Shown here piece by piece: positions 1 to 64,000 of a DNA stretch of 64,000 nt. Below the pieces are notes generated by a model. It saw only the letters and a list, made by a program, of their open reading frames with translations. It searched no databases and was not told where the DNA came from. Made by a program: the position numbers and the translations under genes. Source of the DNA: an uncultured Verrucomicrobiota bacterium (lineage in GTDB: Bacteria; Verrucomicrobiota; Verrucomicrobiia; Limisphaerales; UBA9464); the NCBI GenBank assembly GCA_903907995.1, contig CAIVQH010000060.1, positions 186,001 through 250,000 on the forward strand, given 5' to 3'. Position 1 is the first letter of the stretch. Each line of letters starts with the position of its first letter.

Positions 1-799
1 ACGGCAGCTGCCGATATCAGATGGACTAGAAAAGGTGCCGGCCACCGAAAACACCGGCAGGGGAACGCGGTGAGCATCCCGGTCAGACACGCTCACTCAC
101 GGCAAGGAAGCCGTGGCAGCCGCCCGCAAGGGCCAACCACTCACGGATCGAGTCATGGTCACCACCACCAGCGTCGTATCGCCACGCAGCGAGCGACATT
201 CCGCCGAATCGGGCACCTCGCCCGGCTGGCTCCCCCAGTCTGCCCCGCCCCGGCGCGGCTCATCCCGGTCGGAAGTGAAACTTTCCGCGGTGCCACCGCG
301 GCCGGCCGGCAATTCTTTGGATTGCTTCGCCGACATTGTCGGGTGTCCCCAAGTCGTCACCGCCTTGCCTGGTCCAGGCAGCGAGCCTGCCGTTGTCAGA
401 TCATCCGGGAGACGAATGCGCGGATGCGGCAGCGACAGCCGTCCGCGACCTGTCGGCCGCCCCGGGAATGCGGAACCCATGCGCCCACCGGAACCAGGCG
501 GGACGCGTCGCGAGAGGATGCCAGTGACGCCCCCCTTCTGTATCATATCCGGACCGCTCCTTCGCCGCGGGTCCCGGGCCAACCGGAGGGGGCACCATGT
601 CTGATCCGTCCCTGAGGCGTTTTCCGCGGCGCGGCCTGCGTCGCCGGCCCATCGCAAAATCGCACGAATCTCTCGGAAAGCATCGCCCCGACTGCACCCG
701 GCCGGCACCGGCTGGCGGGACCGGAAAGCCCACGGAGGCGGCCACATTCTGTGTGCGGGTCGAAAGATGTGAAATTACGGACATCTTCATATATCTATA
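1..799. other. Intergenic or uncertain region left of flagellin
   Basis: No gene can be supported in this stretch. Several overlapping frames stay open on both strands, but they are rich in Pro, Arg, Ser and Gly, match no family I recognise and exclude one another, as expected for very GC-rich DNA. One frame entering from the left edge ends with a TGA at 71-73 and could be the last 23 codons of an upstream plus-strand gene, but the evidence is only that it is open. The composition turns abruptly AT-rich at about 770-830, where the flagellin promoter lies. Confidence 0.5.
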
Positions 800-826
800 T
801 AAAGAATCGGACGAATGTTCCGATAT
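800..826 (+). promoter_or_regulatory. Sigma28 (FliA-type) promoter of the flagellin gene
   Basis: TAAAGAAT at 800-807 and TCCGATAT at 819-826 are separated by exactly 11 nt. The FliA consensus is TAAAGTTT-N11-GCCGATAA, so each box matches at 6 of 8 positions with the canonical spacing. The predicted start is near 833, about 120 nt before the flagellin ATG. A perfect 6-bp inverted repeat (ATCGGA at 806-811, TCCGAT at 819-824) lies across the spacer and -10 box and could be an operator or a coincidence. Confidence 0.85.
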
Positions 827-832
827 AAGATT

Positions 833-955
833 TGGCGGCCGGCGGCCATAAAAGGCCGGCAGGGATCAGGGTGATGCCCGGGAAAGTTCACCGCGTGGCA
901 GGGATGCCACGGCAACAATGCCCCCAATGGGGGTGACTCAAGGATAGGAGTCCAT
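833..955 (+). promoter_or_regulatory. Flagellin 5' leader with three CARGGAT (CsrA-like) motifs
   Basis: The predicted untranslated leader holds CAGGGAT at 860-866, CAGGGAT at 899-905 and CAAGGAT at 939-945, spaced 39 and 40 nt apart. All match the CARGGAU core of the CsrA-binding consensus. The middle copy sits at the top of a 7-bp hairpin (894-900 pairs with 905-911, loop GGGA). The third lies just upstream of, and would occlude, the ribosome site GGAG at 947-950. A second small hairpin (CCCCC-AAT-GGGGG, 921-933) lies between them. The layout resembles the Bacillus hag leader, where CsrA blocks the Shine-Dalgarno site. No csrA gene is visible in this window. Confidence 0.6.
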
Positions 956-1759
956 ATGGTAATCAACACTAACACATCAGCAATGAACGGCGCGCGGATG
1001 CTCGCCGACTCGTCAGCGGCGCTCAGCAAGTCCCTCGCGCGATTGTCCTCCGGCTCGAAGATCACTTCGCCGGCGGATGACGCCGCGGGTCTCGCCGTGT
1101 CGGTCCGGTTCGACGCTCAGATCAGCCGCATCGGTGCGGCCAGCTCCAACATCGGCAACGCCATCTCGTTCAACCAGACGCAGGATGGCTACATGGGCAA
1201 GGTCAGCAACGCGCTCAATCGCATGAGCGAGCTGTCGGTCCTTTCCCAGGACGTGACCAAGTCGGATTCGGATCGCGCCCTGTACAACGCGGAGTTCACC
1301 CAGCTCGGCTCGTACATCAACGACACGGCGACCAAGCAGTTCAACGGGGTCAACCTGTTCGACGGCACGGCGCTCAATGTGACCACTGACAGCGAAGGCA
1401 ACACCCTGGCCACCACTGGCGTCAACCTGGCGGCGAGCGCCTACACCACGGCGACCGGTTCCACGATCGACACCGCGGCCAATGCGGCCACCGCCCTGAC
1501 CAACGTCAAGGCGGCCATTGACCAGCTCTCCAAGGACCGCGCCAACCTTGGTGCGAACATCTCCGTGCTGGGCAGCTACAATGACCAGCTGTCGGTGCTC
1601 AAGGACAACCTGAGCTCGGCCAACAGCCGCATCAAGGATGTCGATGTCGCCACCGAGAGCACCAACTTCGCCAAGGCGAACATCCTGGTCCAGGCCGGCA
1701 CCTCGATGCTCGCGCAGGCGAATTCGTCCTCGCAGTCGGTGCTGAAGCTGCTGCAGTAA
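956..1759 (+). CDS. fliC: Flagellin
   Basis: This is the filament subunit, exported by the flagellar type III system. The 267-residue protein has the conserved N-terminal D0/D1 helices (begins MVINTNTSAMNGARML, then LSSGSKITSPADDAAGLAVS) and the C-terminal D1/D0 helix (ILVQAGTSMLAQANSSSQSVLKLLQ). The surface domain between about residues 140 and 185 is very short, so the filament would be thin-walled and little decorated. The ATG follows GGAG by 5 nt. The gene has its own sigma28 promoter and a strong terminator, so it is monocistronic. The fliD gene follows on the same strand. Confidence 0.97.
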   Translation: MVINTNTSAMNGARMLADSSAALSKSLARLSSGSKITSPADDAAGLAVSVRFDAQISRIGAASSNIGNAISFNQTQDGYMGKVSNALNRMSELSVLSQDVTKSDSDRALYNAEFTQLGSYINDTATKQFNGVNLFDGTALNVTTDSEGNTLATTGVNLAASAYTTATGSTIDTAANAATALTNVKAAIDQLSKDRANLGANISVLGSYNDQLSVLKDNLSSANSRIKDVDVATESTNFAKANILVQAGTSMLAQANSSSQSVLKLLQ

Positions 1760-1795
1760 GCAGAGCCAAGGCGCCTTGAGGCGCGGGTCTCCACG

Positions 1796-1831
1796 CCCCG
1801 GCGGTGCGCAAGCGCCGCCGGGGTCTTTTTC
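1796..1831 (+). terminator. Rho-independent terminator of flagellin gene
   Basis: A perfect GC-rich stem, CCCCGGCGG at 1796-1804 with CCGCCGGGG at 1815-1823, extends inward to a GCAA tetraloop at 1808-1811. It is followed by TCTTTTTC at 1824-1831. It lies 36 nt after the flagellin stop codon. Confidence 0.92.
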
Positions 1832-1852
1832 ACCCGCCCGCATTCCGGCGGC

Positions 1853-1880
1853 TAAAGCTCCCGGGCGTTCCGGCCGATAA
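1853..1880 (+). promoter_or_regulatory. Sigma28 promoter of fliD, predicted nearly leaderless
   Basis: TAAAGCTC at 1853-1860 and a perfect FliA -10 box GCCGATAA at 1873-1880 are separated by 12 nt, one longer than ideal. Only 8 nt separate the -10 box from the fliD ATG at 1889, so transcription should start about 2 nt before the start codon. No Shine-Dalgarno site can fit on such a transcript. Confidence 0.8.
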
Positions 1881-1888
1881 CACCGGCA

Positions 1889-3610
1889 ATGGCGGCAACA
1901 TCACCGACACTGGATCTGGGCGTCTCAGGACTGGCCTCGGGTTTTGACTGGCGTACGCTGGTCGAACAGCTGGCGCAGGCGGAGCGCACGCCGCAGACCC
2001 GCCTCAAGAGCGACCAGACCAAGCTGCAGCAGGAAAGCAGCGCGTACGGCACCATCAAGACGCAGCTCACCACCCTGCAGACTGCGGTCACGGCGCTGAC
2101 GGACCCGACCCTCTACAATTCCCGCACGACACAGACCAGTGACAGCACCCTGGCCACGGCCACCGCCGCGACGGCCGCACCGCAGGGCACTTACACGTTC
2201 AACGTTACCCAGCTGGCGGTCGCGGCCACCCAGCAGGGCAGCACCGGCATCGGCGGACCGCTGAGCACCACGAACGACGTGTCCGGTGTGGTGCTGGCGA
2301 CGGCGGGATTCCATACGCCGGTCACCGCCGGGACGATCACGGTCAACGGGAAGCAGGTCACCATTGCCAGCACGGATTCCCTGCAGGACGTCTTCGACAA
2401 CATCTTCTCCGCCACCGGTGGCGACGTGACGGGCAGCTACGATGCCTCGACGGACAAGATCTCCCTGTCGGGGGCCGGCGAGATCGTGCTCGGGAGCGTC
2501 AATGACACCAGCAACTTTCTCCAGGTCAGCCGGCTGCAAAACAACGGCACGGGGGCGATCACCAGTTCCAGTGCGCTGGGCGGGGTGAACCTCACCACCA
2601 ACATCTCCGGCTCCAACCTGGCCACGGCGGTCACCGACGACGGGGGCAGCGGCGCGTTCACGATCAACGGGGTGTCGATCAGTTTCGACCCGGCCGCCGA
2701 CAGCATCAGCAACGTGATGGACCGGATCAACAGCTCGTCCGCCGGGGTTACCGCCAGCTATGACACGGTGAACGACCGGTTCGTGCTCACCAACAAGGCC
2801 ACCGGTGACGTGGGCATTTCGATGCAGGACGTGACGGGCAACTTCCTGGCCGCCACCGGACTTTCCAGCGGCGCGCTTCAGCGGGGCAGCAACCTGCTCT
2901 ACAACATCAACGGAGGCGGCCAGCTGTCGAGCCAGTCCAACACCATCACGGACACCAGCTCCGGTCTGTCGGGCCTGAGCGTCTCCGTTCTGAAGCCAAA
3001 TTCCTCGTTCACCATCTCCGTCGGTGCGGACACCGACAAGATCAAGACGGCGATCAACACCTTTCTCACCCAGTACAACAAGGCCCAGTCGGTCATCGAC
3101 ACGCAGACGGCCAGCAGCACCGACGCCCAGGGCAAGGTGACGGCCGGCGTGCTGGCCTCGGACCGCGACATCAGCTCGCTTGCCGCGTCGTTGCGATCCA
3201 CGTCCTACAATCCCGCTTCGGCGCTCACCGGGGTCATCAAAAGTCTGGCCGACCTCGGCATCTCCTCCAATGGCAACGACAATTCGCTGACCATTTCGGA
3301 CCAGACCAAGATGGACGACGCCCTGCAGAACAACCTGTCGGCCGTGACGGCCATGTTCACGGATGCCACGAACGGCATGGCGACCCAGCTTACCGCCCTG
3401 CTCAACAAGACCGCGGGGGACAGCGGCACGCTGGTCACCCAGCAGAACGACCTGACGAAGCAGTCCAGCGACATTGACACGAAAATCGCGGACATGGAGC
3501 GCGTCGTGCAGGACAACCGGCAGAAGATGATCGATGAGTTCACCGCCATGGAGACCGCGACATCCCAGACCAACCAGCAGCTCCAATATCTGCAAAAAAA
3601 CTTCCCCTGA
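1889..3610 (+). CDS. fliD: Flagellar filament cap protein FliD (HAP2)
   Basis: FliD caps the growing filament and helps flagellin fold at the tip. The 573-residue protein starts with the family signature (LDLGVSGLASGFDWRTLVEQLAQAERTP), has an N-terminal coiled segment (about 30-75), a Thr/Ser/Gly-rich middle forming the D2/D3 head, and a C-terminal coiled coil (about 515-573, ending QLQYLQKNFP). Length is normal for the family. The start gives the typical N-terminus and no in-frame ATG lies nearby, although the ATG is only 8 nt after a sigma28 -10 box. The lipoprotein gene follows 54 nt downstream and may be co-transcribed. Confidence 0.95.
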   Translation: MAATSPTLDLGVSGLASGFDWRTLVEQLAQAERTPQTRLKSDQTKLQQESSAYGTIKTQLTTLQTAVTALTDPTLYNSRTTQTSDSTLATATAATAAPQGTYTFNVTQLAVAATQQGSTGIGGPLSTTNDVSGVVLATAGFHTPVTAGTITVNGKQVTIASTDSLQDVFDNIFSATGGDVTGSYDASTDKISLSGAGEIVLGSVNDTSNFLQVSRLQNNGTGAITSSSALGGVNLTTNISGSNLATAVTDDGGSGAFTINGVSISFDPAADSISNVMDRINSSSAGVTASYDTVNDRFVLTNKATGDVGISMQDVTGNFLAATGLSSGALQRGSNLLYNINGGGQLSSQSNTITDTSSGLSGLSVSVLKPNSSFTISVGADTDKIKTAINTFLTQYNKAQSVIDTQTASSTDAQGKVTAGVLASDRDISSLAASLRSTSYNPASALTGVIKSLADLGISSNGNDNSLTISDQTKMDDALQNNLSAVTAMFTDATNGMATQLTALLNKTAGDSGTLVTQQNDLTKQSSDIDTKIADMERVVQDNRQKMIDEFTAMETATSQTNQQLQYLQKNFP

Positions 3611-3664
3611 CCGGGCGATTGGCGAACCTTGCGGCAGTCAATTCACAGGCACTTCATTCCGGCC

Positions 3665-4327
3665 ATGATGCAGCGCAACCGCCTTTTCGCCCTCTCGCTG
3701 GCATTCTTGCTGGCCGGTTGCTCGTCGCTCATGGTCGAGGATGCCGTGGTGGGGCCGGACTTCGTTCCCCGGAACGTCTTTCTGGCGGCGCCGCAACTTC
3801 CCAAATCTCTCCGTACCGTGGCCGTGCTGCCGCTTACAGCCGATCCGCGGCTGGCCGATGGGGCTGCCGGCATCATGACCCTGGAACCGGTATTGCGCGG
3901 AGAACTGACCAAGCAGCTGCGGTTTGAGCTCATCTTCATCAGCCCGCAACAGCTCCGCGAGTGGACCCAGCGGATCAGTTGGACCTCGAATGACGAGCTT
4001 CCGCCCAGTTTCTTTGAGACGCTCCGCCGGCATGTGCACTGCGACGGCGTGATGTTCAGCCAGCTGACGCAATATCAGGCGTATCCGCCGCTCTCGCTCG
4101 GCTGGCACTTCAAGCTCGTGGATGGCGTGTCCGCCCAGGTGGTCTGGGCCGCCGACGAGATCTTTGACTCGCGGGACAAGGCGGTGTCCAACTCGGCGCG
4201 CCGCTACCAGCAAGCCAGCCAGACCATGGGCAACACGGCGCCGGACTCCAAAATCATCCTGACCTCGCCCGACCGGTTCGCGCATTACAGCGCCGCCGCC
4301 CTGTTCGGCACGCTGCCGCCACGGTAG
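3665..4327 (+). CDS. Outer-membrane lipoprotein of unknown function
   Basis: The 220-residue product starts with a lipoprotein signal peptide ending in the lipobox LLAGC (lipidated Cys about residue 19). The ATG at 3665 is chosen because it gives a compact signal peptide; upstream TTG or downstream ATG starts are possible. The mature part opens with TVAVLPL, a strand seen in several lipoproteins that self-assemble in the outer membrane, followed by a mixed alpha/beta domain. I do not recognise the family with certainty; a DUF799/CsgG-like fold is a guess. It directly follows fliD and may belong to the flagellar programme. Confidence 0.75.
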   Translation: MMQRNRLFALSLAFLLAGCSSLMVEDAVVGPDFVPRNVFLAAPQLPKSLRTVAVLPLTADPRLADGAAGIMTLEPVLRGELTKQLRFELIFISPQQLREWTQRISWTSNDELPPSFFETLRRHVHCDGVMFSQLTQYQAYPPLSLGWHFKLVDGVSAQVVWAADEIFDSRDKAVSNSARRYQQASQTMGNTAPDSKIILTSPDRFAHYSAAALFGTLPPR

Positions 4328-4360
4328 CCTGGTCGGGAAGCGAGGAGCGCCCGTCGCCCG

Positions 4361-5779
4361 TTATTCGCCCGCCGGTTCTTCGCCCTCATCTTTGCTGCCC
4401 AGCCCGTACTCGTTGAGCTTGTTGCGCAGCGTACGGATGCTGATGCCCAGTTTGCGGGCGGCGTGGGTGCGGTTGTCGTTGCTGCGCTCGAGAGTGAAGA
4501 GGATGTGCTGCTTCTCCAGTTCGGCCAGGGAAACCACGTCACCGGTTGCCTGAGTGGGCGCAGCCGGCGGATTGGTGCCAGAAGGCATGGCTTCCGCAGC
4601 CGGGGCGGGGGAAGTGGTCAGCCCCAGGCTGTCCACCTGGATTTCTTCGCCGTCGGCGGAAAGGATCACCGCGCGCTCGATGACGTTCTGGAGTTCGCGC
4701 ACGTTGCCCGGCCAGCGGTGCGTCTGCAGCGCCGCCACGCTGGCGGCAGAGAGGCCCGTGACCCGCACGCCATGCTTGCGGGCGAAGCGCTTCATGAACT
4801 GCGTGGCCAGAAAGGGCACATCCTCGAGGCGCTCACGGAGCGGCGGCACCAAAATGGGCACCACGTTGAGGCGGAAGAACAGATCCTGTCGGAACTCCTT
4901 GCGCTCGACGCTTTGCTCAAGGTTCCGGTTCGTCGTGGCGATGACCCGGACGTCCACCTTGATCGTGCGGTTGCCGCCGACCCGTTCCAATTCGCGTTCC
5001 TGCAGCACGCGCAGCAGCTTGGCCTGGACCTGCGGCGAAACCTCGCTTACCTCGTCCAGCAGAATGGTGCCGCTGTGCGCCAGCTCGAAGCGTCCCTCGC
5101 GCTTGGCCAGCGCCCCGGTGAAGGCGCCCTTTTCATGGCCGAAAAACTCGCTTTCGATGAGGTTCTCAGGGATGGCCGCGCAGTTCACCTTGATGAAGGG
5201 CGCATTGGCGCGCGGGCTTTCCCGGTAGATGGCGCGGGCGACCAGCTCCTTGCCGGTACCGCTTTCCCCCTGGATGAGCACGGTGGCCTGCGTGCGGGCG
5301 ACTTTGCGGATGAGCGCCCGCAGATCCTCCATGGCCTGGCTGCGGCCCAGCAGCTCGTAACCCGTCTCGGTCGTTTCCTCCTGGCTGAGGAAGCGGTTGA
5401 CCTTGACGAGCTGGGTGTGTTCCTGGGCCTTGCTCAGCGTGACCTCGATCTGGTCGACGGAGAAGGGCTTGATGATGTAGTCGAACGCGCCCTCACGCAT
5501 GCAGGTGACCGCCGATTCCACCGAACCGTAGCCGGTGACGACGACCACAAGGGGCTTCTGCGCGCGGCCCTGCAGCTTGCGCAGGAGGTCGGTGCCTTCG
5601 CCGTCGGGCAGCCGCATGTCGGTGAAGACCAGATCGAAGTTGTCCTTGGCCAGCAATTCTTCCGCGCCCGCGATCGTCTCGGTCACGGACACGTCGTAGC
5701 GCAGGCGGCGCAGCTGCTGCTCAAAAATCCGACGGACGAACGGGTCATCCTCCAGCACCAAGATTTTTTCGATAGGCAT
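4361..5779 (-). CDS. Sigma54-dependent response regulator (NtrC family)
   Basis: This transcription activator is expected to drive sigma54 promoters, probably of flagellar genes. The 472 residues show a receiver domain (acidic pair 11-12, phosphoacceptor Asp54, Lys104), an AAA+ domain with Walker A GESGTGKE (171-178), the sigma54-contact loop GAFTGA (218-223) and Walker B LLDEVSE, and a Fis-type helix-turn-helix at the C-terminus (HAARKLGISIRTLRNKLNEYGL). It is the last gene of the minus-strand chemotaxis and flagellar operon, 71 nt after the FlgN-like gene. No cognate histidine kinase is in the window. An FlgR/FlrC-like flagellar role is inferred from context. Confidence 0.93.
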   Translation of the reverse strand: MPIEKILVLEDDPFVRRIFEQQLRRLRYDVSVTETIAGAEELLAKDNFDLVFTDMRLPDGEGTDLLRKLQGRAQKPLVVVVTGYGSVESAVTCMREGAFDYIIKPFSVDQIEVTLSKAQEHTQLVKVNRFLSQEETTETGYELLGRSQAMEDLRALIRKVARTQATVLIQGESGTGKELVARAIYRESPRANAPFIKVNCAAIPENLIESEFFGHEKGAFTGALAKREGRFELAHSGTILLDEVSEVSPQVQAKLLRVLQERELERVGGNRTIKVDVRVIATTNRNLEQSVERKEFRQDLFFRLNVVPILVPPLRERLEDVPFLATQFMKRFARKHGVRVTGLSAASVAALQTHRWPGNVRELQNVIERAVILSADGEEIQVDSLGLTTSPAPAAEAMPSGTNPPAAPTQATGDVVSLAELEKQHILFTLERSNDNRTHAARKLGISIRTLRNKLNEYGLGSKDEGEEPAGE

Positions 5780-5850
5780 TGGACCAACGCTCGCGGCAGG
5801 GCGTCAGCCCAAAGTCCCGAAATCAGCGGAACTTCGAAAGCCAACAGCCG

Positions 5851-6270
5851 TCAGACCTGACACTGCCGCCGGTAGAGATCCGCCACAAAGTGCGGCCGCT
5901 GTCGGTTCGGCGAGGGCAGGTGACGGGGGGGCACCAAGCCACGGCGGAGCAGATTTCGCTCATTCTCCCGGTCCAAGACGATGATTTTCATGATCAGATC
6001 CTGATTCTGGCGGAGAAGGGGTTCGATTTCTGCCTGGTTGCTACGGTCGCAGGCCGGCAAATTCTGCCATTCCCGGCGATGTGACTTGATCAAGTTTACC
6101 GACTCATCTAGGCGTCCCAGCAGGGCTTTCTTGGTCTGATAGAACTCAAAATGCCGTGAACCGTCGCCTTCACGCAGGGATTGGGACTCCTGCTCCACCA
6201 AAACAAGGATTTCGCGGCATAGAAGGAGGTGCCGGTCCAAGGAGGTGCGCAGGTCGGAGATAATGTTCAT
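5851..6270 (-). CDS. FlgN-like flagellar export chaperone (probable)
   Basis: This small 139-residue protein is helical and charged throughout (DRHLLLCREILVLVEQESQSL, then LLRQNQDLIMKIIVLDRENE), with a basic C-terminus. Size, lack of a signal peptide, the heptad-like pattern and position among flagellar genes fit the FlgN family, cytosolic chaperones that keep hook-filament junction proteins unfolded for export. The start codon overlaps the stop of the upstream TPR gene by 4 nt (ATGA), so translation is coupled. Sequence similarity is weak, and FliT- or FliS-like chaperones are alternatives. Confidence 0.55.
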   Translation of the reverse strand: MNIISDLRTSLDRHLLLCREILVLVEQESQSLREGDGSRHFEFYQTKKALLGRLDESVNLIKSHRREWQNLPACDRSNQAEIEPLLRQNQDLIMKIIVLDRENERNLLRRGLVPPRHLPSPNRQRPHFVADLYRRQCQV

Positions 6271-7649
6271 TTAGCCACCGTCACCACAGCTGTTTCTGTG
6301 CCGCCGAGATTGGTCGGAATCAGCTGGTGGCGTGAAAGTTCGGCTTTCAGCAGCCACTGGAGGTGCTCCACCCGCCATTGGGCGAGTTCGGAGATGGTCT
6401 TGAGATTGGGGGTGGTGTTCTCGGGCTTCAACTCGCCCACGCGGGCGATGATGTGGCCATAGGCATCCAGTGCCTTTTGCGGCTGCTCCAGGCGCTCGTA
6501 AACCAGGCCAAGCTGGTACCAGACCGGCAGCTCCCATTCGGGGGAATGATCCAGTTCCAGCAGCCGGTTGTAGATTTCGAGCGCATTCAGGTAGTCGCCC
6601 TGATTGTAGAGCTGGTTGGCGAGATCGTTGCCGGTGCGGCGCTGCCATTGGGCCCATTCGGATGGGTTTTTGGCCGAATCGGCTTGCGCGTGCTGCAGCA
6701 GGATCAGCACCTGCTGCACGGCCTCGTGGGTGCGTCCCACCTTGCGCAACGAATCAGCGAGCAGATAGCGGATCTCGGGCGCTTCTTTGGAGTCAGGGTA
6801 GCGGTTTAGAAAAATGCCCGCCTGTGAGGTGGCGTCCGCCGGGCGGTTGAGTTTGGCCAGGCTGCGGACGAGCTTGGCCCGCACCAAGGCATCGTTCAGC
6901 TCGTTATCGTTAAGTTTCAGCAGCCGGCTAAAAAAATCCACGGCCTCACCGTACTTGCCCTGCAGATAGTAAGTGTCGGCGATCTCGGTCTGGGCCTGCA
7001 GCACGAGTCGCCGGTAGTATTCCACTTTTTCCGTTTTGACGTTCAAAGCGGTGGACATCACCCCGTAAAACTTTGCGATGGCGAGCGTTGGCGCGCCCAT
7101 TTGGCGGTAGATAAGCCCTTGCCGCAAAGTAACCTCCGGCTCATTGGGATCATCGGGATAAAGCTTGAGATACTGGGCATAAAGCTGCTGGGCGCGCGCC
7201 AGTTCGCCCTGATCCTGGAGCAGCATGGCCAGTTCGAGACGGGCACCCCGTTTCAAATCTTCCGAAACATTGGATTCGATGAGGCCGATGAGGTTGGCCT
7301 GCGCCAGGTCCACCTGCTTGTCGCGGCGCTGCTGGCGGGCGGCGTTTAAAATTCTTCGGGCCTGCGGGTCATTCGGATTCCCGGTCTCGACCGTCGGGGT
7401 GGAAGTCAGGTTGTCCGTGGCCAACTGCGACCGGGATTCTCGCAGAGCGGGATCGATCTCTGCCGGAACCACCACCGCCGTCTGCGCGGACGGGTTTGCG
7501 GGCGGCGGCTCGGCCGATTTGATCTCCGTGTTGGGGGCGGAGGCTGGATGCCCTTCGGATTCCTTGCCCTCCTCCGCCAGCAGGACAGGGCAGGGCAGCA
7601 CCAGCACGAATGCCAGACACAATCGGAATCGCAGAAGAGAGCGGATCAT
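6267..7649 (-). CDS. Secreted TPR-repeat protein
   Basis: The 460-residue protein has a Sec signal peptide (LCLAFVLVLPCPVLLAEE), a Pro/Ala-rich linker to about residue 90, then tetratricopeptide repeats over most of the rest, with motifs such as ARAQQLYAQYLKLYPDDP and ALEIYNRLLELDHSPEW. It should act in the periplasm as a protein-binding scaffold. The repeats resemble those of CpoB/YbgF and BamD-type proteins, but no specific orthology is claimed. It sits 15 nt downstream of the membrane-anchored gene and overlaps the FlgN-like gene by 4 nt, which suggests a role in flagellar assembly or motor support. Confidence 0.8.
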   Translation of the reverse strand: MIRSLLRFRLCLAFVLVLPCPVLLAEEGKESEGHPASAPNTEIKSAEPPPANPSAQTAVVVPAEIDPALRESRSQLATDNLTSTPTVETGNPNDPQARRILNAARQQRRDKQVDLAQANLIGLIESNVSEDLKRGARLELAMLLQDQGELARAQQLYAQYLKLYPDDPNEPEVTLRQGLIYRQMGAPTLAIAKFYGVMSTALNVKTEKVEYYRRLVLQAQTEIADTYYLQGKYGEAVDFFSRLLKLNDNELNDALVRAKLVRSLAKLNRPADATSQAGIFLNRYPDSKEAPEIRYLLADSLRKVGRTHEAVQQVLILLQHAQADSAKNPSEWAQWQRRTGNDLANQLYNQGDYLNALEIYNRLLELDHSPEWELPVWYQLGLVYERLEQPQKALDAYGHIIARVGELKPENTTPNLKTISELAQWRVEHLQWLLKAELSRHQLIPTNLGGTETAVVTVAK

Positions 7650-7664
7650 AGCGGTTTTCTATGG

Positions 7665-8225
7665 CTATTTCTTCTCCTGCGTGAAGGTGGCCGAGCTGGG
7701 GGGCAGCACCTCCGGCGGGCGGGCGGGATGGAATTCAACCGGCAATACCACACTGACTTTGGGCGCATTCGTCCCCATGTTGAATTGCCGTGTGAAAAAC
7801 GGTATCAGCGCTTGCGTGGCCATGGGCATCAGGAAGGCGGCATCGGGCTGCTCACCCGCGTCTGGCGTGCCCTCAATGACAAGCGGGCCCATCCTCGCGC
7901 TTGGCGGGACTGGGGAATTGGCCGGTGTGGCCGAACTGGGGGCAGCGGACTGGGAAGCCGTTTCACCGGGGCCTTTTCCGTTCGCCGTAGGCGGAGCCCA
8001 GGAGGCGGAATCAGGCGGCTCCTTCCCCGGCAGCATCGGATTTGCCGGCGGTTGCCCCATATCCAAGGGCGGCAGCACGAAGCCGGATTCGGCCGGGCGG
8101 GGCCCGCGAAAGTAAATCGGCGATGGACCGAGCGCCCGGAGATAACCGGTAGCCGCCACGGCAGGCATCGCCAGCGCGATCAGCCCGACCAATGCAATGG
8201 AACTGTCAGTCTTCATGGCATCCAT
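7665..8225 (-). CDS. Membrane-anchored Pro-rich protein, unknown
   Basis: The 186-residue protein has an N-terminal hydrophobic segment (SSIALVGLIALAMPAVAA), a long Pro/Gly/Ser-rich linker (about 35-125) and a small C-terminal folded part containing NAPKVSVVLPVEFHP. The start at 8225 (MDAM) is chosen because longer frames overlap the preceding regulator gene; the ATG at 8216 is equally possible. The architecture, a membrane anchor and flexible stalk reaching into the periplasm, suggests a cell-envelope adaptor. It lies in the cheX operon between a regulator and a secreted TPR protein. No family was recognised. Confidence 0.65.
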   Translation of the reverse strand: MDAMKTDSSIALVGLIALAMPAVAATGYLRALGPSPIYFRGPRPAESGFVLPPLDMGQPPANPMLPGKEPPDSASWAPPTANGKGPGETASQSAAPSSATPANSPVPPSARMGPLVIEGTPDAGEQPDAAFLMPMATQALIPFFTRQFNMGTNAPKVSVVLPVEFHPARPPEVLPPSSATFTQEKK

Positions 8226-8272
8226 GCCGCAACCCTGCCCGACTCCGCCGCAAATCCTTTTGCGGCGTCGGT

Positions 8273-9418
8273 TCAGGCCGTCACCGCCGAGCCGCCCCGG
8301 AGCACCGCCAGTGCTTCCTCGAACGTGCCCACAAAATCCCAGTCCTTCGATTCCTCGTAATTTTTGCACTCCATGCTCACGGCATCGGAGCCGATCACGC
8401 AATGCTTGAGGGAGAGTTCCTGGCAAAGCTGCAGTGCGCTCAGGCCGAGCTTGATCACACTGATGTCCGCCGTCCGCACCTGGCTGAGGTCCAGCACCAT
8501 CTTGCCCAGGCCGGAATCCACCGCCTCGGAGACCTTCGACCGCAGGTTGTTGCCCACCTCGTTGGAGACGTTCGGAGTGAAATTGGCGGGCAGCCGCAGC
8601 ACCAGGACGCCGTCCTTCTGTTCGAAGTACTTGTACGACATGTCGAGGTGAAGCGCGCGGGCGATCTTGATCTTGAGATCCTCAAAATCGATCGGCTTGG
8701 TGATGATGCTGGAGAATCCGGCCTGCTGTGCCCGGGCCTGCTCTTCCAGGGCGGTTTTCACGCTCAGGCCGAAAACGGGCACGGCCTTGGTCTTGTTGCT
8801 GGCGCGTAACATCTGGAACAGGCTGAAGCCGCCGCCATCCGGCAGCGAAAGGCTCACCAAAATGATGTCGGGCAGCTGCTGGCTGCAATAGTCCACCGCT
8901 TCGCCGGTCTGTGAACGGCCATGCGTGGTCCAGGGGGTGTCGGACAGTCCGGCGCGGATCTGGTCCTGGATGGCCGGCTTGTCGTCGACCACGAGCACGT
9001 TGATGGCATCATCAAACCGGCGTGTGCGGATGGTGGTTTCGCTCTTGGGCTTGAGATCGATGATGCGCCCGACGCGTTCCACCACGAGCTCCTCCTTGAA
9101 GGGCTTGATGAGGTAGTCGCGCACGCCCATCTTGGCGATTCGGAGCACGTTTTCCCGGCCGGCCTCGGCCGTGAGCATGATGACCGGGATGGCCTTCAGA
9201 TCGGGGTTCGACTTCAGTTTGGAGAGCATTTCCGCGCCATCCATGATGGGCATGGTCAGGTCGAGGATGATGATGTCGGGCTGTTCGCGACTGGCGACCG
9301 CCAGGCCTTCGACGCCGTTGGAGGCCTCATAGACTTCGCAGTCGAACGATTTGAAGGCTTTCGAGACGATCAGGCGGATCGTCTTGCTGTCGTCGACAGT
9401 CAGAATTTTCGGTTTCAT
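8273..9418 (-). CDS. Response regulator with REC, degenerate REC and STAS-like domains
   Basis: The 381 residues hold an intact receiver domain (Asp9-Asp10, phosphoacceptor Asp53 in IILDLTMP, Lys106), a second receiver-like domain (about 140-255) in which the phosphoacceptor position is Ser189 (IILVSLSLPD), and a C-terminal STAS-like domain (about 260-375, VLDLSQVRTADISVIKLGLSAL). The first domain can be phosphorylated, while the second is probably a structural or docking module. STAS domains often bind partner proteins or act as anti-anti-sigma factors. It lies 21 nt after cheX, so CheX may act on its first receiver domain. Confidence 0.88.
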   Translation of the reverse strand: MKPKILTVDDSKTIRLIVSKAFKSFDCEVYEASNGVEGLAVASREQPDIIILDLTMPIMDGAEMLSKLKSNPDLKAIPVIMLTAEAGRENVLRIAKMGVRDYLIKPFKEELVVERVGRIIDLKPKSETTIRTRRFDDAINVLVVDDKPAIQDQIRAGLSDTPWTTHGRSQTGEAVDYCSQQLPDIILVSLSLPDGGGFSLFQMLRASNKTKAVPVFGLSVKTALEEQARAQQAGFSSIITKPIDFEDLKIKIARALHLDMSYKYFEQKDGVLVLRLPANFTPNVSNEVGNNLRSKVSEAVDSGLGKMVLDLSQVRTADISVIKLGLSALQLCQELSLKHCVIGSDAVSMECKNYEESKDWDFVGTFEEALAVLRGGSAVTA

Positions 9419-9439
9419 GCGGGCGTAAAATGAGGGAAA

Positions 9440-9907
9440 TCAGGTTCCTTTGAGCAGCACCTCGACCACGAGCTGTCGGCCGTCACAGTTGAAGAAGAAG
9501 ATCCGCCGTTCGGTGGAGCTCACCGGCTCGATGGTGAAATGGTTTCCCCGCACGATGGAGGGAATGGTCAGCACGCAGGGCATGCCCCGGTCGGACAGGC
9601 GGGACTTGAGATGCCCCACGACCATGTTCGAGAGCTCACCCATGGCGTCGTTCACCATTTCATCGCCCTCGATTTCCAAGTCAGTCAGGCCCAGCAGGCT
9701 CGAGGTCATGTTCCGGGCAAACGAGTTGGTGGAGTAGAGGAACACCACGCCGGACACGCGGCCGATGAAGCCGACCGAACCGGCGACATGCCCCTCTCCG
9801 TTAACCATTGCGTTGCAGCTGGCGTCCAGTCGCACCTTAAGGTTGAGCATGGTGCTGAATACCTCGGTAACGGCCGAGCTGATCAGCTGCTCGATATCTT
9901 CGATCAT
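9440..9907 (-). CDS. cheX: Chemotaxis phosphatase CheX
   Basis: CheX removes phosphate from CheY-like receivers. The 155-residue protein has the family fold pattern and the catalytic ExxN motif as ELSN (Glu91, Asn94) in the helix DAMGELSNMVVGHLKSRL. Length matches CheX. It is the first gene of a minus-strand operon and has a sigma28-type promoter whose -10 box ends only 9 nt before the ATG, so the transcript should be nearly leaderless. The likely substrate is the adjacent REC-REC-STAS regulator or a CheY encoded elsewhere. Confidence 0.88.
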   Translation of the reverse strand: MIEDIEQLISSAVTEVFSTMLNLKVRLDASCNAMVNGEGHVAGSVGFIGRVSGVVFLYSTNSFARNMTSSLLGLTDLEIEGDEMVNDAMGELSNMVVGHLKSRLSDRGMPCVLTIPSIVRGNHFTIEPVSSTERRIFFFNCDGRQLVVEVLLKGT

Positions 9908-9916
9908 GACAGGGGT

Positions 9917-9943
9917 TCATCGGCAGAATTGCCCATGGCTTAA
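9917..9943 (-). promoter_or_regulatory. Sigma28 promoter of the cheX operon, predicted nearly leaderless
   Basis: On the minus strand the -35 TTAAGCCA (9943-9936) and -10 GCCGATGA (9924-9917) are separated by 11 nt. The -10 box matches the FliA consensus at 7 of 8 positions; the -35 is weaker at 4 of 8. The predicted start is near 9910, about 3 nt before the cheX ATG at 9907. Confidence 0.65.
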
Positions 9944-9995
9944 GCCAGCGTCGCACAACATTTGCGCGACTGGACATTCGGGGCTTCGCTGTTGA

Positions 9996-10011
9996 TGGCA
10001 AATTACTTGCG
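9996..10011 (+). promoter_or_regulatory. Candidate sigma54 promoter upstream of the HDOD gene
   Basis: TGGCAA-N5-TTGCG gives the GG-N10-GC spacing that sigma54 requires (GG at 9997-9998, GC at 10009-10010). It points toward the HDOD gene, whose ATG is about 150 nt downstream. A better-placed sigma28 promoter lies between, so this would be a second, nested promoter or a chance match. The window does encode a sigma54 activator. Confidence 0.35.
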
Positions 10012-10126
10012 ACTTCACGTCAGGAATGGTGCGCTGGTCCGTGCGCCGGGAGTGGCACCTTCCGGCCCTAGGGAACTTCTCCTCAGGGCCCCCTAAGATT
10101 GGCTCTTAAAAAGGTTTTTGGAGTGA

Positions 10127-10153
10127 TTAAGTTTCCAGGCCCGCAACCGATAA
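10127..10153 (+). promoter_or_regulatory. Sigma28 promoter of the HDOD gene, predicted nearly leaderless
   Basis: TTAAGTTT at 10127-10134 and ACCGATAA at 10146-10153 are separated by exactly 11 nt, and each differs from the FliA consensus at one position. The -10 box ends 10 nt before the HDOD ATG at 10164, so the predicted transcript begins about 4 nt before the start codon, leaving no room for a Shine-Dalgarno site. Confidence 0.82.
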
Positions 10154-10163
10154 GCAGTCTCGT

Positions 10164-11084
10164 ATGCTTGTGGAAGAGGTACCCTCATCCAAAACCCCGC
10201 CCGCTCCGCTGGATCGCTTCATCATCGGAAGCCGGATCATGGAGTGCCCGCGCCTGCCCTCGCTGAGCAGCGTCAATGGGGCCCTGCGCGAACTGCTCAG
10301 TGCCGACCAAAGCTACACCTCACAGATCGCCGAGATCATCAGCCGCGATCCCAGCCTGACGTCACGCCTGCTGCGCCTGGTTGGTTCCGTGTATCACGGC
10401 CTGAACGCCCCGGTGAACAACATCGAGGAGGCGGTTTTCTACATCGGGCTGAGCCAGATCCGCCAGCTCGCGATGATCACCCCGGTGATCGAGGATTTTC
10501 AGAAGATGGCCGGCCGGACGCAGTTCCCCTGGCGCGGCTTCTGGCAGCACTGCATCGGTACGGCCATCATGACCCGGGAGGTGGTCAATGCCGTGAAAGC
10601 CCCTCTGGATGAGGCCGACTATGTGGCCGGCCTGGTCCATGACGTGGGTAAAATCGTCATGGCGGCCACGTTTCCGGACCATTTTGCGGAGATTCATCGC
10701 CGGGCCAGGGTCGGGGTGAAACAACTGCGCCTGATCGAGGTGGAAGTTTTGGGAATGGATCACACCGAACTCGGCGCGCTCTATCTGCGCCACCAGTCCC
10801 TGCCGGAAATTCTGGTGGAAACGGCCCGGTTCCACCACTCACCGGAACGTGCGCGGAAGCACCGCCACGTGATTGCGGCAGTCCAGATTGCCGACCTGCT
10901 GGTCAGCCATGCCGGCATCGGGGAAAATGGCAATTATGTGCGGCCTCTCGCCGGGGCTTGGTCGCAGACCGCCGGCTGGAACTACCTGTTCCCCACCCGT
11001 GACGAGGCGGTGCAGAATGCGGCCATGGCCACTTTGGAGCGCAGTCTGGCCCGGCTGCCGACGCTCTTGGAGGGCCTCATCTAG
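10164..11084 (+). CDS. HDOD domain signalling protein
   Basis: The 306-residue protein is almost entirely one HDOD domain (about 20-290), related to HD phosphohydrolases. It keeps an HD pair (His159-Asp160 in GLVHDVGKIV), although many HDOD proteins are not enzymes and instead act as signalling scaffolds in motility and c-di-GMP pathways. The start at 10164 follows the sigma28 -10 box by 10 nt; a second in-frame ATG lies 25 codons later. Co-regulation with fliD and cheX supports a motility role. Its stop codon overlaps the stop of a convergent small gene. Confidence 0.9.
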   Translation: MLVEEVPSSKTPPAPLDRFIIGSRIMECPRLPSLSSVNGALRELLSADQSYTSQIAEIISRDPSLTSRLLRLVGSVYHGLNAPVNNIEEAVFYIGLSQIRQLAMITPVIEDFQKMAGRTQFPWRGFWQHCIGTAIMTREVVNAVKAPLDEADYVAGLVHDVGKIVMAATFPDHFAEIHRRARVGVKQLRLIEVEVLGMDHTELGALYLRHQSLPEILVETARFHHSPERARKHRHVIAAVQIADLLVSHAGIGENGNYVRPLAGAWSQTAGWNYLFPTRDEAVQNAAMATLERSLARLPTLLEGLI

Positions 11085-11278
11085 CGTGCGCGCAACAGGA
11101 TATACACCAGGATAAGGCCCAGGGGGAGGATTACGAGCGCCCGGCGCAGCCACCGCTCGGCCGGGCTTTTCCATGCCGGATTCCCGCGGAGCCAACGCCG
11201 GCATCCGGGACAAAGTGCAGGGTCGCCAGAAACCGGATGTCCGCAATGCGGGCAGGGTGACTTGAAGAGCGATAGCAT
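11081..11278 (-). CDS. Small zinc-ribbon membrane protein
   Basis: The 65-residue protein begins with a four-cysteine zinc-ribbon (CPHCG at about 9-13, CPGC at about 23-26), then a basic linker and one C-terminal membrane helix (RALVILPLGLILVYILL). The ATG at 11278 is chosen because upstream codons look non-coding. Its stop overlaps the end of the HDOD gene on the opposite strand (CTAG). Small zinc-ribbon plus membrane-helix proteins are common and usually uncharacterised. No function is assigned. Confidence 0.65.
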   Translation of the reverse strand: MLSLFKSPCPHCGHPVSGDPALCPGCRRWLRGNPAWKSPAERWLRRALVILPLGLILVYILLRAR

Positions 11279-11754
11279 GGCCGGAAGCGCGTGGGGTGGT
11301 TGGTTTGGGTAAGCCAACCCCGTAAGAATTCGGCCACACCCGGGAACGCGCAAGCCGCAATCTTTGGGGGTTGATTTCGTAACCCGTTTGCCGCCGTTCA
11401 GGCACGCATGGCTTCCTGCGGATGTTCCGGCCCGGGGAATTTGCCGGCCAGATGCTCCCGCACAAACTCCCACCGCTGTCGCGCCGCACTCTCAGTTTTC
11501 CAAGGCATGCTGCCTCGGAAGTGTTACCCATGCTGTGAGCATAAACTGTCACCCATCCGGTGATCACGTGCCGTCCTCGCGAGCCACGGCTGCCTCGGTC
11601 TGGTGCGGCCCGGCTTGCGAGGACGCTCGCCCCACCACCCACCGGAGCCCAGCGCTGACCACGGTGAAAAGAGGCGCCCTCAACCAAATGTAAAACAACT
11701 TCCCCCTTCACACGGAGACGCTGAACCGTATCTTCCGCGGACTTTCGATTCGAG
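11279..11754. other. Gap between zinc-ribbon gene and lepA
   Basis: It holds a truncated transposase start (see 11398-11508). Beside it are two copies of a TGT(T/C)ACCCAT string, at about 11522-11531 and 11547-11556, possibly from the same element's end. The region directly before lepA (11690-11754) is AT-richer and probably carries its promoter, but no clear -35/-10 pair was found. Confidence 0.45.
11398..11508 (-). pseudogene. Truncated N-terminus of an IS481-like transposase (candidate)
   Basis: A 36-codon frame begins MPWKTESAARQRWEFVRE, which resembles the opening of helix-turn-helix IS481/IS3-type transposases that start MPWK. After about 24 codons the similarity stops and the frame ends at TGA. 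If the match is right, this is the remnant of an element that entered the lepA upstream region and was deleted. The identification rests on my recollection of the family N-terminus only. Confidence 0.4.
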
Positions 11755-13545
11755 ATGGACGCCGCACACATTCGCAATTTCAGCATCATCGCCCACATTG
11801 ACCACGGTAAGACGACCCTGTCTGACCGCCTGCTCCACCGCACTGGCACAGTTGCCACGCGGGACATGTCCGACCAGATGCTAGACGCCATGGACCTGGA
11901 GAAGGAGCGGGGGATCACCATCAAGGCGCATCCGGTCACGATGCTCTACAAGGCCAAGAACGGCGAAACGTATGAGCTGAACCTGATCGACACGCCGGGC
12001 CACGTGGACTTTGCCTACGAAGTCTCCCGCTCGTTGGCCGCCTGCGAAGGGGCCGTGCTCATCGTGGATGCCGCCCAGGGCGTGGAGGCCCAGACGGTGG
12101 CCAACGTCCACCTGGCGATGAAGCAGCAGCTCACGATCATCCCGGTCATCAACAAGATCGACCTGCCGCACGCCAATGTGCCGCAGGCCAAGCAGCAGCT
12201 GGAGGAGATCCTCGCGATCCCGTCGGATGACGCCATTCCGGCCAGCGCCAAGGAAGGCATCGGCATCGAGGAAATCCTCGAGGCGATCGTCGCCCGTGTC
12301 CCCGCCCCCAAGCCCACTGGCGAGCGCTCGTTGCAGGCGCTGGTGTTCGACAGCTACTTCGACACCTACAAGGGCGTGGTCATTCTCGTGCGCGTGTTCA
12401 ACGGCGAACTGAAGCCGGGCATGCAGGTGCGACTGCCGTACTCGGACAAGGTCGTCGAGGTGAAGGAAGTCGGCTCCTTCAACCCTAAGCCCTACGTCCG
12501 CGCCAAGCTGGAGTGCGGTGAGACCGGCTACATCACGGCGAACATCAAGACGCCCAAGGAGGTCAAGGTCGGCGACACGATCACGGATCACCGGATTCCA
12601 TCGCCGCCGCTGCCGGGTTTCCAGGAGATTCATCCGATGGTGTTCTCGGGCATCTACCCGATCAACACGGCGGACTACGAGGGCCTCAAGGCTAGCGTGG
12701 CCAAGCTGCAGCTCAACGACTCCGCGTTCGTCTTCCAGAGCGAGAGCTCGGCCGCACTGGGCTTCGGTTTCCGCTGCGGCTTCCTCGGTCTGCTGCACAT
12801 GGAGATCATCCAGGAGCGACTGCGCCGGGAGTACAACATGGACATTATCGCCACGTATCCCAGCGTTGTCTATCAGGTGAAGATGACGGATGGCGTGGAG
12901 AAGACCGTGGACAATCCGGCCTTCCTGCCCGACGTCACCTTCATCGAGGAGATCCGCGAGCCGATGGTGAAGGCCTTCGTGATGTGCCCGAACGAGAACA
13001 TCGGCGACATGATGTCGCTCATCACGGAAAAGCGCGGTGACCTGAAGCACACCGAGACGCTCGATCCGCGCCGCGTGATGCTCACGGCGGACATCCCGAT
13101 GAACGAGATCCTCATCGACTTCCACGACCGCATCAAATCGATCACGCGCGGTTTCGGCTCGATGGATTACGAACCGACCGAATATCGCACCAGCGACATG
13201 GTGAAGCTCGACATGCTCGTGAACAACGAGCCGATGGACGCCTTCTCCTGCATCGTCCACCGCAGCAAGGCCGAGGCCCGTGGCCGCGCCCTCGCGGCCA
13301 AGCTCAAGGAGGTCATCCCGAAGCAGCAGTTCGTCGTCGCCATCCAGGCGGCCATTGGCGGCAAGATCATCGCCCGCGAATCCGTCAGCGCTATGCGCAA
13401 GGACGTCACGGCGAAGTGCTACGGCGGCGACATCAGCCGAAAGCGCAAGCTGCTCGAGAAACAGAAGGAAGGCAAAAAACGCATGAAGAGCATCGGCTCG
13501 GTGAACATTCCGCAGGAGGCGTTCATCGAGGTGCTCAAGGCGTAG
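11755..13545 (+). CDS. lepA: Elongation factor 4 (LepA), ribosome back-translocase GTPase
   Basis: LepA is a membrane-associated translational GTPase that remodels stalled ribosomes. The 596-residue product has the full GTPase G motifs (AHIDHGKTT, DTPGH, NKIDLP), the domain pattern of LepA and its signature C-terminus (GGDISRKRKLLEKQKEGKKRMKSIGSVNIPQEAFIEVLK). Length is standard. It heads a three-gene run: carbonic anhydrase starts 17 nt after its stop and signal peptidase follows. The lepA-lepB linkage is common in bacteria. Confidence 0.98.
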   Translation: MDAAHIRNFSIIAHIDHGKTTLSDRLLHRTGTVATRDMSDQMLDAMDLEKERGITIKAHPVTMLYKAKNGETYELNLIDTPGHVDFAYEVSRSLAACEGAVLIVDAAQGVEAQTVANVHLAMKQQLTIIPVINKIDLPHANVPQAKQQLEEILAIPSDDAIPASAKEGIGIEEILEAIVARVPAPKPTGERSLQALVFDSYFDTYKGVVILVRVFNGELKPGMQVRLPYSDKVVEVKEVGSFNPKPYVRAKLECGETGYITANIKTPKEVKVGDTITDHRIPSPPLPGFQEIHPMVFSGIYPINTADYEGLKASVAKLQLNDSAFVFQSESSAALGFGFRCGFLGLLHMEIIQERLRREYNMDIIATYPSVVYQVKMTDGVEKTVDNPAFLPDVTFIEEIREPMVKAFVMCPNENIGDMMSLITEKRGDLKHTETLDPRRVMLTADIPMNEILIDFHDRIKSITRGFGSMDYEPTEYRTSDMVKLDMLVNNEPMDAFSCIVHRSKAEARGRALAAKLKEVIPKQQFVVAIQAAIGGKIIARESVSAMRKDVTAKCYGGDISRKRKLLEKQKEGKKRMKSIGSVNIPQEAFIEVLKA

Positions 13546-13562
13546 GGCAGGGGAGGGCGGAC

Positions 13563-14195
13563 ATGCGCACACTCAAACATCTTTTCGAACAGAACCGCGA
13601 CTGGGCCAAGGCGATCAGCACCCGGGACCCCCTGTTCTTTCAGAAGCTTTCGACCCAGCAGGCGCCCGAATATCTCTGGATCGGGTGCGCCGACAGCCGG
13701 GTGCCGGCCAACGAGATCGTGGGCGTTCTTCCCGGCGAAATGTTTGTCCATCGCAACGTGGCAAACCTGGTCATCCACACCGACTTCAACTGCCTTTCCG
13801 TGATCGAGTTCGCGGTGTCGGTGCTGCAGGTGAAGCACATCATCGTGTGCGGCCATTATAACTGCGGCGGGGTACGGGCCGCGATGCGTGACATGCGGCT
13901 CGGTCTGATCGACAACTGGCTCCGCCACCTCCGCGATGTCCATCAGCGGCACCGGACCGAACTCGACGCCATTGCGGATGAAAATGTCCGGGTGGACCGC
14001 CTCTGCGAACTCAACGTGATCGAACAGGTGGTCAATGTGTGCCAGACCACGATGGTTCAAGCCGCGTGGGAGCAGGGCAGGGCGCTGGCCATCCATGGCT
14101 GGATCTATTCTTTGACGGACGGTCTGCTCCACGATTTGAACGTCGGCGTCACCAACGCGTCGGAAGCCTTGGCACTGTCCAATCGGAATCACTAA
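13563..14195 (+). CDS. can: Beta-class carbonic anhydrase
   Basis: It interconverts CO2 and bicarbonate in the cytosol. The 210-residue protein has the zinc ligands Cys42 (CADSR), His98 and Cys101 (HYNCG) and the Asp44-Arg46 dyad. The ATG at 13563 is preceded by a good Shine-Dalgarno site (GGGGAGGG), whereas longer frames would overlap lepA. It lies between lepA and lepB, 4 nt before the latter, so the three genes are probably co-transcribed. The metabolic link to protein synthesis and export is not obvious. Confidence 0.95.
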   Translation: MRTLKHLFEQNRDWAKAISTRDPLFFQKLSTQQAPEYLWIGCADSRVPANEIVGVLPGEMFVHRNVANLVIHTDFNCLSVIEFAVSVLQVKHIIVCGHYNCGGVRAAMRDMRLGLIDNWLRHLRDVHQRHRTELDAIADENVRVDRLCELNVIEQVVNVCQTTMVQAAWEQGRALAIHGWIYSLTDGLLHDLNVGVTNASEALALSNRNH

Positions 14196-14199
14196 CTGC

Positions 14200-15423
14200 A
14201 TGCAATTCTTTCGCTGGCTCTTTTCCCGCACCGTCCGCAAAGCCGGAGAACTGGCCGACTCCGTCGAGAAGATGCTCAACCATCAGCGCGACGTCCTGCC
14301 GAAGCCGAACATCGAGCACATCGAAGGGGCGCTCGCCAAGCTGCGGGCGGCGGTCAGCTCCGGGGCGGACAGCGAGGCCATCCAGGCCCAGATGACGCAA
14401 TTGGAGGAGACCGCCAACAAATGGCTGAAGCCGTATGCCAATGGCGATTTTCGCGAATACGCCGTCATGCTTTTGGAGATTGCGGTGCTCATTCTCGGCA
14501 GCCGCCAGTTTTTGATCCAGCCGATGGTCATTCCCACCGGCTCGGCGCAGCCGACGCTCTGGGGCATCACCCATCACGATCTCCGCGACCAATCCGAGGT
14601 GCAGATCCCTTCGCTGCCTGGCCGACTGTGGGAGCGCTGGATCAAAGGCGTCAGTTACTACCATTTTGTGGCCGAGCAGGATTGCGACATCACTGGCTTG
14701 GACGCCAAGCCCAAGACCTATCTCCCTTTTGTCGCAAAACAAACGATCCACACCACCGCCGGCGACATCCCGGTGTGGTTTCCGCCCGACCGGTTCGGAC
14801 CGCAACTTGATTTGACGGACGAATATGGGCAGGTCCTCAAAAAGACCCATTTCCGGAAAGGTGAGGACATCGTGAAAGCGCAGGTCGTGACCGGTGACCA
14901 CCTGTTCGTCGAGCGCGTCAGCTTCAATTTCGTCCGCCCACAGCGTGGTGAAATCATCGTGTTCCGCTCGGAAGACCACCCGGGCATGACGGCTAACACT
15001 CACTACATCAAGCGGTTGGTTGGATTGGGAGGCGACCGTGTCCGGATCGGTGATGATCGGCACACCTACATCAACGGCGTGCAACTCACCACGAACGACT
15101 ACGGCTTTGATCGCGTGTTCGGCTTTGATCCGAAACAGCCACCGCGTCCCGACCATTATTCCGGCCATGTGAATGGCACCATTTGGCATCAAACCACCGG
15201 CAGTTACGGACCCACGCCCAATTTCCCCAATGAGCAGACCGAAGTGACGGTTCGTCCGGGACACTACATCTGCTTTGGCGACAACACGATGAACAGCTCC
15301 GACTCGCGTTGGTGGGGGCCCGGCCCAGGAGGCGAACCCGACTTTGCCCAAGAGAAGGTCATCGGACGCTCACTCTTTGTCTTTTGGCCATTTACGAGCC
15401 GCGTCGGCTTGGCGCTCAAGTAG
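14200..15423 (+). CDS. lepB: Signal peptidase I with unusual Ser-Ala active-site box
   Basis: It cleaves signal peptides at the periplasmic face of the inner membrane. The 407-residue protein has an N-terminal cytosolic helical region (about 1-80), one membrane segment (about 86-108), nucleophile Ser115 in IPTGSAQPTL, general base Lys271 (YIKRLVGLGGD) and the box E motif GDNTMNSSDSRWWGP. Most type I peptidases have Met after the serine; here it is Ala116. There is a long insertion before box D. All catalytic residues are present, so it is probably active. It is the third gene after lepA and can. Confidence 0.93.
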   Translation: MQFFRWLFSRTVRKAGELADSVEKMLNHQRDVLPKPNIEHIEGALAKLRAAVSSGADSEAIQAQMTQLEETANKWLKPYANGDFREYAVMLLEIAVLILGSRQFLIQPMVIPTGSAQPTLWGITHHDLRDQSEVQIPSLPGRLWERWIKGVSYYHFVAEQDCDITGLDAKPKTYLPFVAKQTIHTTAGDIPVWFPPDRFGPQLDLTDEYGQVLKKTHFRKGEDIVKAQVVTGDHLFVERVSFNFVRPQRGEIIVFRSEDHPGMTANTHYIKRLVGLGGDRVRIGDDRHTYINGVQLTTNDYGFDRVFGFDPKQPPRPDHYSGHVNGTIWHQTTGSYGPTPNFPNEQTEVTVRPGHYICFGDNTMNSSDSRWWGPGPGGEPDFAQEKVIGRSLFVFWPFTSRVGLALK

Positions 15424-15464
15424 AGACAACCAACTCAACTCAATCGCCTATAGTGTCCCAAGAA

Positions 15465-15485
15465 AACATACACACAATGTATGTT
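15465..15485. terminator. AT-rich perfect hairpin after lepB (possible terminator)
   Basis: AACATACA at 15465-15472 pairs perfectly with TGTATGTT at 15478-15485 around a 5-nt loop, followed by ATATTTAAT. It lies between the convergent lepB and lptD genes. It could be a weak terminator or a protein-binding palindrome. Confidence 0.4.
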
Positions 15486-15499
15486 ATATTTAATCAAGT

Positions 15500-15540
15500 A
15501 AGCGGCCACGCAAGTGGGAACTAAGTGCGGTGGCCCGCTT
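15500..15540. terminator. Long GC hairpin between convergent lepB and lptD
   Basis: AAGCGGCCAC at 15500-15509 pairs with GTGGCCCGCTT at 15530-15540, with one bulged base and a loop of about 20 nt. There is no proper U-tract on either strand, so its role as a bidirectional terminator is only probable. Confidence 0.45.
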
Positions 15541-15561
15541 TGAGTTGCCCTGCTCAGGCGT

Positions 15562-17766
15562 TTAGTGGCCCAGGAGCCAGTCGGCGTGGTCGGAGTCGCG
15601 GCCGAGGCCGAAGCGCGGGAAGGCTTTGAGCTGAAGGGTCAGCACGATCGCCCAGTCTTGCTGGGGTTGACGGTTATCGCGAATCCGCAGGGTCAAGGCA
15701 GCCGTCCAACTCCGCAGGTCGCGATAGAGCGTGTAGTACTGCTCCTCGAGGACGCCGTCGCGGGCCTCGAAGAAATGGCTGAAGCGGAAACCCCAGTTTT
15801 CGTTGATCCGGTAATACAGGCTGCTCGAAATCAGGTTGTTACCGATCCCGTAGGTGGCCGGATCGTCCTTGAGGTAGCGATGACCCAAGGTCCAGTTCCA
15901 GGTGTCGTTCGGCAGCAGCGTCAGCCGGTGGTATGTCTCCTGCCAGTCGCGCCCGTTGATGTCGTAGCGGACTTGGGAATTGAGCGTGATCCAACGGCGC
16001 GGGCTGAAGTCGAAATCGGAGTACAGGTCAGGGAAGGTCGTCTGCCCGGCACCGGGGTGGAGACGCCAATCGGTATAGAGCGACCAGTTCAGGAGGTTCT
16101 CCACCTGCCCTGCCCGCTTGGTCTGGAACTTGTTGCGCAGGCCGAAGCGCAACGTGTTCTGGCTGTCCACGGAGTCGATCGAATTGTAGTCCGTAAAATC
16201 CAGCGGGAGCAGCCGGTAGGACGGCAGTTCCGTGTCGAACTGCGGGAGCTCGTATGGCTGCTTGTCCGGCTTCGGGACGTAAGCGTAATTGATGGACGGC
16301 TCGATGATGTGGCGCAGCCCGTCCATCTCCAGAAAATCGTTGCGCACGCCCGGCCAGACACGGGCGGCCTTGAAGCTCACCTCCGCTCCCGTGTTGAAAA
16401 CCCACCGGTCCTTGTCGCCATTGATGTCCGGCAAACCATCCACGCCGCCATAGTGCGTGAAACGTCCACCGGCACGGGGCGTCACGTTCAGCCAGCCGAA
16501 AAATGTTTCGGGCATGACGATCTGGTGGAACGAGTCCGCCCGGAAGGCGGAGAAATTCGTCGAGGTCACGCCGGCCGGCAGCAGTCCTTCGCGATAGCGC
16601 AGATAGGCCAGCGAGCTTTCCGACTCGTAGTAGAACGGCGTCTCCCCGATCTGCTGGCGCAGGCCGGTCAGCTTCACATCCGGCAGGCGTTCGACGGTGC
16701 GGTAGAAGTCGTTGATCTGGGGCTGGGCCACCGCATCCAGGCTGAAGTTCCGCCAGAACTGGCTGGCCTCGAAGAACGACTTGGGTTGCGTATCCTTGCG
16801 GTATTCGCCCTCAAAGAAGTCGTGGACCACCAGCGGGTCGCTCTGCTCGCGGACGACCGCCTTGGCACTGAAGTCTTCCCACGGCTCCATCTGGTGCGTG
16901 AACGTGGTGAAGTGCCGGTCGGTGGGCAGCTGCGCGCCGATCGAATTGGTCCCGGACAGGTCGTCACGGGTGTAGTAGAACTCCGCTTTCCCCTGCCCCC
17001 ATTTGCCCAGGTCGTAATTGATCTCCGGGCCGACACCGACGCCACGGCGCTGCCGCCAATCGAGGTTCAGCGCGGTCTCGACATTGGTGCTCCAGAAGTA
17101 GTGGTAGCTGCTCAGCAGGAACGGGCCGTACAGGCTCCGATAGCCCGGCGTGGCCGTCCAAAAGTTCGGGTGCCGCTCCAGGTCGCGGGTGTAGCTTGGG
17201 AAATACATCACGGGCACATCGCCGAGATACAGCGTGGCGTCCTTGGCCGTGAAACTCTTGCCCGGCACGAAAGTCAGGCTGCGAGCCTTGATCTTGTAGC
17301 CCGGGTCGGCGAGATCGTCCGTCGTGAGCACGGCGTCCGTCGCGATCTGGACGGTATTGGTCTGGCCACTGGTCAGATGCCTGGCCGACGCAAAGTAGGG
17401 CGGCTGGCCGACCCGGAATTCCTCGGCCACCAGTGACTTCGTCAGGTAGTCGTACCGGGCCTTGTCACCGCGCCAGACTTCCGACCGGCCCGTGGCGGTC
17501 GAGTGCCGGATGATCACGTCGCCTTCCGCCAGAACCGTGTGGGTGGCCTGGTCAATCTGGACCTGGTGGGCGGTGAGGGTGGTGCCCTGATACGTCACCA
17601 CGACCCCGTTGAGGGCCTTGAAGCCGGTCGCGACGCTTCCTTCGATAACACCCGAGCCGTCCGCCGAGTCGATCTGGATGCCGTCGTCTGCGGCTGCCGG
17701 TTCGTCCGCGTGAGCAAGCGCTGCCATGGTGAACAGCAGGGCCAGGCCTAAGGGGGTGAACTTCAT
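15562..17766 (-). CDS. lptD: LPS-assembly outer-membrane protein LptD
   Basis: LptD forms the outer-membrane barrel that inserts lipopolysaccharide. The 734-residue product has a signal peptide (LGLALLFTMAALAHA), an OstA-type jellyroll domain (about 30-200, with LTAHQVQIDQATHTVLAEGDVIIRHS) and a long beta-barrel region with repeated aromatic strands (YRINENWGFRFSHFFEARDG). The ATG at 17766 gives a clean signal peptide. It is divergent from tilS, with about 100 nt between starts. Presence of lptD indicates an LPS-bearing outer membrane. The disulfide pattern of E. coli LptD is not evident. Confidence 0.88.
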   Translation of the reverse strand: MKFTPLGLALLFTMAALAHADEPAAADDGIQIDSADGSGVIEGSVATGFKALNGVVVTYQGTTLTAHQVQIDQATHTVLAEGDVIIRHSTATGRSEVWRGDKARYDYLTKSLVAEEFRVGQPPYFASARHLTSGQTNTVQIATDAVLTTDDLADPGYKIKARSLTFVPGKSFTAKDATLYLGDVPVMYFPSYTRDLERHPNFWTATPGYRSLYGPFLLSSYHYFWSTNVETALNLDWRQRRGVGVGPEINYDLGKWGQGKAEFYYTRDDLSGTNSIGAQLPTDRHFTTFTHQMEPWEDFSAKAVVREQSDPLVVHDFFEGEYRKDTQPKSFFEASQFWRNFSLDAVAQPQINDFYRTVERLPDVKLTGLRQQIGETPFYYESESSLAYLRYREGLLPAGVTSTNFSAFRADSFHQIVMPETFFGWLNVTPRAGGRFTHYGGVDGLPDINGDKDRWVFNTGAEVSFKAARVWPGVRNDFLEMDGLRHIIEPSINYAYVPKPDKQPYELPQFDTELPSYRLLPLDFTDYNSIDSVDSQNTLRFGLRNKFQTKRAGQVENLLNWSLYTDWRLHPGAGQTTFPDLYSDFDFSPRRWITLNSQVRYDINGRDWQETYHRLTLLPNDTWNWTLGHRYLKDDPATYGIGNNLISSSLYYRINENWGFRFSHFFEARDGVLEEQYYTLYRDLRSWTAALTLRIRDNRQPQQDWAIVLTLQLKAFPRFGLGRDSDHADWLLGH

Positions 17767-17867
17767 CGGGCGGGCGCACGCTAGCGAACGCGGACGGAAT
17801 CGGCCAAGCGGAACTTCCAATCCGCCACGAAGCTTTTCTCCGGCGACAGGTTCCTTAACCTGTCGGC

Positions 17868-19244
17868 GTGTCCGTCCTCTTTGAGCACTTTTCCGACTCC
17901 TGGCGTCGCCACGCGCCGGCCCGGCACAGCGGACGGGTCGTGGTCGGTGTTTCGGGCGGACTGGATTCCGTGGTGCTGCTCCAGCTGCTAATACGCCTGA
18001 GCAAGATGGCCCGGCTGGAACTGATCGTGGCGCACGCCAATCATCAGCTGCGCGATGTGGCCGATGCGGATGCACAGTTTGTCGAGAGCCTGGCCAACCA
18101 GTTTGGCCTCCGCTTCATCGCGGACTGCCTGCCGGTGCGTGAGGAAATGACCCGCACGCGTGAATCGGTCGAGATGACCGCCCGCCGGCTGCGGCATGGC
18201 TTTCTGGCACGCGTCGCGCTGGAAAATGATACGAACCTTATTGCGCTCGCGCATCACGCGGATGATCAGGCCGAACTCTTCTTCCTGCGGCTGTTGCGTG
18301 GGGCAGGCGGCGAGGGTCTGGGCGGGATGAAACCGGCGTCGCCGTCTCCCGCCGACCCGCGTCTTACGCTGATCCGGCCCCTGCTCGGTTTTACGAAGGC
18401 CGAGCTGGCCGAATATGCCGAGGTGGAGCGGTTGGAGTTTCGTGATGATGCCTCCAATCAGGATCGCGGCATCCTACGCAACCGGATCCGGCACGAATTG
18501 CTCCCACTGCTCACCAGTGAGTATTCACCGGGTATCCACGAGCATGTGCGCCGCACCGGTGAACTGGTCGCCGATGAGGCGGATTTTGCGCAGATGGCGG
18601 CGGATCGTTGGCTGAAGGCCCGTCGTCGGGCCGCCTTTGCACGGCTGCATGCCGCCGTGCAGCGCGCGGCCATCCGCCGGCAGCTTTGGGAATTGGGCCA
18701 CACGGGCGAATTTGAGCTGGTCGAGCGGCTGCGCCTGGAAACTGCCGCTGTGACGGCCCCAACGGGTGCCCGGATCAGCCGTGACGAGGCGGGGCGGCTT
18801 GACCTTGTGCCGCCCCCTGCCCTGACCAGTTTTTCCACAGCGAGTCAGGACGTAGTCCTGATGGGCAAACGGGGCCAGGCCGATTTCGATGGAGTCTGCC
18901 TCCTGTGGCGGATTGAACCGGTGTCACGAAAGCAAAACCAGCTGGGCGAGCAGCCGAGCGAAGAGAGGCTCGATTCGATCCAGGTGGGCCGCCGGCTGCG
19001 GCTTCGTCACTGGCAGCCGGGAGACCGCTTTCAACCGCTGGGCCTGAGCCAACCTAGCAAACTTCAAAACCTCTTTGTGAACCGCAAGATTCCGGCCGAC
19101 CGGCGTCGTTTGCTGCTGGTGGCCGAAGCGGAGAATGGCGAACTGTGCTGGGTGGAGGGACTGCCGCCGGGTGAGTCTTTCAAGCTCACGCCGGCCACCA
19201 AGCAGATGCTCGTACTGAGCTGGAGGCGCACCTCAGACGGCTAG
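17868..19244 (+). CDS. tilS: tRNA(Ile)-lysidine synthase TilS
   Basis: It attaches lysine to C34 of tRNA-Ile(CAU), converting its codon specificity to AUA. The 458 residues show the PP-loop ATP-binding motif SGGLDS (29-34), the N-terminal catalytic domain with AHANHQLR and ALAHHADDQAE, a central TilS domain and the C-terminal TilS domain (LRHWQPGDRFQPLGLSQPSKLQNLFVNRKIP). The start is GTG. It converges on the prepilin-like gene with 6 nt between stop codons. Confidence 0.95.
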   Translation: MSVLFEHFSDSWRRHAPARHSGRVVVGVSGGLDSVVLLQLLIRLSKMARLELIVAHANHQLRDVADADAQFVESLANQFGLRFIADCLPVREEMTRTRESVEMTARRLRHGFLARVALENDTNLIALAHHADDQAELFFLRLLRGAGGEGLGGMKPASPSPADPRLTLIRPLLGFTKAELAEYAEVERLEFRDDASNQDRGILRNRIRHELLPLLTSEYSPGIHEHVRRTGELVADEADFAQMAADRWLKARRRAAFARLHAAVQRAAIRRQLWELGHTGEFELVERLRLETAAVTAPTGARISRDEAGRLDLVPPPALTSFSTASQDVVLMGKRGQADFDGVCLLWRIEPVSRKQNQLGEQPSEERLDSIQVGRRLRLRHWQPGDRFQPLGLSQPSKLQNLFVNRKIPADRRRLLLVAEAENGELCWVEGLPPGESFKLTPATKQMLVLSWRRTSDG

Positions 19245-19250
19245 GCCGGG

Positions 19251-19880
<630 letters not shown>

Positions 19881-19916
19881 AGAATTCAGAATAAGGATTA
19901 TCGTGGGAGATTCAGT

Positions 19917-20885
19917 TCAGCGCCCCCCGCCGCCGCCCCGGCCACCACCGCCGCCGCCGCCGAATCCGCCGCGACCACCCCGTTGCGCCCGCTGCTCCGG
20001 GGTCGAGTTCTTGATGCGGTCCAGCATCCGCTGCGTGGCACGCTGCTGCATGTCGGGCGTGGGTTGGAAGTTCTCCCGCATCTGCCGCATCTGTTCGGGA
20101 TCGGGGCGCGGCATCTGGGCGAACTGATCGCGTTCCTGCTGGGTCGGACGGAAGCCGCCGCGTGGTTCGATCAGATAGAATTTGGCCCATTTGCGGTTCA
20201 GATACTTGGCCAGCTTGCTCACCGCCGTGTCCATCGGGGCCTCTTTGAGCGAAAGGGTCACATTGCGCTCGGTGCCATCTTCGGGAACCACTTTGACCGG
20301 GCCGAATTCGCGCAGCGCAAAGGCGGTTTCCACCGGCGTCTGGCTGTCAAAATCCTTGGTCACCGGCTTGAGCTCCGGTGAGCCCCCGCCAAAAAATCCG
20401 CCGGGGCCACCGCCCATGCCACCCATGCCCCGGAAAGCCGCCGGCTGCGCATTGGTATCGGATCCATTGGCGGCGGCCACTCGGGCCGCCATCGCGGCGA
20501 AGTTCGGCCGGGCATTCCAGTTGGTCCAGCCCTCGGGAGGGGTCTCGTATTCGCCGGCGGCGACCTTGCGGGCCAGCTGGAGTTTCGCCTTGGTGGTGTA
20601 AAGCGGGTACGCCACCGACCACCGGGCCTCGGACTGGTCGGCGATCAGGGCCAGCACGCCGTTCAGGGGCTGATTATCAACGACCAGCGAGACGCGGGCG
20701 TCCACGTTGTTGTTGACCACGATGCTTTCCCACGTCTGCCAGCGCAGTTTGCGGACCACGTCACGCACGGGCATGTTGTGGACGTCGAGGCTGACGATAT
20801 TTTTGTGAGCCCGCCAGGCCAGCCGGCCACCGTAGGCGAGTACCAGGCCGATGGCGACCAGGGTTGCGATTTGCGAGCGTTTCAT
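19917..20885 (-). CDS. Secretin/TonB N-terminal-like, Gly-rich exporter accessory protein
   Basis: The 322-residue protein has an N-terminal membrane anchor (IATLVAIGLVLAYGG) and a domain at about 30-95 (VSLDVHNMPVRDVVRKLRW, then NVDARVSLVVDNQPLNGVLALI) that resembles the STN domain of secretins and TonB receptors. A Gly/Met tract follows (about 152-168), then a second beta/alpha region and a Gln/Arg- and Gly-rich tail ending in long glycine runs. The motif FRPTQQERDQF resembles one in the adaptor of the same operon (RRPTEQERADY). It lies 55 nt after the permease gene. I infer an accessory to the MacAB-like exporter. Confidence 0.65.
   Translation of the reverse strand: MKRSQIATLVAIGLVLAYGGRLAWRAHKNIVSLDVHNMPVRDVVRKLRWQTWESIVVNNNVDARVSLVVDNQPLNGVLALIADQSEARWSVAYPLYTTKAKLQLARKVAAGEYETPPEGWTNWNARPNFAAMAARVAAANGSDTNAQPAAFRGMGGMGGGPGGFFGGGSPELKPVTKDFDSQTPVETAFALREFGPVKVVPEDGTERNVTLSLKEAPMDTAVSKLAKYLNRKWAKFYLIEPRGGFRPTQQERDQFAQMPRPDPEQMRQMRENFQPTPDMQQRATQRMLDRIKNSTPEQRAQRGGRGGFGGGGGGGRGGGGGR
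19920..19985. repeat. GC-rich trinucleotide repeat tract encoding a Gly-rich tail
   Basis: Runs of CCG/CCA/CCC triplets encode, on the minus strand, the glycine-rich C-terminus of the exporter accessory protein. Slippage could change its length. Confidence 0.55.
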
Positions 20886-20940
20886 ATCAGTACGCTCTAG
20901 GTGACGGCTGGCGAACCAACCGGTTACGCCGCCCCCGGAA

Positions 20941-22155
20941 CTATTCGTAGCGGAGGGCGTCGATGGGATCGAGCCGGGCGGCCTTCAGCGCAGGGAAGAA
21001 GCCGAAAACGATGCCGATGAAGGCGCTGACCGCAAAGGCCACAATGACCGAGGTGTGGGAGATCAGGGTCGGGAAGCCCGCCACTTTCGTGAGCAGCGGG
21101 GCCAGCCAATAGCCCGTCGCGATCCCCAGGATGCCGCCGACGACGCTCAGCAGCACCGCCTCGGTCAGGAACTGCCGCAGGACGTCGCGTCCCCGGGCAC
21201 CGACGGCGAGCCGGATGCCGATCTCACGGGTCCGTTCGGTTACGCTCACGAGCATGATGTTCATGATGCCGATGCCACCCACGACCAGGGAAATGCCGGC
21301 AAAAAAGCCGATGAGAATCGTCATGATCTGGTTGTTCGCATTGAAGAAATCCGAGGTCTCCTGCTGGGTGCGCACCATGAAGTCATCGTCCTTGCCCTCG
21401 GTGATCTGATGCCGCTGCCGGAGCAGTTCGGTCAGCTGCGTCTGCACCTCGGTGACGGCCTCCGGCGACTCGGCCTGGACTGAGAACGAGCGGAACTTGG
21501 TGTCGCCCGAGAGCCGCTTCATCACGCTGGTGAAAGGGGCGAGGAGGACGTCGTCCTGATCCTGGCCAAAGCTGCCCGAACCCTTCGCTTCCAGCCAGCC
21601 CACGATGGTAAACGGCGAGCTCTTGATGCGGATGACCTGGCCGACCGGGTCCACGGATTCGCCGAAGAGCGTCTTCGCCGTGGTGGCCCCGATCAGGCAC
21701 ACCTTGCTGGCGTTGCGGACATCCGCCTCAGTGAAATTGGCGCCGCTTTGCAGCCCCCAGGAGCGGGCCGTCAGGTACTCCGCGCTGACGCCGGACACCT
21801 GCACATAGCTGTTCTGGTTGCCGTAGGCGATCTGCGTCGTGGTTCGGGCTTCCGGGCTGACGGCCGAGATGCCGGAAATTTCCCGGTGGATGGCGTCGTA
21901 ATCGGCCTGGGTCAGGTTGGGGGCCATGCCGAAACCGCCGCGCACCCCGCCCCGGGAAATGTTGCCCGACATCACCGTCAGGAGGTTCTGGCCCATGCTG
22001 GCGATCCGCTTGTCCACCTCGGCCTTGGCCCCGGTGCCCATGCTCACGCCGACGATGACGGCGGAGATGCCGACAATGATGCCGAGCATGGTGAGAAAGG
22101 AGCGGAGCAGGTTCCGGCGCATGGCGCGCAGGGCGATCACGAAAACGGCGAGCAT
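20941..22155 (-). CDS. MacB-like ABC transporter permease (FtsX family)
   Basis: The 404 residues have the MacB/FtsX arrangement: one N-terminal membrane helix (about 14-38), a large periplasmic domain (about 40-280) and three C-terminal helices (about 285-400) ending FPALKAARLDPIDALRYE, the family's closing motif. Such permeases do not transport through the membrane but drive a periplasmic adaptor and outer-membrane channel by mechanotransmission. It lies 2 nt after the ATPase gene. The substrate is unknown; MacAB systems move peptides, lipoproteins or macrolides. Confidence 0.93.
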   Translation of the reverse strand: MLAVFVIALRAMRRNLLRSFLTMLGIIVGISAVIVGVSMGTGAKAEVDKRIASMGQNLLTVMSGNISRGGVRGGFGMAPNLTQADYDAIHREISGISAVSPEARTTTQIAYGNQNSYVQVSGVSAEYLTARSWGLQSGANFTEADVRNASKVCLIGATTAKTLFGESVDPVGQVIRIKSSPFTIVGWLEAKGSGSFGQDQDDVLLAPFTSVMKRLSGDTKFRSFSVQAESPEAVTEVQTQLTELLRQRHQITEGKDDDFMVRTQQETSDFFNANNQIMTILIGFFAGISLVVGGIGIMNIMLVSVTERTREIGIRLAVGARGRDVLRQFLTEAVLLSVVGGILGIATGYWLAPLLTKVAGFPTLISHTSVIVAFAVSAFIGIVFGFFPALKAARLDPIDALRYE

Positions 22156-22157
22156 GG

Positions 22158-22919
22158 TCAGGCGAGTTGGACGGCTTTCTGTTCGGCTTCCAGCTTGGCG
22201 ATCTCCTCGCTGGCGATGGCCCGGTCTTTCACGGCCTCATCGCTGCGGATCAGGCCGTCGCGCATCACCACGACGCGGCGGCAATAGCGGGCGATGTCGA
22301 GCTCATGGGTGACCATCACCACGGTCATGCCCTGATCGTTCAACTGCTGGAAGATGCCCATGATCTCGATGCTGGTGCGTGAATCGAGATTGCCGGTCGG
22401 TTCATCGGCCAGCAGGAGCTTGGGCTCGTTGACCAGCCCCCGGGCAATGGCCACGCGCTGCTGCTGGCCGCCGGAAAGCTGGCTGGGCGTGTGGTCGAAC
22501 CGCTCGCCCAGACCGACCAGTTCCAGCGCCTTCTGGGCGCGCCGCTTCTGCTCACGGACAGGCGGGCTGGGCCGCGTATAGAGCATGGGCAGCTCGACAT
22601 TTTCCAGCGCCGAGGTGCGGGCGAGGAGGTTGAAACCCTGAAAGACGAAGCCGATCTTGCGGTTGCGCAGGTCGGCGAGCTGATCGCGATCCAGCTCACC
22701 AACATTGACCCCGTCGAGCAGGAACCGGCCGCTGGTGGGGCGGTCGAGGCAGCCCAGCGTGTTCATCATGGTGCTTTTGCCCGAGCCGCTGGCGCCCATG
22801 ATGGCCACGAATTCGCCGGGCTGGATTGTCAGTGTTACCCCGCGGACGGCCTGGACGGCGACCTCGCCGGTCACGTAGGTCTTGCGAAAATCCTCGAGCT
22901 GAATGACGGGTATGCTCAC
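22158..22919 (-). CDS. MacB-type ABC transporter ATPase
   Basis: This 253-residue nucleotide-binding subunit carries Walker [10 protein letters not shown] (about 42-50), the signature LSGGQQQR, Walker [14 protein letters not shown] and the H-loop VTHE, in the LolD/MacB subclass. The start is taken as GTG at 22919, because the longer frame would overlap the adaptor gene and adds an unrelated basic N-terminus. It lies between the adaptor gene (37 nt upstream) and the permease gene (2 nt downstream), so all three are co-transcribed. Confidence 0.93.
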
Positions 22920-22956
22920 GCGCGTAATGATGATCGGTAGGCGATTTTGAACCGGC

Positions 22957-24465
<1,509 letters not shown>

Positions 24466-24801
24466 ATCGGAAAAGGGACAGATCAGCGGTGAGAATAGGT
24501 TGGAGCCCGGGAAGCTCCACCAGAATTTCCATCCGCGACCACTGCGTTCGGGTTTGAGTTGCGATCCACCGGAGTCACTTGGGTCCTGGCTATTGCTTCG
24601 CCTCAGCCGACAAGGTCGGTCGGCACGGTGCAATGGCGAGGCCACGCCAGCCACCACCGGCACTGAGGCGGTGCAGGCTCACGAAATCTGGGCACGGTCT
24701 GACTGATCACGGCCATGGAGACTGCGCGACCGGGCGACGGTTACACGGTAATTGTTTGATCGTCGGAAGCACTCGAAATGCCCGTTTCCCAGCACTATCT
24801 G
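24466..24801. other. Gap upstream of the exporter operon
   Basis: There is no supported gene. It should hold the promoter for the minus-strand exporter operon. A minus-strand TTGACA occurs at 24805-24800, overlapping the xylanase stop codon, but no convincing -10 box follows at the right distance. No hairpin with a U-tract was found after the xylanase gene. Confidence 0.45.
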
Positions 24802-26808
24802 TCAATTGCTGGAGCGATTTAACCGGTAATAATGTTCCCCGGGCAGGACGGGCAGATGCAGCTGCCAGGAGCCGTCCACCAGCGCTGGCGTTTCGGTGAC
24901 AGGCTGCCACTCCAGCGGGGGCCTCAAGGAGGTGGCGAATTCCACCCGATAGTCGGCCGAGGCGGCGGGCCAGCTCAGGGTCATCCGACCATCGGTGGCA
25001 AGCACCGCCGCGACCGCCAGCGGCTGCACGGGAACCGTCGCGGTGGTCGCCCTGTTCTCCGTCAGCGTGAGTGAAGACCGATTCGTGTTGCCGGAGGACA
25101 CGACGGTAACGTCGTAATCCCCTTTGAAGCCCCGTACCGTGACCGCTCCAGTGGCATCGGCGATGGCATTGGTCGATGTCCACCATTCCTTGAAAACCAG
25201 GTTGCTCCAGACGACTCCATTCGGCTTGAGCGACCAGTCCTGCCGGAAAAGTGCCGCATTGGGACGCCAGTGCTGCCCCGCCCAGAAACCCCACATGACG
25301 ATGCCGTTGACCTGCGGCTGGCTGAAGAGCGCGGTCATGAAGTCTCTCAGGTAGTCGGCCTGCGTCACCTCATCGGGAAGATCCACGTCAAACTCGGTCG
25401 CCTCCAGTGCCAGCCCAAGCGACCCAAAGCGGTCCAACTGTGCGATGAGCTGGGGCGGCGATGGCAGGAAACCTTGGAAGTGGCTTTGGAACCCGGCCCC
25501 GGCGATGGGTGCTCCGTTCGTCTGGAGGTAGCTGAGTTTGTTGTAAAAATCGTCGGTTTGGGCGGCACCAAGTCCGGCCAGCTCCAGATTGCCGTATTCA
25601 TTCAGGAAAAGCGCCGCCGACGGATCGAGGGCATGAGCCATCTGGTACCAGCGGATCATCTCCCCCTGCCCCAGCACATCCATCACGGCGTGATTCACGT
25701 ACGGCTCGTTGATGACATCCCATTCCACACACTGTCCCCTGGTGGCGGTCAGGATGTTTGTGAAATGCCGATCGATGCGCGAGCGGAGCGCGACGGGATC
25801 GCCAAAGAGCTTGGGCACATCGGCCGGCAGAAAGTAGCTTTGGTTGGTGCCAGGCCAGATGAGGTTGTGCCCGCGAACCGGAATGCCCCGATCCAGCAGC
25901 CATTTCAGGGCATTGGTGGCCGTGCCCGGGCCATTGGGTGCCCCGGCCTCCCACACGGGCCACTTCAGATCGTTTTCGAGTACGGCCTTGTTGAACCAGT
26001 TGGTGATCACGCCCTGGTACTTGAGCCGGTCGCTGGTCGTGCCGGACTTGCCCAGTAGCCGCCCGCCATCGATCGCCGAGCCGAAGCCAAAGGCGTGTCG
26101 CTTCATCTGCACGATGACCTGAGCTCCAGGCACCGGATAGCCTTCGGAATCACGCACCTGGACCGTGAGATCCGCCTTCCGGAACTGCTCGATGCGCGCG
26201 GCCGCCGGCGCTCGCCAGGCGGCATCGGGCGTTCGCCCGGGATAGGTGATGTCGTTGGGCAGCGAGGCCAGAGTCCGGGTCTTCGCATAGTTCGTCAGCG
26301 TAAAGCCCCCGATTTCAAGGGTCTGCGGCGCGTAGCCGAGGCGGAAATTGATCTGCGCCGCACCGGCGGCATAGGTGGCGACCGATTGGAAGGCGACGTT
26401 GAACTTGATCCACTGCCCGTCGCCTTCGATCTGCGTCCGGGTGACCGACTGCGTGTAAGGATTGCTGGCCTGCTCGAAGACAAACTCGGTCAACGCCTCC
26501 CCATTGGTCGGGGCGATCCGATGAAGCCAGAAGATCCCATGCAGCACGTCGTCCTTGGCCACCGCAGCGGTGGTCGGCAGGTTGAGCTGGATGTTGTAGC
26601 TGTTCGCCGGCGTTTTCTTGGTCACCACCCGCACCGCCTGGCCGAAAGGCTGGCCGGTGACCGCGACGACGGACCGGGTGGCATAACTGGAATCCGGCTG
26701 CTGCAAGGTCGTGGCCAGTATCCCATTGGCCGGCACCATGGAGGTCTGCCCCACCGCCATGACAGCGACAACGACCGAAGCCACGAGCAGAACAATACGG
26801 CGAAGCAC
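24802..26808 (-). CDS. Secreted GH10 endo-beta-1,4-xylanase
   Basis: It hydrolyses xylan. The 668-residue protein has a signal peptide (LLVASVVVAVMAVGQ), an N-terminal beta-sandwich carbohydrate-binding-like region (about 25-175), a short linker domain (about 210-240), a GH10 catalytic barrel (about 245-545) and a C-terminal beta region ending GEHYYRLNRSSN. The catalytic acid/base is Glu368 (DVINEPY) and the nucleophile is Glu472 (LEATEFDV). The domain ahead of GH10 resembles the CBM arrangement of other Verrucomicrobia xylanases. It is transcribed divergently from the cytochrome gene and appears monocistronic. Confidence 0.93.
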   Translation of the reverse strand: MLRRIVLLVASVVVAVMAVGQTSMVPANGILATTLQQPDSSYATRSVVAVTGQPFGQAVRVVTKKTPANSYNIQLNLPTTAAVAKDDVLHGIFWLHRIAPTNGEALTEFVFEQASNPYTQSVTRTQIEGDGQWIKFNVAFQSVATYAAGAAQINFRLGYAPQTLEIGGFTLTNYAKTRTLASLPNDITYPGRTPDAAWRAPAAARIEQFRKADLTVQVRDSEGYPVPGAQVIVQMKRHAFGFGSAIDGGRLLGKSGTTSDRLKYQGVITNWFNKAVLENDLKWPVWEAGAPNGPGTATNALKWLLDRGIPVRGHNLIWPGTNQSYFLPADVPKLFGDPVALRSRIDRHFTNILTATRGQCVEWDVINEPYVNHAVMDVLGQGEMIRWYQMAHALDPSAALFLNEYGNLELAGLGAAQTDDFYNKLSYLQTNGAPIAGAGFQSHFQGFLPSPPQLIAQLDRFGSLGLALEATEFDVDLPDEVTQADYLRDFMTALFSQPQVNGIVMWGFWAGQHWRPNAALFRQDWSLKPNGVVWSNLVFKEWWTSTNAIADATGAVTVRGFKGDYDVTVVSSGNTNRSSLTLTENRATTATVPVQPLAVAAVLATDGRMTLSWPAASADYRVEFATSLRPPLEWQPVTETPALVDGSWQLHLPVLPGEHYYRLNRSSN

Positions 26809-26987
26809 GCTCGAAACTAATCAACCTCTCCCACGCTGGCAACCGAGGCGTACACCTCTCCTGTCTCCTGAATCCTGACTCCTATCTTCTATTTCCCCAG
26901 CAATTCGCCCCATGCGGAAAGCGGTTCACCCCAGCAGCCCTTGCGCGGCGTGCTGATCCTGTGGTCAATGGGGGGCGTCCACCACTC

Positions 26988-29909
26988 ATGAATCCGTCAC
27001 CAGACAGTCCTGTGCCCGGGAAAAAGCGCTACGTGCGCGCCGTCGGTCCGCGCCTGCGCGTGCTGCTGCTGGTGGTGTTCGGGCTGTTCGCCTTGCTGGG
27101 GGCGAATTCGGTCTATCTCAGCAGCATCACGTTTCTGACCTGGCTGGATCGCGACAAGGGCGTCTCCTACGAGAACTATTTCTACCAGTTCCAGTTCCTC
27201 GCGCACCTCGTGCTGGGCCTGCTGATCGTGCTGCCGGTGATCATTTTCGGCCTGGTCCATATCAGAAATTCCCATGATCGACCAAACCGTCGCGCCGTGC
27301 GCGTGGGTTATGCTTTGTTCGTAGTGGCGCTGGTACTACTCTTCAGCGGGCTGGCCCTGATGCGGGTGGAAGGTTTCGAGCTCAAGAATCCGAACCTCCG
27401 CAGCGGAACATACTGGGCGCATGTCATCACGCCGTTTGCCTGTGTCTGGCTCTACATCCTGCACCGGCTGGCCGGGCCACGTATCAAGTGGCAGGTCGGC
27501 CTCTCATGGGCGGCGGCGGTTGGTGTGGTGGTGCTCGGGATGGTGGCGCTCCACAAACACGATCCCCGGAAATGGAACGCCAAGGCGCCCAAGGAGGGCG
27601 AAAAGTACTTCTTCCCGTCCAGCGCCCGCACCGCCAACGGCAACTTCATCCCGGCGGCCACGCTGATGAACAACGAGTACTGCCTCGAATGCCACAAAAA
27701 CGCCTACGACTCGTGGTTCCACTCGGCCCACCGTTTCAGCTCGTTCAACAACCCGCTCTATCTCTTCAGTGTCAATGAGACCCGGCAGATGGGACTGAAG
27801 CGGGATGGGAGCGTGCAGGCCTCGCGCTGGTGCGCCGGCTGCCATGACCCGGCACCCTTCTTCAGCGGGGCCTTCGACGATCCCAAGTTCGACATGACGA
27901 ACCACCCGACGGCGCGGGCCGGCATCAGCTGCACCGTCTGCCACGCCATCACGAGCCTTGAAGGCGCGGACAAGGGCCTGCCGGGCAATGCCAACTACAC
28001 CATCGAGGAGCCGGTCCATTATCCGTTCGCCTTCGCGCCGACGAATTCGTTCGCGTTCTTCGTGAACAAGCAGCTCGTCAAGGCGAAGCCGGCCTTCCAC
28101 AAGCAGACGTTCCTGAAGCCGCTGCACAAGAGCGCCGAATTCTGCTCCACCTGCCACAAGGTCGGCATCCCTTACGCGGTCAACCACTACAAGGAGTTCC
28201 TCCGCGGGCAGAACCATTACGACAGCTACCTGCTCAGCGGCGTTTCCGGCGTGAACGCGCGCAGCTTCTATTACCCGGAGAAGGCCAAGGCGACCTGTGC
28301 CGAATGCCACATGCCGCTGAACCGCTCCGATGACTTCGGCGCGCGCTACAACGGCACGAACGATTTCCTGACCGTCCACGACCATCTCTTCCCCGGGGGC
28401 AACACCGGTCTCGCGGCTCTGCGCGGCCAGGCGGACATCGTGAAGACGCAGCAGAATTTCCTGAAGGACTGCATCCGGGTGGATCTTTTCGGCGTGAAGA
28501 CGGGTGGCACGATCGATTCACCATTGGTTGCCCCGCTCCGTCCCCAGGTGCCCAAGCTGAAACCCGGGCAGACCTACCTCATCGAGGCCGTGGTCCGAAC
28601 GCTTAAGCTCGGCCATCCGCTCACCCAGGGAACGGTGGATTCAAACGAGCTTTGGGCCGAGACCAAGGTGACGGAACCGGATGGCGAGATTGTCGGCCAA
28701 AGCGGTGGTCTCGGGCCGCACAAGGAGGTCGATCCGTGGGCGCATTTCATCAACGTGTACATGCTCAACAAGGACGGCAACCGCATCGACCGCCGAAATG
28801 CGCAGGACATTTTCACGCCGCTTTACAACAACCAGATTCCTCCCGGTGCGGCGCACGTCCTGCACTACAAGCTGACCATCCCGCACGACCAGCGAGAGCC
28901 GCTGACCGTCGAGGTGAAGGTCCAGTATCGGAAGTTCGACACGATCTTCATGAACTACGTGTACGGCAGCGGCTACACCAATGGCATGCCGTTCCAAATC
29001 ACGAACGACCTGCCCATCACGACCCTGGCGACGGACAAGCTGACGTTTGAGGTCGAAGGGGGCGACACGCTGGCGTCCCAATCCATGACGAACGCCCCGT
29101 CGGCCATCCCGCCGTGGCAGCGCTGGAACGACTATGGCATCGGCCTCTTTCTCAAGGGCGACAAGGGCAGTGAAAAAGGTGAGCTGATCCAGGCCGCCGA
29201 TGCGTTTGACCACGTCGAGAAGCTGGGCCGGGCGGACGGACCGCTGAATCTCGCCCGTGTGTATTTCAAGGAAGGCCGGCTCAACGACGCCGTCGCCGCC
29301 CTCCAACGCGCCAATGACTCGACCCGCTTCACCCCCGCCGGCAACCGCTGGACCATCGCCTGGCTAAACGGGCTGGTGGACAAGCAGAATGGCTATCTCG
29401 ACAAGGCCATTGCCGAACTCACCAGCATCTTGGAAGACCGTTATCCCGAACTGGAGAAGCGCGGCTTCAATTTCAGCCGCGACTACGAGGTCATCAACGA
29501 GCTAGGCCAGACCCTCTACGAGCGGGCCAAGGCCGAGCGCGCGAACCCGGAGCGGCAGAAGGAATTCTTGCAGGCGGCGGTAAGACGCTTCGAAGACACC
29601 CTGGCCATCGATTCGGAGAACGTCACCGCGCACCACAATCTGGCGCAGCTTTACACGCAGCTCGGTGACAACACGAAGGCAGCCGAGCACCGCGCCCTGC
29701 ACGAGCGGTACCGTCCGGACGACAACGCCCGCGATCGGGCCGTGGCCGCCGCGCGGCTCCACGATCCTGCGGCCGATCACGCCGCCCAGGCCATCGTCAT
29801 CTACGACCTGCAGCGTAGGACGCGCGGGATGGAGGCGCGGGCGCAGTCCACTCCGGCCAAAAACGAAGCCGTCCGGCCCGTCGCATCCGCCGGTGCGGGA
29901 GCGCCATGA
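26988..29909 (+). CDS. Membrane-anchored five-heme cytochrome c with C-terminal TPR
   Basis: The 973-residue protein starts with about four membrane helices (about 20-190). A periplasmic domain carries five CxxCH heme sites, at about residues 232, 282, 315, 386 and 437. A beta-rich region follows (about 500-690) and TPR-like repeats end the protein (about 700-940). Heme spacing and context resemble the cytochrome c554/c' family, suggesting electron transfer in the periplasm; the partner is unknown. The ATG at 26988 is preferred over an upstream GTG. Its TGA overlaps the ATG of a 36-codon frame that runs to the next gene. Confidence 0.9.
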   Translation: MNPSPDSPVPGKKRYVRAVGPRLRVLLLVVFGLFALLGANSVYLSSITFLTWLDRDKGVSYENYFYQFQFLAHLVLGLLIVLPVIIFGLVHIRNSHDRPNRRAVRVGYALFVVALVLLFSGLALMRVEGFELKNPNLRSGTYWAHVITPFACVWLYILHRLAGPRIKWQVGLSWAAAVGVVVLGMVALHKHDPRKWNAKAPKEGEKYFFPSSARTANGNFIPAATLMNNEYCLECHKNAYDSWFHSAHRFSSFNNPLYLFSVNETRQMGLKRDGSVQASRWCAGCHDPAPFFSGAFDDPKFDMTNHPTARAGISCTVCHAITSLEGADKGLPGNANYTIEEPVHYPFAFAPTNSFAFFVNKQLVKAKPAFHKQTFLKPLHKSAEFCSTCHKVGIPYAVNHYKEFLRGQNHYDSYLLSGVSGVNARSFYYPEKAKATCAECHMPLNRSDDFGARYNGTNDFLTVHDHLFPGGNTGLAALRGQADIVKTQQNFLKDCIRVDLFGVKTGGTIDSPLVAPLRPQVPKLKPGQTYLIEAVVRTLKLGHPLTQGTVDSNELWAETKVTEPDGEIVGQSGGLGPHKEVDPWAHFINVYMLNKDGNRIDRRNAQDIFTPLYNNQIPPGAAHVLHYKLTIPHDQREPLTVEVKVQYRKFDTIFMNYVYGSGYTNGMPFQITNDLPITTLATDKLTFEVEGGDTLASQSMTNAPSAIPPWQRWNDYGIGLFLKGDKGSEKGELIQAADAFDHVEKLGRADGPLNLARVYFKEGRLNDAVAALQRANDSTRFTPAGNRWTIAWLNGLVDKQNGYLDKAIAELTSILEDRYPELEKRGFNFSRDYEVINELGQTLYERAKAERANPERQKEFLQAAVRRFEDTLAIDSENVTAHHNLAQLYTQLGDNTKAAEHRALHERYRPDDNARDRAVAAARLHDPAADHAAQAIVIYDLQRRTRGMEARAQSTPAKNEAVRPVASAGAGAP

Positions 29910-30016
29910 AACTGCTCAGGGCTATCGGCCACGACCCGGTTCAATCGCGCCACCCTGTTGGCCATCTGCCCGGCGCGTTCCCCTTCCCTTTGCCATTTAG
30001 AAATCCGACCGAATGA
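29906..30016 (+). CDS. Possible 36-residue microprotein coupled to both neighbours
   Basis: An open frame begins at an ATG that overlaps the cytochrome stop codon (ATGA at 29906-29909) and ends at a TGA that overlaps the ATG of the ASPIC/UnbV gene (ATGA at 30013-30016). The product would be basic and then Pro/Phe-rich (MKLLRAIGHDPVQSRH, ending FRNPTE). It may be a real peptide or just a bridge that lets ribosomes reach the next start. The fit at both ends is striking, but a 111-nt open frame is not improbable here. Confidence 0.4.
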   Translation: MKLLRAIGHDPVQSRHPVGHLPGAFPFPLPFRNPTE

Positions 30017-31875
30017 AGAATCCCGATCAGCGCCCTGACGACCACGACGAATTAGTCCAGCAGGACGACGCTGCCGTAGGACGCGGCTTCCGCTACTCCC
30101 TCATTGCGCTCGTTGCCCTCGCCACCGTGGGTGCTGGGGTGTACCTGGTGCTCAAGCCCAAGCCGGTCGCACCCAAAACCCAGGTCACGAAGCTGGCCGC
30201 CCCGGTGACTGCCGACCGGCCGGTGGCGCAAGTGCCGACCGCCAAGTTCACGGATATTACGGCGGCCTCGGGTATCACCTTCCGCCACGAAAACGGAGCC
30301 TACGGCGACAAATTGCTGCCCGAGACGATGGGCGGCGGCGTGGCCTTCCTGGATTACGATGGCGACGGTGCTCCCGACCTCCTCTTCGTCAACTCGACCC
30401 AGTGGCCCGGTAAGCTTGCGCCAGGTTCCAAACCGGCCACGGTGGCGCTCTACCACAACGACGGCCATGGGAAGTTCACCGACGTCACCGTGGGTTCCGG
30501 TCTGGACGTGCCGCTCTACGGCATGGGTGTCGCCACCGGCGATTATGACAACGACGGGCGTCCCGACGTGCTCATCACCACGGTGGGCGGCGCGCGGCTC
30601 TTTCACAATGAGGGCGGCGGAAAATTCACCGACGTGACAGCGGCGGCCGGGGTTGGTGGCGATCCCAAGGATTGGAGCACAGCCGCCGTTTTCTTCGACC
30701 TGGATAACGACGGTGATCTCGACCTCTACGTGGCCAGCTATGTGCGCTGGTCGCCGGAAATCGACGCCCAGGTCGGCTACAAGATCGACGGCACGCATCG
30801 GGCCTACGGACCGCCGATGAACTTTCAGGGGGCCTTCCCTCACCTTTACCGGAACGACGGCAACGGCAAGTTCACCGAAATCTCGGCCACGTCAGGTGTG
30901 CAGGTGAAAAACTCCAGCACCGGCGTGCCCATCGCCAAGACGCTCGGCGTCGCGGTGATGGATGTGGACGGTGATGGCTGGCTCGATCTCGCAGTGGCCA
31001 ACGACACGGTGCAGAACCTGATGTTCCGCAACCGCCATGACGGCACCTTCGAGGAGATTGGTGCCCTGAGCGGTTTCGCCTTCGACAGCTACGGCAACAC
31101 CCGCGGCGCGATGGGCATTGATGCCTGCCGCTTCACCAAAGACGGCAAGATCGGCTTCGCCATCGGCAACTTTGCCAACGAAATGACCGCGCTCTGCGTC
31201 GCCCAGCCCGGACCCGGTGGCAGCGCCCATCCGCTCTTTGCCGACGAGAGCCTTTCGTGGGGCATAGGCGGCCCCAGCCGCGACCCGCTCAAGTTCGGCA
31301 TCTTCTTCTTCGACTATGACCTCGACGGCCGTGCCGACCTGCTGAGCGTGAACGGCCATCTGGAAGAGGAAATATCCAAGATCCAGCACGGCCAGAAGTA
31401 CCAGCAGCCGGCGCAGCTCTTCTGGAATGCGGGCGATGCCGGTTTCGCCATCGCCGGCGCTGATCAGGCCGGCACCGACCTTTTCAAACCCATCGTCGGT
31501 CGCGGCAGCGCCTATGCGGACATCGATGGGGATGGCGACCTCGACGTGGTCTTCACGCAGATCGCCGGTCCACCCATGCTGCTGCGCAACGACCAGTCAT
31601 TGGGCAACCACTTCGTGCGTCTGAAGCTAGTCGGAACCAAGGCCAATCGCGACGCCCTTGGCGCCTCGGTAAAACTCACGGTCAAGGGCCAATCCCAGTG
31701 GCGCGAGGTGATGACCTCGAAGAGCTACCTAAGCGCCAGCGAATTGCCGGTCACCTTCGGTATCGGCAAGAGTGACAAGGTGGACGTCGTCGAGATCATC
31801 TGGCCGGGCGGCACGAAGCAAACGCTATCCAATGTGCCAGTGGACAAGCTGACTGTGGTGGAACAGCCACGCTGA
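30013..31875 (+). CDS. Membrane-anchored FG-GAP/VCBS protein with ASPIC/UnbV domain
   Basis: The 620-residue protein has an N-terminal membrane anchor (about 27-47), a series of FG-GAP/VCBS repeats with Ca-binding-type motifs (LDYDGDGAPDLLF, GDYDNDGRPDVLI, DLDNDGDLDLYV) that form a beta-propeller, and a C-terminal ASPIC/UnbV domain (about 540-620, with IIWPGGTKQTLSNVPVDKLTVVEQ). It is a surface or periplasmic binding protein. Pairs of TPR/cytochrome and ASPIC/UnbV genes recur in Planctomycetes and Verrucomicrobia. It is translationally linked to the upstream gene through the ATGA arrangement. Confidence 0.9.
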   Translation: MKNPDQRPDDHDELVQQDDAAVGRGFRYSLIALVALATVGAGVYLVLKPKPVAPKTQVTKLAAPVTADRPVAQVPTAKFTDITAASGITFRHENGAYGDKLLPETMGGGVAFLDYDGDGAPDLLFVNSTQWPGKLAPGSKPATVALYHNDGHGKFTDVTVGSGLDVPLYGMGVATGDYDNDGRPDVLITTVGGARLFHNEGGGKFTDVTAAAGVGGDPKDWSTAAVFFDLDNDGDLDLYVASYVRWSPEIDAQVGYKIDGTHRAYGPPMNFQGAFPHLYRNDGNGKFTEISATSGVQVKNSSTGVPIAKTLGVAVMDVDGDGWLDLAVANDTVQNLMFRNRHDGTFEEIGALSGFAFDSYGNTRGAMGIDACRFTKDGKIGFAIGNFANEMTALCVAQPGPGGSAHPLFADESLSWGIGGPSRDPLKFGIFFFDYDLDGRADLLSVNGHLEEEISKIQHGQKYQQPAQLFWNAGDAGFAIAGADQAGTDLFKPIVGRGSAYADIDGDGDLDVVFTQIAGPPMLLRNDQSLGNHFVRLKLVGTKANRDALGASVKLTVKGQSQWREVMTSKSYLSASELPVTFGIGKSDKVDVVEIIWPGGTKQTLSNVPVDKLTVVEQPR

Positions 31876-31908
31876 CGGCCTTATCCCGAGTGCCCGTTCA
31901 AGCCGCCA

Positions 31909-33909
31909 TCATTTCAGCTGCACCCGATAGAATCGGGCGACACCAACCGCCTGATCGTCGGTGATCTCGATCGGGTTCTGAGCACCCGTCCCGACCGTCA
32001 ATTCCTTCCAAACGCCGAGGTCGTTTGAGTATAGCACTGCAAAGGCGATGTCCGCCGGCACTTGAATCTGAAACCGGATGCTGCCGTTGGTGAGTTTGAC
32101 GGTGGGCGTGAGAATTCGCGGTGGCTCGAGGACGGTAAATGTCTGCGCCGCCGCCACTGGCAGGCGCTGCTCGTCCCCGGCGACAACGCCCCGCATAACC
32201 ACCGTGCCGGATGCCATCAGCGAAAGTCGGTTGCCGCTGAGCATGGCAGCGCCCGCGTCCAGCGCGAAATCTACCGGGCGGCCGCTGGCCGAGGAGGCCA
32301 TCAGTTCGTACGTTTGACCGGCAAACAGGGGCGTCTCGGGCTGGGGCACGTTCCAGACCACCGCGTCAGATGGGCGACCAATGCTGAGTTTGGCGGCGAC
32401 ATTGGTGCCTGTGCCAAATGCATTGGAAACAATGACGGAATAGCTGCCCACATCGGCGGCCGAAAAGTTCGTCAGTGTAAGCTGCGGAGAATTGCGGTCC
32501 GCAAGTTCGATTCCATCATGGAACCAGCGATAGCTCATGGGTTCGGTTCCCATGGCCGCGCCATCCAAACTGACACTGGTCCCCAGTTGCACCTGCCGGT
32601 CTTCCAATGTCCCAGTGATGGCTGGCGGTTTGCTCGCGAACGAGACGTCCATAACAGTCAGGCTGCCCCCTCCGAGCAGGAAGCGATTGCCGTGAGGCTG
32701 AAATCCCAACAGCGTGCTTTGCGCGCGGTATTGCCCGATCGCTGCCGGTTTTGCCGGGTCCTTAACATCAAACACCCGAAACCCCCCGGAGTCTCCGGCA
32801 AACAGATGGTCACCAGCGCGCGTCAGTCCCCATACCGAACCGGGGAACTTGGCCAACGGTGTGCCGGCGGCCAACGCGGGATCGAACACAAGCACCCCTT
32901 TGGCAACATCGGCCACGTAGGCGAGCGGACCGATCGGCAGCACATCAAATGCCCGGGCGTCGCCGGTGCCGTAGGCCACTGTTTGGAGCGGCAAGGGGAG
33001 AGCGGGATTCGTAATGTCCACGACACTCAGACCACCAGCCCAGTTGGCGATGTAGGCCAGGTTCCCGTCAACCTGCACGCCATTGGCGGAAAAGGGTGGA
33101 TGAATGCTCCCTAGAATCGTCGGGTGATCCGGCCGGCTCAGGTCAACGATCACCAGCCCGCCGTTTTCATTACCCACATACGCCGTCCGCCCCCGGATAA
33201 TGATCGAGTTCGCCAGACTGCCCGGCAGCTTGAAGTTGCCGATCCGAACCGGAGCCGTGGGTTGGTGGATGTCGATGATGCCGAGCCCATCCCCGCGCTC
33301 GGCGGTGATCGCAAAGTCATCCATCAGGGCGACCCCGAACGCGTATCCAAAACTGCCGAGGACTGGCACTTGCGCAACCATGCTCAGGTGATCCGGGTCG
33401 TGAACGTCCACCACGTAAAGCGACTGGCCCCAACCGTCGGCAACGTACGCGTAATCATCCCGAACCTGAATGCGGACGGGTGCCCCGCTGCCATCGCCCA
33501 GAGGGAAGCCGGCCAGGGAACCCCGCGGGCGCAGGGAAAGCTCGTTGCCCGGACGGTCAACTGTCACCGACACCACGTCGCTCGTCACCGCCCCGTACGC
33601 ATTGGAGACAATCACATAGTAGAGGCCGGTCAGATTGGTGGTCGCGTTGGTAAACTGGAGACCAGGAGTGGTCGCGGAGTTGTTCTCGTTCCGTCGCCAT
33701 TGGTAGGAGAGCGGTTCGGTGCCGGTGGCGGTCACGTTCAGTGATAACGTCTGCCCGGCCGCCACGCTCACAGGCGCCGGTTGTATCTGGATCGTGGGCG
33801 GATCTGCCTGGGCACTGAGCCGCAGGACCGGCAGGAGCAGAAAGACCAGGCGCAGAAGGGCCAGGAGAGGGCGGAACTGACAGGTGATTGTGCTCATTGG
33901 CGGTTTCAC
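31909..33909 (-). CDS. Secreted Ig-like and LVIVD-repeat protein
   Basis: The 666-residue protein has a signal peptide (LLALLRLVFLLLPVLRLSAQ), an Ig-like domain (about 40-118, LSYQWRRNENN), a beta-propeller of LVIVD repeats (about 125-425, for example NENGGLVIVDLSRPDHPTILG and GGLSVVDITNPALPLPLQ), a second Ig-like domain (about 430-515, MSYRWFHDGIELAD) and a C-terminal beta-domain ending GVARFYRVQLK. It is probably a cell-surface adhesin or binding protein. It ends 33 nt after the convergent ASPIC/UnbV gene. Met5 is an alternative start. Confidence 0.85.
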   Translation of the reverse strand: MKPPMSTITCQFRPLLALLRLVFLLLPVLRLSAQADPPTIQIQPAPVSVAAGQTLSLNVTATGTEPLSYQWRRNENNSATTPGLQFTNATTNLTGLYYVIVSNAYGAVTSDVVSVTVDRPGNELSLRPRGSLAGFPLGDGSGAPVRIQVRDDYAYVADGWGQSLYVVDVHDPDHLSMVAQVPVLGSFGYAFGVALMDDFAITAERGDGLGIIDIHQPTAPVRIGNFKLPGSLANSIIIRGRTAYVGNENGGLVIVDLSRPDHPTILGSIHPPFSANGVQVDGNLAYIANWAGGLSVVDITNPALPLPLQTVAYGTGDARAFDVLPIGPLAYVADVAKGVLVFDPALAAGTPLAKFPGSVWGLTRAGDHLFAGDSGGFRVFDVKDPAKPAAIGQYRAQSTLLGFQPHGNRFLLGGGSLTVMDVSFASKPPAITGTLEDRQVQLGTSVSLDGAAMGTEPMSYRWFHDGIELADRNSPQLTLTNFSAADVGSYSVIVSNAFGTGTNVAAKLSIGRPSDAVVWNVPQPETPLFAGQTYELMASSASGRPVDFALDAGAAMLSGNRLSLMASGTVVMRGVVAGDEQRLPVAAAQTFTVLEPPRILTPTVKLTNGSIRFQIQVPADIAFAVLYSNDLGVWKELTVGTGAQNPIEITDDQAVGVARFYRVQLK

Positions 33910-34071
33910 GAACAGAGAGGGAACCTACGATTACGCCTGTTAAATTCACAGCCAGAAATTCAAAGTCCCAACCTCCAGATTGGGAATTGCGCCCTCCCAA
34001 CGGCACGCCCAACGGCCGTCTTCTCCAAATCATATCTTCCCGCTCGCGAGCACCGTCATTAACCTGGCGGT

Positions 34072-35216
34072 ATGAAGTCCCGCGACAACTCCCCTGCCCC
34101 GGACCGCAAGCTGCGCGTCCTCATCGCCACCGTCACCGCCGGAGCCGGCCATTTGCAGGCCGCCGCAGCCCTGCAGGAAGCCTGGACCGTCTTACGCCCG
34201 GGCGATGTCGTGGAAAAACAGGATGTGCTGGAGTTCACCCCGAAACTCTTCCGGAAGCCTACCTCAAGCTGATCGAGCACTCGCCGGAGCTGTGGGGCGC
34301 GCTGTTCCGCAAGAGCGACGACCAGGAAAAGCTCGAGCGGCTCGGCCGCGTGCGCCAGACACTGGGACGCCTCAATGCCGCCAAGTTCGTCGCGCACATG
34401 GCGGAATTCCGGCCCGATGTTGTCCTTTGCACGCATTACCTGCCGGAAGAAATCCTGGGCGGGCTGAAGGCGAAGGGGAAACTTCAGCCCTGGCCGCTCG
34501 TCGTCAGCATTGTCACCGATTTTGAGGCGCATGCGCTGTGGCAGGAGCCCGTTGTGGACTTCTACTGCGTCGCCGCCGAACACACCAAGGCCCGGCTCGT
34601 GGCGCGCGGCATCCCGACGGGCAATGTGGTCGTCACCGGCATCCCGGTTTCGGCCCGCTTCCTGAATGCTCCGGCGCGCAAAGCCGCCCGCAAGCAACTC
34701 GGCCTGCGGGACGACCTGCCCGTGCTGCTCGTGCTCGGTGGCGGCTTTGGTGTCGGCCCGGTCGCGGAAATCCTCACCGCACTGAACAAGTTCGCCGAAC
34801 CGCTCCAGCTCGCTGTGGTGTGCGGACGCAATCAGGAACTCCTGCGTGATCTGGCCGTCGTGGAGCGCAAGCATCCCACGCAGCTGCTCGGCTTCGTGCG
34901 CAACATGCAGGACTGGATGTCGGCCGCGGACCTCATCGTGACCAAGCCAGGCGGCCTCACCAGCTCAGAGGCACTCGCATTGGGAAGACCTTTGGTCATC
35001 CTCAACCCCATCCCCGGCCAGGAAGAGGCAAACAGCGATTTCCTCCTCGAACACGGCGCGGCGGTGAAGCTGAACCGCGTCGAAGACCTGCCTTTCAAGC
35101 TGGGCCAACTCCTCGGCGAAGCCAAACTGACCGGCTTGGCCAAGGGTGCAAAAACACTGGGGAAACCGGAGGCCGCCACGGCCGTCTGCCAGGCGGCGCT
35201 GGCGCGGTTGGTTTGA
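34072..35216 (+). pseudogene. MGDG-synthase-like glycosyltransferase, broken by a frameshift
   Basis: The reading frame from 34072 encodes the MGDG-synthase N-terminus (LRVLIATVTAGAGHLQAAAAL, to LEFTPKLFRK) and stops at 34270-34272. The rest of the enzyme continues in the -1 frame (EAYLKLIEHSPELWGALF onward) to 35216, including the sugar-nucleotide site TKPGGLTSSEALALGRP and PGQEEANSDFLLEHGAA. The junction lies near 34246-34262, where adding one G to the GG at 34253-34254 would restore LFREAYLKLIE. It is either a recent single-base deletion, a sequencing error or, less likely, programmed slippage. The family transfers sugar to diacylglycerol or related lipids. Confidence 0.85.
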
Positions 35217-35281
35217 TTCCAGCTTCAAGCTGCGCGCTTGCGTGTTGAGTGACATCACGGTTGGCTCTCCGGCATTCGCCT

Positions 35282-36595
35282 ATGACAAAACGTTTTCTCT
35301 CCGCCTGCGTGGTCGCCGCCGCGCTTTTCCCCTCCGCCTTTGCCGCCGAATTCCAAATCCATGACGGTGAACGGGTCGTTTTCCTGGGCGACAGCATCAC
35401 CGAACAGCGACTTTACACGACCTACATCGAGGCGTATGCGCTGACCCGGCATCCCGATTGGAAGCTCTCCTTCCGCAACGTGGGCTGGGGCGGCGACACG
35501 GCCTGGCTGCGGCAGCGGGCGCATCCCGACGAAAAGGATCTCTTCGCCGCCGACGCGGCCGCCCAACAGAAGATGGTCGAGGACTCCGTGGGACGCGGCC
35601 TGAGCCGCGACGTGCTGCCGCTGAAACCCACGTTTGTGACGGTGAAGTTCGGCATGAACGACCATGCGTACCAGGTGTTCCGCCCGGACATTTTCGCCGC
35701 GTACACCCGCAGCCAGACTGAGATCGCCAAGGAACTGACGGCTGCCGGCGCCCGGGTCACCTTCCTCACGCCGCAACCGATCGAGGAGAAGCGTGCTGAT
35801 CCCGACCAGGATGTGCGCAACCAGTCCCTGCGGAAATTCTCCGACGGCCTGAAGGAAGTTGCCGCCAAGAACGGGGCCGGTTTCGTGGATCAGTTCGATC
35901 CCTACATGGGCCTTATGATGACCGCGCGCGCGGCGGATCCCAAGGCCTTCATCGGCGCGGGTGACGCCGTTCATCCGGGGCCCACCGGTCACACGCTCAT
36001 GGCGTGGGCGGTGCTGAAGGGTCTGGGTGCCACCCCGGAGGTTTCCAGCGTCGCCGTGGACTTCGGCAAGAAGTCCGTCACGGCTCAAGGGTGCAAGGTG
36101 GACAAACTCACCGTGGCGGATGGCAAGATCAGCTTCGACCGGCTCGATAAGGCGCTGCCGATGCCGATTGACCAGCGTGCCGAGGGAGCGTTGAAACTGG
36201 CCCCGGTGCTCGCCGACCTGAGCCGCTATGACCTGCAGGTCACCGGCCTGCCCGAAGGCACCTACGAAATCACCATCGACGGCGAATCCGCCGCGAAGGC
36301 CAGCGCCGACGCACTCGCCAAGGGCTGGAACCTGACGAATTCAGGCGGCCCGATCACCGCCCAGTCGCGCGAGGTGCTGAAGCAGGTCTTCGCGAAGAAC
36401 AACCTGTATTTCGACCGCTGGCGGAATGTTCAGCTCTACTCCTTCCCCGCTTGGGCCAAGGGCGCGGAGGTGGAAGCCCGTCGCGACGCCGAGGTGAGAC
36501 GTCTCGATGGTGAAATCGCCGCAGCCGAGGCCGCCATCGATGCCGCGCGCAAGCCGAAGGTTCACCACTTTGAGGTGAAACCGGCGACTCCCTGA
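35282..36595 (+). CDS. Secreted SGNH/GDSL-family hydrolase
   Basis: The 437-residue protein has a signal peptide (FLSACVVAAALFPSAFA) and an N-terminal SGNH hydrolase domain with block I GDSIT (nucleophile Ser38), block III GMND and block V DAVHPG, the usual Ser-His-Asp esterase triad. A C-terminal extension (about 250-437) is beta-rich and ends in a coiled segment (EIAAAEAAIDAARKP). Family members deacetylate or de-esterify polysaccharides and lipids. The ATG at 35282 is chosen for the signal peptide. It lies 65 nt after the glycosyltransferase. Confidence 0.9.
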   Translation: MTKRFLSACVVAAALFPSAFAAEFQIHDGERVVFLGDSITEQRLYTTYIEAYALTRHPDWKLSFRNVGWGGDTAWLRQRAHPDEKDLFAADAAAQQKMVEDSVGRGLSRDVLPLKPTFVTVKFGMNDHAYQVFRPDIFAAYTRSQTEIAKELTAAGARVTFLTPQPIEEKRADPDQDVRNQSLRKFSDGLKEVAAKNGAGFVDQFDPYMGLMMTARAADPKAFIGAGDAVHPGPTGHTLMAWAVLKGLGATPEVSSVAVDFGKKSVTAQGCKVDKLTVADGKISFDRLDKALPMPIDQRAEGALKLAPVLADLSRYDLQVTGLPEGTYEITIDGESAAKASADALAKGWNLTNSGGPITAQSREVLKQVFAKNNLYFDRWRNVQLYSFPAWAKGAEVEARRDAEVRRLDGEIAAAEAAIDAARKPKVHHFEVKPATP

Positions 36596-36604
36596 GTTTG
36601 CGGT

Positions 36605-37426
36605 TCAGCGGTTTTCACCGCGAAACGGATCACGCAAAAGCCCGGTCAGTCCTTGCTGCCCCGGGCTATCCTTCCCCTCCAACCCTAGAAGGATGTTCTC
36701 CAAGTCGGCGCGACAACGCCGGCTGCGGAAAAGCGTGTCCCACACTGAGGACAGCGAAGCGTAGTTCGAGTCCGTCTCGGGCTGGGCGCGCGAGTGATGG
36801 ACCTTGTGCATACCCGGAGTCACCACCACGAGCCGGAGCACTCGCTCCAGCGCCGGCGGCAGGCTGATGTTTGCGTGCTGCCACTGCACGACGATCTGAA
36901 GCAGCGTCTCGTAAAGCACCAGTTCACCGAAATGAATCCCCAAGAGCGGAAGCAGTGGCAGGCGCAGCACCGATGACAGGATGATCTCGCCCAAATGAAA
37001 GCGGTTGGCCGTCGTCACATCCATCTGCGCGTCCGAATGGTGAACACGATGGAAGCGCCACAGCAGCGGGACCGCATGGCAGACCCGGTGCCACCAATAG
37101 GTCCACAGATCTAGCACCAGCAACGCCAGCAAGGCGTGCGCCCAGGCGGGAAGTTCACCGAGATTCAGCAGGCCAAAACCGTGCTTCGCTGCCGAGTCGG
37201 CAACCCACTTCCAGGCGACGGCGAAGACCAGCGCCGTGACCAGACCGTTCGCCAGCCCCAGCGCAACATTGCGCAGGGCATGCCGCCCACGCTCGCGCCA
37301 GCTTCGGAACAGCGGGAAAAACGGCGCGACCGTTTCCCAGGCCAGCAGGACGACCAGCCAGCCCAAACTCGCGAAGCCGCGCCAGCGCGTCAGCTCCGCC
37401 GCCCCGGTCACTTTGCCTCCTCCCAT
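36605..37426 (-). CDS. Fatty acid hydroxylase / sterol desaturase family membrane protein
   Basis: The 273-residue integral membrane protein has about four to five hydrophobic segments and the di-iron histidine clusters of the family: HRVCH, HRVHH and HKVHH. Such enzymes hydroxylate or desaturate lipid substrates at the membrane; the substrate is not predictable here. It follows the rhodanese gene on the same strand with a 19-nt overlap, so the two are co-transcribed. It converges on the SGNH hydrolase. Confidence 0.9.
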   Translation of the reverse strand: MGGGKVTGAAELTRWRGFASLGWLVVLLAWETVAPFFPLFRSWRERGRHALRNVALGLANGLVTALVFAVAWKWVADSAAKHGFGLLNLGELPAWAHALLALLVLDLWTYWWHRVCHAVPLLWRFHRVHHSDAQMDVTTANRFHLGEIILSSVLRLPLLPLLGIHFGELVLYETLLQIVVQWQHANISLPPALERVLRLVVVTPGMHKVHHSRAQPETDSNYASLSSVWDTLFRSRRCRADLENILLGLEGKDSPGQQGLTGLLRDPFRGENR

Positions 37427-37962
37427 TTTTCGGGCCGCAGCTCCGGCTTCAGCAGCTTGCCGAACGTATTATTGTAAGGATGCACCACCTTGGTCGGTTT
37501 GCCGCCCGCAAAGACCGGCCGTCCCTCGTTTGCCCACTGGAAGATCGAGCCCTCAAGATTCAACACGTTGGTAAATCCTTCCTTCATCATTTTCGTGGCG
37601 TACTCGCTCGAGCGGTAGCCGACCGAGCAATAAACGACCACGGGACGGTTCGTCGGAATCTTGTTCAGCACGTCAGTAATCGGTCCGTCCGTATCCACCT
37701 GCCACGCGCCGCGCAGGTGGCTCACCATGAACTCGGGCACCGTGCGCACATCCAGCAGCACGGGCTGGATGCGGTTGGTATTGGCCAGCCATTGGCTGAG
37801 GTTGGTCGTGGAAAGCTGCGGCACCGTCGGAAAAACCGTGCGGACGAGCTGCTTCATGTGAACCAGCCCCTCCTCGGCGGTTTCCTCGGCGCGCGCGGTC
37901 AGCACGCTTTTCATGACCATCAGGGCGCTGGTGGCCACAATCCAGTAACGGCGGAGTTTCAT
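37408..37962 (-). CDS. Exported rhodanese-domain protein
   Basis: The 184-residue protein has an N-terminal signal or anchor (IVATSALMVMKSVLTARA) and one rhodanese domain (about 50-155) with the active-site loop CSVGYRS (Cys112) and VLLDVRTVPEF. It would handle sulfane sulfur in the periplasm, although many such proteins have unknown substrates. A C-terminal tail of about 30 residues follows the domain. It overlaps the fatty acid hydroxylase gene by 19 nt and is divergent from the Gfo/Idh/MocA gene. Confidence 0.9.
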   Translation of the reverse strand: MKLRRYWIVATSALMVMKSVLTARAEETAEEGLVHMKQLVRTVFPTVPQLSTTNLSQWLANTNRIQPVLLDVRTVPEFMVSHLRGAWQVDTDGPITDVLNKIPTNRPVVVYCSVGYRSSEYATKMMKEGFTNVLNLEGSIFQWANEGRPVFAGGKPTKVVHPYNNTFGKLLKPELRPEKWEEAK

Positions 37963-38045
37963 CGGTGCGGACAGAGTATCATGCCTTTGGCCGGCGACAA
38001 CCTCGCTCCTTGCCGCCCGCCCGGCTGGCCAACCACACTGGGCCC

Positions 38046-39206
38046 GTGAACTCCCTCCGCCTTGGGCTCATCGGCATGGGCAACATCGGACGCCACCACG
38101 CGGGCTACCTGCTGGAAGGCAAGGTGCCGCGCTGCGAACTGCGCGCCGTCTGCTCCACCTCGCCGGACAAGCTGACCCCATACCGTGAGCGCGGACTGGC
38201 CGTTTTCGGTGACGCGGGCGAGCTCTTCCGCTCCGGAGCGGTGGATGCCGTGCTCATTGCCACGCCACATTACCAGCACACCACACAAGGCATCGCGGCG
38301 CTGGAGGCGGGTTTGCATGTGATGGTTGAGAAGCCGATTTCCGCCCATAAGGCCGACGCGGAGCGTCTGTTGGCCTGCGCGGCCGCCCGGGCCAAGCAGG
38401 TGTTGGCCGGAATGTTCCAGCTGCGCGTCGAGCCGCGTTACGCCCGCCTGCGCGAGCTGATCACCTCGGGGCAGTTGGGACGGCTCCAGCGCGTGAGCTG
38501 GCTCATCACCGACTGGTTCCGCACCGATGCCTACTATGCGAGTGGAGGCTGGCGCGCGACATGGCGTGGCGAAGGCGGCGGCGTGCTGCTCAACCAGTGC
38601 CTGCACAACCTCGACGTGCTGGCCTGGTTGCTGGGGATGCCAGCCCGCGTCCGCGGCTTCGCCCAATTCGGCCGCTGGCACAACATCGAGGTCGAGGACC
38701 AGGTGACCGCGTATCTCGAATGGGCCGACGGGCTCAATGGCGTCTTCATCACCAGCACCGGTGAAGCCCCGGGGACCAACCGGCTCGAACTGGCCGGCAG
38801 CCGGGGCAAGGCGGTGCTGGAAAACAACCGCATCAGCTTTACCCAAAACGAGGCCGATGCGCTGGAATGGAGCCGCACCGCGACGGTGGGCTTCAGCAAA
38901 CCCGCGACCACCGAACACGACGTGCCGTTTGAGAATCATCCGGCGCCGCACGCCGCCATCATGGAGAATTTCACCGCCGCCATCCTCGACGGCACACAGC
39001 TCATCGCGCCCGGCGCGGAGGGGATGAACTCGGTCGAGCTGGCCAATTCCATGGTTTACTCGTCGCTGTTGGGCCAGGCCGTTGACATTCCGCTGGATGG
39101 CGCCGCGTGGGAGCGCGAGCTCCAACGCCTCATAGGCGCATCCAAATTCCAGAAGGAAGTCCGGGAAATGACAACGGACGATTTTGCGCAGTCGTTTCGG
39201 CGGTGA
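38046..39206 (+). CDS. Gfo/Idh/MocA family oxidoreductase
   Basis: This NAD(P)-dependent sugar dehydrogenase-type protein of 386 residues has an N-terminal Rossmann fold (GLIGMGNIGRHHAG), the catalytic lysine motif EKPIS (Lys96) and a C-terminal alpha/beta domain with GGGVLLNQCLHNLDVLAWLLG. The start is GTG at 38046, which begins directly with the Rossmann strand. The substrate is probably an inositol or other sugar. It is divergent from the rhodanese and convergent with trpF. Confidence 0.92.
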   Translation: MNSLRLGLIGMGNIGRHHAGYLLEGKVPRCELRAVCSTSPDKLTPYRERGLAVFGDAGELFRSGAVDAVLIATPHYQHTTQGIAALEAGLHVMVEKPISAHKADAERLLACAAARAKQVLAGMFQLRVEPRYARLRELITSGQLGRLQRVSWLITDWFRTDAYYASGGWRATWRGEGGGVLLNQCLHNLDVLAWLLGMPARVRGFAQFGRWHNIEVEDQVTAYLEWADGLNGVFITSTGEAPGTNRLELAGSRGKAVLENNRISFTQNEADALEWSRTATVGFSKPATTEHDVPFENHPAPHAAIMENFTAAILDGTQLIAPGAEGMNSVELANSMVYSSLLGQAVDIPLDGAAWERELQRLIGASKFQKEVREMTTDDFAQSFRR

Positions 39207-39230
39207 GGCACCGCCATGGGCAAGCCTCTA

Positions 39231-39860
39231 TTACGCTGATTTCGCCGCGCGGACGAACTCGCCAACTTTGGTCGAATCCTTCTTGCCTGGCGCGAATTCG
39301 ACCCCGCTCGACACATCTACCGCATAGGGCTTCACCGCCCGCACCGCCCCGGCGACATTCTCGGGCGTGAGTCCACCCGCGAGGATGATTGGCCTTCCGC
39401 CGATCTTCGCCGAAACAGCGTGCTCCCAGTCGAAGCGCGCCCCAGTTCCACCGGGCACTCCGGGAACGTAGGCGTCCAGCAACAGGGCATCGGCTGCATC
39501 CGCAAAGGTGGGCAGTAGCGCCAGAGTTTCCGGGCCGCGTATGCGGAAGGCCTTGATGACCTTCACCGCCCCGTGGAACTGGCGGGCAAATTCGGGGGTC
39601 TCATCGCCGTGCAGTTGGATGGTATCCACGCCCGACCGGGCGATGGTCTCGGCGACCATACGGGTATCGGCATCCACAAAGAGGCCGACTTTCGCGACGA
39701 AGGGTGGCAGTTCACGGATGATGGCGGCGGCCTGCTCCGGGGTGACGTAACGGGGCGTGCCCGGCACAAAGACGAATCCCAGCGCATCCGCACCCGCCGC
39801 CAAGGCGGCCTGCGCGTCGGCGAGATTGGTGATACCGCAGATTTTGACCCGGACAGACAT
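39231..39860 (-). CDS. trpF: Phosphoribosylanthranilate isomerase
   Basis: TrpF catalyses the third step of tryptophan synthesis, an Amadori rearrangement. The 209-residue TIM barrel has the catalytic cysteine near the N-terminus (VKICGITN, Cys8), the acid motif LLLDAYVPGVPGGTGARFDW, and the phosphate-binding turns ILAGGLTPENV and DVSSGVE. Length is typical. The ATG at 39860 gives the canonical start. It is isolated from other trp genes and divergent from the sugar-binding protein gene, with 108 nt between starts. Confidence 0.96.
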   Translation of the reverse strand: MSVRVKICGITNLADAQAALAAGADALGFVFVPGTPRYVTPEQAAAIIRELPPFVAKVGLFVDADTRMVAETIARSGVDTIQLHGDETPEFARQFHGAVKVIKAFRIRGPETLALLPTFADAADALLLDAYVPGVPGGTGARFDWEHAVSAKIGGRPIILAGGLTPENVAGAVRAVKPYAVDVSSGVEFAPGKKDSTKVGEFVRAAKSA

Positions 39861-39968
39861 TGCGGCACCAGAGTCCGGCGAGACGGCCAAGGGGGCAAAT
39901 GTTTCCTCATTGCCCACCGTGGGCGTTGCAACTGGCGTACCCGTTCCGGCAGTCTCGGGGCGTCCACC

Positions 39969-40925
39969 ATGAACGCTCCCCTTTCCCGCCGCCGGCTGGT
40001 GCTTGGCCTCGCCGCCTCGTTGTTCGCCACGACATTCTGCGCCGCCGCCGACAGGCCCAAGGCCGTCATCGGCATCTCCGTGCTCACGCTGGCCAATCCC
40101 TTCTTCAAGGATCTGGCCGACTCCATGACCGCCGAGGCCAAGGCCCACGGCATGACCACCATCGTCACGAGTGGTGAGTTCGACGCCGCGAAGCAGCAGA
40201 ATCAGGTCGCCGACTTCATCGTGCGCAAGGTGGACGCCATTGTCCTGTGCCCGTGCGATTCGAAGGCCGTGGGCACCACGCTGGTCCAGGCGAATAAGGC
40301 AGGCATCCCGGTCTTCACCGCCGACATCGCCTCACTCGCCAAGGAAGGCAAAGTGGTTGGTCATGTCGCCACGGACAATTTCGGCGGCGGCAAGCTCGCC
40401 GCGGTCGCGCTCATCGAGGCACTCGGGGGCAAGGGCAAGGTCGCCATCCTCGACCATCCGGAGGCGGAGTCGGTGATCCTCAGGACCAAGGGATTTAACG
40501 AGGAGTTGGCCCGCCAGAAGCGCGAAAACGGCGTGACTATCGAAGTCGTCGCCACCCTGCCCGGCGGCGCCGCCAAAGACCGCTCCATGAAGGCGACCGA
40601 GGACCTGCTGCAGGCGCATCCCGATCTGAATGGCATTTTCGCCATCAACGACCCGAGCGCGCTGGGTGCCGTGGCCGCCTTGGAAAAGGCTGGTCGTTCG
40701 GGCCAGGTGAAGATCGTCGGCTTTGACGGAATGCCCGAGGGCAAGGCCGCCATCAAAGCCGGCAAGATCTACGCGGACCCGATCCAGTTCCCGGATCGCA
40801 TTGGCCAAATCGCCATACAGAACATCGTGAAGTATCTGGCCGGTGACGACGTCTCCAAGGAGACGCTGATTCCGACCCAGCTCTACCGGAAAGCCGACGC
40901 GGACAAAGACCCGGCCCTGAAATAG
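39969..40925 (+). CDS. Periplasmic sugar-binding protein (RbsB family)
   Basis: The 318-residue solute-binding protein has a twin-arginine-like signal (SRRRLVLGLAASLFATTFCAA) and the two-lobed type 1 periplasmic fold (IGISVLTLANPFFKDLADSM, AIVLCPCDSKAV, VGFDGMPEGKAAIKAGKI). The closest described families bind ribose, fructose or similar monosaccharides. It is the first gene of the long plus-strand run and precedes a GH32 fructan hydrolase, so fructose is a plausible ligand. No ATPase gene for the transporter is nearby. Confidence 0.92.
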   Translation: MNAPLSRRRLVLGLAASLFATTFCAAADRPKAVIGISVLTLANPFFKDLADSMTAEAKAHGMTTIVTSGEFDAAKQQNQVADFIVRKVDAIVLCPCDSKAVGTTLVQANKAGIPVFTADIASLAKEGKVVGHVATDNFGGGKLAAVALIEALGGKGKVAILDHPEAESVILRTKGFNEELARQKRENGVTIEVVATLPGGAAKDRSMKATEDLLQAHPDLNGIFAINDPSALGAVAALEKAGRSGQVKIVGFDGMPEGKAAIKAGKIYADPIQFPDRIGQIAIQNIVKYLAGDDVSKETLIPTQLYRKADADKDPALK

Positions 40926-40961
40926 GGCGACCAGAACCGCAATAACCGTCCATTAAGCCTG

Positions 40962-42953
40962 ATGAAATTTCCTCTCCTTAGCGCCTTTGCGTCTTTCTTG
41001 TTTCTCCCAACGGCCCTGGGTGCAGAACCGCAGATCATCGCGGACTTTGAAGGCGCCGATTATGCCGGCTGGACCACCACCGGCACGGCCTTCGGCGATG
41101 GACCGGCGCATGGCAACCTGCCCGAGCAGTCCCCGGTCGGCGGCTATCGGGGCAAGGGCTACGTCAATTCCTACCATGGCATGGACAAGGCCACCGGCAC
41201 GCTCACCTCCCCCGAGTTCAAGCTCTCGCAGCGCTACCTCAGCTTTCTGGTCGGTGGCGGCGAGGAGGTCGGCAAGACCTGCGTGAATGTGCTAGTGGAT
41301 GACAAGGTCGTGCGTTCGGCAACCGGTCGGGAGGATGAATTCCTGACCACGGCGACGTTTGACCTCGGGGAATTCGCCGGCAAATCCGCCCGCATCCAGA
41401 TCGTGGACGCCGCCACCGGCGGCTGGGGCCACATCAACGCCGATCATTTCATCCTCACCGATACCGCGCCGACGCCTCCTTACGTCCAGAACCCGATGCC
41501 GGTGCCGGAATACGAAGAGGCGCTGCGACCGCAGTTCCACTTCTCAGCGAAACAGGGCTGGCTCAACGACCCCAATGGACTCGTCTTCTCGCAGGGGGAA
41601 TTCCACCTGTTCTTCCAGCACAATCCCGAGGGCCGCGAATGGGGCAACATGACCTGGGGCCATGCCGTCAGCGATGATCTGCTCCACTGGCAACAGCTGG
41701 ACCATGCGCTGTATCCGGACCGGCTGGGCACTATGTTCAGCGGCTCGGCAGTCGTGGATCACGAGAACACCTCGGGCTTCAAGACCGGCAGCCAGCCGCC
41801 GTTGGTCGCCATCTACACCGCCGCCGGCGGCACGAGCGAGGAATCCAAGGGCCATCTCTTCACCCAGTGCATCGCCTATTCGAACGACAAGGGCCGCACC
41901 TGGACCAAGTATTCCGGCAACCCCGTGCTGCACAACATCGGCGATGGCGACCGTGACCCGAAAGTCTTCTGGCACGCCCCTACCAGGCACTGGGTGATGC
42001 CGCTTTACGTGGGCGAAAAGGAGCCGAACAAATTGGACAAGAACGGCAAGCCGTCGAACCGGAACGTCTGCCATTTCTACACGTCTCCCGATCTGAAAAA
42101 CTGGACGTTCGCCAGCAAGTTCTCGGAAGAACTGTTCGAGTGCCCGGGCTTCGTGGAACTGCCGTTGGACGGTGATCCCAAGAACACGCGCTGGGCGCTC
42201 TGGGGTGCCAGCGGCGAGTACTGGCTGGGCCGCTTCGAAGGGCGTGAGTTCAAGGCGGAGACATCGAAACTTCGCGGTGATTTCGGCGCCAACTCCTACG
42301 CGGCCCAGGTCTATGACGACCTCCCCGACAAGCGCGTCGTGTTCATCACCTGGATGCAAGGCGGCAAATATCCCGGCATGCCCTTCAACCAGCAGATGGG
42401 CTTTCCGGTTGAATTGTCGCTGCAGACCACACCGGATGGCATCCGTCTCGTGAAGTGGCCGGTGAAGGAGATCCACGAGATCTTCACCAGCTCGCTGCGC
42501 GAGGATCTGGCCCGTCCCCTTCCTGCCGGCCGGCATGAGTTGAAGTCGGCGGCGGTCGAATTGCTCGACCTGGAACTGGAGTTCCTCCCCGGCACCGCCC
42601 AGACCGTCACACTGGAACTACGCGGCCAGAAGCTCGTCTGGGACGCGAAGGCGGGAGAACTGACCGCCTTCGGCCGTAAGGTGCCGCTCAAGCCCACCCC
42701 GAAGGCGCTCGGACGCCACTCCGATTTCGGCAAGACGTGGGGACCTGACTTCGAGCCTTGGAACGACAGCGTGCGCCTGCGCGTGCTGCTGGATCGCAGT
42801 TCCATCGAGGTGTTTGGCAGCGGCGGCCTGTCTATGGCGTCCTTCTGTTTCATCCCGCGTGAAGCGCCCTCCGCCACGCTCGGGGTCGAGGGCGGCGAAC
42901 TGCCCAAAGCACGCTTCACCGCCCGCAGCCTCAAATCGGCCTGGCGTCCATAA
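40962..42953 (+). CDS. Secreted GH32 fructan/levan/inulin hydrolase
   Basis: It cleaves beta-fructosyl linkages. The 663-residue protein has a signal peptide (SAFASFLFLPTALGA), an extra N-terminal beta-sandwich domain (about 22-170, DFEGADYAGWTTTGTAFGDGPA) of the kind seen in levanases, the GH32 five-blade propeller and the C-terminal sandwich. The catalytic residues are visible: nucleophile Asp203 (WLNDPNG), stabiliser Asp332 (RDPKVF) and acid/base Glu393 (ECPGF). It lies between the sugar-binding protein and permease genes, 4 nt before the latter. Confidence 0.96.
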   Translation: MKFPLLSAFASFLFLPTALGAEPQIIADFEGADYAGWTTTGTAFGDGPAHGNLPEQSPVGGYRGKGYVNSYHGMDKATGTLTSPEFKLSQRYLSFLVGGGEEVGKTCVNVLVDDKVVRSATGREDEFLTTATFDLGEFAGKSARIQIVDAATGGWGHINADHFILTDTAPTPPYVQNPMPVPEYEEALRPQFHFSAKQGWLNDPNGLVFSQGEFHLFFQHNPEGREWGNMTWGHAVSDDLLHWQQLDHALYPDRLGTMFSGSAVVDHENTSGFKTGSQPPLVAIYTAAGGTSEESKGHLFTQCIAYSNDKGRTWTKYSGNPVLHNIGDGDRDPKVFWHAPTRHWVMPLYVGEKEPNKLDKNGKPSNRNVCHFYTSPDLKNWTFASKFSEELFECPGFVELPLDGDPKNTRWALWGASGEYWLGRFEGREFKAETSKLRGDFGANSYAAQVYDDLPDKRVVFITWMQGGKYPGMPFNQQMGFPVELSLQTTPDGIRLVKWPVKEIHEIFTSSLREDLARPLPAGRHELKSAAVELLDLELEFLPGTAQTVTLELRGQKLVWDAKAGELTAFGRKVPLKPTPKALGRHSDFGKTWGPDFEPWNDSVRLRVLLDRSSIEVFGSGGLSMASFCFIPREAPSATLGVEGGELPKARFTARSLKSAWRP

Positions 42954-42957
42954 ACGA

Positions 42958-44304
42958 ATGACCAATGCGCGGCAACAGCTGGCCACGGCGCTCCGCCACT
43001 ATGGGATGGCCGGAGTACTCGTGCTGCTGTGCGCGTTCTTTTCGGCGGTCACAATCCGTGACCAACAGTTGTCCGGTGCGGAGGCCGCTGACAGCCTGGT
43101 GGACCAGCTATCAAAAGCCGGAAAGCAGTCAACGGTGCTGGTGATTGCCCGCGCCACAGATGAGGATCAGCAGTTTGCCAAGTCGCTTCGGGTAAGGCTG
43201 GAAACCGCAGGCCTCGTAGTCGCCGGTGTGGTCACGGGCGAACCCCGTGATGCGCGGAAAGAACTCCAACGGATCAATGATAATGGTGCTGGGCTCGCAA
43301 TCATCGCCGCGACGCCCGAGTGCGCCACCTGGACCATCCTGGCCGATCTGCCCACCAAGTTTCCCGCGCTGGGCAACCCGCGCATCGTGTCACCCCAGGC
43401 CTCACGCTGGCCCGTGTTTCTGACGCGGCAAAATCTTCTGAACGTCGCCAACCAGATTGTCGTGGTTGCCATCCTTTCGGCCGGACTCACCTTCGTCATC
43501 CTAACCAGAGGCATTGACCTGAGCGTGGGGAGCCTCATCGCGCTCGCCGCCGTGGTCGCCACGCGACTGGTACGTGACCGCTTAGGCGGCACTGAAGCAA
43601 CTGGTGCCTCTTTGGTGCTCGCGGCGCTGGCCGGGCTGGCCCTGTGTACGCTCATCGGGTTGGCTTCGGGCGCAGTGGTGGTGCATTTCAATCTGCCGTC
43701 CTTCATCGCCACCCTCGCGGTCATGCAGGCGGCGAGCGGGCTCGCGTTCATCCTTTCCCAGGGCCAGTCCATCTACGAAGTGCCCGAAAGCTCGGCCTGG
43801 CTCGGACGCGGCACGGGACTGTTCGGCCTGCCCCACGCGGTCACGCTCATGCTGCTGGTATTCGCCGCCGCCCACATCCTGCTGACCCGAACCGTGCTGG
43901 GACGGCATCTCTACGCCGTCGGTGGCAATGAGCAGGCGGCCCGGCTGTCCGGCGTGCCGGTTGGGAGGGTAAAACTTTTTGCCTACGCCGCGTGCGCCGC
44001 GCTGGCCGGGCTGGGTGGCATCGTGATGGCCTCGCAGCTCAAGAGCGGCGCCCCGACCTACGGCACCAGCTACGAGCTTTATGCCATCGCCGCCGTCGTG
44101 GTGGGCGGCACCAGCCTGACCGGTGGCCAGGGCAACGTGCTCGGCACGCTGGTCGGGGCGCTGATCATCGCTGTGATCAACAACGGCATGAACCTGACCG
44201 GTGTGGAAAGCTACACGCAGAAAGTGGTGCTTGGTCTGGTCATCCTGGCGGCCGTGCTGCTCGACCGCCTGAAGGGCCGCTTCGGTCCCAATGCGAGACA
44301 TTGA
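42958..44304 (+). CDS. RbsC-type ABC sugar permease with extra periplasmic domain
   Basis: The 448-residue permease matches RbsC-like transporters from about residue 160 onward (LTRGIDLSVGSLIALAAV, EQAARLSGVPVGRVKLFAYAACAALAGLGGIV, VGGTSLTGGQGNVLGTLVGALIIAVINNGM). An insertion of about 115 residues follows the first membrane helix (about 15-33) and contains alternating strands and helices (QSTVLVIARAT, GLVVAGVVTGE, GLAIIAATPE). That insertion would lie in the periplasm and is absent from typical RbsC. It is coupled to the GH32 gene (4-nt gap). Confidence 0.93.
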   Translation: MTNARQQLATALRHYGMAGVLVLLCAFFSAVTIRDQQLSGAEAADSLVDQLSKAGKQSTVLVIARATDEDQQFAKSLRVRLETAGLVVAGVVTGEPRDARKELQRINDNGAGLAIIAATPECATWTILADLPTKFPALGNPRIVSPQASRWPVFLTRQNLLNVANQIVVVAILSAGLTFVILTRGIDLSVGSLIALAAVVATRLVRDRLGGTEATGASLVLAALAGLALCTLIGLASGAVVVHFNLPSFIATLAVMQAASGLAFILSQGQSIYEVPESSAWLGRGTGLFGLPHAVTLMLLVFAAAHILLTRTVLGRHLYAVGGNEQAARLSGVPVGRVKLFAYAACAALAGLGGIVMASQLKSGAPTYGTSYELYAIAAVVVGGTSLTGGQGNVLGTLVGALIIAVINNGMNLTGVESYTQKVVLGLVILAAVLLDRLKGRFGPNARH

Positions 44305-44347
44305 ACTTTCGCGTGCCAATGACGCCACGTCCTCGCAAACTTGCCGT

Positions 44348-46315
44348 GTGAAATTTCCCGGAAGCCCCCTAAGCCGCCTTGCATGGCTGCTGCTTCTGAT
44401 TGCTTGGCTTCCCCTGCCCGGCTTGCGGGCTGCTCCTGTGACTACCGTCACCACCAACCTCTGGTCGCTGCGGCCGCTCCAGCATCCGGCCATTCCGCCG
44501 GCGTCCGGTCCCCCCGAGTGGCGCAACAACCCGATTGATGCGTTTGTCGCCAACAAGCTGCGGCAAAACGGGCTGCAGCATGCCCCGCCCGCGGATCGCG
44601 GCACGCTTCTCCGGCGGCTCAGCTTCGATCTCATCGGTTTGCCACCCACCGCGGAAGAGACCGCCGCCTTTCTCCGCGACTCGAACGACGATGCGTACGA
44701 ACGGGCCGTGGACCGCCTGCTGGCCTCCTCACATCACGGCGAACGCTGGGCGCGGCATTGGCTGGATGTCGTGCGCTTCGGCGAATCGCAGGGTTTCGAA
44801 TACGACCGTATCCGCGAGCACGCGTGGCGGTACCGCGATTACGTCATCCAAGCCTTCAATGACGACAAGCCCTACGACCGCTTCATCCGCGAGCAGCTTG
44901 CCGGCGACGTGCTGCCGGAAGCGAATGCCGGGAGTGTCATCGCCACCGGGTTTCTGGTCGCGGGGCCGTGGGATCAGGCCGGGCACAGTTCCGCCAGCGC
45001 GAGCGTCCGCGCGATGGTTCGCGAGGCGGAGCTGGAAGACATTGTGGGCACCGTGGCGCAGACGTTTCTGGGTGTGACGCTCAATTGCGCCCGCTGTCAC
45101 AACCACAAGTTCGACCCGATCCCGCAGCGAGATTATTACCGCGTGAAGGCTGTGTTTCAGGGCGTGAATCAAGGCGACCGACACTTTCCCGGAGGCAGCA
45201 CCAACGACTGGAGCTACGCGGCAAACGCCAGCCAACCCGAGGCCACGTTCATCCTGAACCGGGGTGAGCCCGACAAATCGAAGGAACAGGTAACGCCCGG
45301 GGCATTGGAGGCGCTCGCCACCCATTCCGGCGAATTTGGTCTGGCCGCAGATTCTCCTGAAGGCGAGCGCCGCCGGCGCTTCGCGGACTGGGTGGCCTCT
45401 CCCGAAAACCCGCTCACCGCACGCGTCATCGTGAACCGCGTCTGGCAGCACCATTTCGGGCGCGGGATCGTCGCCACGCCCAACGATTTCGGAAAAATGG
45501 GCGAGGCACCCTCGCATCCCGAGCTGCTCGACTGGCTGGCCGCTTGGTTTGTCGCGCCCGATGGGGGCAACTGGAGCCTGAAGCGGTTGCACAAGCTCAT
45601 CGTCATGAGTGCGGCCTACCGGCAGTCATCAGTAATCTGTGAGTCAGTGATCAGCGAACCAGTGATCAGTAAAACAGCCGAACGTGCACGCACTCGAAGA
45701 CTGAACACTGATTTACCGATTACTGGTTCACTGACTACTGACTTACGGGCGCAACAGCGCGACGCCGACAACCGCCTACTCTGGCGCTTCACTCCGCATC
45801 GGCTGGAGGCGGAGGAATTGCGGGACGCCCTGCTGGCGCTCAGCGGTGAACTGAACCCGCAGATGGGCGGGCCAGGGTTCCGTCCATTCCGTCACGTCAC
45901 CAACGGCGGCCAGAACGAATACTTCGCCTCCGACCCCGCCGGAGCGGAGTTCAATCGTCGAACCATCTACCGCATCTCGGTCCACTCCGCCCGTGATCCG
46001 CTGCTCGACTCACTGGACTGCCCCGAATTCTCGACCCGCACGCCGGTTCGTGCCAACACCACGACTCCCTTGCAGGCGCTGTCGCTGATGAACGATTCCT
46101 TTGTACAACGGAAGGCGGCGAAGCTCGCTGAACGTGTGCAGCACGAAGCCGGGCCTGATCTGAAGCGGCAGGTGAAACAGCTCTGGTTCCTTGCCCTGGA
46201 CCGGGAGCCCAAACCCACCGAACTCCGTGACGCCGTGAAACTCGCCCGTGAACAGGGGATGGCGAGCACGGCCTGGGTGCTGCTCAACTCGAATGAGTTT
46301 GTTTTTGTGAGATAG
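44348..46315 (+). CDS. PSD1 protein A (DUF1549/DUF1553), short form
   Basis: The 655-residue secreted protein starts at GTG and has a signal peptide (LAWLLLLIAWLPLPGLRAAP), then DUF1549 (about 55-265) with a CxxCH site (CARCH, Cys about 247) and DUF1553 (about 355-650). It has no large module between the two, unlike its three paralogs. Residues about 427-467 are encoded by the palindromic repeat at 45628-45746. The function is unknown; the family is a hallmark of Planctomycetes and Verrucomicrobia and the CxxCH suggests c-type heme. It pairs with the DUF1501 gene 25 nt downstream. Confidence 0.9.
   Translation: MKFPGSPLSRLAWLLLLIAWLPLPGLRAAPVTTVTTNLWSLRPLQHPAIPPASGPPEWRNNPIDAFVANKLRQNGLQHAPPADRGTLLRRLSFDLIGLPPTAEETAAFLRDSNDDAYERAVDRLLASSHHGERWARHWLDVVRFGESQGFEYDRIREHAWRYRDYVIQAFNDDKPYDRFIREQLAGDVLPEANAGSVIATGFLVAGPWDQAGHSSASASVRAMVREAELEDIVGTVAQTFLGVTLNCARCHNHKFDPIPQRDYYRVKAVFQGVNQGDRHFPGGSTNDWSYAANASQPEATFILNRGEPDKSKEQVTPGALEALATHSGEFGLAADSPEGERRRRFADWVASPENPLTARVIVNRVWQHHFGRGIVATPNDFGKMGEAPSHPELLDWLAAWFVAPDGGNWSLKRLHKLIVMSAAYRQSSVICESVISEPVISKTAERARTRRLNTDLPITGSLTTDLRAQQRDADNRLLWRFTPHRLEAEELRDALLALSGELNPQMGGPGFRPFRHVTNGGQNEYFASDPAGAEFNRRTIYRISVHSARDPLLDSLDCPEFSTRTPVRANTTTPLQALSLMNDSFVQRKAAKLAERVQHEAGPDLKRQVKQLWFLALDREPKPTELRDAVKLAREQGMASTAWVLLNSNEFVFVR
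45628..45746. repeat. Palindromic TCAGTGA-rich element in PSD1 A, translated in frame
   Basis: Left arm 45639-45677 and right arm 45708-45746 are inverted copies matching at 32 of 39 positions around a 30-nt loop. The arms are built from repeated (A)TCAGTGA-like units. The element lies 2 nt after the YRQ codons and runs in frame, encoding Ser/Ile/Val/Thr-rich sequence (SVICESVISEPVISK on the left arm). Confidence 0.85.
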
Positions 46316-46340
46316 AGACCTTGCTCATGCTCCTGCTTCG

Positions 46341-47762
46341 ATGAACTCCCTCAACCGCCGCGACTTCCTCTTCCGCTCCGCCTGCGGTTTCGGCGGCGTC
46401 GCGCTGGGCTGGCTCTGCAAGGAGGAGGCGCGGGCGGCCGCCCTGGCTTCGCCTTACGCGCCCAAACCGGCGATGTTCCCGGCGCGGGCCAAACGCGTCA
46501 TCCACATCTGCGCGCTCGGGGGGGTGAGCCATGTGGACACCTTCGACTACAAGCCGGAGCTCGAGCGCCGGCACGGACAGGATTCAGGTCGCAAGTTCGA
46601 CACTTTCTTCAGCCAGCCAGGCCGGCTGCTCAAAAGCCCGTTTGCCTTCCGCCAATACGGCGCCAGCGGTCGCTGGGTTTCAGACCTGCTGCCCCATCTC
46701 GCGGGCTGCGTGGATGACCTCACGTTCATCCACTCCATGCACAGCAAGAGCTCGAACCACACGCCGGCCACGTTCCTGATGAACTCCGGGTTCACGTTCA
46801 ATGGCTTTCCCAGCGCGGGCGCCTGGGTGAGCTACGGTCTGGGCTCGGAGAATCAGAATCTGCCCGCATACGTCGTGCTGCCCGACCCGCGGCAGTTGCC
46901 GGCGGGTGGTTCCATCAACTGGACGAACGGGTTCCTGCCGGCGGTGCATCAGGGCGTCGCCTTTCGCTCCGGGGAGCGGGATCCGATTCCCGATCTGGCC
47001 ACACCTTCCGACATCTCCCCTGCCCGCCGCGAAGCCAGTGTGCGCCTGCTCGAGAAACTCAACGCCGCCGACGCCGCGACGCATCCCGGTGATTCTGCTC
47101 TGGCCGCGCGCATCCGAGCCTATGAACTGGCCGCCCAGATGCAGCTTCGCGTGCCCGAACTGGTGGAGCTTTCACGCGAGACGGCCGCCACGAAGTCCGC
47201 CTACGGCCTCGACCATCCCAACGCGGCCACGGCTGGCTTTGCGCGCAATTGCCTGCTCGCCCGGCGGCTCAGTGAACGCGGGGTTCGCTTCGTGCAGATT
47301 TTCAACGGCGGTCAGTTCGGTTCCCCGCGCATCAACTGGGATGGTCACGAGGACATCGTGGAAAACCACCGCAAGCAGGCCCTGACCATGGATCAGCCCG
47401 TGGCGGCCCTGCTGCGCGACCTCAAGCAGCGAGGCCTGCTCGACGAAACCGTGGTGCTGTGGACCACCGAGTTTGGTCGCACCCCGATCACGCAGGGCAT
47501 CGATGGCAAGGGACGCGACCACCACCAGCATGGCTTCACGATCTGGGCCGCCGGCGCGGGGCTGAAGCCTGGCCTGGCCTTCGGAGCCACCGATGAGATC
47601 GGCTACGATGCAGTCGAGAACCCGGTGGAATTCTACGACGTCCACGCCACGCTGCTGCGATTGCTCGGCGTGGAACACACCAAGCTTGTCTTCCGCCACA
47701 ACGGCGTGGATCGCCGGCTTACCGATGTGCACGGCGAGGTCATCCAGGGAATTCTCGCATGA
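46341..47762 (+). CDS. DUF1501 protein A (Tat-exported, sulfatase/phosphatase fold)
   Basis: The 473-residue protein starts with a twin-arginine signal (NRRDFLFRSACGFGGVALG). It shows the DUF1501 pattern: CALGGVSHVDTFDYKPEL near the N-terminus, AYELAAQMQLRVPEL in the middle, FGRTPITQG and a C-terminal VHGEVIQGIL. The fold is that of the alkaline phosphatase/sulfatase superfamily, but the usual catalytic Cys/Ser and metal ligands are not obvious, so activity is unproven. Its stop overlaps the next PSD1 start by 4 nt (ATGA). Confidence 0.9.
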   Translation: MNSLNRRDFLFRSACGFGGVALGWLCKEEARAAALASPYAPKPAMFPARAKRVIHICALGGVSHVDTFDYKPELERRHGQDSGRKFDTFFSQPGRLLKSPFAFRQYGASGRWVSDLLPHLAGCVDDLTFIHSMHSKSSNHTPATFLMNSGFTFNGFPSAGAWVSYGLGSENQNLPAYVVLPDPRQLPAGGSINWTNGFLPAVHQGVAFRSGERDPIPDLATPSDISPARREASVRLLEKLNAADAATHPGDSALAARIRAYELAAQMQLRVPELVELSRETAATKSAYGLDHPNAATAGFARNCLLARRLSERGVRFVQIFNGGQFGSPRINWDGHEDIVENHRKQALTMDQPVAALLRDLKQRGLLDETVVLWTTEFGRTPITQGIDGKGRDHHQHGFTIWAAGAGLKPGLAFGATDEIGYDAVENPVEFYDVHATLLRLLGVEHTKLVFRHNGVDRRLTDVHGEVIQGILA

Positions 47763-50524
47763 AGTGGGGCGCGCGCATGATGGGAACCCTGTTGCTGGTG
47801 ATCAGCGCGGTTTCAGCGTGCGCCGACGTCTCGACAAATGCGGACCACTGGGCCTATCGACCACTCACGGCGCCCCCGGTTCCGCTCCTTTCGGCTGGTG
47901 CCCGGCCTTCGGTCAATCCCGTCGATTCGTTCATCGCGGCGAAACTCGCCGAACACGGCCTGTCGCCGGCTCCCGAGGCGGACCGGCGCACGCTGTTGCG
48001 CCGGGTCAGCTTCGATCTCATCGGGCTTCCACCGACGCCGGAGGAGCTGCGCGCCTTCCTGACCGATACCTCGACCAACGCTTACGAACGCGTCGTGGAT
48101 CGCCTGCTCGCCTCACCGCGCTATGGCGAGCGTTGGGCCCGGCACTGGATGGATGCCGCCCACTTCGCGGAGACGCACGGCCATGACCAGGATCGCATCC
48201 GCACGAACGCCTGGCCCTATCGCGACTACCTCATCGCCTCGTTCAAGGACGACAAACCCTACGCCCGCTTCGTTCGGGAACAGGTCGCGGGCGATGTGCT
48301 CTTTCCGACTGACCCTCAGGCCACCGTCGCGCTTGGCTTCATCGCCGCCGGCCCGTGGGATGAAAGCTCATTGCGCGATATCCGCGAGGACACGCTGGAC
48401 CGCCAGGTGGCCCGCTATCTGGACCGCGACGACATGCTGACGACCGTGATGCAGACGTTTGCCAGTACAACCGTCCAATGCGCTCGCTGCCACGACCACA
48501 AGTTCGACCCGGTTTCCCAGCGGGATTACTACGCACTGCAGGCGGTGTTTGCCGGCGTGGACCGTGCCAATCGCGTGTTCGATGCCGACCCGCAGGTTCA
48601 CGTCCGCCGGCAGGACCTCATGCATGAGCGTCGCCGGGTGAAACAAAACGACCGCACGTTGCTGCTTTCGGCGGAAACCTCGCGTGCGGTCACGGATTGG
48701 GAGGAGCGCCGCGCTGCACACCCGGTCGCCTGGTCCACGGTGGACGCGCAGACCTTCGTCTCGGTCGGCGGCGCGACGCTGACGAAACAGGCCGATGGTT
48801 CGTTGCTTGCCAGCGGTACGCGGCCCGACCGTGATACGTACACAATCTCTGCGCCTTCCCCGTTGTCCACGATTTGCGGCATCCGCCTCGAAGTCCTGCC
48901 CGACGCGAGCCTGCCGCACCAGGGGCCGGGGCGTAACGAGAATGGAAACTTCCACCTCAGCGAGTTTCAGTTGCTCGCGTTTGAGCCGGGTGCCAAAGCC
49001 GCGCGCGAAATTCCATTGGCGAATCCCAGCGCTGATTTCGACCAGCAGGACTGGGGCATTGCCCGTGCGTTGGATGGTGACGAAAAGACGGCCTGGGGTA
49101 TCCACCCGCGTGAGGGTGAGGCCCATCAGGCGGTGTTCGAGCTGAAGGAACCGCTCACGCTGACCCCTGGCACAATGCTGGTGTTTGTGCTCAAGCAATT
49201 GCACGGCGAAGGCCACCTGATCGGCCGTCCGAGATTGGCGGTCACCGATGACCGGCCTCCGCTACGGGTGCTGCCAACCGAACTGGCAGCGATTGTCGCA
49301 CTCCCGGTCGCCCGCCGGACGGATGAACAGCGGGCGCTGCTCGCTGCAGACGTTCTCAACGAACGCATTCGACAAGCCCTTGCCGCCCTGCCGTCGCCGT
49401 CGCTGGTCTATGCCGCCGCCAATGATTTCGAGCCAGATGCCAGCCTCAAGCCATCGGGTGTTCCGCGCATCGTGAATCTGTTAAAGCGCGGGGAGATCAC
49501 GAAACCGATGGAAGTTATTTCTCCGGGCACGCTGTCGTGTGTGACGGCGCTCCCCGCACGCTTCGAACTCGCCGATTCAGCCGATGAAGGCGCGCGCCGT
49601 GCCGCGTTGGCGAAGTGGCTTACTGCCAAAGATAACCCGCTCACCTGGCGCTCAATTGTAAATCGCATGTGGCACCACCACTTTGGCTGGGGGCTGGTGG
49701 ACACGCCGAACGACTTCGGCCGGATGGGCGGCACCCCATCGCATCCGGAGCTGTTGGACTGGCTGGCGGTTTGGTTCCGCGATGATGCGAAAGGCTCCTT
49801 CAAAGGATTTCACCGCCTTCTGGTGACCAGCGCCACCTACCGCCAAGCGTCAGTGATCAGTAAGTCAGTAATCAGTGAGTCAGTGAAGCAGGGGCTCCCC
49901 CATTCCAAAGCACTGATTACTGACGCGCTGGTTACTGTTTCACTAGCCAGAACACCGGAGCTCGACTCCGAGAACAGACTCCTGGCCCATATGAGTCGGG
50001 TGCGCCTCGACGCCGAGTGCGTCCACGACGCTGTGTTGCAAATCAGCGGACGGCTCGACCTGCGCATAGGCGGTCCGAGCGACCGGCAGTTTGATTTGCA
50101 GCCCGGCATCCACGTCACACCCCGGGTGGATTACACCAAGTTCGAGGTGGATGGCGATGCGGGCCGGCGTCGCAGCGTCTATCGCTTCCTCTTCCGTACC
50201 CTGCCCGACCCGTTCATGGAGGCGCTCGACTGTCCTGCCGGCGACCAGCTCACGCCCGCGCGCAACAACTCCGTGACCGTCCAGCAGGCGCTTGCGCTGT
50301 GGAACAACGCCTTTGTCGCCCGGAACGCCGAACACTTCGCCGCCCGCCTGGAGCGCGAAGCGCAAACGCCCGAAGCCCGGACTCGACGCGCTTTCGAACT
50401 CGCTTTCGGTCGCGAGGCCTCGGCCGAGGAGGTAGCCGAGTTCACCGGGCATGCCCGGCAATACGGTTTGGCGAACTGCTGCCGACTTCTGTTCAATGCC
50501 AACGAGTTCGTCTTCGTCAACTGA
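47759..50524 (+). CDS. PSD1 protein B (DUF1549/DUF1553)
   Basis: The 921-residue paralog of PSD1 A has a signal peptide (GTLLLVISAVSACA), DUF1549 with CARCH, a central module (about 300-520, containing GPGRNENGNFHLSEF and ALDGDEKTAWGIHP) and DUF1553. The central module resembles beta-sandwich modules found in other PSD1 proteins. The in-frame palindromic repeat lies at 49850-49945 after YRQ. It is translationally coupled to DUF1501 A by ATGA and is followed after 13 nt by DUF1501 B. Confidence 0.9.
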   Translation: MKWGARMMGTLLLVISAVSACADVSTNADHWAYRPLTAPPVPLLSAGARPSVNPVDSFIAAKLAEHGLSPAPEADRRTLLRRVSFDLIGLPPTPEELRAFLTDTSTNAYERVVDRLLASPRYGERWARHWMDAAHFAETHGHDQDRIRTNAWPYRDYLIASFKDDKPYARFVREQVAGDVLFPTDPQATVALGFIAAGPWDESSLRDIREDTLDRQVARYLDRDDMLTTVMQTFASTTVQCARCHDHKFDPVSQRDYYALQAVFAGVDRANRVFDADPQVHVRRQDLMHERRRVKQNDRTLLLSAETSRAVTDWEERRAAHPVAWSTVDAQTFVSVGGATLTKQADGSLLASGTRPDRDTYTISAPSPLSTICGIRLEVLPDASLPHQGPGRNENGNFHLSEFQLLAFEPGAKAAREIPLANPSADFDQQDWGIARALDGDEKTAWGIHPREGEAHQAVFELKEPLTLTPGTMLVFVLKQLHGEGHLIGRPRLAVTDDRPPLRVLPTELAAIVALPVARRTDEQRALLAADVLNERIRQALAALPSPSLVYAAANDFEPDASLKPSGVPRIVNLLKRGEITKPMEVISPGTLSCVTALPARFELADSADEGARRAALAKWLTAKDNPLTWRSIVNRMWHHHFGWGLVDTPNDFGRMGGTPSHPELLDWLAVWFRDDAKGSFKGFHRLLVTSATYRQASVISKSVISESVKQGLPHSKALITDALVTVSLARTPELDSENRLLAHMSRVRLDAECVHDAVLQISGRLDLRIGGPSDRQFDLQPGIHVTPRVDYTKFEVDGDAGRRRSVYRFLFRTLPDPFMEALDCPAGDQLTPARNNSVTVQQALALWNNAFVARNAEHFAARLEREAQTPEARTRRAFELAFGREASAEEVAEFTGHARQYGLANCCRLLFNANEFVFVN
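49850..49945. repeat. Palindromic TCAGTGA-rich element in PSD1 B, translated in frame
   Basis: Arms 49866-49886 and 49917-49937 match in inverted orientation at 17 of 21 positions. The left arm encodes SVISKSVISESV and the right arm LITDALVT. It sits at the same site, right after YRQ, as in PSD1 A, C and D. Confidence 0.8.
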
Positions 50525-50537
50525 ACCGCTGCCTACC

Positions 50538-51992
50538 ATGCGCCCCTTTCACTCCGTCTTCCCTTCCCGCCGCGAATTCCTCTGGCGTTTCGGCGGCGGC
50601 CTCGGTGGTGCAGCCCTCGCGCAGATGCTCGGGGCGGATCGCTTGTTGGGCGCGGACGCTGCGGTCCATTCCACGCCGGGCATCCTGAGCGGCGGATTGC
50701 ACCATGCCCCGCGGGCGAAACGCGTCATTCAGCTCTTCATGAATGGAGGCGCGAGCCAGATGGACCTGTTCGACTATAAGCCGGCGCTGTTTCGCCGCGC
50801 CGGCGAGGCCTTCAATCCCGGTGCGGGTGAGCACGTCGAGGCTCCGACCAGCGAGCCCGGCAAGGTGCTGAAGCCGCCCTTCGAATTCCGCCAGCATGGG
50901 CAGTCCGGTCGCTGGGTGAGCAGCCTGCTGCCGCACCTCGCGGGCTGCGTGGACGACCTTGCCCTCCTCATGGCGATGCAGTCCCGGACAAATGTCCACG
51001 GGCCCGGCAGGTACCTGATGAACACCGGCTTCCTGCTGCCGGGCTTCCCCTGCCTCGGTGCCTGGGTGAGCTACGCGCTGGGCAGCGAGTGCGACAACCT
51101 GCCGACCTTCGTGGTGCTGCCAGATACCAAGGGACTGCCCTACAACCAGAAGGGCAACTTCAGCGCCGGTTTCCTGCCGGTCGCGAACCAGGGCACGATC
51201 ATCCAGACCGCTTCGCCGACGCCCATCGCCGACCTGCGCCCACCCTCTTCCGCCGGCTACATCACACCGGAGGCGGACCGCGCCGGGCTCGATCTGTTGC
51301 GCCAGATGAACCGCCGGCATCTCGCCGCCAACGACGGCGATGCAAGGCTCGAGGGGCGTATCCAGTCCTACGAGCTGGCCGCGAAGATGCAGCTCAGCGC
51401 GCCCGAGGTTTTTGCGCTCGACGGCGAGACCGAGGCCACGCGCCAGCTCTATGGGCTCGGCGAGAAGACCACCGAGGACTTCGGCCGTCGCTGCCTGCTC
51501 GCACGACGGCTGGTGGAGCGCGGCGTGCGCTTTGTGCAGGTGTGGAGCGGGGCCGGCGGGCCGACCAACAACTGGGATAATCACGCCAACATCGAGAAGG
51601 AGCTTCCGCCGATGTGCGCCGCCACGGACCAGCCCATCGCCGCCCTGCTCAAGGACCTCAAGGCCCGCGGCCTGCTCGACGACACTCTTGTGCTGTGGAC
51701 GACCGAGTTCGGCCGGATGCCCTTCTCCCAAAGTGGCAGCGGCCGCGACCACAATGGCGGCACCTTCGTCGGCTGGATGGCGGGCGGCGGCGTAAAGCCC
51801 GGCGTGGCCTACGGTGAAAGCGACGAGTGGTCATGGAAGGCGGCCCACAATCCGGCCACAAACTACGATTTCCACGCCACGGTGCTGCACCTGTTGGGCC
51901 TCGACCACACCCGGCTTACTTTCCGCCACGACGGTTCCAACCGCCGTCTCACCGACGTGCATGGCGAAGTCATCCACGAACTCATCTCATGA
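50538..51992 (+). CDS. DUF1501 protein B (Tat-exported)
   Basis: The 484-residue paralog of DUF1501 A has a twin-arginine signal (SRREFLWRFGGGLGGAALA), LFMNGGASQMDLFDYKP, SYELAAKMQLSAPEVFAL and the closing VHGEVIHELIS. The ATG at 50538 is chosen because the next codons begin the signal; an upstream frame would overlap PSD1 B. The last codon overlaps the ATG of the NTF2-like lipoprotein gene (ATGA). Function is unknown, as for the other members. Confidence 0.9.
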   Translation: MRPFHSVFPSRREFLWRFGGGLGGAALAQMLGADRLLGADAAVHSTPGILSGGLHHAPRAKRVIQLFMNGGASQMDLFDYKPALFRRAGEAFNPGAGEHVEAPTSEPGKVLKPPFEFRQHGQSGRWVSSLLPHLAGCVDDLALLMAMQSRTNVHGPGRYLMNTGFLLPGFPCLGAWVSYALGSECDNLPTFVVLPDTKGLPYNQKGNFSAGFLPVANQGTIIQTASPTPIADLRPPSSAGYITPEADRAGLDLLRQMNRRHLAANDGDARLEGRIQSYELAAKMQLSAPEVFALDGETEATRQLYGLGEKTTEDFGRRCLLARRLVERGVRFVQVWSGAGGPTNNWDNHANIEKELPPMCAATDQPIAALLKDLKARGLLDDTLVLWTTEFGRMPFSQSGSGRDHNGGTFVGWMAGGGVKPGVAYGESDEWSWKAAHNPATNYDFHATVLHLLGLDHTRLTFRHDGSNRRLTDVHGEVIHELIS

Positions 51993-52441
51993 AAACTGTC
52001 CTCCCCCTCCTCGCCTGCGCCCTGCTGGCCGTCGGCTGCCGTCACCTGACACCCGCATGGCAGATCGATTCCGGTGCCGAGGTCCGCGCCGTGATCGACC
52101 AGCAATTGGCGGACTGGAATGCCGGCGACATCAACGGCTTCATGCGCGGCTACGCGAAGTCCTCCTCGACGCGCTTTGCTTCGGGCGACGACGTGACGCG
52201 CGGCTGGCGGACTGTGTTTGACCGGTACGTGGCCCACTACGGCGACCGCGCCGCGATGGGCAAGCTGGCGTTCTCGGAATTGGAAATCACCCCGCTCTCG
52301 CCGGTGAGTATCGAGGTCTTCGGCCATTGGCGGCTGGAACGCGAAAAGGATTCGCCGCACGGCCTGTTCACGCTGCTGTTCCGGAAGACGGCGAGCGGCT
52401 GGCGGATCGTCCATGACCACACGTCCGCGGCGACGCCATGA
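51989..52441 (+). CDS. NTF2-like lipoprotein (SnoaL/DUF4440-type fold)
   Basis: The 150-residue protein has a lipoprotein signal peptide with lipobox LAVGC (Cys17) and a small domain with the NTF2-like pattern: an N-terminal helix (EVRAVIDQQLADWNAGDINGFMRGY) and curved strands ending TLLFRKTASGWRIVHDHTS. Such domains bind small ligands or act as enzymes or subunits. It is inserted between DUF1501 B and PSD1 C, with 4-nt overlaps at both ends, so its product is made with theirs in similar amounts. Confidence 0.85.
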   Translation: MKTVLPLLACALLAVGCRHLTPAWQIDSGAEVRAVIDQQLADWNAGDINGFMRGYAKSSSTRFASGDDVTRGWRTVFDRYVAHYGDRAAMGKLAFSELEITPLSPVSIEVFGHWRLEREKDSPHGLFTLLFRKTASGWRIVHDHTSAATP

Positions 52442-55035
52442 AGTGGCGCCTGAACATCATGCTGCTGGCGGTCACAACCGCTGCCCAGCTCTTGGCGGCC
52501 GATGCCACCAACCACTGGTCGTTTCAGCCGGTTGTCAGGCCCGTTGTTCCGGTCACCGTATCCGGGGCACGCAATCCGATTGATCACTTCATCGGCGCAA
52601 AACTGGCCGAGCATCAGCTCGGACCCGCGCCCGAAGCGGACCGGCGCACGCTGATTCGCCGGGTTTCGTTCGACCTTATCGGCCTGCCGCCGACGCCGGA
52701 GGAGGCTGATGCCTTCGTCCGCGACCCACGACCGGACGCATACGAGCGGCTGGTGGACCGGCTGTTGGATTCGCCGCATTTCGGCGAGCGCTGGGCGCGC
52801 CACTGGCTGGATGTGGTGCGCTTCGCCGAGACGCATGGCTTTGAGATGAACAATCCTCGGCCCAACGCCTGGCCCTATCGCGACTACGTCATCCGCGCCT
52901 TCAACGACGACAAACCTTACGACCAGTTCGTCCGCGAGCAGCTGGCCGGCGACGCCTTGGGCGCGGACGAGGCGACCGGATTCCTCGTTGCGGGAGCTTG
53001 GGATCAGGTGAAAAGCCCCGATGAGGTGCTGACGAAGAACCAGCGCGCCGATGAATTGCACGACATGGTGAGCGTCACGGGCAGCGCGTTTCTCGGTCTG
53101 ACCGTTGGCTGTGCGCGCTGCCACGATCACAAGTTCGACCCGATCCCCCAGCATGACTACTACGCGCTCAAGGCCGTCTTTGAGGGCGTGCAGCACGGCG
53201 AACGTGAGCGACGGGTCAATGAGAACGGAACCCGGGAGGACGAGCTGAAGCAGATCCGTTCACGTCTCTCGGAAATCGACGCGGCGCTCGTCCGTTTCGA
53301 GCCGGTCGCGCAGGTCGGCGTGGTGGATACGAACCGCCTGCGTGGACCCGTTCATCCGCGTCGCAATGTGGAACATTTCGCACCGATCATGGCGAAACGG
53401 CTGCGTTTCACCATCCTGGCCACCACGGGAGCGGAGCCCTGTATCGACGAACTGGAGGCATTCACTGTTGGAACCGACCTCACCAATGTTGCGCTGGCGA
53501 GTTTCGGCACGAAAGCGACGGCCTCAGGTACGTATCCGAATTCGGAACTGCACCGGTTGGAGCACATTAATGACGGCCGCCATGGCAACAGCCGGAGCTG
53601 GATCTCAAGCGAGAAGGGCAAGGGTTGGGTCGAGTTGGAGTTCCCGCAGAGTGTCCTGCTCGAACGCGTCGTCTGGGCACGGGATCGTGAGGAGAAGTTC
53701 GGTGACCGGCTGGCCACCGATTACCGCCTGGAAGTTGCCGATGACGTCGGCCATTGGCGCGTCGTCGCCTCCTCCGCAGACCGTCGTGCCTTCAAACCCG
53801 GTCAGCCCTATGAGCCGGATCTTCGTCCATACGCGGCCACGGAGACGGCAGAGACGCGGCTCCACCGCCTACTGGACGAGCAGAAGCAACTGACCACGCG
53901 GGCACACGAATTGGCCGACCGGCCCATGATCTATGCCGGTGATTTCCGGCAGCCGGAAGCGACGCGCCGTTTCCAGCGCGGTGATCCGATGCAGCCGCGC
54001 GAGGAAGTAACGCCAGGAGTTTTGACGCGGATCGCGCTGCCGGGAACGGACAGGGCTCGGAGCATTTCAAATGCGATTCGCAGCCCACAGAATGGAGAAT
54101 CGAATCAGAGCCTCCTGACGTCGGCTCCTACGGAGGAACAGCAGCGCCGATGGGCGCTCGCCGACTGGATAACCAGCCCGGCCAACCCGCTGACCGCCCG
54201 CGTCATCGTGAACCGGCTGTGGCAGCATCATTTCGCCGAGGGGTTGGTCAGCACTCCGAGCGATTTCGGCGTGAACGGTGCCCGCCCGACCCACCCCGAA
54301 CTGCTCGACTGGCTGGCAGCCGAACTGGTTTCTCACGGCTGGAGCCTCAAACACATCCACCGCCTGATTGTGACCAGCGCCACCTACCGGCAGAGGTCAT
54401 TGATCAGTGAATCAGTGATCAGTAAGACAGAGAAAAACCCACGCACCGCCAAACTGAAAACTGATTCACTTGCGCAACGACGCGACGCTGGCAACCGCCT
54501 CCTCTGGCGCTACCCCGCGCACCGGCTGGAGGCCGAGCCGATTCGCGATGCGATGCTGGCGGTGGGGGGGCGGCTCGATTTGCGCATGGGCGGCCCAGGC
54601 TGGTCGCCCTTCGTACCCAACGAGAACTATGTGCGCGTGTATGTGCCCAAGGAGAGTTTCGAAGCCGGGGACTTTCGCCGGATGATCTATGCCACGGTCG
54701 TACGCCAAAGGCCCGATGGCGTGTTCGGCGCCTTTGACTGTCCCGACGGCGGGCAGATCGCTCCCAAACGCACTCGTAGCACCACCCCGCTACAGGCACT
54801 GAACCTTCTGAATAGCGGCTTTGTCCAGCAGGCTGCCGGCCTGTTCGCCGAGCACCTGCCGGCCAATGCCGGTGGTGCGCCGGAAGCTCAGGCACGGGAG
54901 GCTTTCCGATTGGCGTTCCAGCGCGAACCGTCAGCCGATGAGCTGCAGGCGTCGGCCCGATTCATCCGTGAGGAAAACCTGCAGCTCTTCTGCCGCGCTT
55001 TGCTGAACAGCAACGAATTCGTCTTCGTCTTCTAG
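52438..55035 (+). CDS. PSD1 protein C (DUF1549/DUF1553) with discoidin-like module
   Basis: The 865-residue paralog has a signal peptide (IMLLAVTTAAQLLAA), DUF1549 with CARCH (about residue 225), a discoidin/F5-8C-like module (about 315-455, HINDGRHGNSRSWISS and GWVELEFPQSVLLERVVWARD) and DUF1553. Discoidin modules typically bind sugars. The palindromic repeat at 54397-54470 follows YRQ in frame. Translation is coupled to the NTF2-like gene by ATGA, and DUF1501 C starts 9 nt after the stop. Confidence 0.9.
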   Translation: MKWRLNIMLLAVTTAAQLLAADATNHWSFQPVVRPVVPVTVSGARNPIDHFIGAKLAEHQLGPAPEADRRTLIRRVSFDLIGLPPTPEEADAFVRDPRPDAYERLVDRLLDSPHFGERWARHWLDVVRFAETHGFEMNNPRPNAWPYRDYVIRAFNDDKPYDQFVREQLAGDALGADEATGFLVAGAWDQVKSPDEVLTKNQRADELHDMVSVTGSAFLGLTVGCARCHDHKFDPIPQHDYYALKAVFEGVQHGERERRVNENGTREDELKQIRSRLSEIDAALVRFEPVAQVGVVDTNRLRGPVHPRRNVEHFAPIMAKRLRFTILATTGAEPCIDELEAFTVGTDLTNVALASFGTKATASGTYPNSELHRLEHINDGRHGNSRSWISSEKGKGWVELEFPQSVLLERVVWARDREEKFGDRLATDYRLEVADDVGHWRVVASSADRRAFKPGQPYEPDLRPYAATETAETRLHRLLDEQKQLTTRAHELADRPMIYAGDFRQPEATRRFQRGDPMQPREEVTPGVLTRIALPGTDRARSISNAIRSPQNGESNQSLLTSAPTEEQQRRWALADWITSPANPLTARVIVNRLWQHHFAEGLVSTPSDFGVNGARPTHPELLDWLAAELVSHGWSLKHIHRLIVTSATYRQRSLISESVISKTEKNPRTAKLKTDSLAQRRDAGNRLLWRYPAHRLEAEPIRDAMLAVGGRLDLRMGGPGWSPFVPNENYVRVYVPKESFEAGDFRRMIYATVVRQRPDGVFGAFDCPDGGQIAPKRTRSTTPLQALNLLNSGFVQQAAGLFAEHLPANAGGAPEAQAREAFRLAFQREPSADELQASARFIREENLQLFCRALLNSNEFVFVF
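54397..54470. repeat. Palindromic TCAGTGA-rich element in PSD1 C, translated in frame
   Basis: Arms 54406-54422 and 54454-54470 match in inverted orientation at 15 of 17 positions. The left arm encodes SLISESVISK and the right arm LKTDSL. It is the shortest of the four copies, at the same codon position. Confidence 0.8.
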
Positions 55036-55044
55036 CCGCCACTC

Positions 55045-56523
55045 ATGCCCGATCAACCTCTCAGCAATGCCGGCCGCTGGCTTCTGAACCGCCGTGACTT
55101 TTTGCGTCACGGTGGCACGGGTCTCGGCGGCATCGCGCTGGCGACGTTGCTGGCGGAACAGCGCCTGCTCGCGGCGAAGGAGCCGATCCGACCCGACTGG
55201 TCGCCGCAGCAACCGAATGCGCCCCGCCCGCCGCATTTCGCCCCGAAAGCCAAGAACGTCCTCGTGATCTTCTGTTCGGGGGCACTGAGTCATCTCGACA
55301 CCTGGGATTACAAGCCCGAGCTGATTCGCCGCCACGGCGAGCCGCTACCCGGTAATGAGAAGCTCATCACCTTCCAAGGCGAACAGGGAGCGCTCACACG
55401 GCCGCTGTGGGAGTTCCGCCCGCGTGGTCAGAGCGGGAAGATGATTTCCAACCTGCTGCCGAATCTCGCCGAGCTCGCCGACGACCTGTGCTTCATCCAT
55501 TCGATGACCGCCAAGTCGAACACGCACGGTCCGGCGGAGAACCAGATGAGCACAGGCTTCACCCTCGACGGCTTTCCCAGCATGGGCGCGTGGGCGAGTT
55601 ACGCGCTGGGCACGGAGAATCAGAATCTGCCAGCTTTCGTGGCCATTCCCGATCCGCGCGGCGTGCCGCAGATGGGACCGAACCACTGGAACTCCGCGTT
55701 TCTGCCGGCGGTGTTTCAGGGCCTGGCGTTCAATGCCGACCAGCCCATTCCGAACCTGGCGACTCCCAAGGGCATTACGCCACGGGCCGAACGGAGCACC
55801 CGCGACTTCCTGCGCTTTCTCAACGACAAGCATTTGGAACAGCACCCCGGCGACACGGAACTCAGCGCCCGGATCGCGAGTTACGAGCTCGCGGCGAGGA
55901 TGCAGCTGAGCGCGGCGGAGGTGGGCGATTTCACGAAGGAGTCGCCGGCCACGCTGGCGTCATACGGCGTGGGCGACACGAATCCGCTGAAATCGCGCTT
56001 TGCGAAGAACTGCCTGCTCGCACGCCGGTTGGTGGAGCGCGGGGTGCGCTTTGTGCAGCTCTTCAACGGCAGTTATGCGATGGGCGAAGGCGTCGGCAAC
56101 TGGGACGGGCACAAGACGCTCAAGGAGCAGTACAGCGTCCATGCGCCCATCCTCGATCAGCCCGCCGCCGCCCTGCTTCGTGACCTGAAGGCGCGCGGCC
56201 TGATGGAGAGTACGCTGGTCGCCTTCGTGACCGAGTTTGGCCGGATGCCCACCTTCCAGAAAGGGGCTCAGGGTCGCGACCACAACCCGCACGGCTTTAC
56301 GGTCTGGCTCACCGGCGCGGGCGTGAAGCGCGGCTTCAGTCACGGCGCCACGGATGACTTCGGCCACAAGGCGGTCACCGATGCCTGCACCATCTACGAC
56401 CTGCACGCGACCCTCTTGCACCTGCTCGGCCTGGATCACGAGCGGCTGACCTTTTATCACAACGGCACCGAGCGCCGCCTCACCGATGTGCATGGTGAGG
56501 TGATCACCCCGATTCTTGCCTGA
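55045..56523 (+). CDS. DUF1501 protein C (Tat-exported)
   Basis: The 492-residue paralog has a twin-arginine signal ([19 protein letters not shown]), [36 protein letters not shown] and the closing [11 protein letters not shown]. The N-terminus has about 15 residues before the twin arginines. The next gene starts 3 nt after its stop. It is tied to PSD1 C by position and spacing. Confidence 0.9.
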
Positions 56524-56526
56524 AAC

Positions 56527-59367
56527 GTGCCTGGCCAATTTCCATCCTTGAACCCGATTGCCCATCGTCTCCCTACGCTGAGGCGGTCCTACGGCTGCCT
56601 GGTGTTGCCGTGGTTGGGAATGGTTCTGGCGCTTTTCGGCGCAAACCTGCACGCCGCCGAAGGCAAGCCGCGGATGGACGATTTTGACTGGTGGTCGCTG
56701 AAGCCAATCGTGCGGCCCTTGGTTCCGAAAGTCCGCAGCCCTGCCCTCTCCGCGCGTGCGCGCAATTCCGTGGACCGCTTCATTTTTGCGCGACTGGAGC
56801 AGGAGGGGCTCTCGCCTTCGCCTGAGGCGGACCGGCGCACCCTGATCCGCCGGCTTTACTTCGATCTGATCGGCCTTCCTCCCGCGCCGGAAGTGGCGGA
56901 TGCCTTCGTGAGCGATCCGGCCTCCGATGCCTATGAGCGGTTGGTCGATCGGCTATTGGAATCGCCGCAGTACGGCGAACGTTGGGCACGGCATTGGCTC
57001 GACGTGGTTCACTACGGCGAGACCCACGGCTACGACAAGGACCAGCCCCGGCCCAATGCCTGGCCCTATCGCGACTATGTCATCCGGGCGTTTAACTCGG
57101 ACAAACCGTACTGGCGCTTTGTGCAGGAGCAGGTTGCCGGCGATGCGCTATGGCCGGACACCACGGATGGCATCACAGCGCTGGGCTTCATCGCGGCGGG
57201 CCCGTGGGACTTCATCGGGCATGTCGAGGTTCCGGAGACCAAGACGGATGGGAAGATTGCCCGCCTCCTGGACCGTGACGACATGGTGGGAAACGTGATG
57301 AACACGTTTTGCAGCACCACCATCCAGTGTGCCCGGTGTCACAATCACAAGTTCGACCCGATCACGTCGGAAGATTATTACCGGCTGACCGCCGTGTTTG
57401 CGGCGCTGGACCGGGCGGACAAGCGCTTTGACAGCGACCCGGTCGTCGCCCGCGACCGGGCTTCGCTCGAAACCCAGCAGCAGGCGCTGAAATCCAAGTT
57501 GAAAGAGCTGGAAAGCAAGCTAACCGGACTGGGAGGACGGCGCTTGGAGCTGATTGACCACCTGCTTGCCGACCTGCGTGCCGGTTCCAGTCCCGCCGAG
57601 CGGGCCGAGTTCGGCTGGCACAGCCAGATCGAAGCGCGACAGGATGCCGTCAAATGGCTCCAGATCGACCTGGGTGTTTCGATTCCGTTGGAACGGATCG
57701 TTTATGCGGCCTGCCACGACGACTTCAACGGCATCGGCGACGGTTTTGGTTTCCCGTTGCGCTTCCGGGTTGAAGCGTCGGATGACTCGACCTTCGCAAC
57801 CGGCGTTTCCCTGCTGGAAGATCAGACGAGTTCCGATGCACCCAACCCCGGTGTCACTCCGCGCGAACTGCGGCCAACCAGCGCGCGCGCGCGTTATGTA
57901 CGTATCACCGCGACGAAGCTCGCGCCCCGACAGAGTGACTTCATTTTCGCCCTCGCCGAGCTTCAGGTGCTGGACGCAGACGGCCACAATCTCGCGCTGG
58001 GCGCGGATGTCACGGCGAGCGACAGCATCGAGGCCGAACCTCGCTGGAGCCGGCGCAACCTGACGGACGGATATTTCTTCGGCTACACCAAGACCGCGGT
58101 TGCGCCACCGATTGCCCTGCTGGAAGCGCAGAGGAAGGACCTGCTTGCGCATCTCACCGATGACGGCACTCAAAGCGGCTTGGAAAGCACCCGGGCCGAA
58201 CTGCGCCGGGTGGATGCCAGTTTGGCGAAGCTGCCGCCCGTGCAAGTGGTCTATGCCGGCACCATCCACCACGGCAGCGGGTCGTTTCGCGGGACCGGGC
58301 CCAACGGTGGCAAGCCGCGCCCCATCTTTCTCCTCAACCGCGGCGACGTAAACAAGCCGACCAAAGAAGTCGCACCTGGCACAGTGCGCTTTCTGGGCGA
58401 CGACGGCATTTTTGGCGTGCCCGGAGACGCGCCAGAAAGCGCCCGGCGCATCGCTCTGGCCAAGTGGCTGACCGATCCGCGCAATCCGTTGACCTGGCGA
58501 TCCATCGTGAACCGGGTCTGGGAGTACCACTTTGGCCGCGCGCTGGCGGACTCACCGAACGACTTCGGTCGCATGGGCCAGAAGCCTTCGCATCCCGAAT
58601 TGCTGGACTGGCTGGCGGTGGAGTTTCGCGATGGCGGCCAGTCGCTGAAGGCGCTGCACCGCCTGCTGGTGACAAGCAGCACCTACCGGCAGGTCTCAGT
58701 AATCAGTGAATCAGTGAACAGTGGGTCAGTGAAGAAGCGGCGCTCGCCTACCGGAGAACTGATTGCTGATTCAGCGATTACTGAATCACTGAACCCGGCT
58801 CAGCAGCGCGATGCTGATAACCGGCTGCTCTGGCGCATGAACCGGCGCAAGCTGGAAGCGGAGGCCATCCGGGACAGCGTGCTCCTGGTGGCTGGCAAAC
58901 TGGACCCGGCCATGGGCGGCCCCAGCTTTCAGGATTTTGTGGTCGAACGGCCCGAACATTCTCCCCACTACGAGTATCGGCTGCATGATCCTGAAAACCC
59001 GAAATCGCAGCGACGTTCCATCTACCGGTTCATCGTGCGTTCCCAGCCGCAGCCCTTCATGAGCACGCTGGATTGCGCCGACCCCTCCATGTCGGTGGAC
59101 CGCCGGAACGAGACGCTCAACGCGCTCCAAGCGCTGGCCCTGCTTAACAACCAGCTCACCGTCGCCATGTCCCGGCATTTCGCGGAACGGGTGGAGAAAA
59201 AGGACGGCTCCACTGAAGCCGCCGTGACACGTGCATTCCGGCTCGCGCTGGCCCGCTCCCCCAGTGTGACCGAGCTCAAGTCACTTACCGATTTTGCCCG
59301 CCAGAACGGCCTCGCCAATACCTGCCGGGTGATCCTGAACCTCAACGAATTTGCCTTTGCCGACTGA
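56527..59367 (+). CDS. PSD1 protein D (DUF1549/DUF1553) with discoidin-like module
   Basis: The 946-residue paralog is the largest. The start is taken as GTG at 56527, giving a signal peptide (LVLPWLGMVLALFGANLHAA) after about 22 extra residues. DUF1549 holds CARCH (about residue 267). A coiled segment (about 310-340, LETQQQALKSKLKELESKL) and a discoidin-like module (about 355-515, WLQIDLGVSIPLERIVYAA and RYVRITATKL) come before DUF1553. The palindromic repeat at 58696-58792 follows YRQ in frame. DUF1501 D starts 29 nt downstream. Confidence 0.9.
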   Translation: MPGQFPSLNPIAHRLPTLRRSYGCLVLPWLGMVLALFGANLHAAEGKPRMDDFDWWSLKPIVRPLVPKVRSPALSARARNSVDRFIFARLEQEGLSPSPEADRRTLIRRLYFDLIGLPPAPEVADAFVSDPASDAYERLVDRLLESPQYGERWARHWLDVVHYGETHGYDKDQPRPNAWPYRDYVIRAFNSDKPYWRFVQEQVAGDALWPDTTDGITALGFIAAGPWDFIGHVEVPETKTDGKIARLLDRDDMVGNVMNTFCSTTIQCARCHNHKFDPITSEDYYRLTAVFAALDRADKRFDSDPVVARDRASLETQQQALKSKLKELESKLTGLGGRRLELIDHLLADLRAGSSPAERAEFGWHSQIEARQDAVKWLQIDLGVSIPLERIVYAACHDDFNGIGDGFGFPLRFRVEASDDSTFATGVSLLEDQTSSDAPNPGVTPRELRPTSARARYVRITATKLAPRQSDFIFALAELQVLDADGHNLALGADVTASDSIEAEPRWSRRNLTDGYFFGYTKTAVAPPIALLEAQRKDLLAHLTDDGTQSGLESTRAELRRVDASLAKLPPVQVVYAGTIHHGSGSFRGTGPNGGKPRPIFLLNRGDVNKPTKEVAPGTVRFLGDDGIFGVPGDAPESARRIALAKWLTDPRNPLTWRSIVNRVWEYHFGRALADSPNDFGRMGQKPSHPELLDWLAVEFRDGGQSLKALHRLLVTSSTYRQVSVISESVNSGSVKKRRSPTGELIADSAITESLNPAQQRDADNRLLWRMNRRKLEAEAIRDSVLLVAGKLDPAMGGPSFQDFVVERPEHSPHYEYRLHDPENPKSQRRSIYRFIVRSQPQPFMSTLDCADPSMSVDRRNETLNALQALALLNNQLTVAMSRHFAERVEKKDGSTEAAVTRAFRLALARSPSVTELKSLTDFARQNGLANTCRVILNLNEFAFAD
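58696..58792. repeat. Palindromic TCAGTGA-rich element in PSD1 D, translated in frame
   Basis: Arms 58703-58729 and 58766-58792 match in inverted orientation at 20 of 27 positions. The left arm encodes SVISESVNSGSV and the right arm ADSAITESL. Same codon position as in A, B and C. Confidence 0.82.
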
Positions 59368-59396
59368 GCCCGCAGACCCGGCGTGAACGCAACTCC

Positions 59397-60911
59397 ATGA
59401 GCAACTCATCACCCTGGCATCGTCGGCAGCCCTCTGCGCCCACCTCGCGTCGCGAGTTCCTGTGGCGTTCCGGCGGCGGCCTGGGCGGGATCGCGCTCGC
59501 CTCTCTGTTGGGTGGCCAGGGATTGCTCGCTGGCGATGAAGGGTCGCCTGTGATGCCGAGTGCCAAGCCGCCGCCGTTCCGGCCGAGGGCGAAGCGCGTG
59601 GTGCAATTCTTCATGGCCGGGGCGGCCAGCCATGTGGACATGTGGGAGCACAAGCCGCTCCTGGAAAAACGGAACGGCGAAAAGTGGGATGCGGGCGAAA
59701 AGGTGGAACTGTTTCAGGACGGCCTCGGTGCGACGTTTGCCTCGCCCTGGAAATTCCGGCCCTACGGCCAGTGCGGCAAGATGCTGAGCGACATCGTGGC
59801 GCCACTGGGGGCGGTGGTGGATGACCTGGCGTTTATCCACAATCTGGTCGGCAAAACCGGGGTGCATTCGCAGGCGACCCTGCTACAGGCGACAGGCTTC
59901 AACACGCCGGGCTTTCCGGGCATGGGCTGTTGGGTCAGCTACGGGCTCGGCACGGAGAACGAGAACCTCCCCACCTTCGTGGTCATGCCGGATTTGCGTG
60001 GGTTCCCCTCGAATGGCGCGAAGAACTGGGATGCTGCGTTTTTGCCCGGCCAGCATCAGGGAACCATCGTTCGCGTGGGTGCGACCAACCCGATCGAGGA
60101 TCTGTTCCCGCCCGCCAAGGCGGAGTTCATCCGACCCGCGTCAGAAGCCGCCAGCCATGATGTGCTCACGCAGCTCAACCGGTTGCACGCCGCCGACCGT
60201 CCCGGTGACTCGCGGTTGGAGGCGCGCATCCGTAGCTATGAGCTGGCTGCCCGGATGCAGTTGGCCGCGCCCGAGGCGCTGGACCTATCCCGGGAAACGG
60301 AGCGCGTGCGTGCCTTCTACGGCATCGACGACACCACGAAAAAGTGGCCGGCCGAGATCAACGTGCCCGAGGAGACGGACATCATGGGCCGCAAATGCCT
60401 GACCGCCCGCCGGCTGTTGGAACGCGGCGTTCGGTTCGTGCAGATCTGGTCCGGCAATGACAACAGCTTCCCCCGCCGCAACTGGGATTCGCACGAGGAC
60501 ATCGCGCGCGATCACGGGCCATTGTCCCTCGGCATGGCGAAGCCGATTGCGGCGTTCATCCAGGATTTGAAGCAACGTGGCCTGTTGGAGGACACGGTCA
60601 TCCTGTGGACGACCGAGTTTGGTCGGATGCCCTGCGCCCAGGGCGGCAAGGGGCGCGATCACAATCCGTTTGTGTTCACCAACTGGCTGTGCGGCGGCGG
60701 CATCCGGGGTGGCATCAGCCATGGTCCCAGCGATGAGTGGGGTTACAAACCGCTCGACCGGGCGAACCCGACCCAGGTGTACGACATCCATGCGACCATC
60801 CTGCGCCTGCTGGGGATTGAGCACACGAAGCTCACCTTTCGGCACAACGGGGTGGATCGGCGGTTGACCGATGTTCACGGCGAGGTTATCAGCGACATCA
60901 TCTCCAGCTAG
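59397..60911 (+). CDS. DUF1501 protein D (Tat-exported)
   Basis: The 504-residue paralog has a twin-arginine signal ([19 protein letters not shown]), [36 protein letters not shown] and the closing VHGEVISDIISS. Compared with the others it has an insertion of about 15 residues (WPAEINVPEETDIMG, about 318-332). It closes the fourth PSD1-DUF1501 pair; the prepilin-like gene follows 9 nt later. Confidence 0.9.
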   Translation: MSNSSPWHRRQPSAPTSRREFLWRSGGGLGGIALASLLGGQGLLAGDEGSPVMPSAKPPPFRPRAKRVVQFFMAGAASHVDMWEHKPLLEKRNGEKWDAGEKVELFQDGLGATFASPWKFRPYGQCGKMLSDIVAPLGAVVDDLAFIHNLVGKTGVHSQATLLQATGFNTPGFPGMGCWVSYGLGTENENLPTFVVMPDLRGFPSNGAKNWDAAFLPGQHQGTIVRVGATNPIEDLFPPAKAEFIRPASEAASHDVLTQLNRLHAADRPGDSRLEARIRSYELAARMQLAAPEALDLSRETERVRAFYGIDDTTKKWPAEINVPEETDIMGRKCLTARRLLERGVRFVQIWSGNDNSFPRRNWDSHEDIARDHGPLSLGMAKPIAAFIQDLKQRGLLEDTVILWTTEFGRMPCAQGGKGRDHNPFVFTNWLCGGGIRGGISHGPSDEWGYKPLDRANPTQVYDIHATILRLLGIEHTKLTFRHNGVDRRLTDVHGEVISDIISS

Positions 60912-60920
60912 AAGCGACCC

Positions 60921-61703
60921 ATGAAAACCCCCACCGAGATCCGCCGCGCCTTTACGCTCATCGAACTGCTGGTGGTCATCGCCATAATCGCGATCCTGGC
61001 CGGGATGCTCCTGCCCGCGCTGGCCAAGGCGAAAGCAACCGCCCAAAAGTCCCTTTGTACCAGCAATGAGAAGCAATGGGGCGTGGCCTTGGCCATGTAT
61101 GCTGGAGACTTTCAGGAGTCTTTCCCGGACAATCGATACGGAGCCGACCTCAGTTGGATGAGCACCAACTTGGCGACCTTCTGGCAGAAGTACCTCATCA
61201 AATCCGACAAGCCCATTTCCGCGAAGGACAAAAAGGCCGCCAACAACGTGCTCTTCTGCCCGACGGACGAATGGCACCGGCAGGTGGACACCTGGCGTTA
61301 CGGGGATGCCAGTTCGGAGACGAAACCGATCCTTACAGGATTTTTTTACCTGCCTGGACGCACCAACTCGAGCGGAAATTGGCCCTACGATTCCGAAGGC
61401 CTGTTGCAATGGGCGCTGCGCTCGAAGATGGGACGCGAGTACAGCCGTGCGCCGGTGTTGATCGACCGGCTCCAAGGAATAGGACCGCGCACCACTAACG
61501 TCTATGATGCACGCTTGACGTGGGTGACCCCTGACGAAGGCAAGCTCTGGAAAACGCCCAATCACGCCGGTCCCGGTGGCGCTCCCACGGGCGGCAATTT
61601 CCTTTTCGAGGACGGCCACGTCGACTGGATGAACGGCAAAAAGGTCAGTCTGGGTTCAGGATCCGGTTCCTGGCAGTGCTTCTACAAGATCCCCATCGAC
61701 TGA
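60921..61703 (+). CDS. Prepilin-like protein with H-x9-DG-type C-terminus (operon end)
   Basis: The 260-residue protein has the prepilin cleavage site ([20 protein letters not shown]) and a globular C-terminal part with [17 protein letters not shown] and [13 protein letters not shown], the family's late DGH motif. It follows DUF1501 D by 9 nt, so it is probably expressed with the PSD1 operon and may help display or secrete its products. A related gene, with the same N-terminus and a different C-terminal part, lies at 19251-19880. Confidence 0.9.
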
Positions 61704-61736
61704 GAACTCGGCAGTGGGTCGCTTCCATGCAAGCGC

Positions 61737-62687
61737 TCAGACGCCGAAGATTTGTCGCACAAACTTCCGGCTGAGGGCGTGGTTTTCGACCACATCACGG
61801 GTGATCTTCGTGCCGCCTTCCAGCGCCAGTTCGACCGTGTAGAATTGTGGCATACGGTTCTGCGCGGCGAATGCGGCGACGGCACCGTAGTCGATGTCCC
61901 CGCTGTCCAGATCCTCCCACCAGATCTGTGACCGGCTCTGGCGCAGGTGCCAGGAGACCACGCGCTTTCCGTACTGGCGAAGACAGTCGGCGGGCTGGAT
62001 GCCGCCCCGGAAAACCCAATGCACATCGTAGCAAAAGCCGACGGTGGCCTCCGGACACAGCTTGAAGTTGGAATGGAACTCCTTCGCCCCGTTCCGCAGT
62101 TCCGGTGTGTGGTGGTGGATGCCCAGCTTCACGCCGATGGCTTTCAGTTCGTCACCCAGTTCGTTCAAGGCATCCGCCTGAATGGCGAGTTCCTTGTCCG
62201 TCTTGTCACGTCCGATGGGATCGGGATTGAAGTTGATGATGCCAAAGCCGGCCTTGGCCGCCTCCTTCGCGGCGACGGCGATGCGTTCGGCGGTTTCGCT
62301 GGCCTTGCCCAGCACATGCAAGGCTCCGCCGGTGTAGAGGCTCACGGGTTTGAGCCCCTTCAGCTTCAGGCGTTCGGCCAGCTTGGCGTTGTTCTCGGGC
62401 GTGCCGACATCCAAGTTGCCCTCCGCATAGTCGTAACCCGCATCGCGCAGGGCCGAAAACACCTCGTCCATATGGTCGCCGAGTTTCTTGCCGGCGCGCT
62501 CGTAATACTGGCCCCAACCATAGAGCTGTGAGCCGACGAGCGGTGGAACCAGTTTGGGCGGCACATAGGGCTTCACCTTCGGGGCAGCCTTGGCTGTGGC
62601 GGTGCCGATCGAATTGGTCGTGGTGGCTCCCAAGGCGGTGCCGGCGGCCAAGGCGGCGGAAGCAGCCAGAAAATCGCGGCGGTTCAT
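61737..62687 (-). CDS. Tat-exported sugar phosphate isomerase/epimerase-like protein
   Basis: The 316-residue protein has a twin-arginine signal (NRRDFLAASAALAAGTALG) and a xylose-isomerase-like TIM barrel (AP endonuclease 2 superfamily) with GIHHHTPELRNGA, GFCYDVHWVFRGG and FYTVELALEGG, which supply the His/Asp/Glu metal ligands. It would act in the periplasm on a sugar or inositol derivative. It lies 46 nt downstream of the pseudouridine synthase gene on the same strand and is convergent with the PSD1 operon. Confidence 0.9.
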   Translation of the reverse strand: MNRRDFLAASAALAAGTALGATTTNSIGTATAKAAPKVKPYVPPKLVPPLVGSQLYGWGQYYERAGKKLGDHMDEVFSALRDAGYDYAEGNLDVGTPENNAKLAERLKLKGLKPVSLYTGGALHVLGKASETAERIAVAAKEAAKAGFGIINFNPDPIGRDKTDKELAIQADALNELGDELKAIGVKLGIHHHTPELRNGAKEFHSNFKLCPEATVGFCYDVHWVFRGGIQPADCLRQYGKRVVSWHLRQSRSQIWWEDLDSGDIDYGAVAAFAAQNRMPQFYTVELALEGGTKITRDVVENHALSRKFVRQIFGV

Positions 62688-62733
62688 GCCTGAAGTTGTC
62701 GGCGAACCATGGCACGAGGCAAGCCCGCGCGCG

Positions 62734-63678
62734 TCACTTCAGCGCGCGCAGCTTGGACAGGGTCCGGCGGAAATCCTCCGGCAGCGGGGCGTCGTAGTCG
62801 CGCCAGATGCCGGTCTTGGGGTGCAGGAAGCCCAGACGGCGCGCGTGCAGCAGCTGGCGTGGCGGCACGACTCCCGATTCCTGGGCCAGACGGGCCGTCT
62901 GCTTTGCGCCATAGGTTTCATCGCCAAAAAGCGGAAAGCCAAGATGCTGGAAGTGAACGCGAATCTGATGTGTGCGGCCGGTGTGGAGCATGGCCTCAAC
63001 AAATGTCGCCCCGATGAAGCGCTCGATCACGCGGAAGCTCGTCCAGGCCTCCCGCCCCTTCCCCGGCGTGGTCACCGCCATGCGCTTGCGATGCGAGGGA
63101 TGCCGGGCGATGGCCATCCGGATGTCGCCCTGCGACGGTTGCAAATCGCCGCAGACCACGCACTGGTAAGTCTTCTCGACCTTCCGGCTGGCAAACTGTT
63201 CCTGCAACGAGCGGTGCGCCTCGTCATGTTTGGCCACGACCAGGCAGCCACTGGTGCCCAAATCGAGCCGGTGCACGATTCCGGGTCGCTCCACGCCACC
63301 GATGCCACTCAGGCGTCCCCGGCAATGGTGCAGGAGGGCGTTCACCAGCGTGCCGTCTTCGTGCCCGTGGGCGGGATGCACGACCAGGTCCGCCGACTTG
63401 TTCAGTACGATCAGGTCATCGTCTTCAAAAATGATGTCCAGCGGTATGTCCTGCGCGACCACCTCGGAAGGCTTGGCCTGCGGCCAGGTCACCTCGATGA
63501 CATCGCCCAGTCGCGGCTGGGCGGAGGACTTGGGCGGGCGACCGTTGACCAGCACCAATCCCTCGGTCAGCAGCCGCTGGATTTCGCCGCGGGAAGTATC
63601 CGCATACCGCTCGTGCAGGAAGCGGTCCATGCGCTGGCCGGGGTGCGATTCGGCGACTGTGAACGAGTCCTTTTCCAT
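62734..63678 (-). CDS. rluD: RluD-family 23S rRNA pseudouridine synthase
   Basis: It isomerises uridine to pseudouridine in rRNA. The 314-residue protein has an N-terminal S4 domain (about 15-75, MDRFLHERYADTSRGEIQRLLTEGLVLVNG), the catalytic motif HRLDLGTSG (Asp139) and the conserved GRTHQIRVHFQHLGFPLFGDETYG. Length matches RluD. The ATG at 63678 is chosen because longer frames overlap the upstream gene. RluC or a related enzyme cannot be excluded. Confidence 0.94.
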   Translation of the reverse strand: MEKDSFTVAESHPGQRMDRFLHERYADTSRGEIQRLLTEGLVLVNGRPPKSSAQPRLGDVIEVTWPQAKPSEVVAQDIPLDIIFEDDDLIVLNKSADLVVHPAHGHEDGTLVNALLHHCRGRLSGIGGVERPGIVHRLDLGTSGCLVVAKHDEAHRSLQEQFASRKVEKTYQCVVCGDLQPSQGDIRMAIARHPSHRKRMAVTTPGKGREAWTSFRVIERFIGATFVEAMLHTGRTHQIRVHFQHLGFPLFGDETYGAKQTARLAQESGVVPPRQLLHARRLGFLHPKTGIWRDYDAPLPEDFRRTLSKLRALK

Positions 63679-63688
63679 GTTGATCACT

Positions 63689-64000
63689 TCAGGACTTCCG
63701 CTTGGGACGTTTTTCCGGCGTAAGCTTTCCGGTTGGGGGTACCACGATGTTCGTGCCCTCCACCCAGGGAATTTCACGGCCATCGATAAAAAGCGTACGG
63801 GGTACCGCCTCAATCAGGTGGCCGAAGACATCCACGGCGACGGTACCGGGGAGGAAGGTCACATCGAGAAACTCAATCGGCCCGTAGGGCAGGATGTTGG
63901 TGTTGGGGTTGTTGAACACCCGCATCAGCGGCGCGTTGGTGAAGCGGGACGGTGCCTGTTCCCCGGGAAATGTCAGCGTCACCCCGTGGGAAGGAAGCAG
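63689..64000 (-). CDS. 3' end of an unknown gene
   Basis: The frame runs off the right edge of the window and ends 10 nt before the rluD start. The visible 103 residues are beta-rich (VTFLPGTVAVDVFGHLIEAV) and end in a basic tail (KLTPEKRPKRKS). A GTG at 63982 could also start a shorter gene, but the frame continues in sense codons to the edge. The spacing suggests co-transcription with rluD. No family was recognised. Confidence 0.6.
   Translation of the reverse strand: MLPSHGVTLTFPGEQAPSRFTNAPLMRVFNNPNTNILPYGPIEFLDVTFLPGTVAVDVFGHLIEAVPRTLFIDGREIPWVEGTNIVVPPTGKLTPEKRPKRKS

Follow-up and report, generated by a model that had tools for sequence, protein, structure and literature searches.

The described transport systems closest to the locus reported here are RbsC and the other permeases of the CUT2 family, the pores of which are described as homodimeric (PMC12096829). 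The maltose transporter, a member of CUT1, offers a second point of comparison; its permease subunit MalF carries a large outer-loop domain, P2, next to a separate binding protein, MalE, and the two are reported to interact (PMC3150292). Another arrangement is that of OpuA and GlnPQ, where binding-protein folds, several per complex, are tethered to the transmembrane part (PMC11065425; PMC8025302); for OpuA, the binding domains are also reported to interact (PMC11065425). As to the motors of sugar importers, the stand-alone ATPases MsmK, MsiK and MsmX serve CUT1 transporters, and work on C. bescii assigns a dedicated ATPase to each CUT2 system while the CUT1 systems share MsmK (PMC8579813). Searches of open-licence literature brought up no description of a single-lobe permease or of a shared CUT2 ATPase.

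The locus compared with these systems lies in a window of 64,000 nucleotides from an uncultured Verrucomicrobiota bacterium (G000:C60:186001-250000), the source assembly of which comprises 5.1 Mb in 60 contigs and is 95.67% complete. The permease encoded there belongs to a monosaccharide importer of the CUT2 type (Table 1). BPD_transp_2 is the sole Pfam match of the protein (144.9 bits, cut-off 26.8) and the best NCBIfam model is that of ribose permease (NF007067; 251.5 bits, cut-off 398); the protein falls short of the cut-off for each of the NCBIfam permease equivalogs listed and is therefore not called RbsC itself. With RbsC and other CUT2 permeases it shares the PF02653 core and a binding protein encoded in the cluster, for which NCBIfam likewise gives RbsB as the best model with a score under the cut-off, but it differs from them by a domain of 120 residues following the first helix and by a cluster devoid of RbsA. 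The permease gene starts four bases past a GH32 gene, which itself lies 3′ of the RbsB-like gene; judging from this arrangement, the substrate of the importer is probably fructose freed by the adjoining GH32 enzyme. At other loci a GH32 gene is found downstream of the permease, and near some of them PfkB-type kinases are encoded. Downstream of the permease in the window follow a DUF1549/DUF1553 protein and a DUF1501 protein (Pfam), the first of repeated gene pairs of this type which occupy positions 44438-56523 on the same strand as the transporter; Pfam assignments were made for the first pair only.

Table 1. Features of the transporter locus (positions in the window) and the stand-alone ATPase gene (position on contig C54 of the same genome)
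Feature	Position	Strand	Properties
RbsB-like binding protein, 319 aa	39966..40925	+	Peripla_BP_4, 194.9 bits; ATG chosen with RRR-containing signal-like N-terminus
GH32 beta-fructosidase-type hydrolase, signal-like N-terminus	40962..42953	+	PF00251, 224.3 bits
RbsC-type (CUT2) permease	42958..44304	+	ATG start, 448 aa, built-in extra domain; PF02653 at residues 159-432
Predicted first membrane helix, residues 4-31	42967..43050	+	Secondary structure of AlphaFold2 model
Extra domain, residues 34-153	43057..43416	+	Predicted fold: type I periplasmic binding protein C-terminal lobe
Conserved permease core, residues 157-440	43426..44277	+	Pfam match, alignment, BtuC-type fold
Third RbsA-type ATPase, stand-alone	C54:31020-32507		496 aa, two-domain RbsA/AraG-type

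An insertion of about 115 residues with alternating strands and helices, placed between the first helix and the permease core, had already been noticed in a sequence-only reading of this DNA, and the description was accurate: about 120 residues separate the two parts, and the order of elements is predicted to be helix, strand, helix, strand, helix, strand, short helices and a short strand. An AlphaFold2 model of the whole permease, built with 77 sequences, has a mean pLDDT of 87.8, and averages taken by block within the domain range from 74 to 91; the domain modelled alone reaches 80.3, and the values of both models rule out a disordered stretch. That the insertion is an artefact of gene calling is ruled out by its recurrence in relatives, the full-length alignment and the folded model. 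When the lone domain was compared with known folds, 116 of its 120 residues aligned with residues 175-314 of LuxP (4yp9; Z 11.0, rmsd 3.0) and as many with ribose-binding protein over its residues 100-239 (2gx6; Z 10.9, rmsd 3.4), in both cases the range which we take to be the C-terminal lobe. In this comparison, a model that lacks a clear match typically peaks at Z 7 to 8 and has fallen to 4 to 5 by rank 50; here Z was still 9.4 at rank 50. Going by title, 49 of the 50 best rows listed can be assigned to the type I binding proteins or to others sharing their fold, such as LacI, LpoA and mGluR; the remaining title (7ylt) is uninformative. The same lobe was recovered with the whole-permease model, the core of which resembles BtuC-type permeases. 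Foldseek returned just one match to the lone domain at E <= 0.001; most of its top 50 are binding proteins of type I or receptors with the same fold, and the few others include acyl-CoA synthetases and an Argonaute MID domain. Judged by these models, the extra domain is folded like the C-terminal lobe of a type I sugar-binding protein, which would make a docking or sugar-related role, as suggested in the sequence-only reading, more plausible. Each permease chain contains one such lobe in the models, and the two lobes which form the ligand cleft of a type I binding protein are thus not present within the chain.

The domain is predicted to share the fold of this lobe with RbsB, LuxP and LsrB; it differs from them in being a single lobe anchored in a permease and in having no significant sequence profile match. 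Comparison of 77 such domains with Pfam at E <= 1 gave Peripla_BP_6 in 26 and Peripla_BP_4 in 16, all below the cut-off; 72 other Pfam families also matched, the next most frequent in 8 of the 77 members, which are not independent of each other. For the domain of the window, the match to the Pfam binding-protein families (PF13407, PF13458) amounts to 14.5 bits against a cut-off of 31.7. Ten other members were viewed singly: the binding-protein matches of six of them and of the window fall on the same profile stretch (Peripla_BP_6 119-203, Peripla_BP_4 105-198), and these seven begin at domain residue 7-9, in register with the lobe (profile 105-203); the other four had no match or matched other families. 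Some matches to families other than binding proteins are equal or stronger, for example VWA with 4.4e-4 in L239. Descent of the domain from a binding protein is unproven because its profile comparison (hhalign) with 36 neighboring binding proteins was not significant (probability 1.8%, score 20.3; controls: 19.9 for the reversed profile, 17.4 for the best of 40 column shuffles); the best alignment falls on the other lobe of the binding proteins. Searched against the sequences of solved structures, the domain profile found a designed protein as its best match (E 0.0063) and the permease nothing at E <= 0.01.

Permeases of this kind recur in relatives of the organism. Matches which start at query residue 40 or before, and hence include the region of the insertion, occur in at least 73 of the 195 genomes of the order, and the permease is present in 33 of the 50 genomes of the family; among 387 genomes searched across the phylum, at least 11 matched the domain profile, few candidates being scored per genome. 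Contigs representing one genome per species contained 398 relatives of the permease, the best 80 of which were analysed. According to the record titles used as taxon labels, some of which, such as Klebsiella pneumoniae (L203), are surely wrong for the contig, 13 of these 80 are of Planctomycetota type and 4 of Acidobacteria or Terriglobia, the rest being mostly of Verrucomicrobiota type. Full-length permeases for alignments and tree were obtained from 76 of the 80 loci (L186, L214, L228 and L241 were dropped). Among plasmid records, 1946 match the permease, none of them over 80% of its length. Five residues of the domain (P96, R100, W125, W151 and P152) are invariant in the window and the 76 full-length relatives. 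Conservation peaks at the motif GEPxDAR (residues 94-100) in the loop past the second strand (3.57 bits); on average it amounts to 2.77 bits in the loops after strands, 2.01 bits in those before strands and 2.36 bits in the rest of residues 40-144. W125 is situated after the third strand of the domain; in binding proteins, strand ends of this kind presumably face the cleft.

The sequence-only reading was also right in that the cluster has a binding protein and a permease and lacks an RbsA-type ATPase: neither the open reading frames nor an ATPase search revealed such a gene there. The only ABC ATPase among the matches in the window is a single-domain protein (22158-23051) encoded beside a MacB/FtsX-like gene; it was rejected as the motor of the permease on account of this neighbor. 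The connection drawn in that reading between the extra domain and the missing ATPase did not hold. On the tree of 77 permease cores, RbsA is encoded within 5 kb of the permease in 41 cases and absent in 32, the remaining four (L174, L199, L204, L232) being unclassified because too little upstream DNA is available, and at least 11 changes between these states are needed; the ATPase gene has therefore been lost or moved repeatedly, independently of the domain. Since 41 of the 73 classified permeases have both the domain and a nearby RbsA, it was rejected that the domain replaces the ATPase or accompanies its loss; moreover, RbsA is encoded elsewhere in the genome of the window. The gene order in other families of the order is binding protein-RbsA-permease (e.g., L088, L093, L096, L098), that in the window and in G095, G064 and G169 binding protein-GH32-permease; in G201, G225 and G226 the GH32 gene is also directly upstream of the permease, and the stretch read gave no match to a binding protein. 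In the window and six of its relatives, the GH32 gene thus fills the position taken by RbsA in other relatives. Several relatives without RbsA encode an unclassified protein of approximately 400 amino acids and a shikimate-dehydrogenase-like protein between binding protein and permease (L195:8635-9903 and L195:7812-8678).

Two findings bear on what the sequence-only reading had named as speaking against it, namely a co-regulated RbsA homolog at another locus together with an insertion predicted to be disordered: the search for an orphan RbsA-type ATPase, which it had proposed, did turn one up on contig C54, while the insertion is predicted to be folded. Seven RbsC-type permeases are encoded in the genome; four of them form pairs at C28 and C37, each pair adjoining one RbsA and one binding protein, and the three single ones (that of the window on C60, and those on C54 and C8) have no RbsA alongside. 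Further permease matches on C41 belong, as judged by gene content, to clusters of the branched-chain amino-acid type. Relatives of the stand-alone RbsA, 65-100% identical to it and one of them in two pieces, exist in 40 of the 50 family genomes; the linked kinds are at most 47% identical. No match to a permease (five queries) or binding protein (three queries) was found around the stand-alone gene in any of 20 other genomes, the stretches read spanning 7.6-18 kb and, in four of them, the contig ending within 3 kb on one side. The 33 family genomes with the permease comprise 15 without an adjacent RbsA, 16 with one and two unclassified; the stand-alone RbsA is present in 14 of the former 15 vs. 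11 of the 16 (Fisher p = 0.17; adjacency was counted by hand, for G195, G196 and G203 from match lists only). One genome, G232 (79% complete), contains the permease and gave zero RbsA matches. The likeliest function of the stand-alone ATPase, as far as gene content can tell, is that of a shared motor of this permease and others. It would then resemble MsmK, MsiK and MsmX, as a stand-alone ATPase which is conserved without a permease beside it and could serve several sugar transporters, but those serve CUT1 systems and the candidate is of the two-domain RbsA/AraG type, for CUT2. Alternatively, the linked RbsA of C28 or that of C37 may power the permease; both genes are present in the genome, and the cytoplasmic permease segment LGR-YAVGGN-AARLSG, which is conserved across the family, may permit promiscuity. 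This is unlikely, as each of the two already has a permease pair and a binding protein of its own and as no other partner is apparent for the stand-alone gene.

Regarding the other two single permeases, the gene on C54 is found in a cluster (54.8-57.9 kb; L011) which consists of a binding protein, an RbsC-type permease (at 55.8 kb) and a myo-inositol oxygenase, without an ATPase, and which is a probable inositol importer; a permease of the inositol type is present in 43 of the 50 family genomes, with RbsA adjoining, by coordinates, in at least 8. The permease on C8 (G000:C8:52610-53758; L012:7610-8758) is a lone RbsC-type protein of 382 amino acids which also has an insertion behind its first helix, in the same position but shorter (about 40 residues); the surrounding 16 kb contain no binding-protein or ATPase match.

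Taken as a whole, the system may be a CUT2 importer, probably for fructose, which has a lobe built into the first outer loop of its permease as a docking site and is powered by the shared stand-alone RbsA, an explanation to which we give an even chance of being correct. Since CUT2 pores are homodimers, there would be two lobes per complex, one tethered over the pore by each permease subunit. The tethered lobes would position the separate RbsB-like protein, acting as a permanent docking lobe much like MalF-P2 holds MalE; the layout, a large outer-loop domain in the permease plus a separate binding protein, is common to both, but MalF belongs to CUT1 and the permease of the window to CUT2. The stand-alone ATPase, finally, would drive this permease and other CUT2 permeases without an ATPase of their own.

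Docking of the separate binding protein is the role that we take to be likeliest for the domain; the bold alternative is a trap made by the permease itself, in which the two lobes of the homodimer would come together above the pore as a symmetrical, two-lobed sugar site, and the permease could catch sugar whether the separate binding protein takes part or not. The conserved residues cluster at the strand-end edge of the domain, which we assume to correspond to the cleft-forming edge in binding proteins, and would be well placed for such a site. A single lobe per protomer, as predicted, and the homodimeric pores reported for CUT2 (PMC12096829) also fit this arrangement, as do three of the 77 tree rows (L227, L245, L209), for which the stretch read gave no match to a binding protein. 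On the other hand, a separate binding-protein gene is kept near the permease at most loci. Further, known type I binding proteins pair an N-lobe with a C-lobe, not two alike, and we consider the trap distinctly unlikely. A correspondingly small chance applies to its generalized form, by which there would be a branch of CUT2 importers, in organisms labeled Verrucomicrobiota, Planctomycetota and Acidobacteria, with one lobe per subunit, the lobes of the homodimer trapping sugar with each other or with a free binding protein, and with a shared stand-alone ATPase.

The domain diverges faster than the core, pairs of permeases with 80-85% identity in the core averaging 52% in the domain (168 pairs). 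An extreme case is the closest relative of the window, G095 (L083): identity between the two amounts to 94% in the core, 97% in the binding protein and 94% in the GH32 enzyme, yet to no more than 28% in the domain. At the DNA level, identity between the two drops from about 0.9 to 0.48-0.63 between positions of approximately 43060 and 43430 (about 370 bases) and immediately returns, the borders being sharp. Such a pattern is suggestive of an exchange of the domain through recombination, with fast divergence a possible alternative; no donor was found, the nearest other domain being 35% identical. Sharp borders around a domain so different from its counterpart in G095 could also be read as the mark of a fast-evolving shield or gate with little role in transport, shaped by toxins or phages which enter via sugar permeases, and RbsC is indeed described as a translocator for a CDI toxin in recipient cells (PMC7690452). 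This is very unlikely given that the G095 protein is the lone outlier of its kind among the 53 compared, that the five residues named above are invariant in all 77, and that the predicted fold is that of a transport partner.

The least probable explanation is decay, the permease having lost its ATPase and being now a relic or a facilitator: the ATPase gene is indeed missing from the cluster in the window and in relatives, but the core is strongly conserved (94% identical to G095 and 75-88% to other relatives likewise without an adjacent RbsA), as are the binding protein and GH32, and a stand-alone RbsA is present.

If the docking explanation is true, the transporter would be an intermediate between ABC importers with free and with fused binding proteins, made with a single lobe. 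OpuA and GlnPQ, which like the permease have a binding-protein fold tethered to the transmembrane part, possess complete binding domains of two lobes and do without a separate binding protein, unlike the permease of the window with one lobe and a binding protein apart. The part of each lobe in docking and gating could then be addressed directly, and a user of a single lobe would be informative because type I binding proteins are thought to have descended from paired single lobes. Likewise, with a CUT2 counterpart to MsmK, an RbsC gene without a neighboring ATPase need not signify a broken transporter.

Two further genes may be mentioned. A lone binding protein of the Peripla_BP_4 family is encoded on C4 (G000:C4:39568-40533; L082:7568-8533), a contig without any permease match of this genome. 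The window also encodes, at 26961-29909, a protein of 982 residues with cytochrome c554-like and TPR matches.
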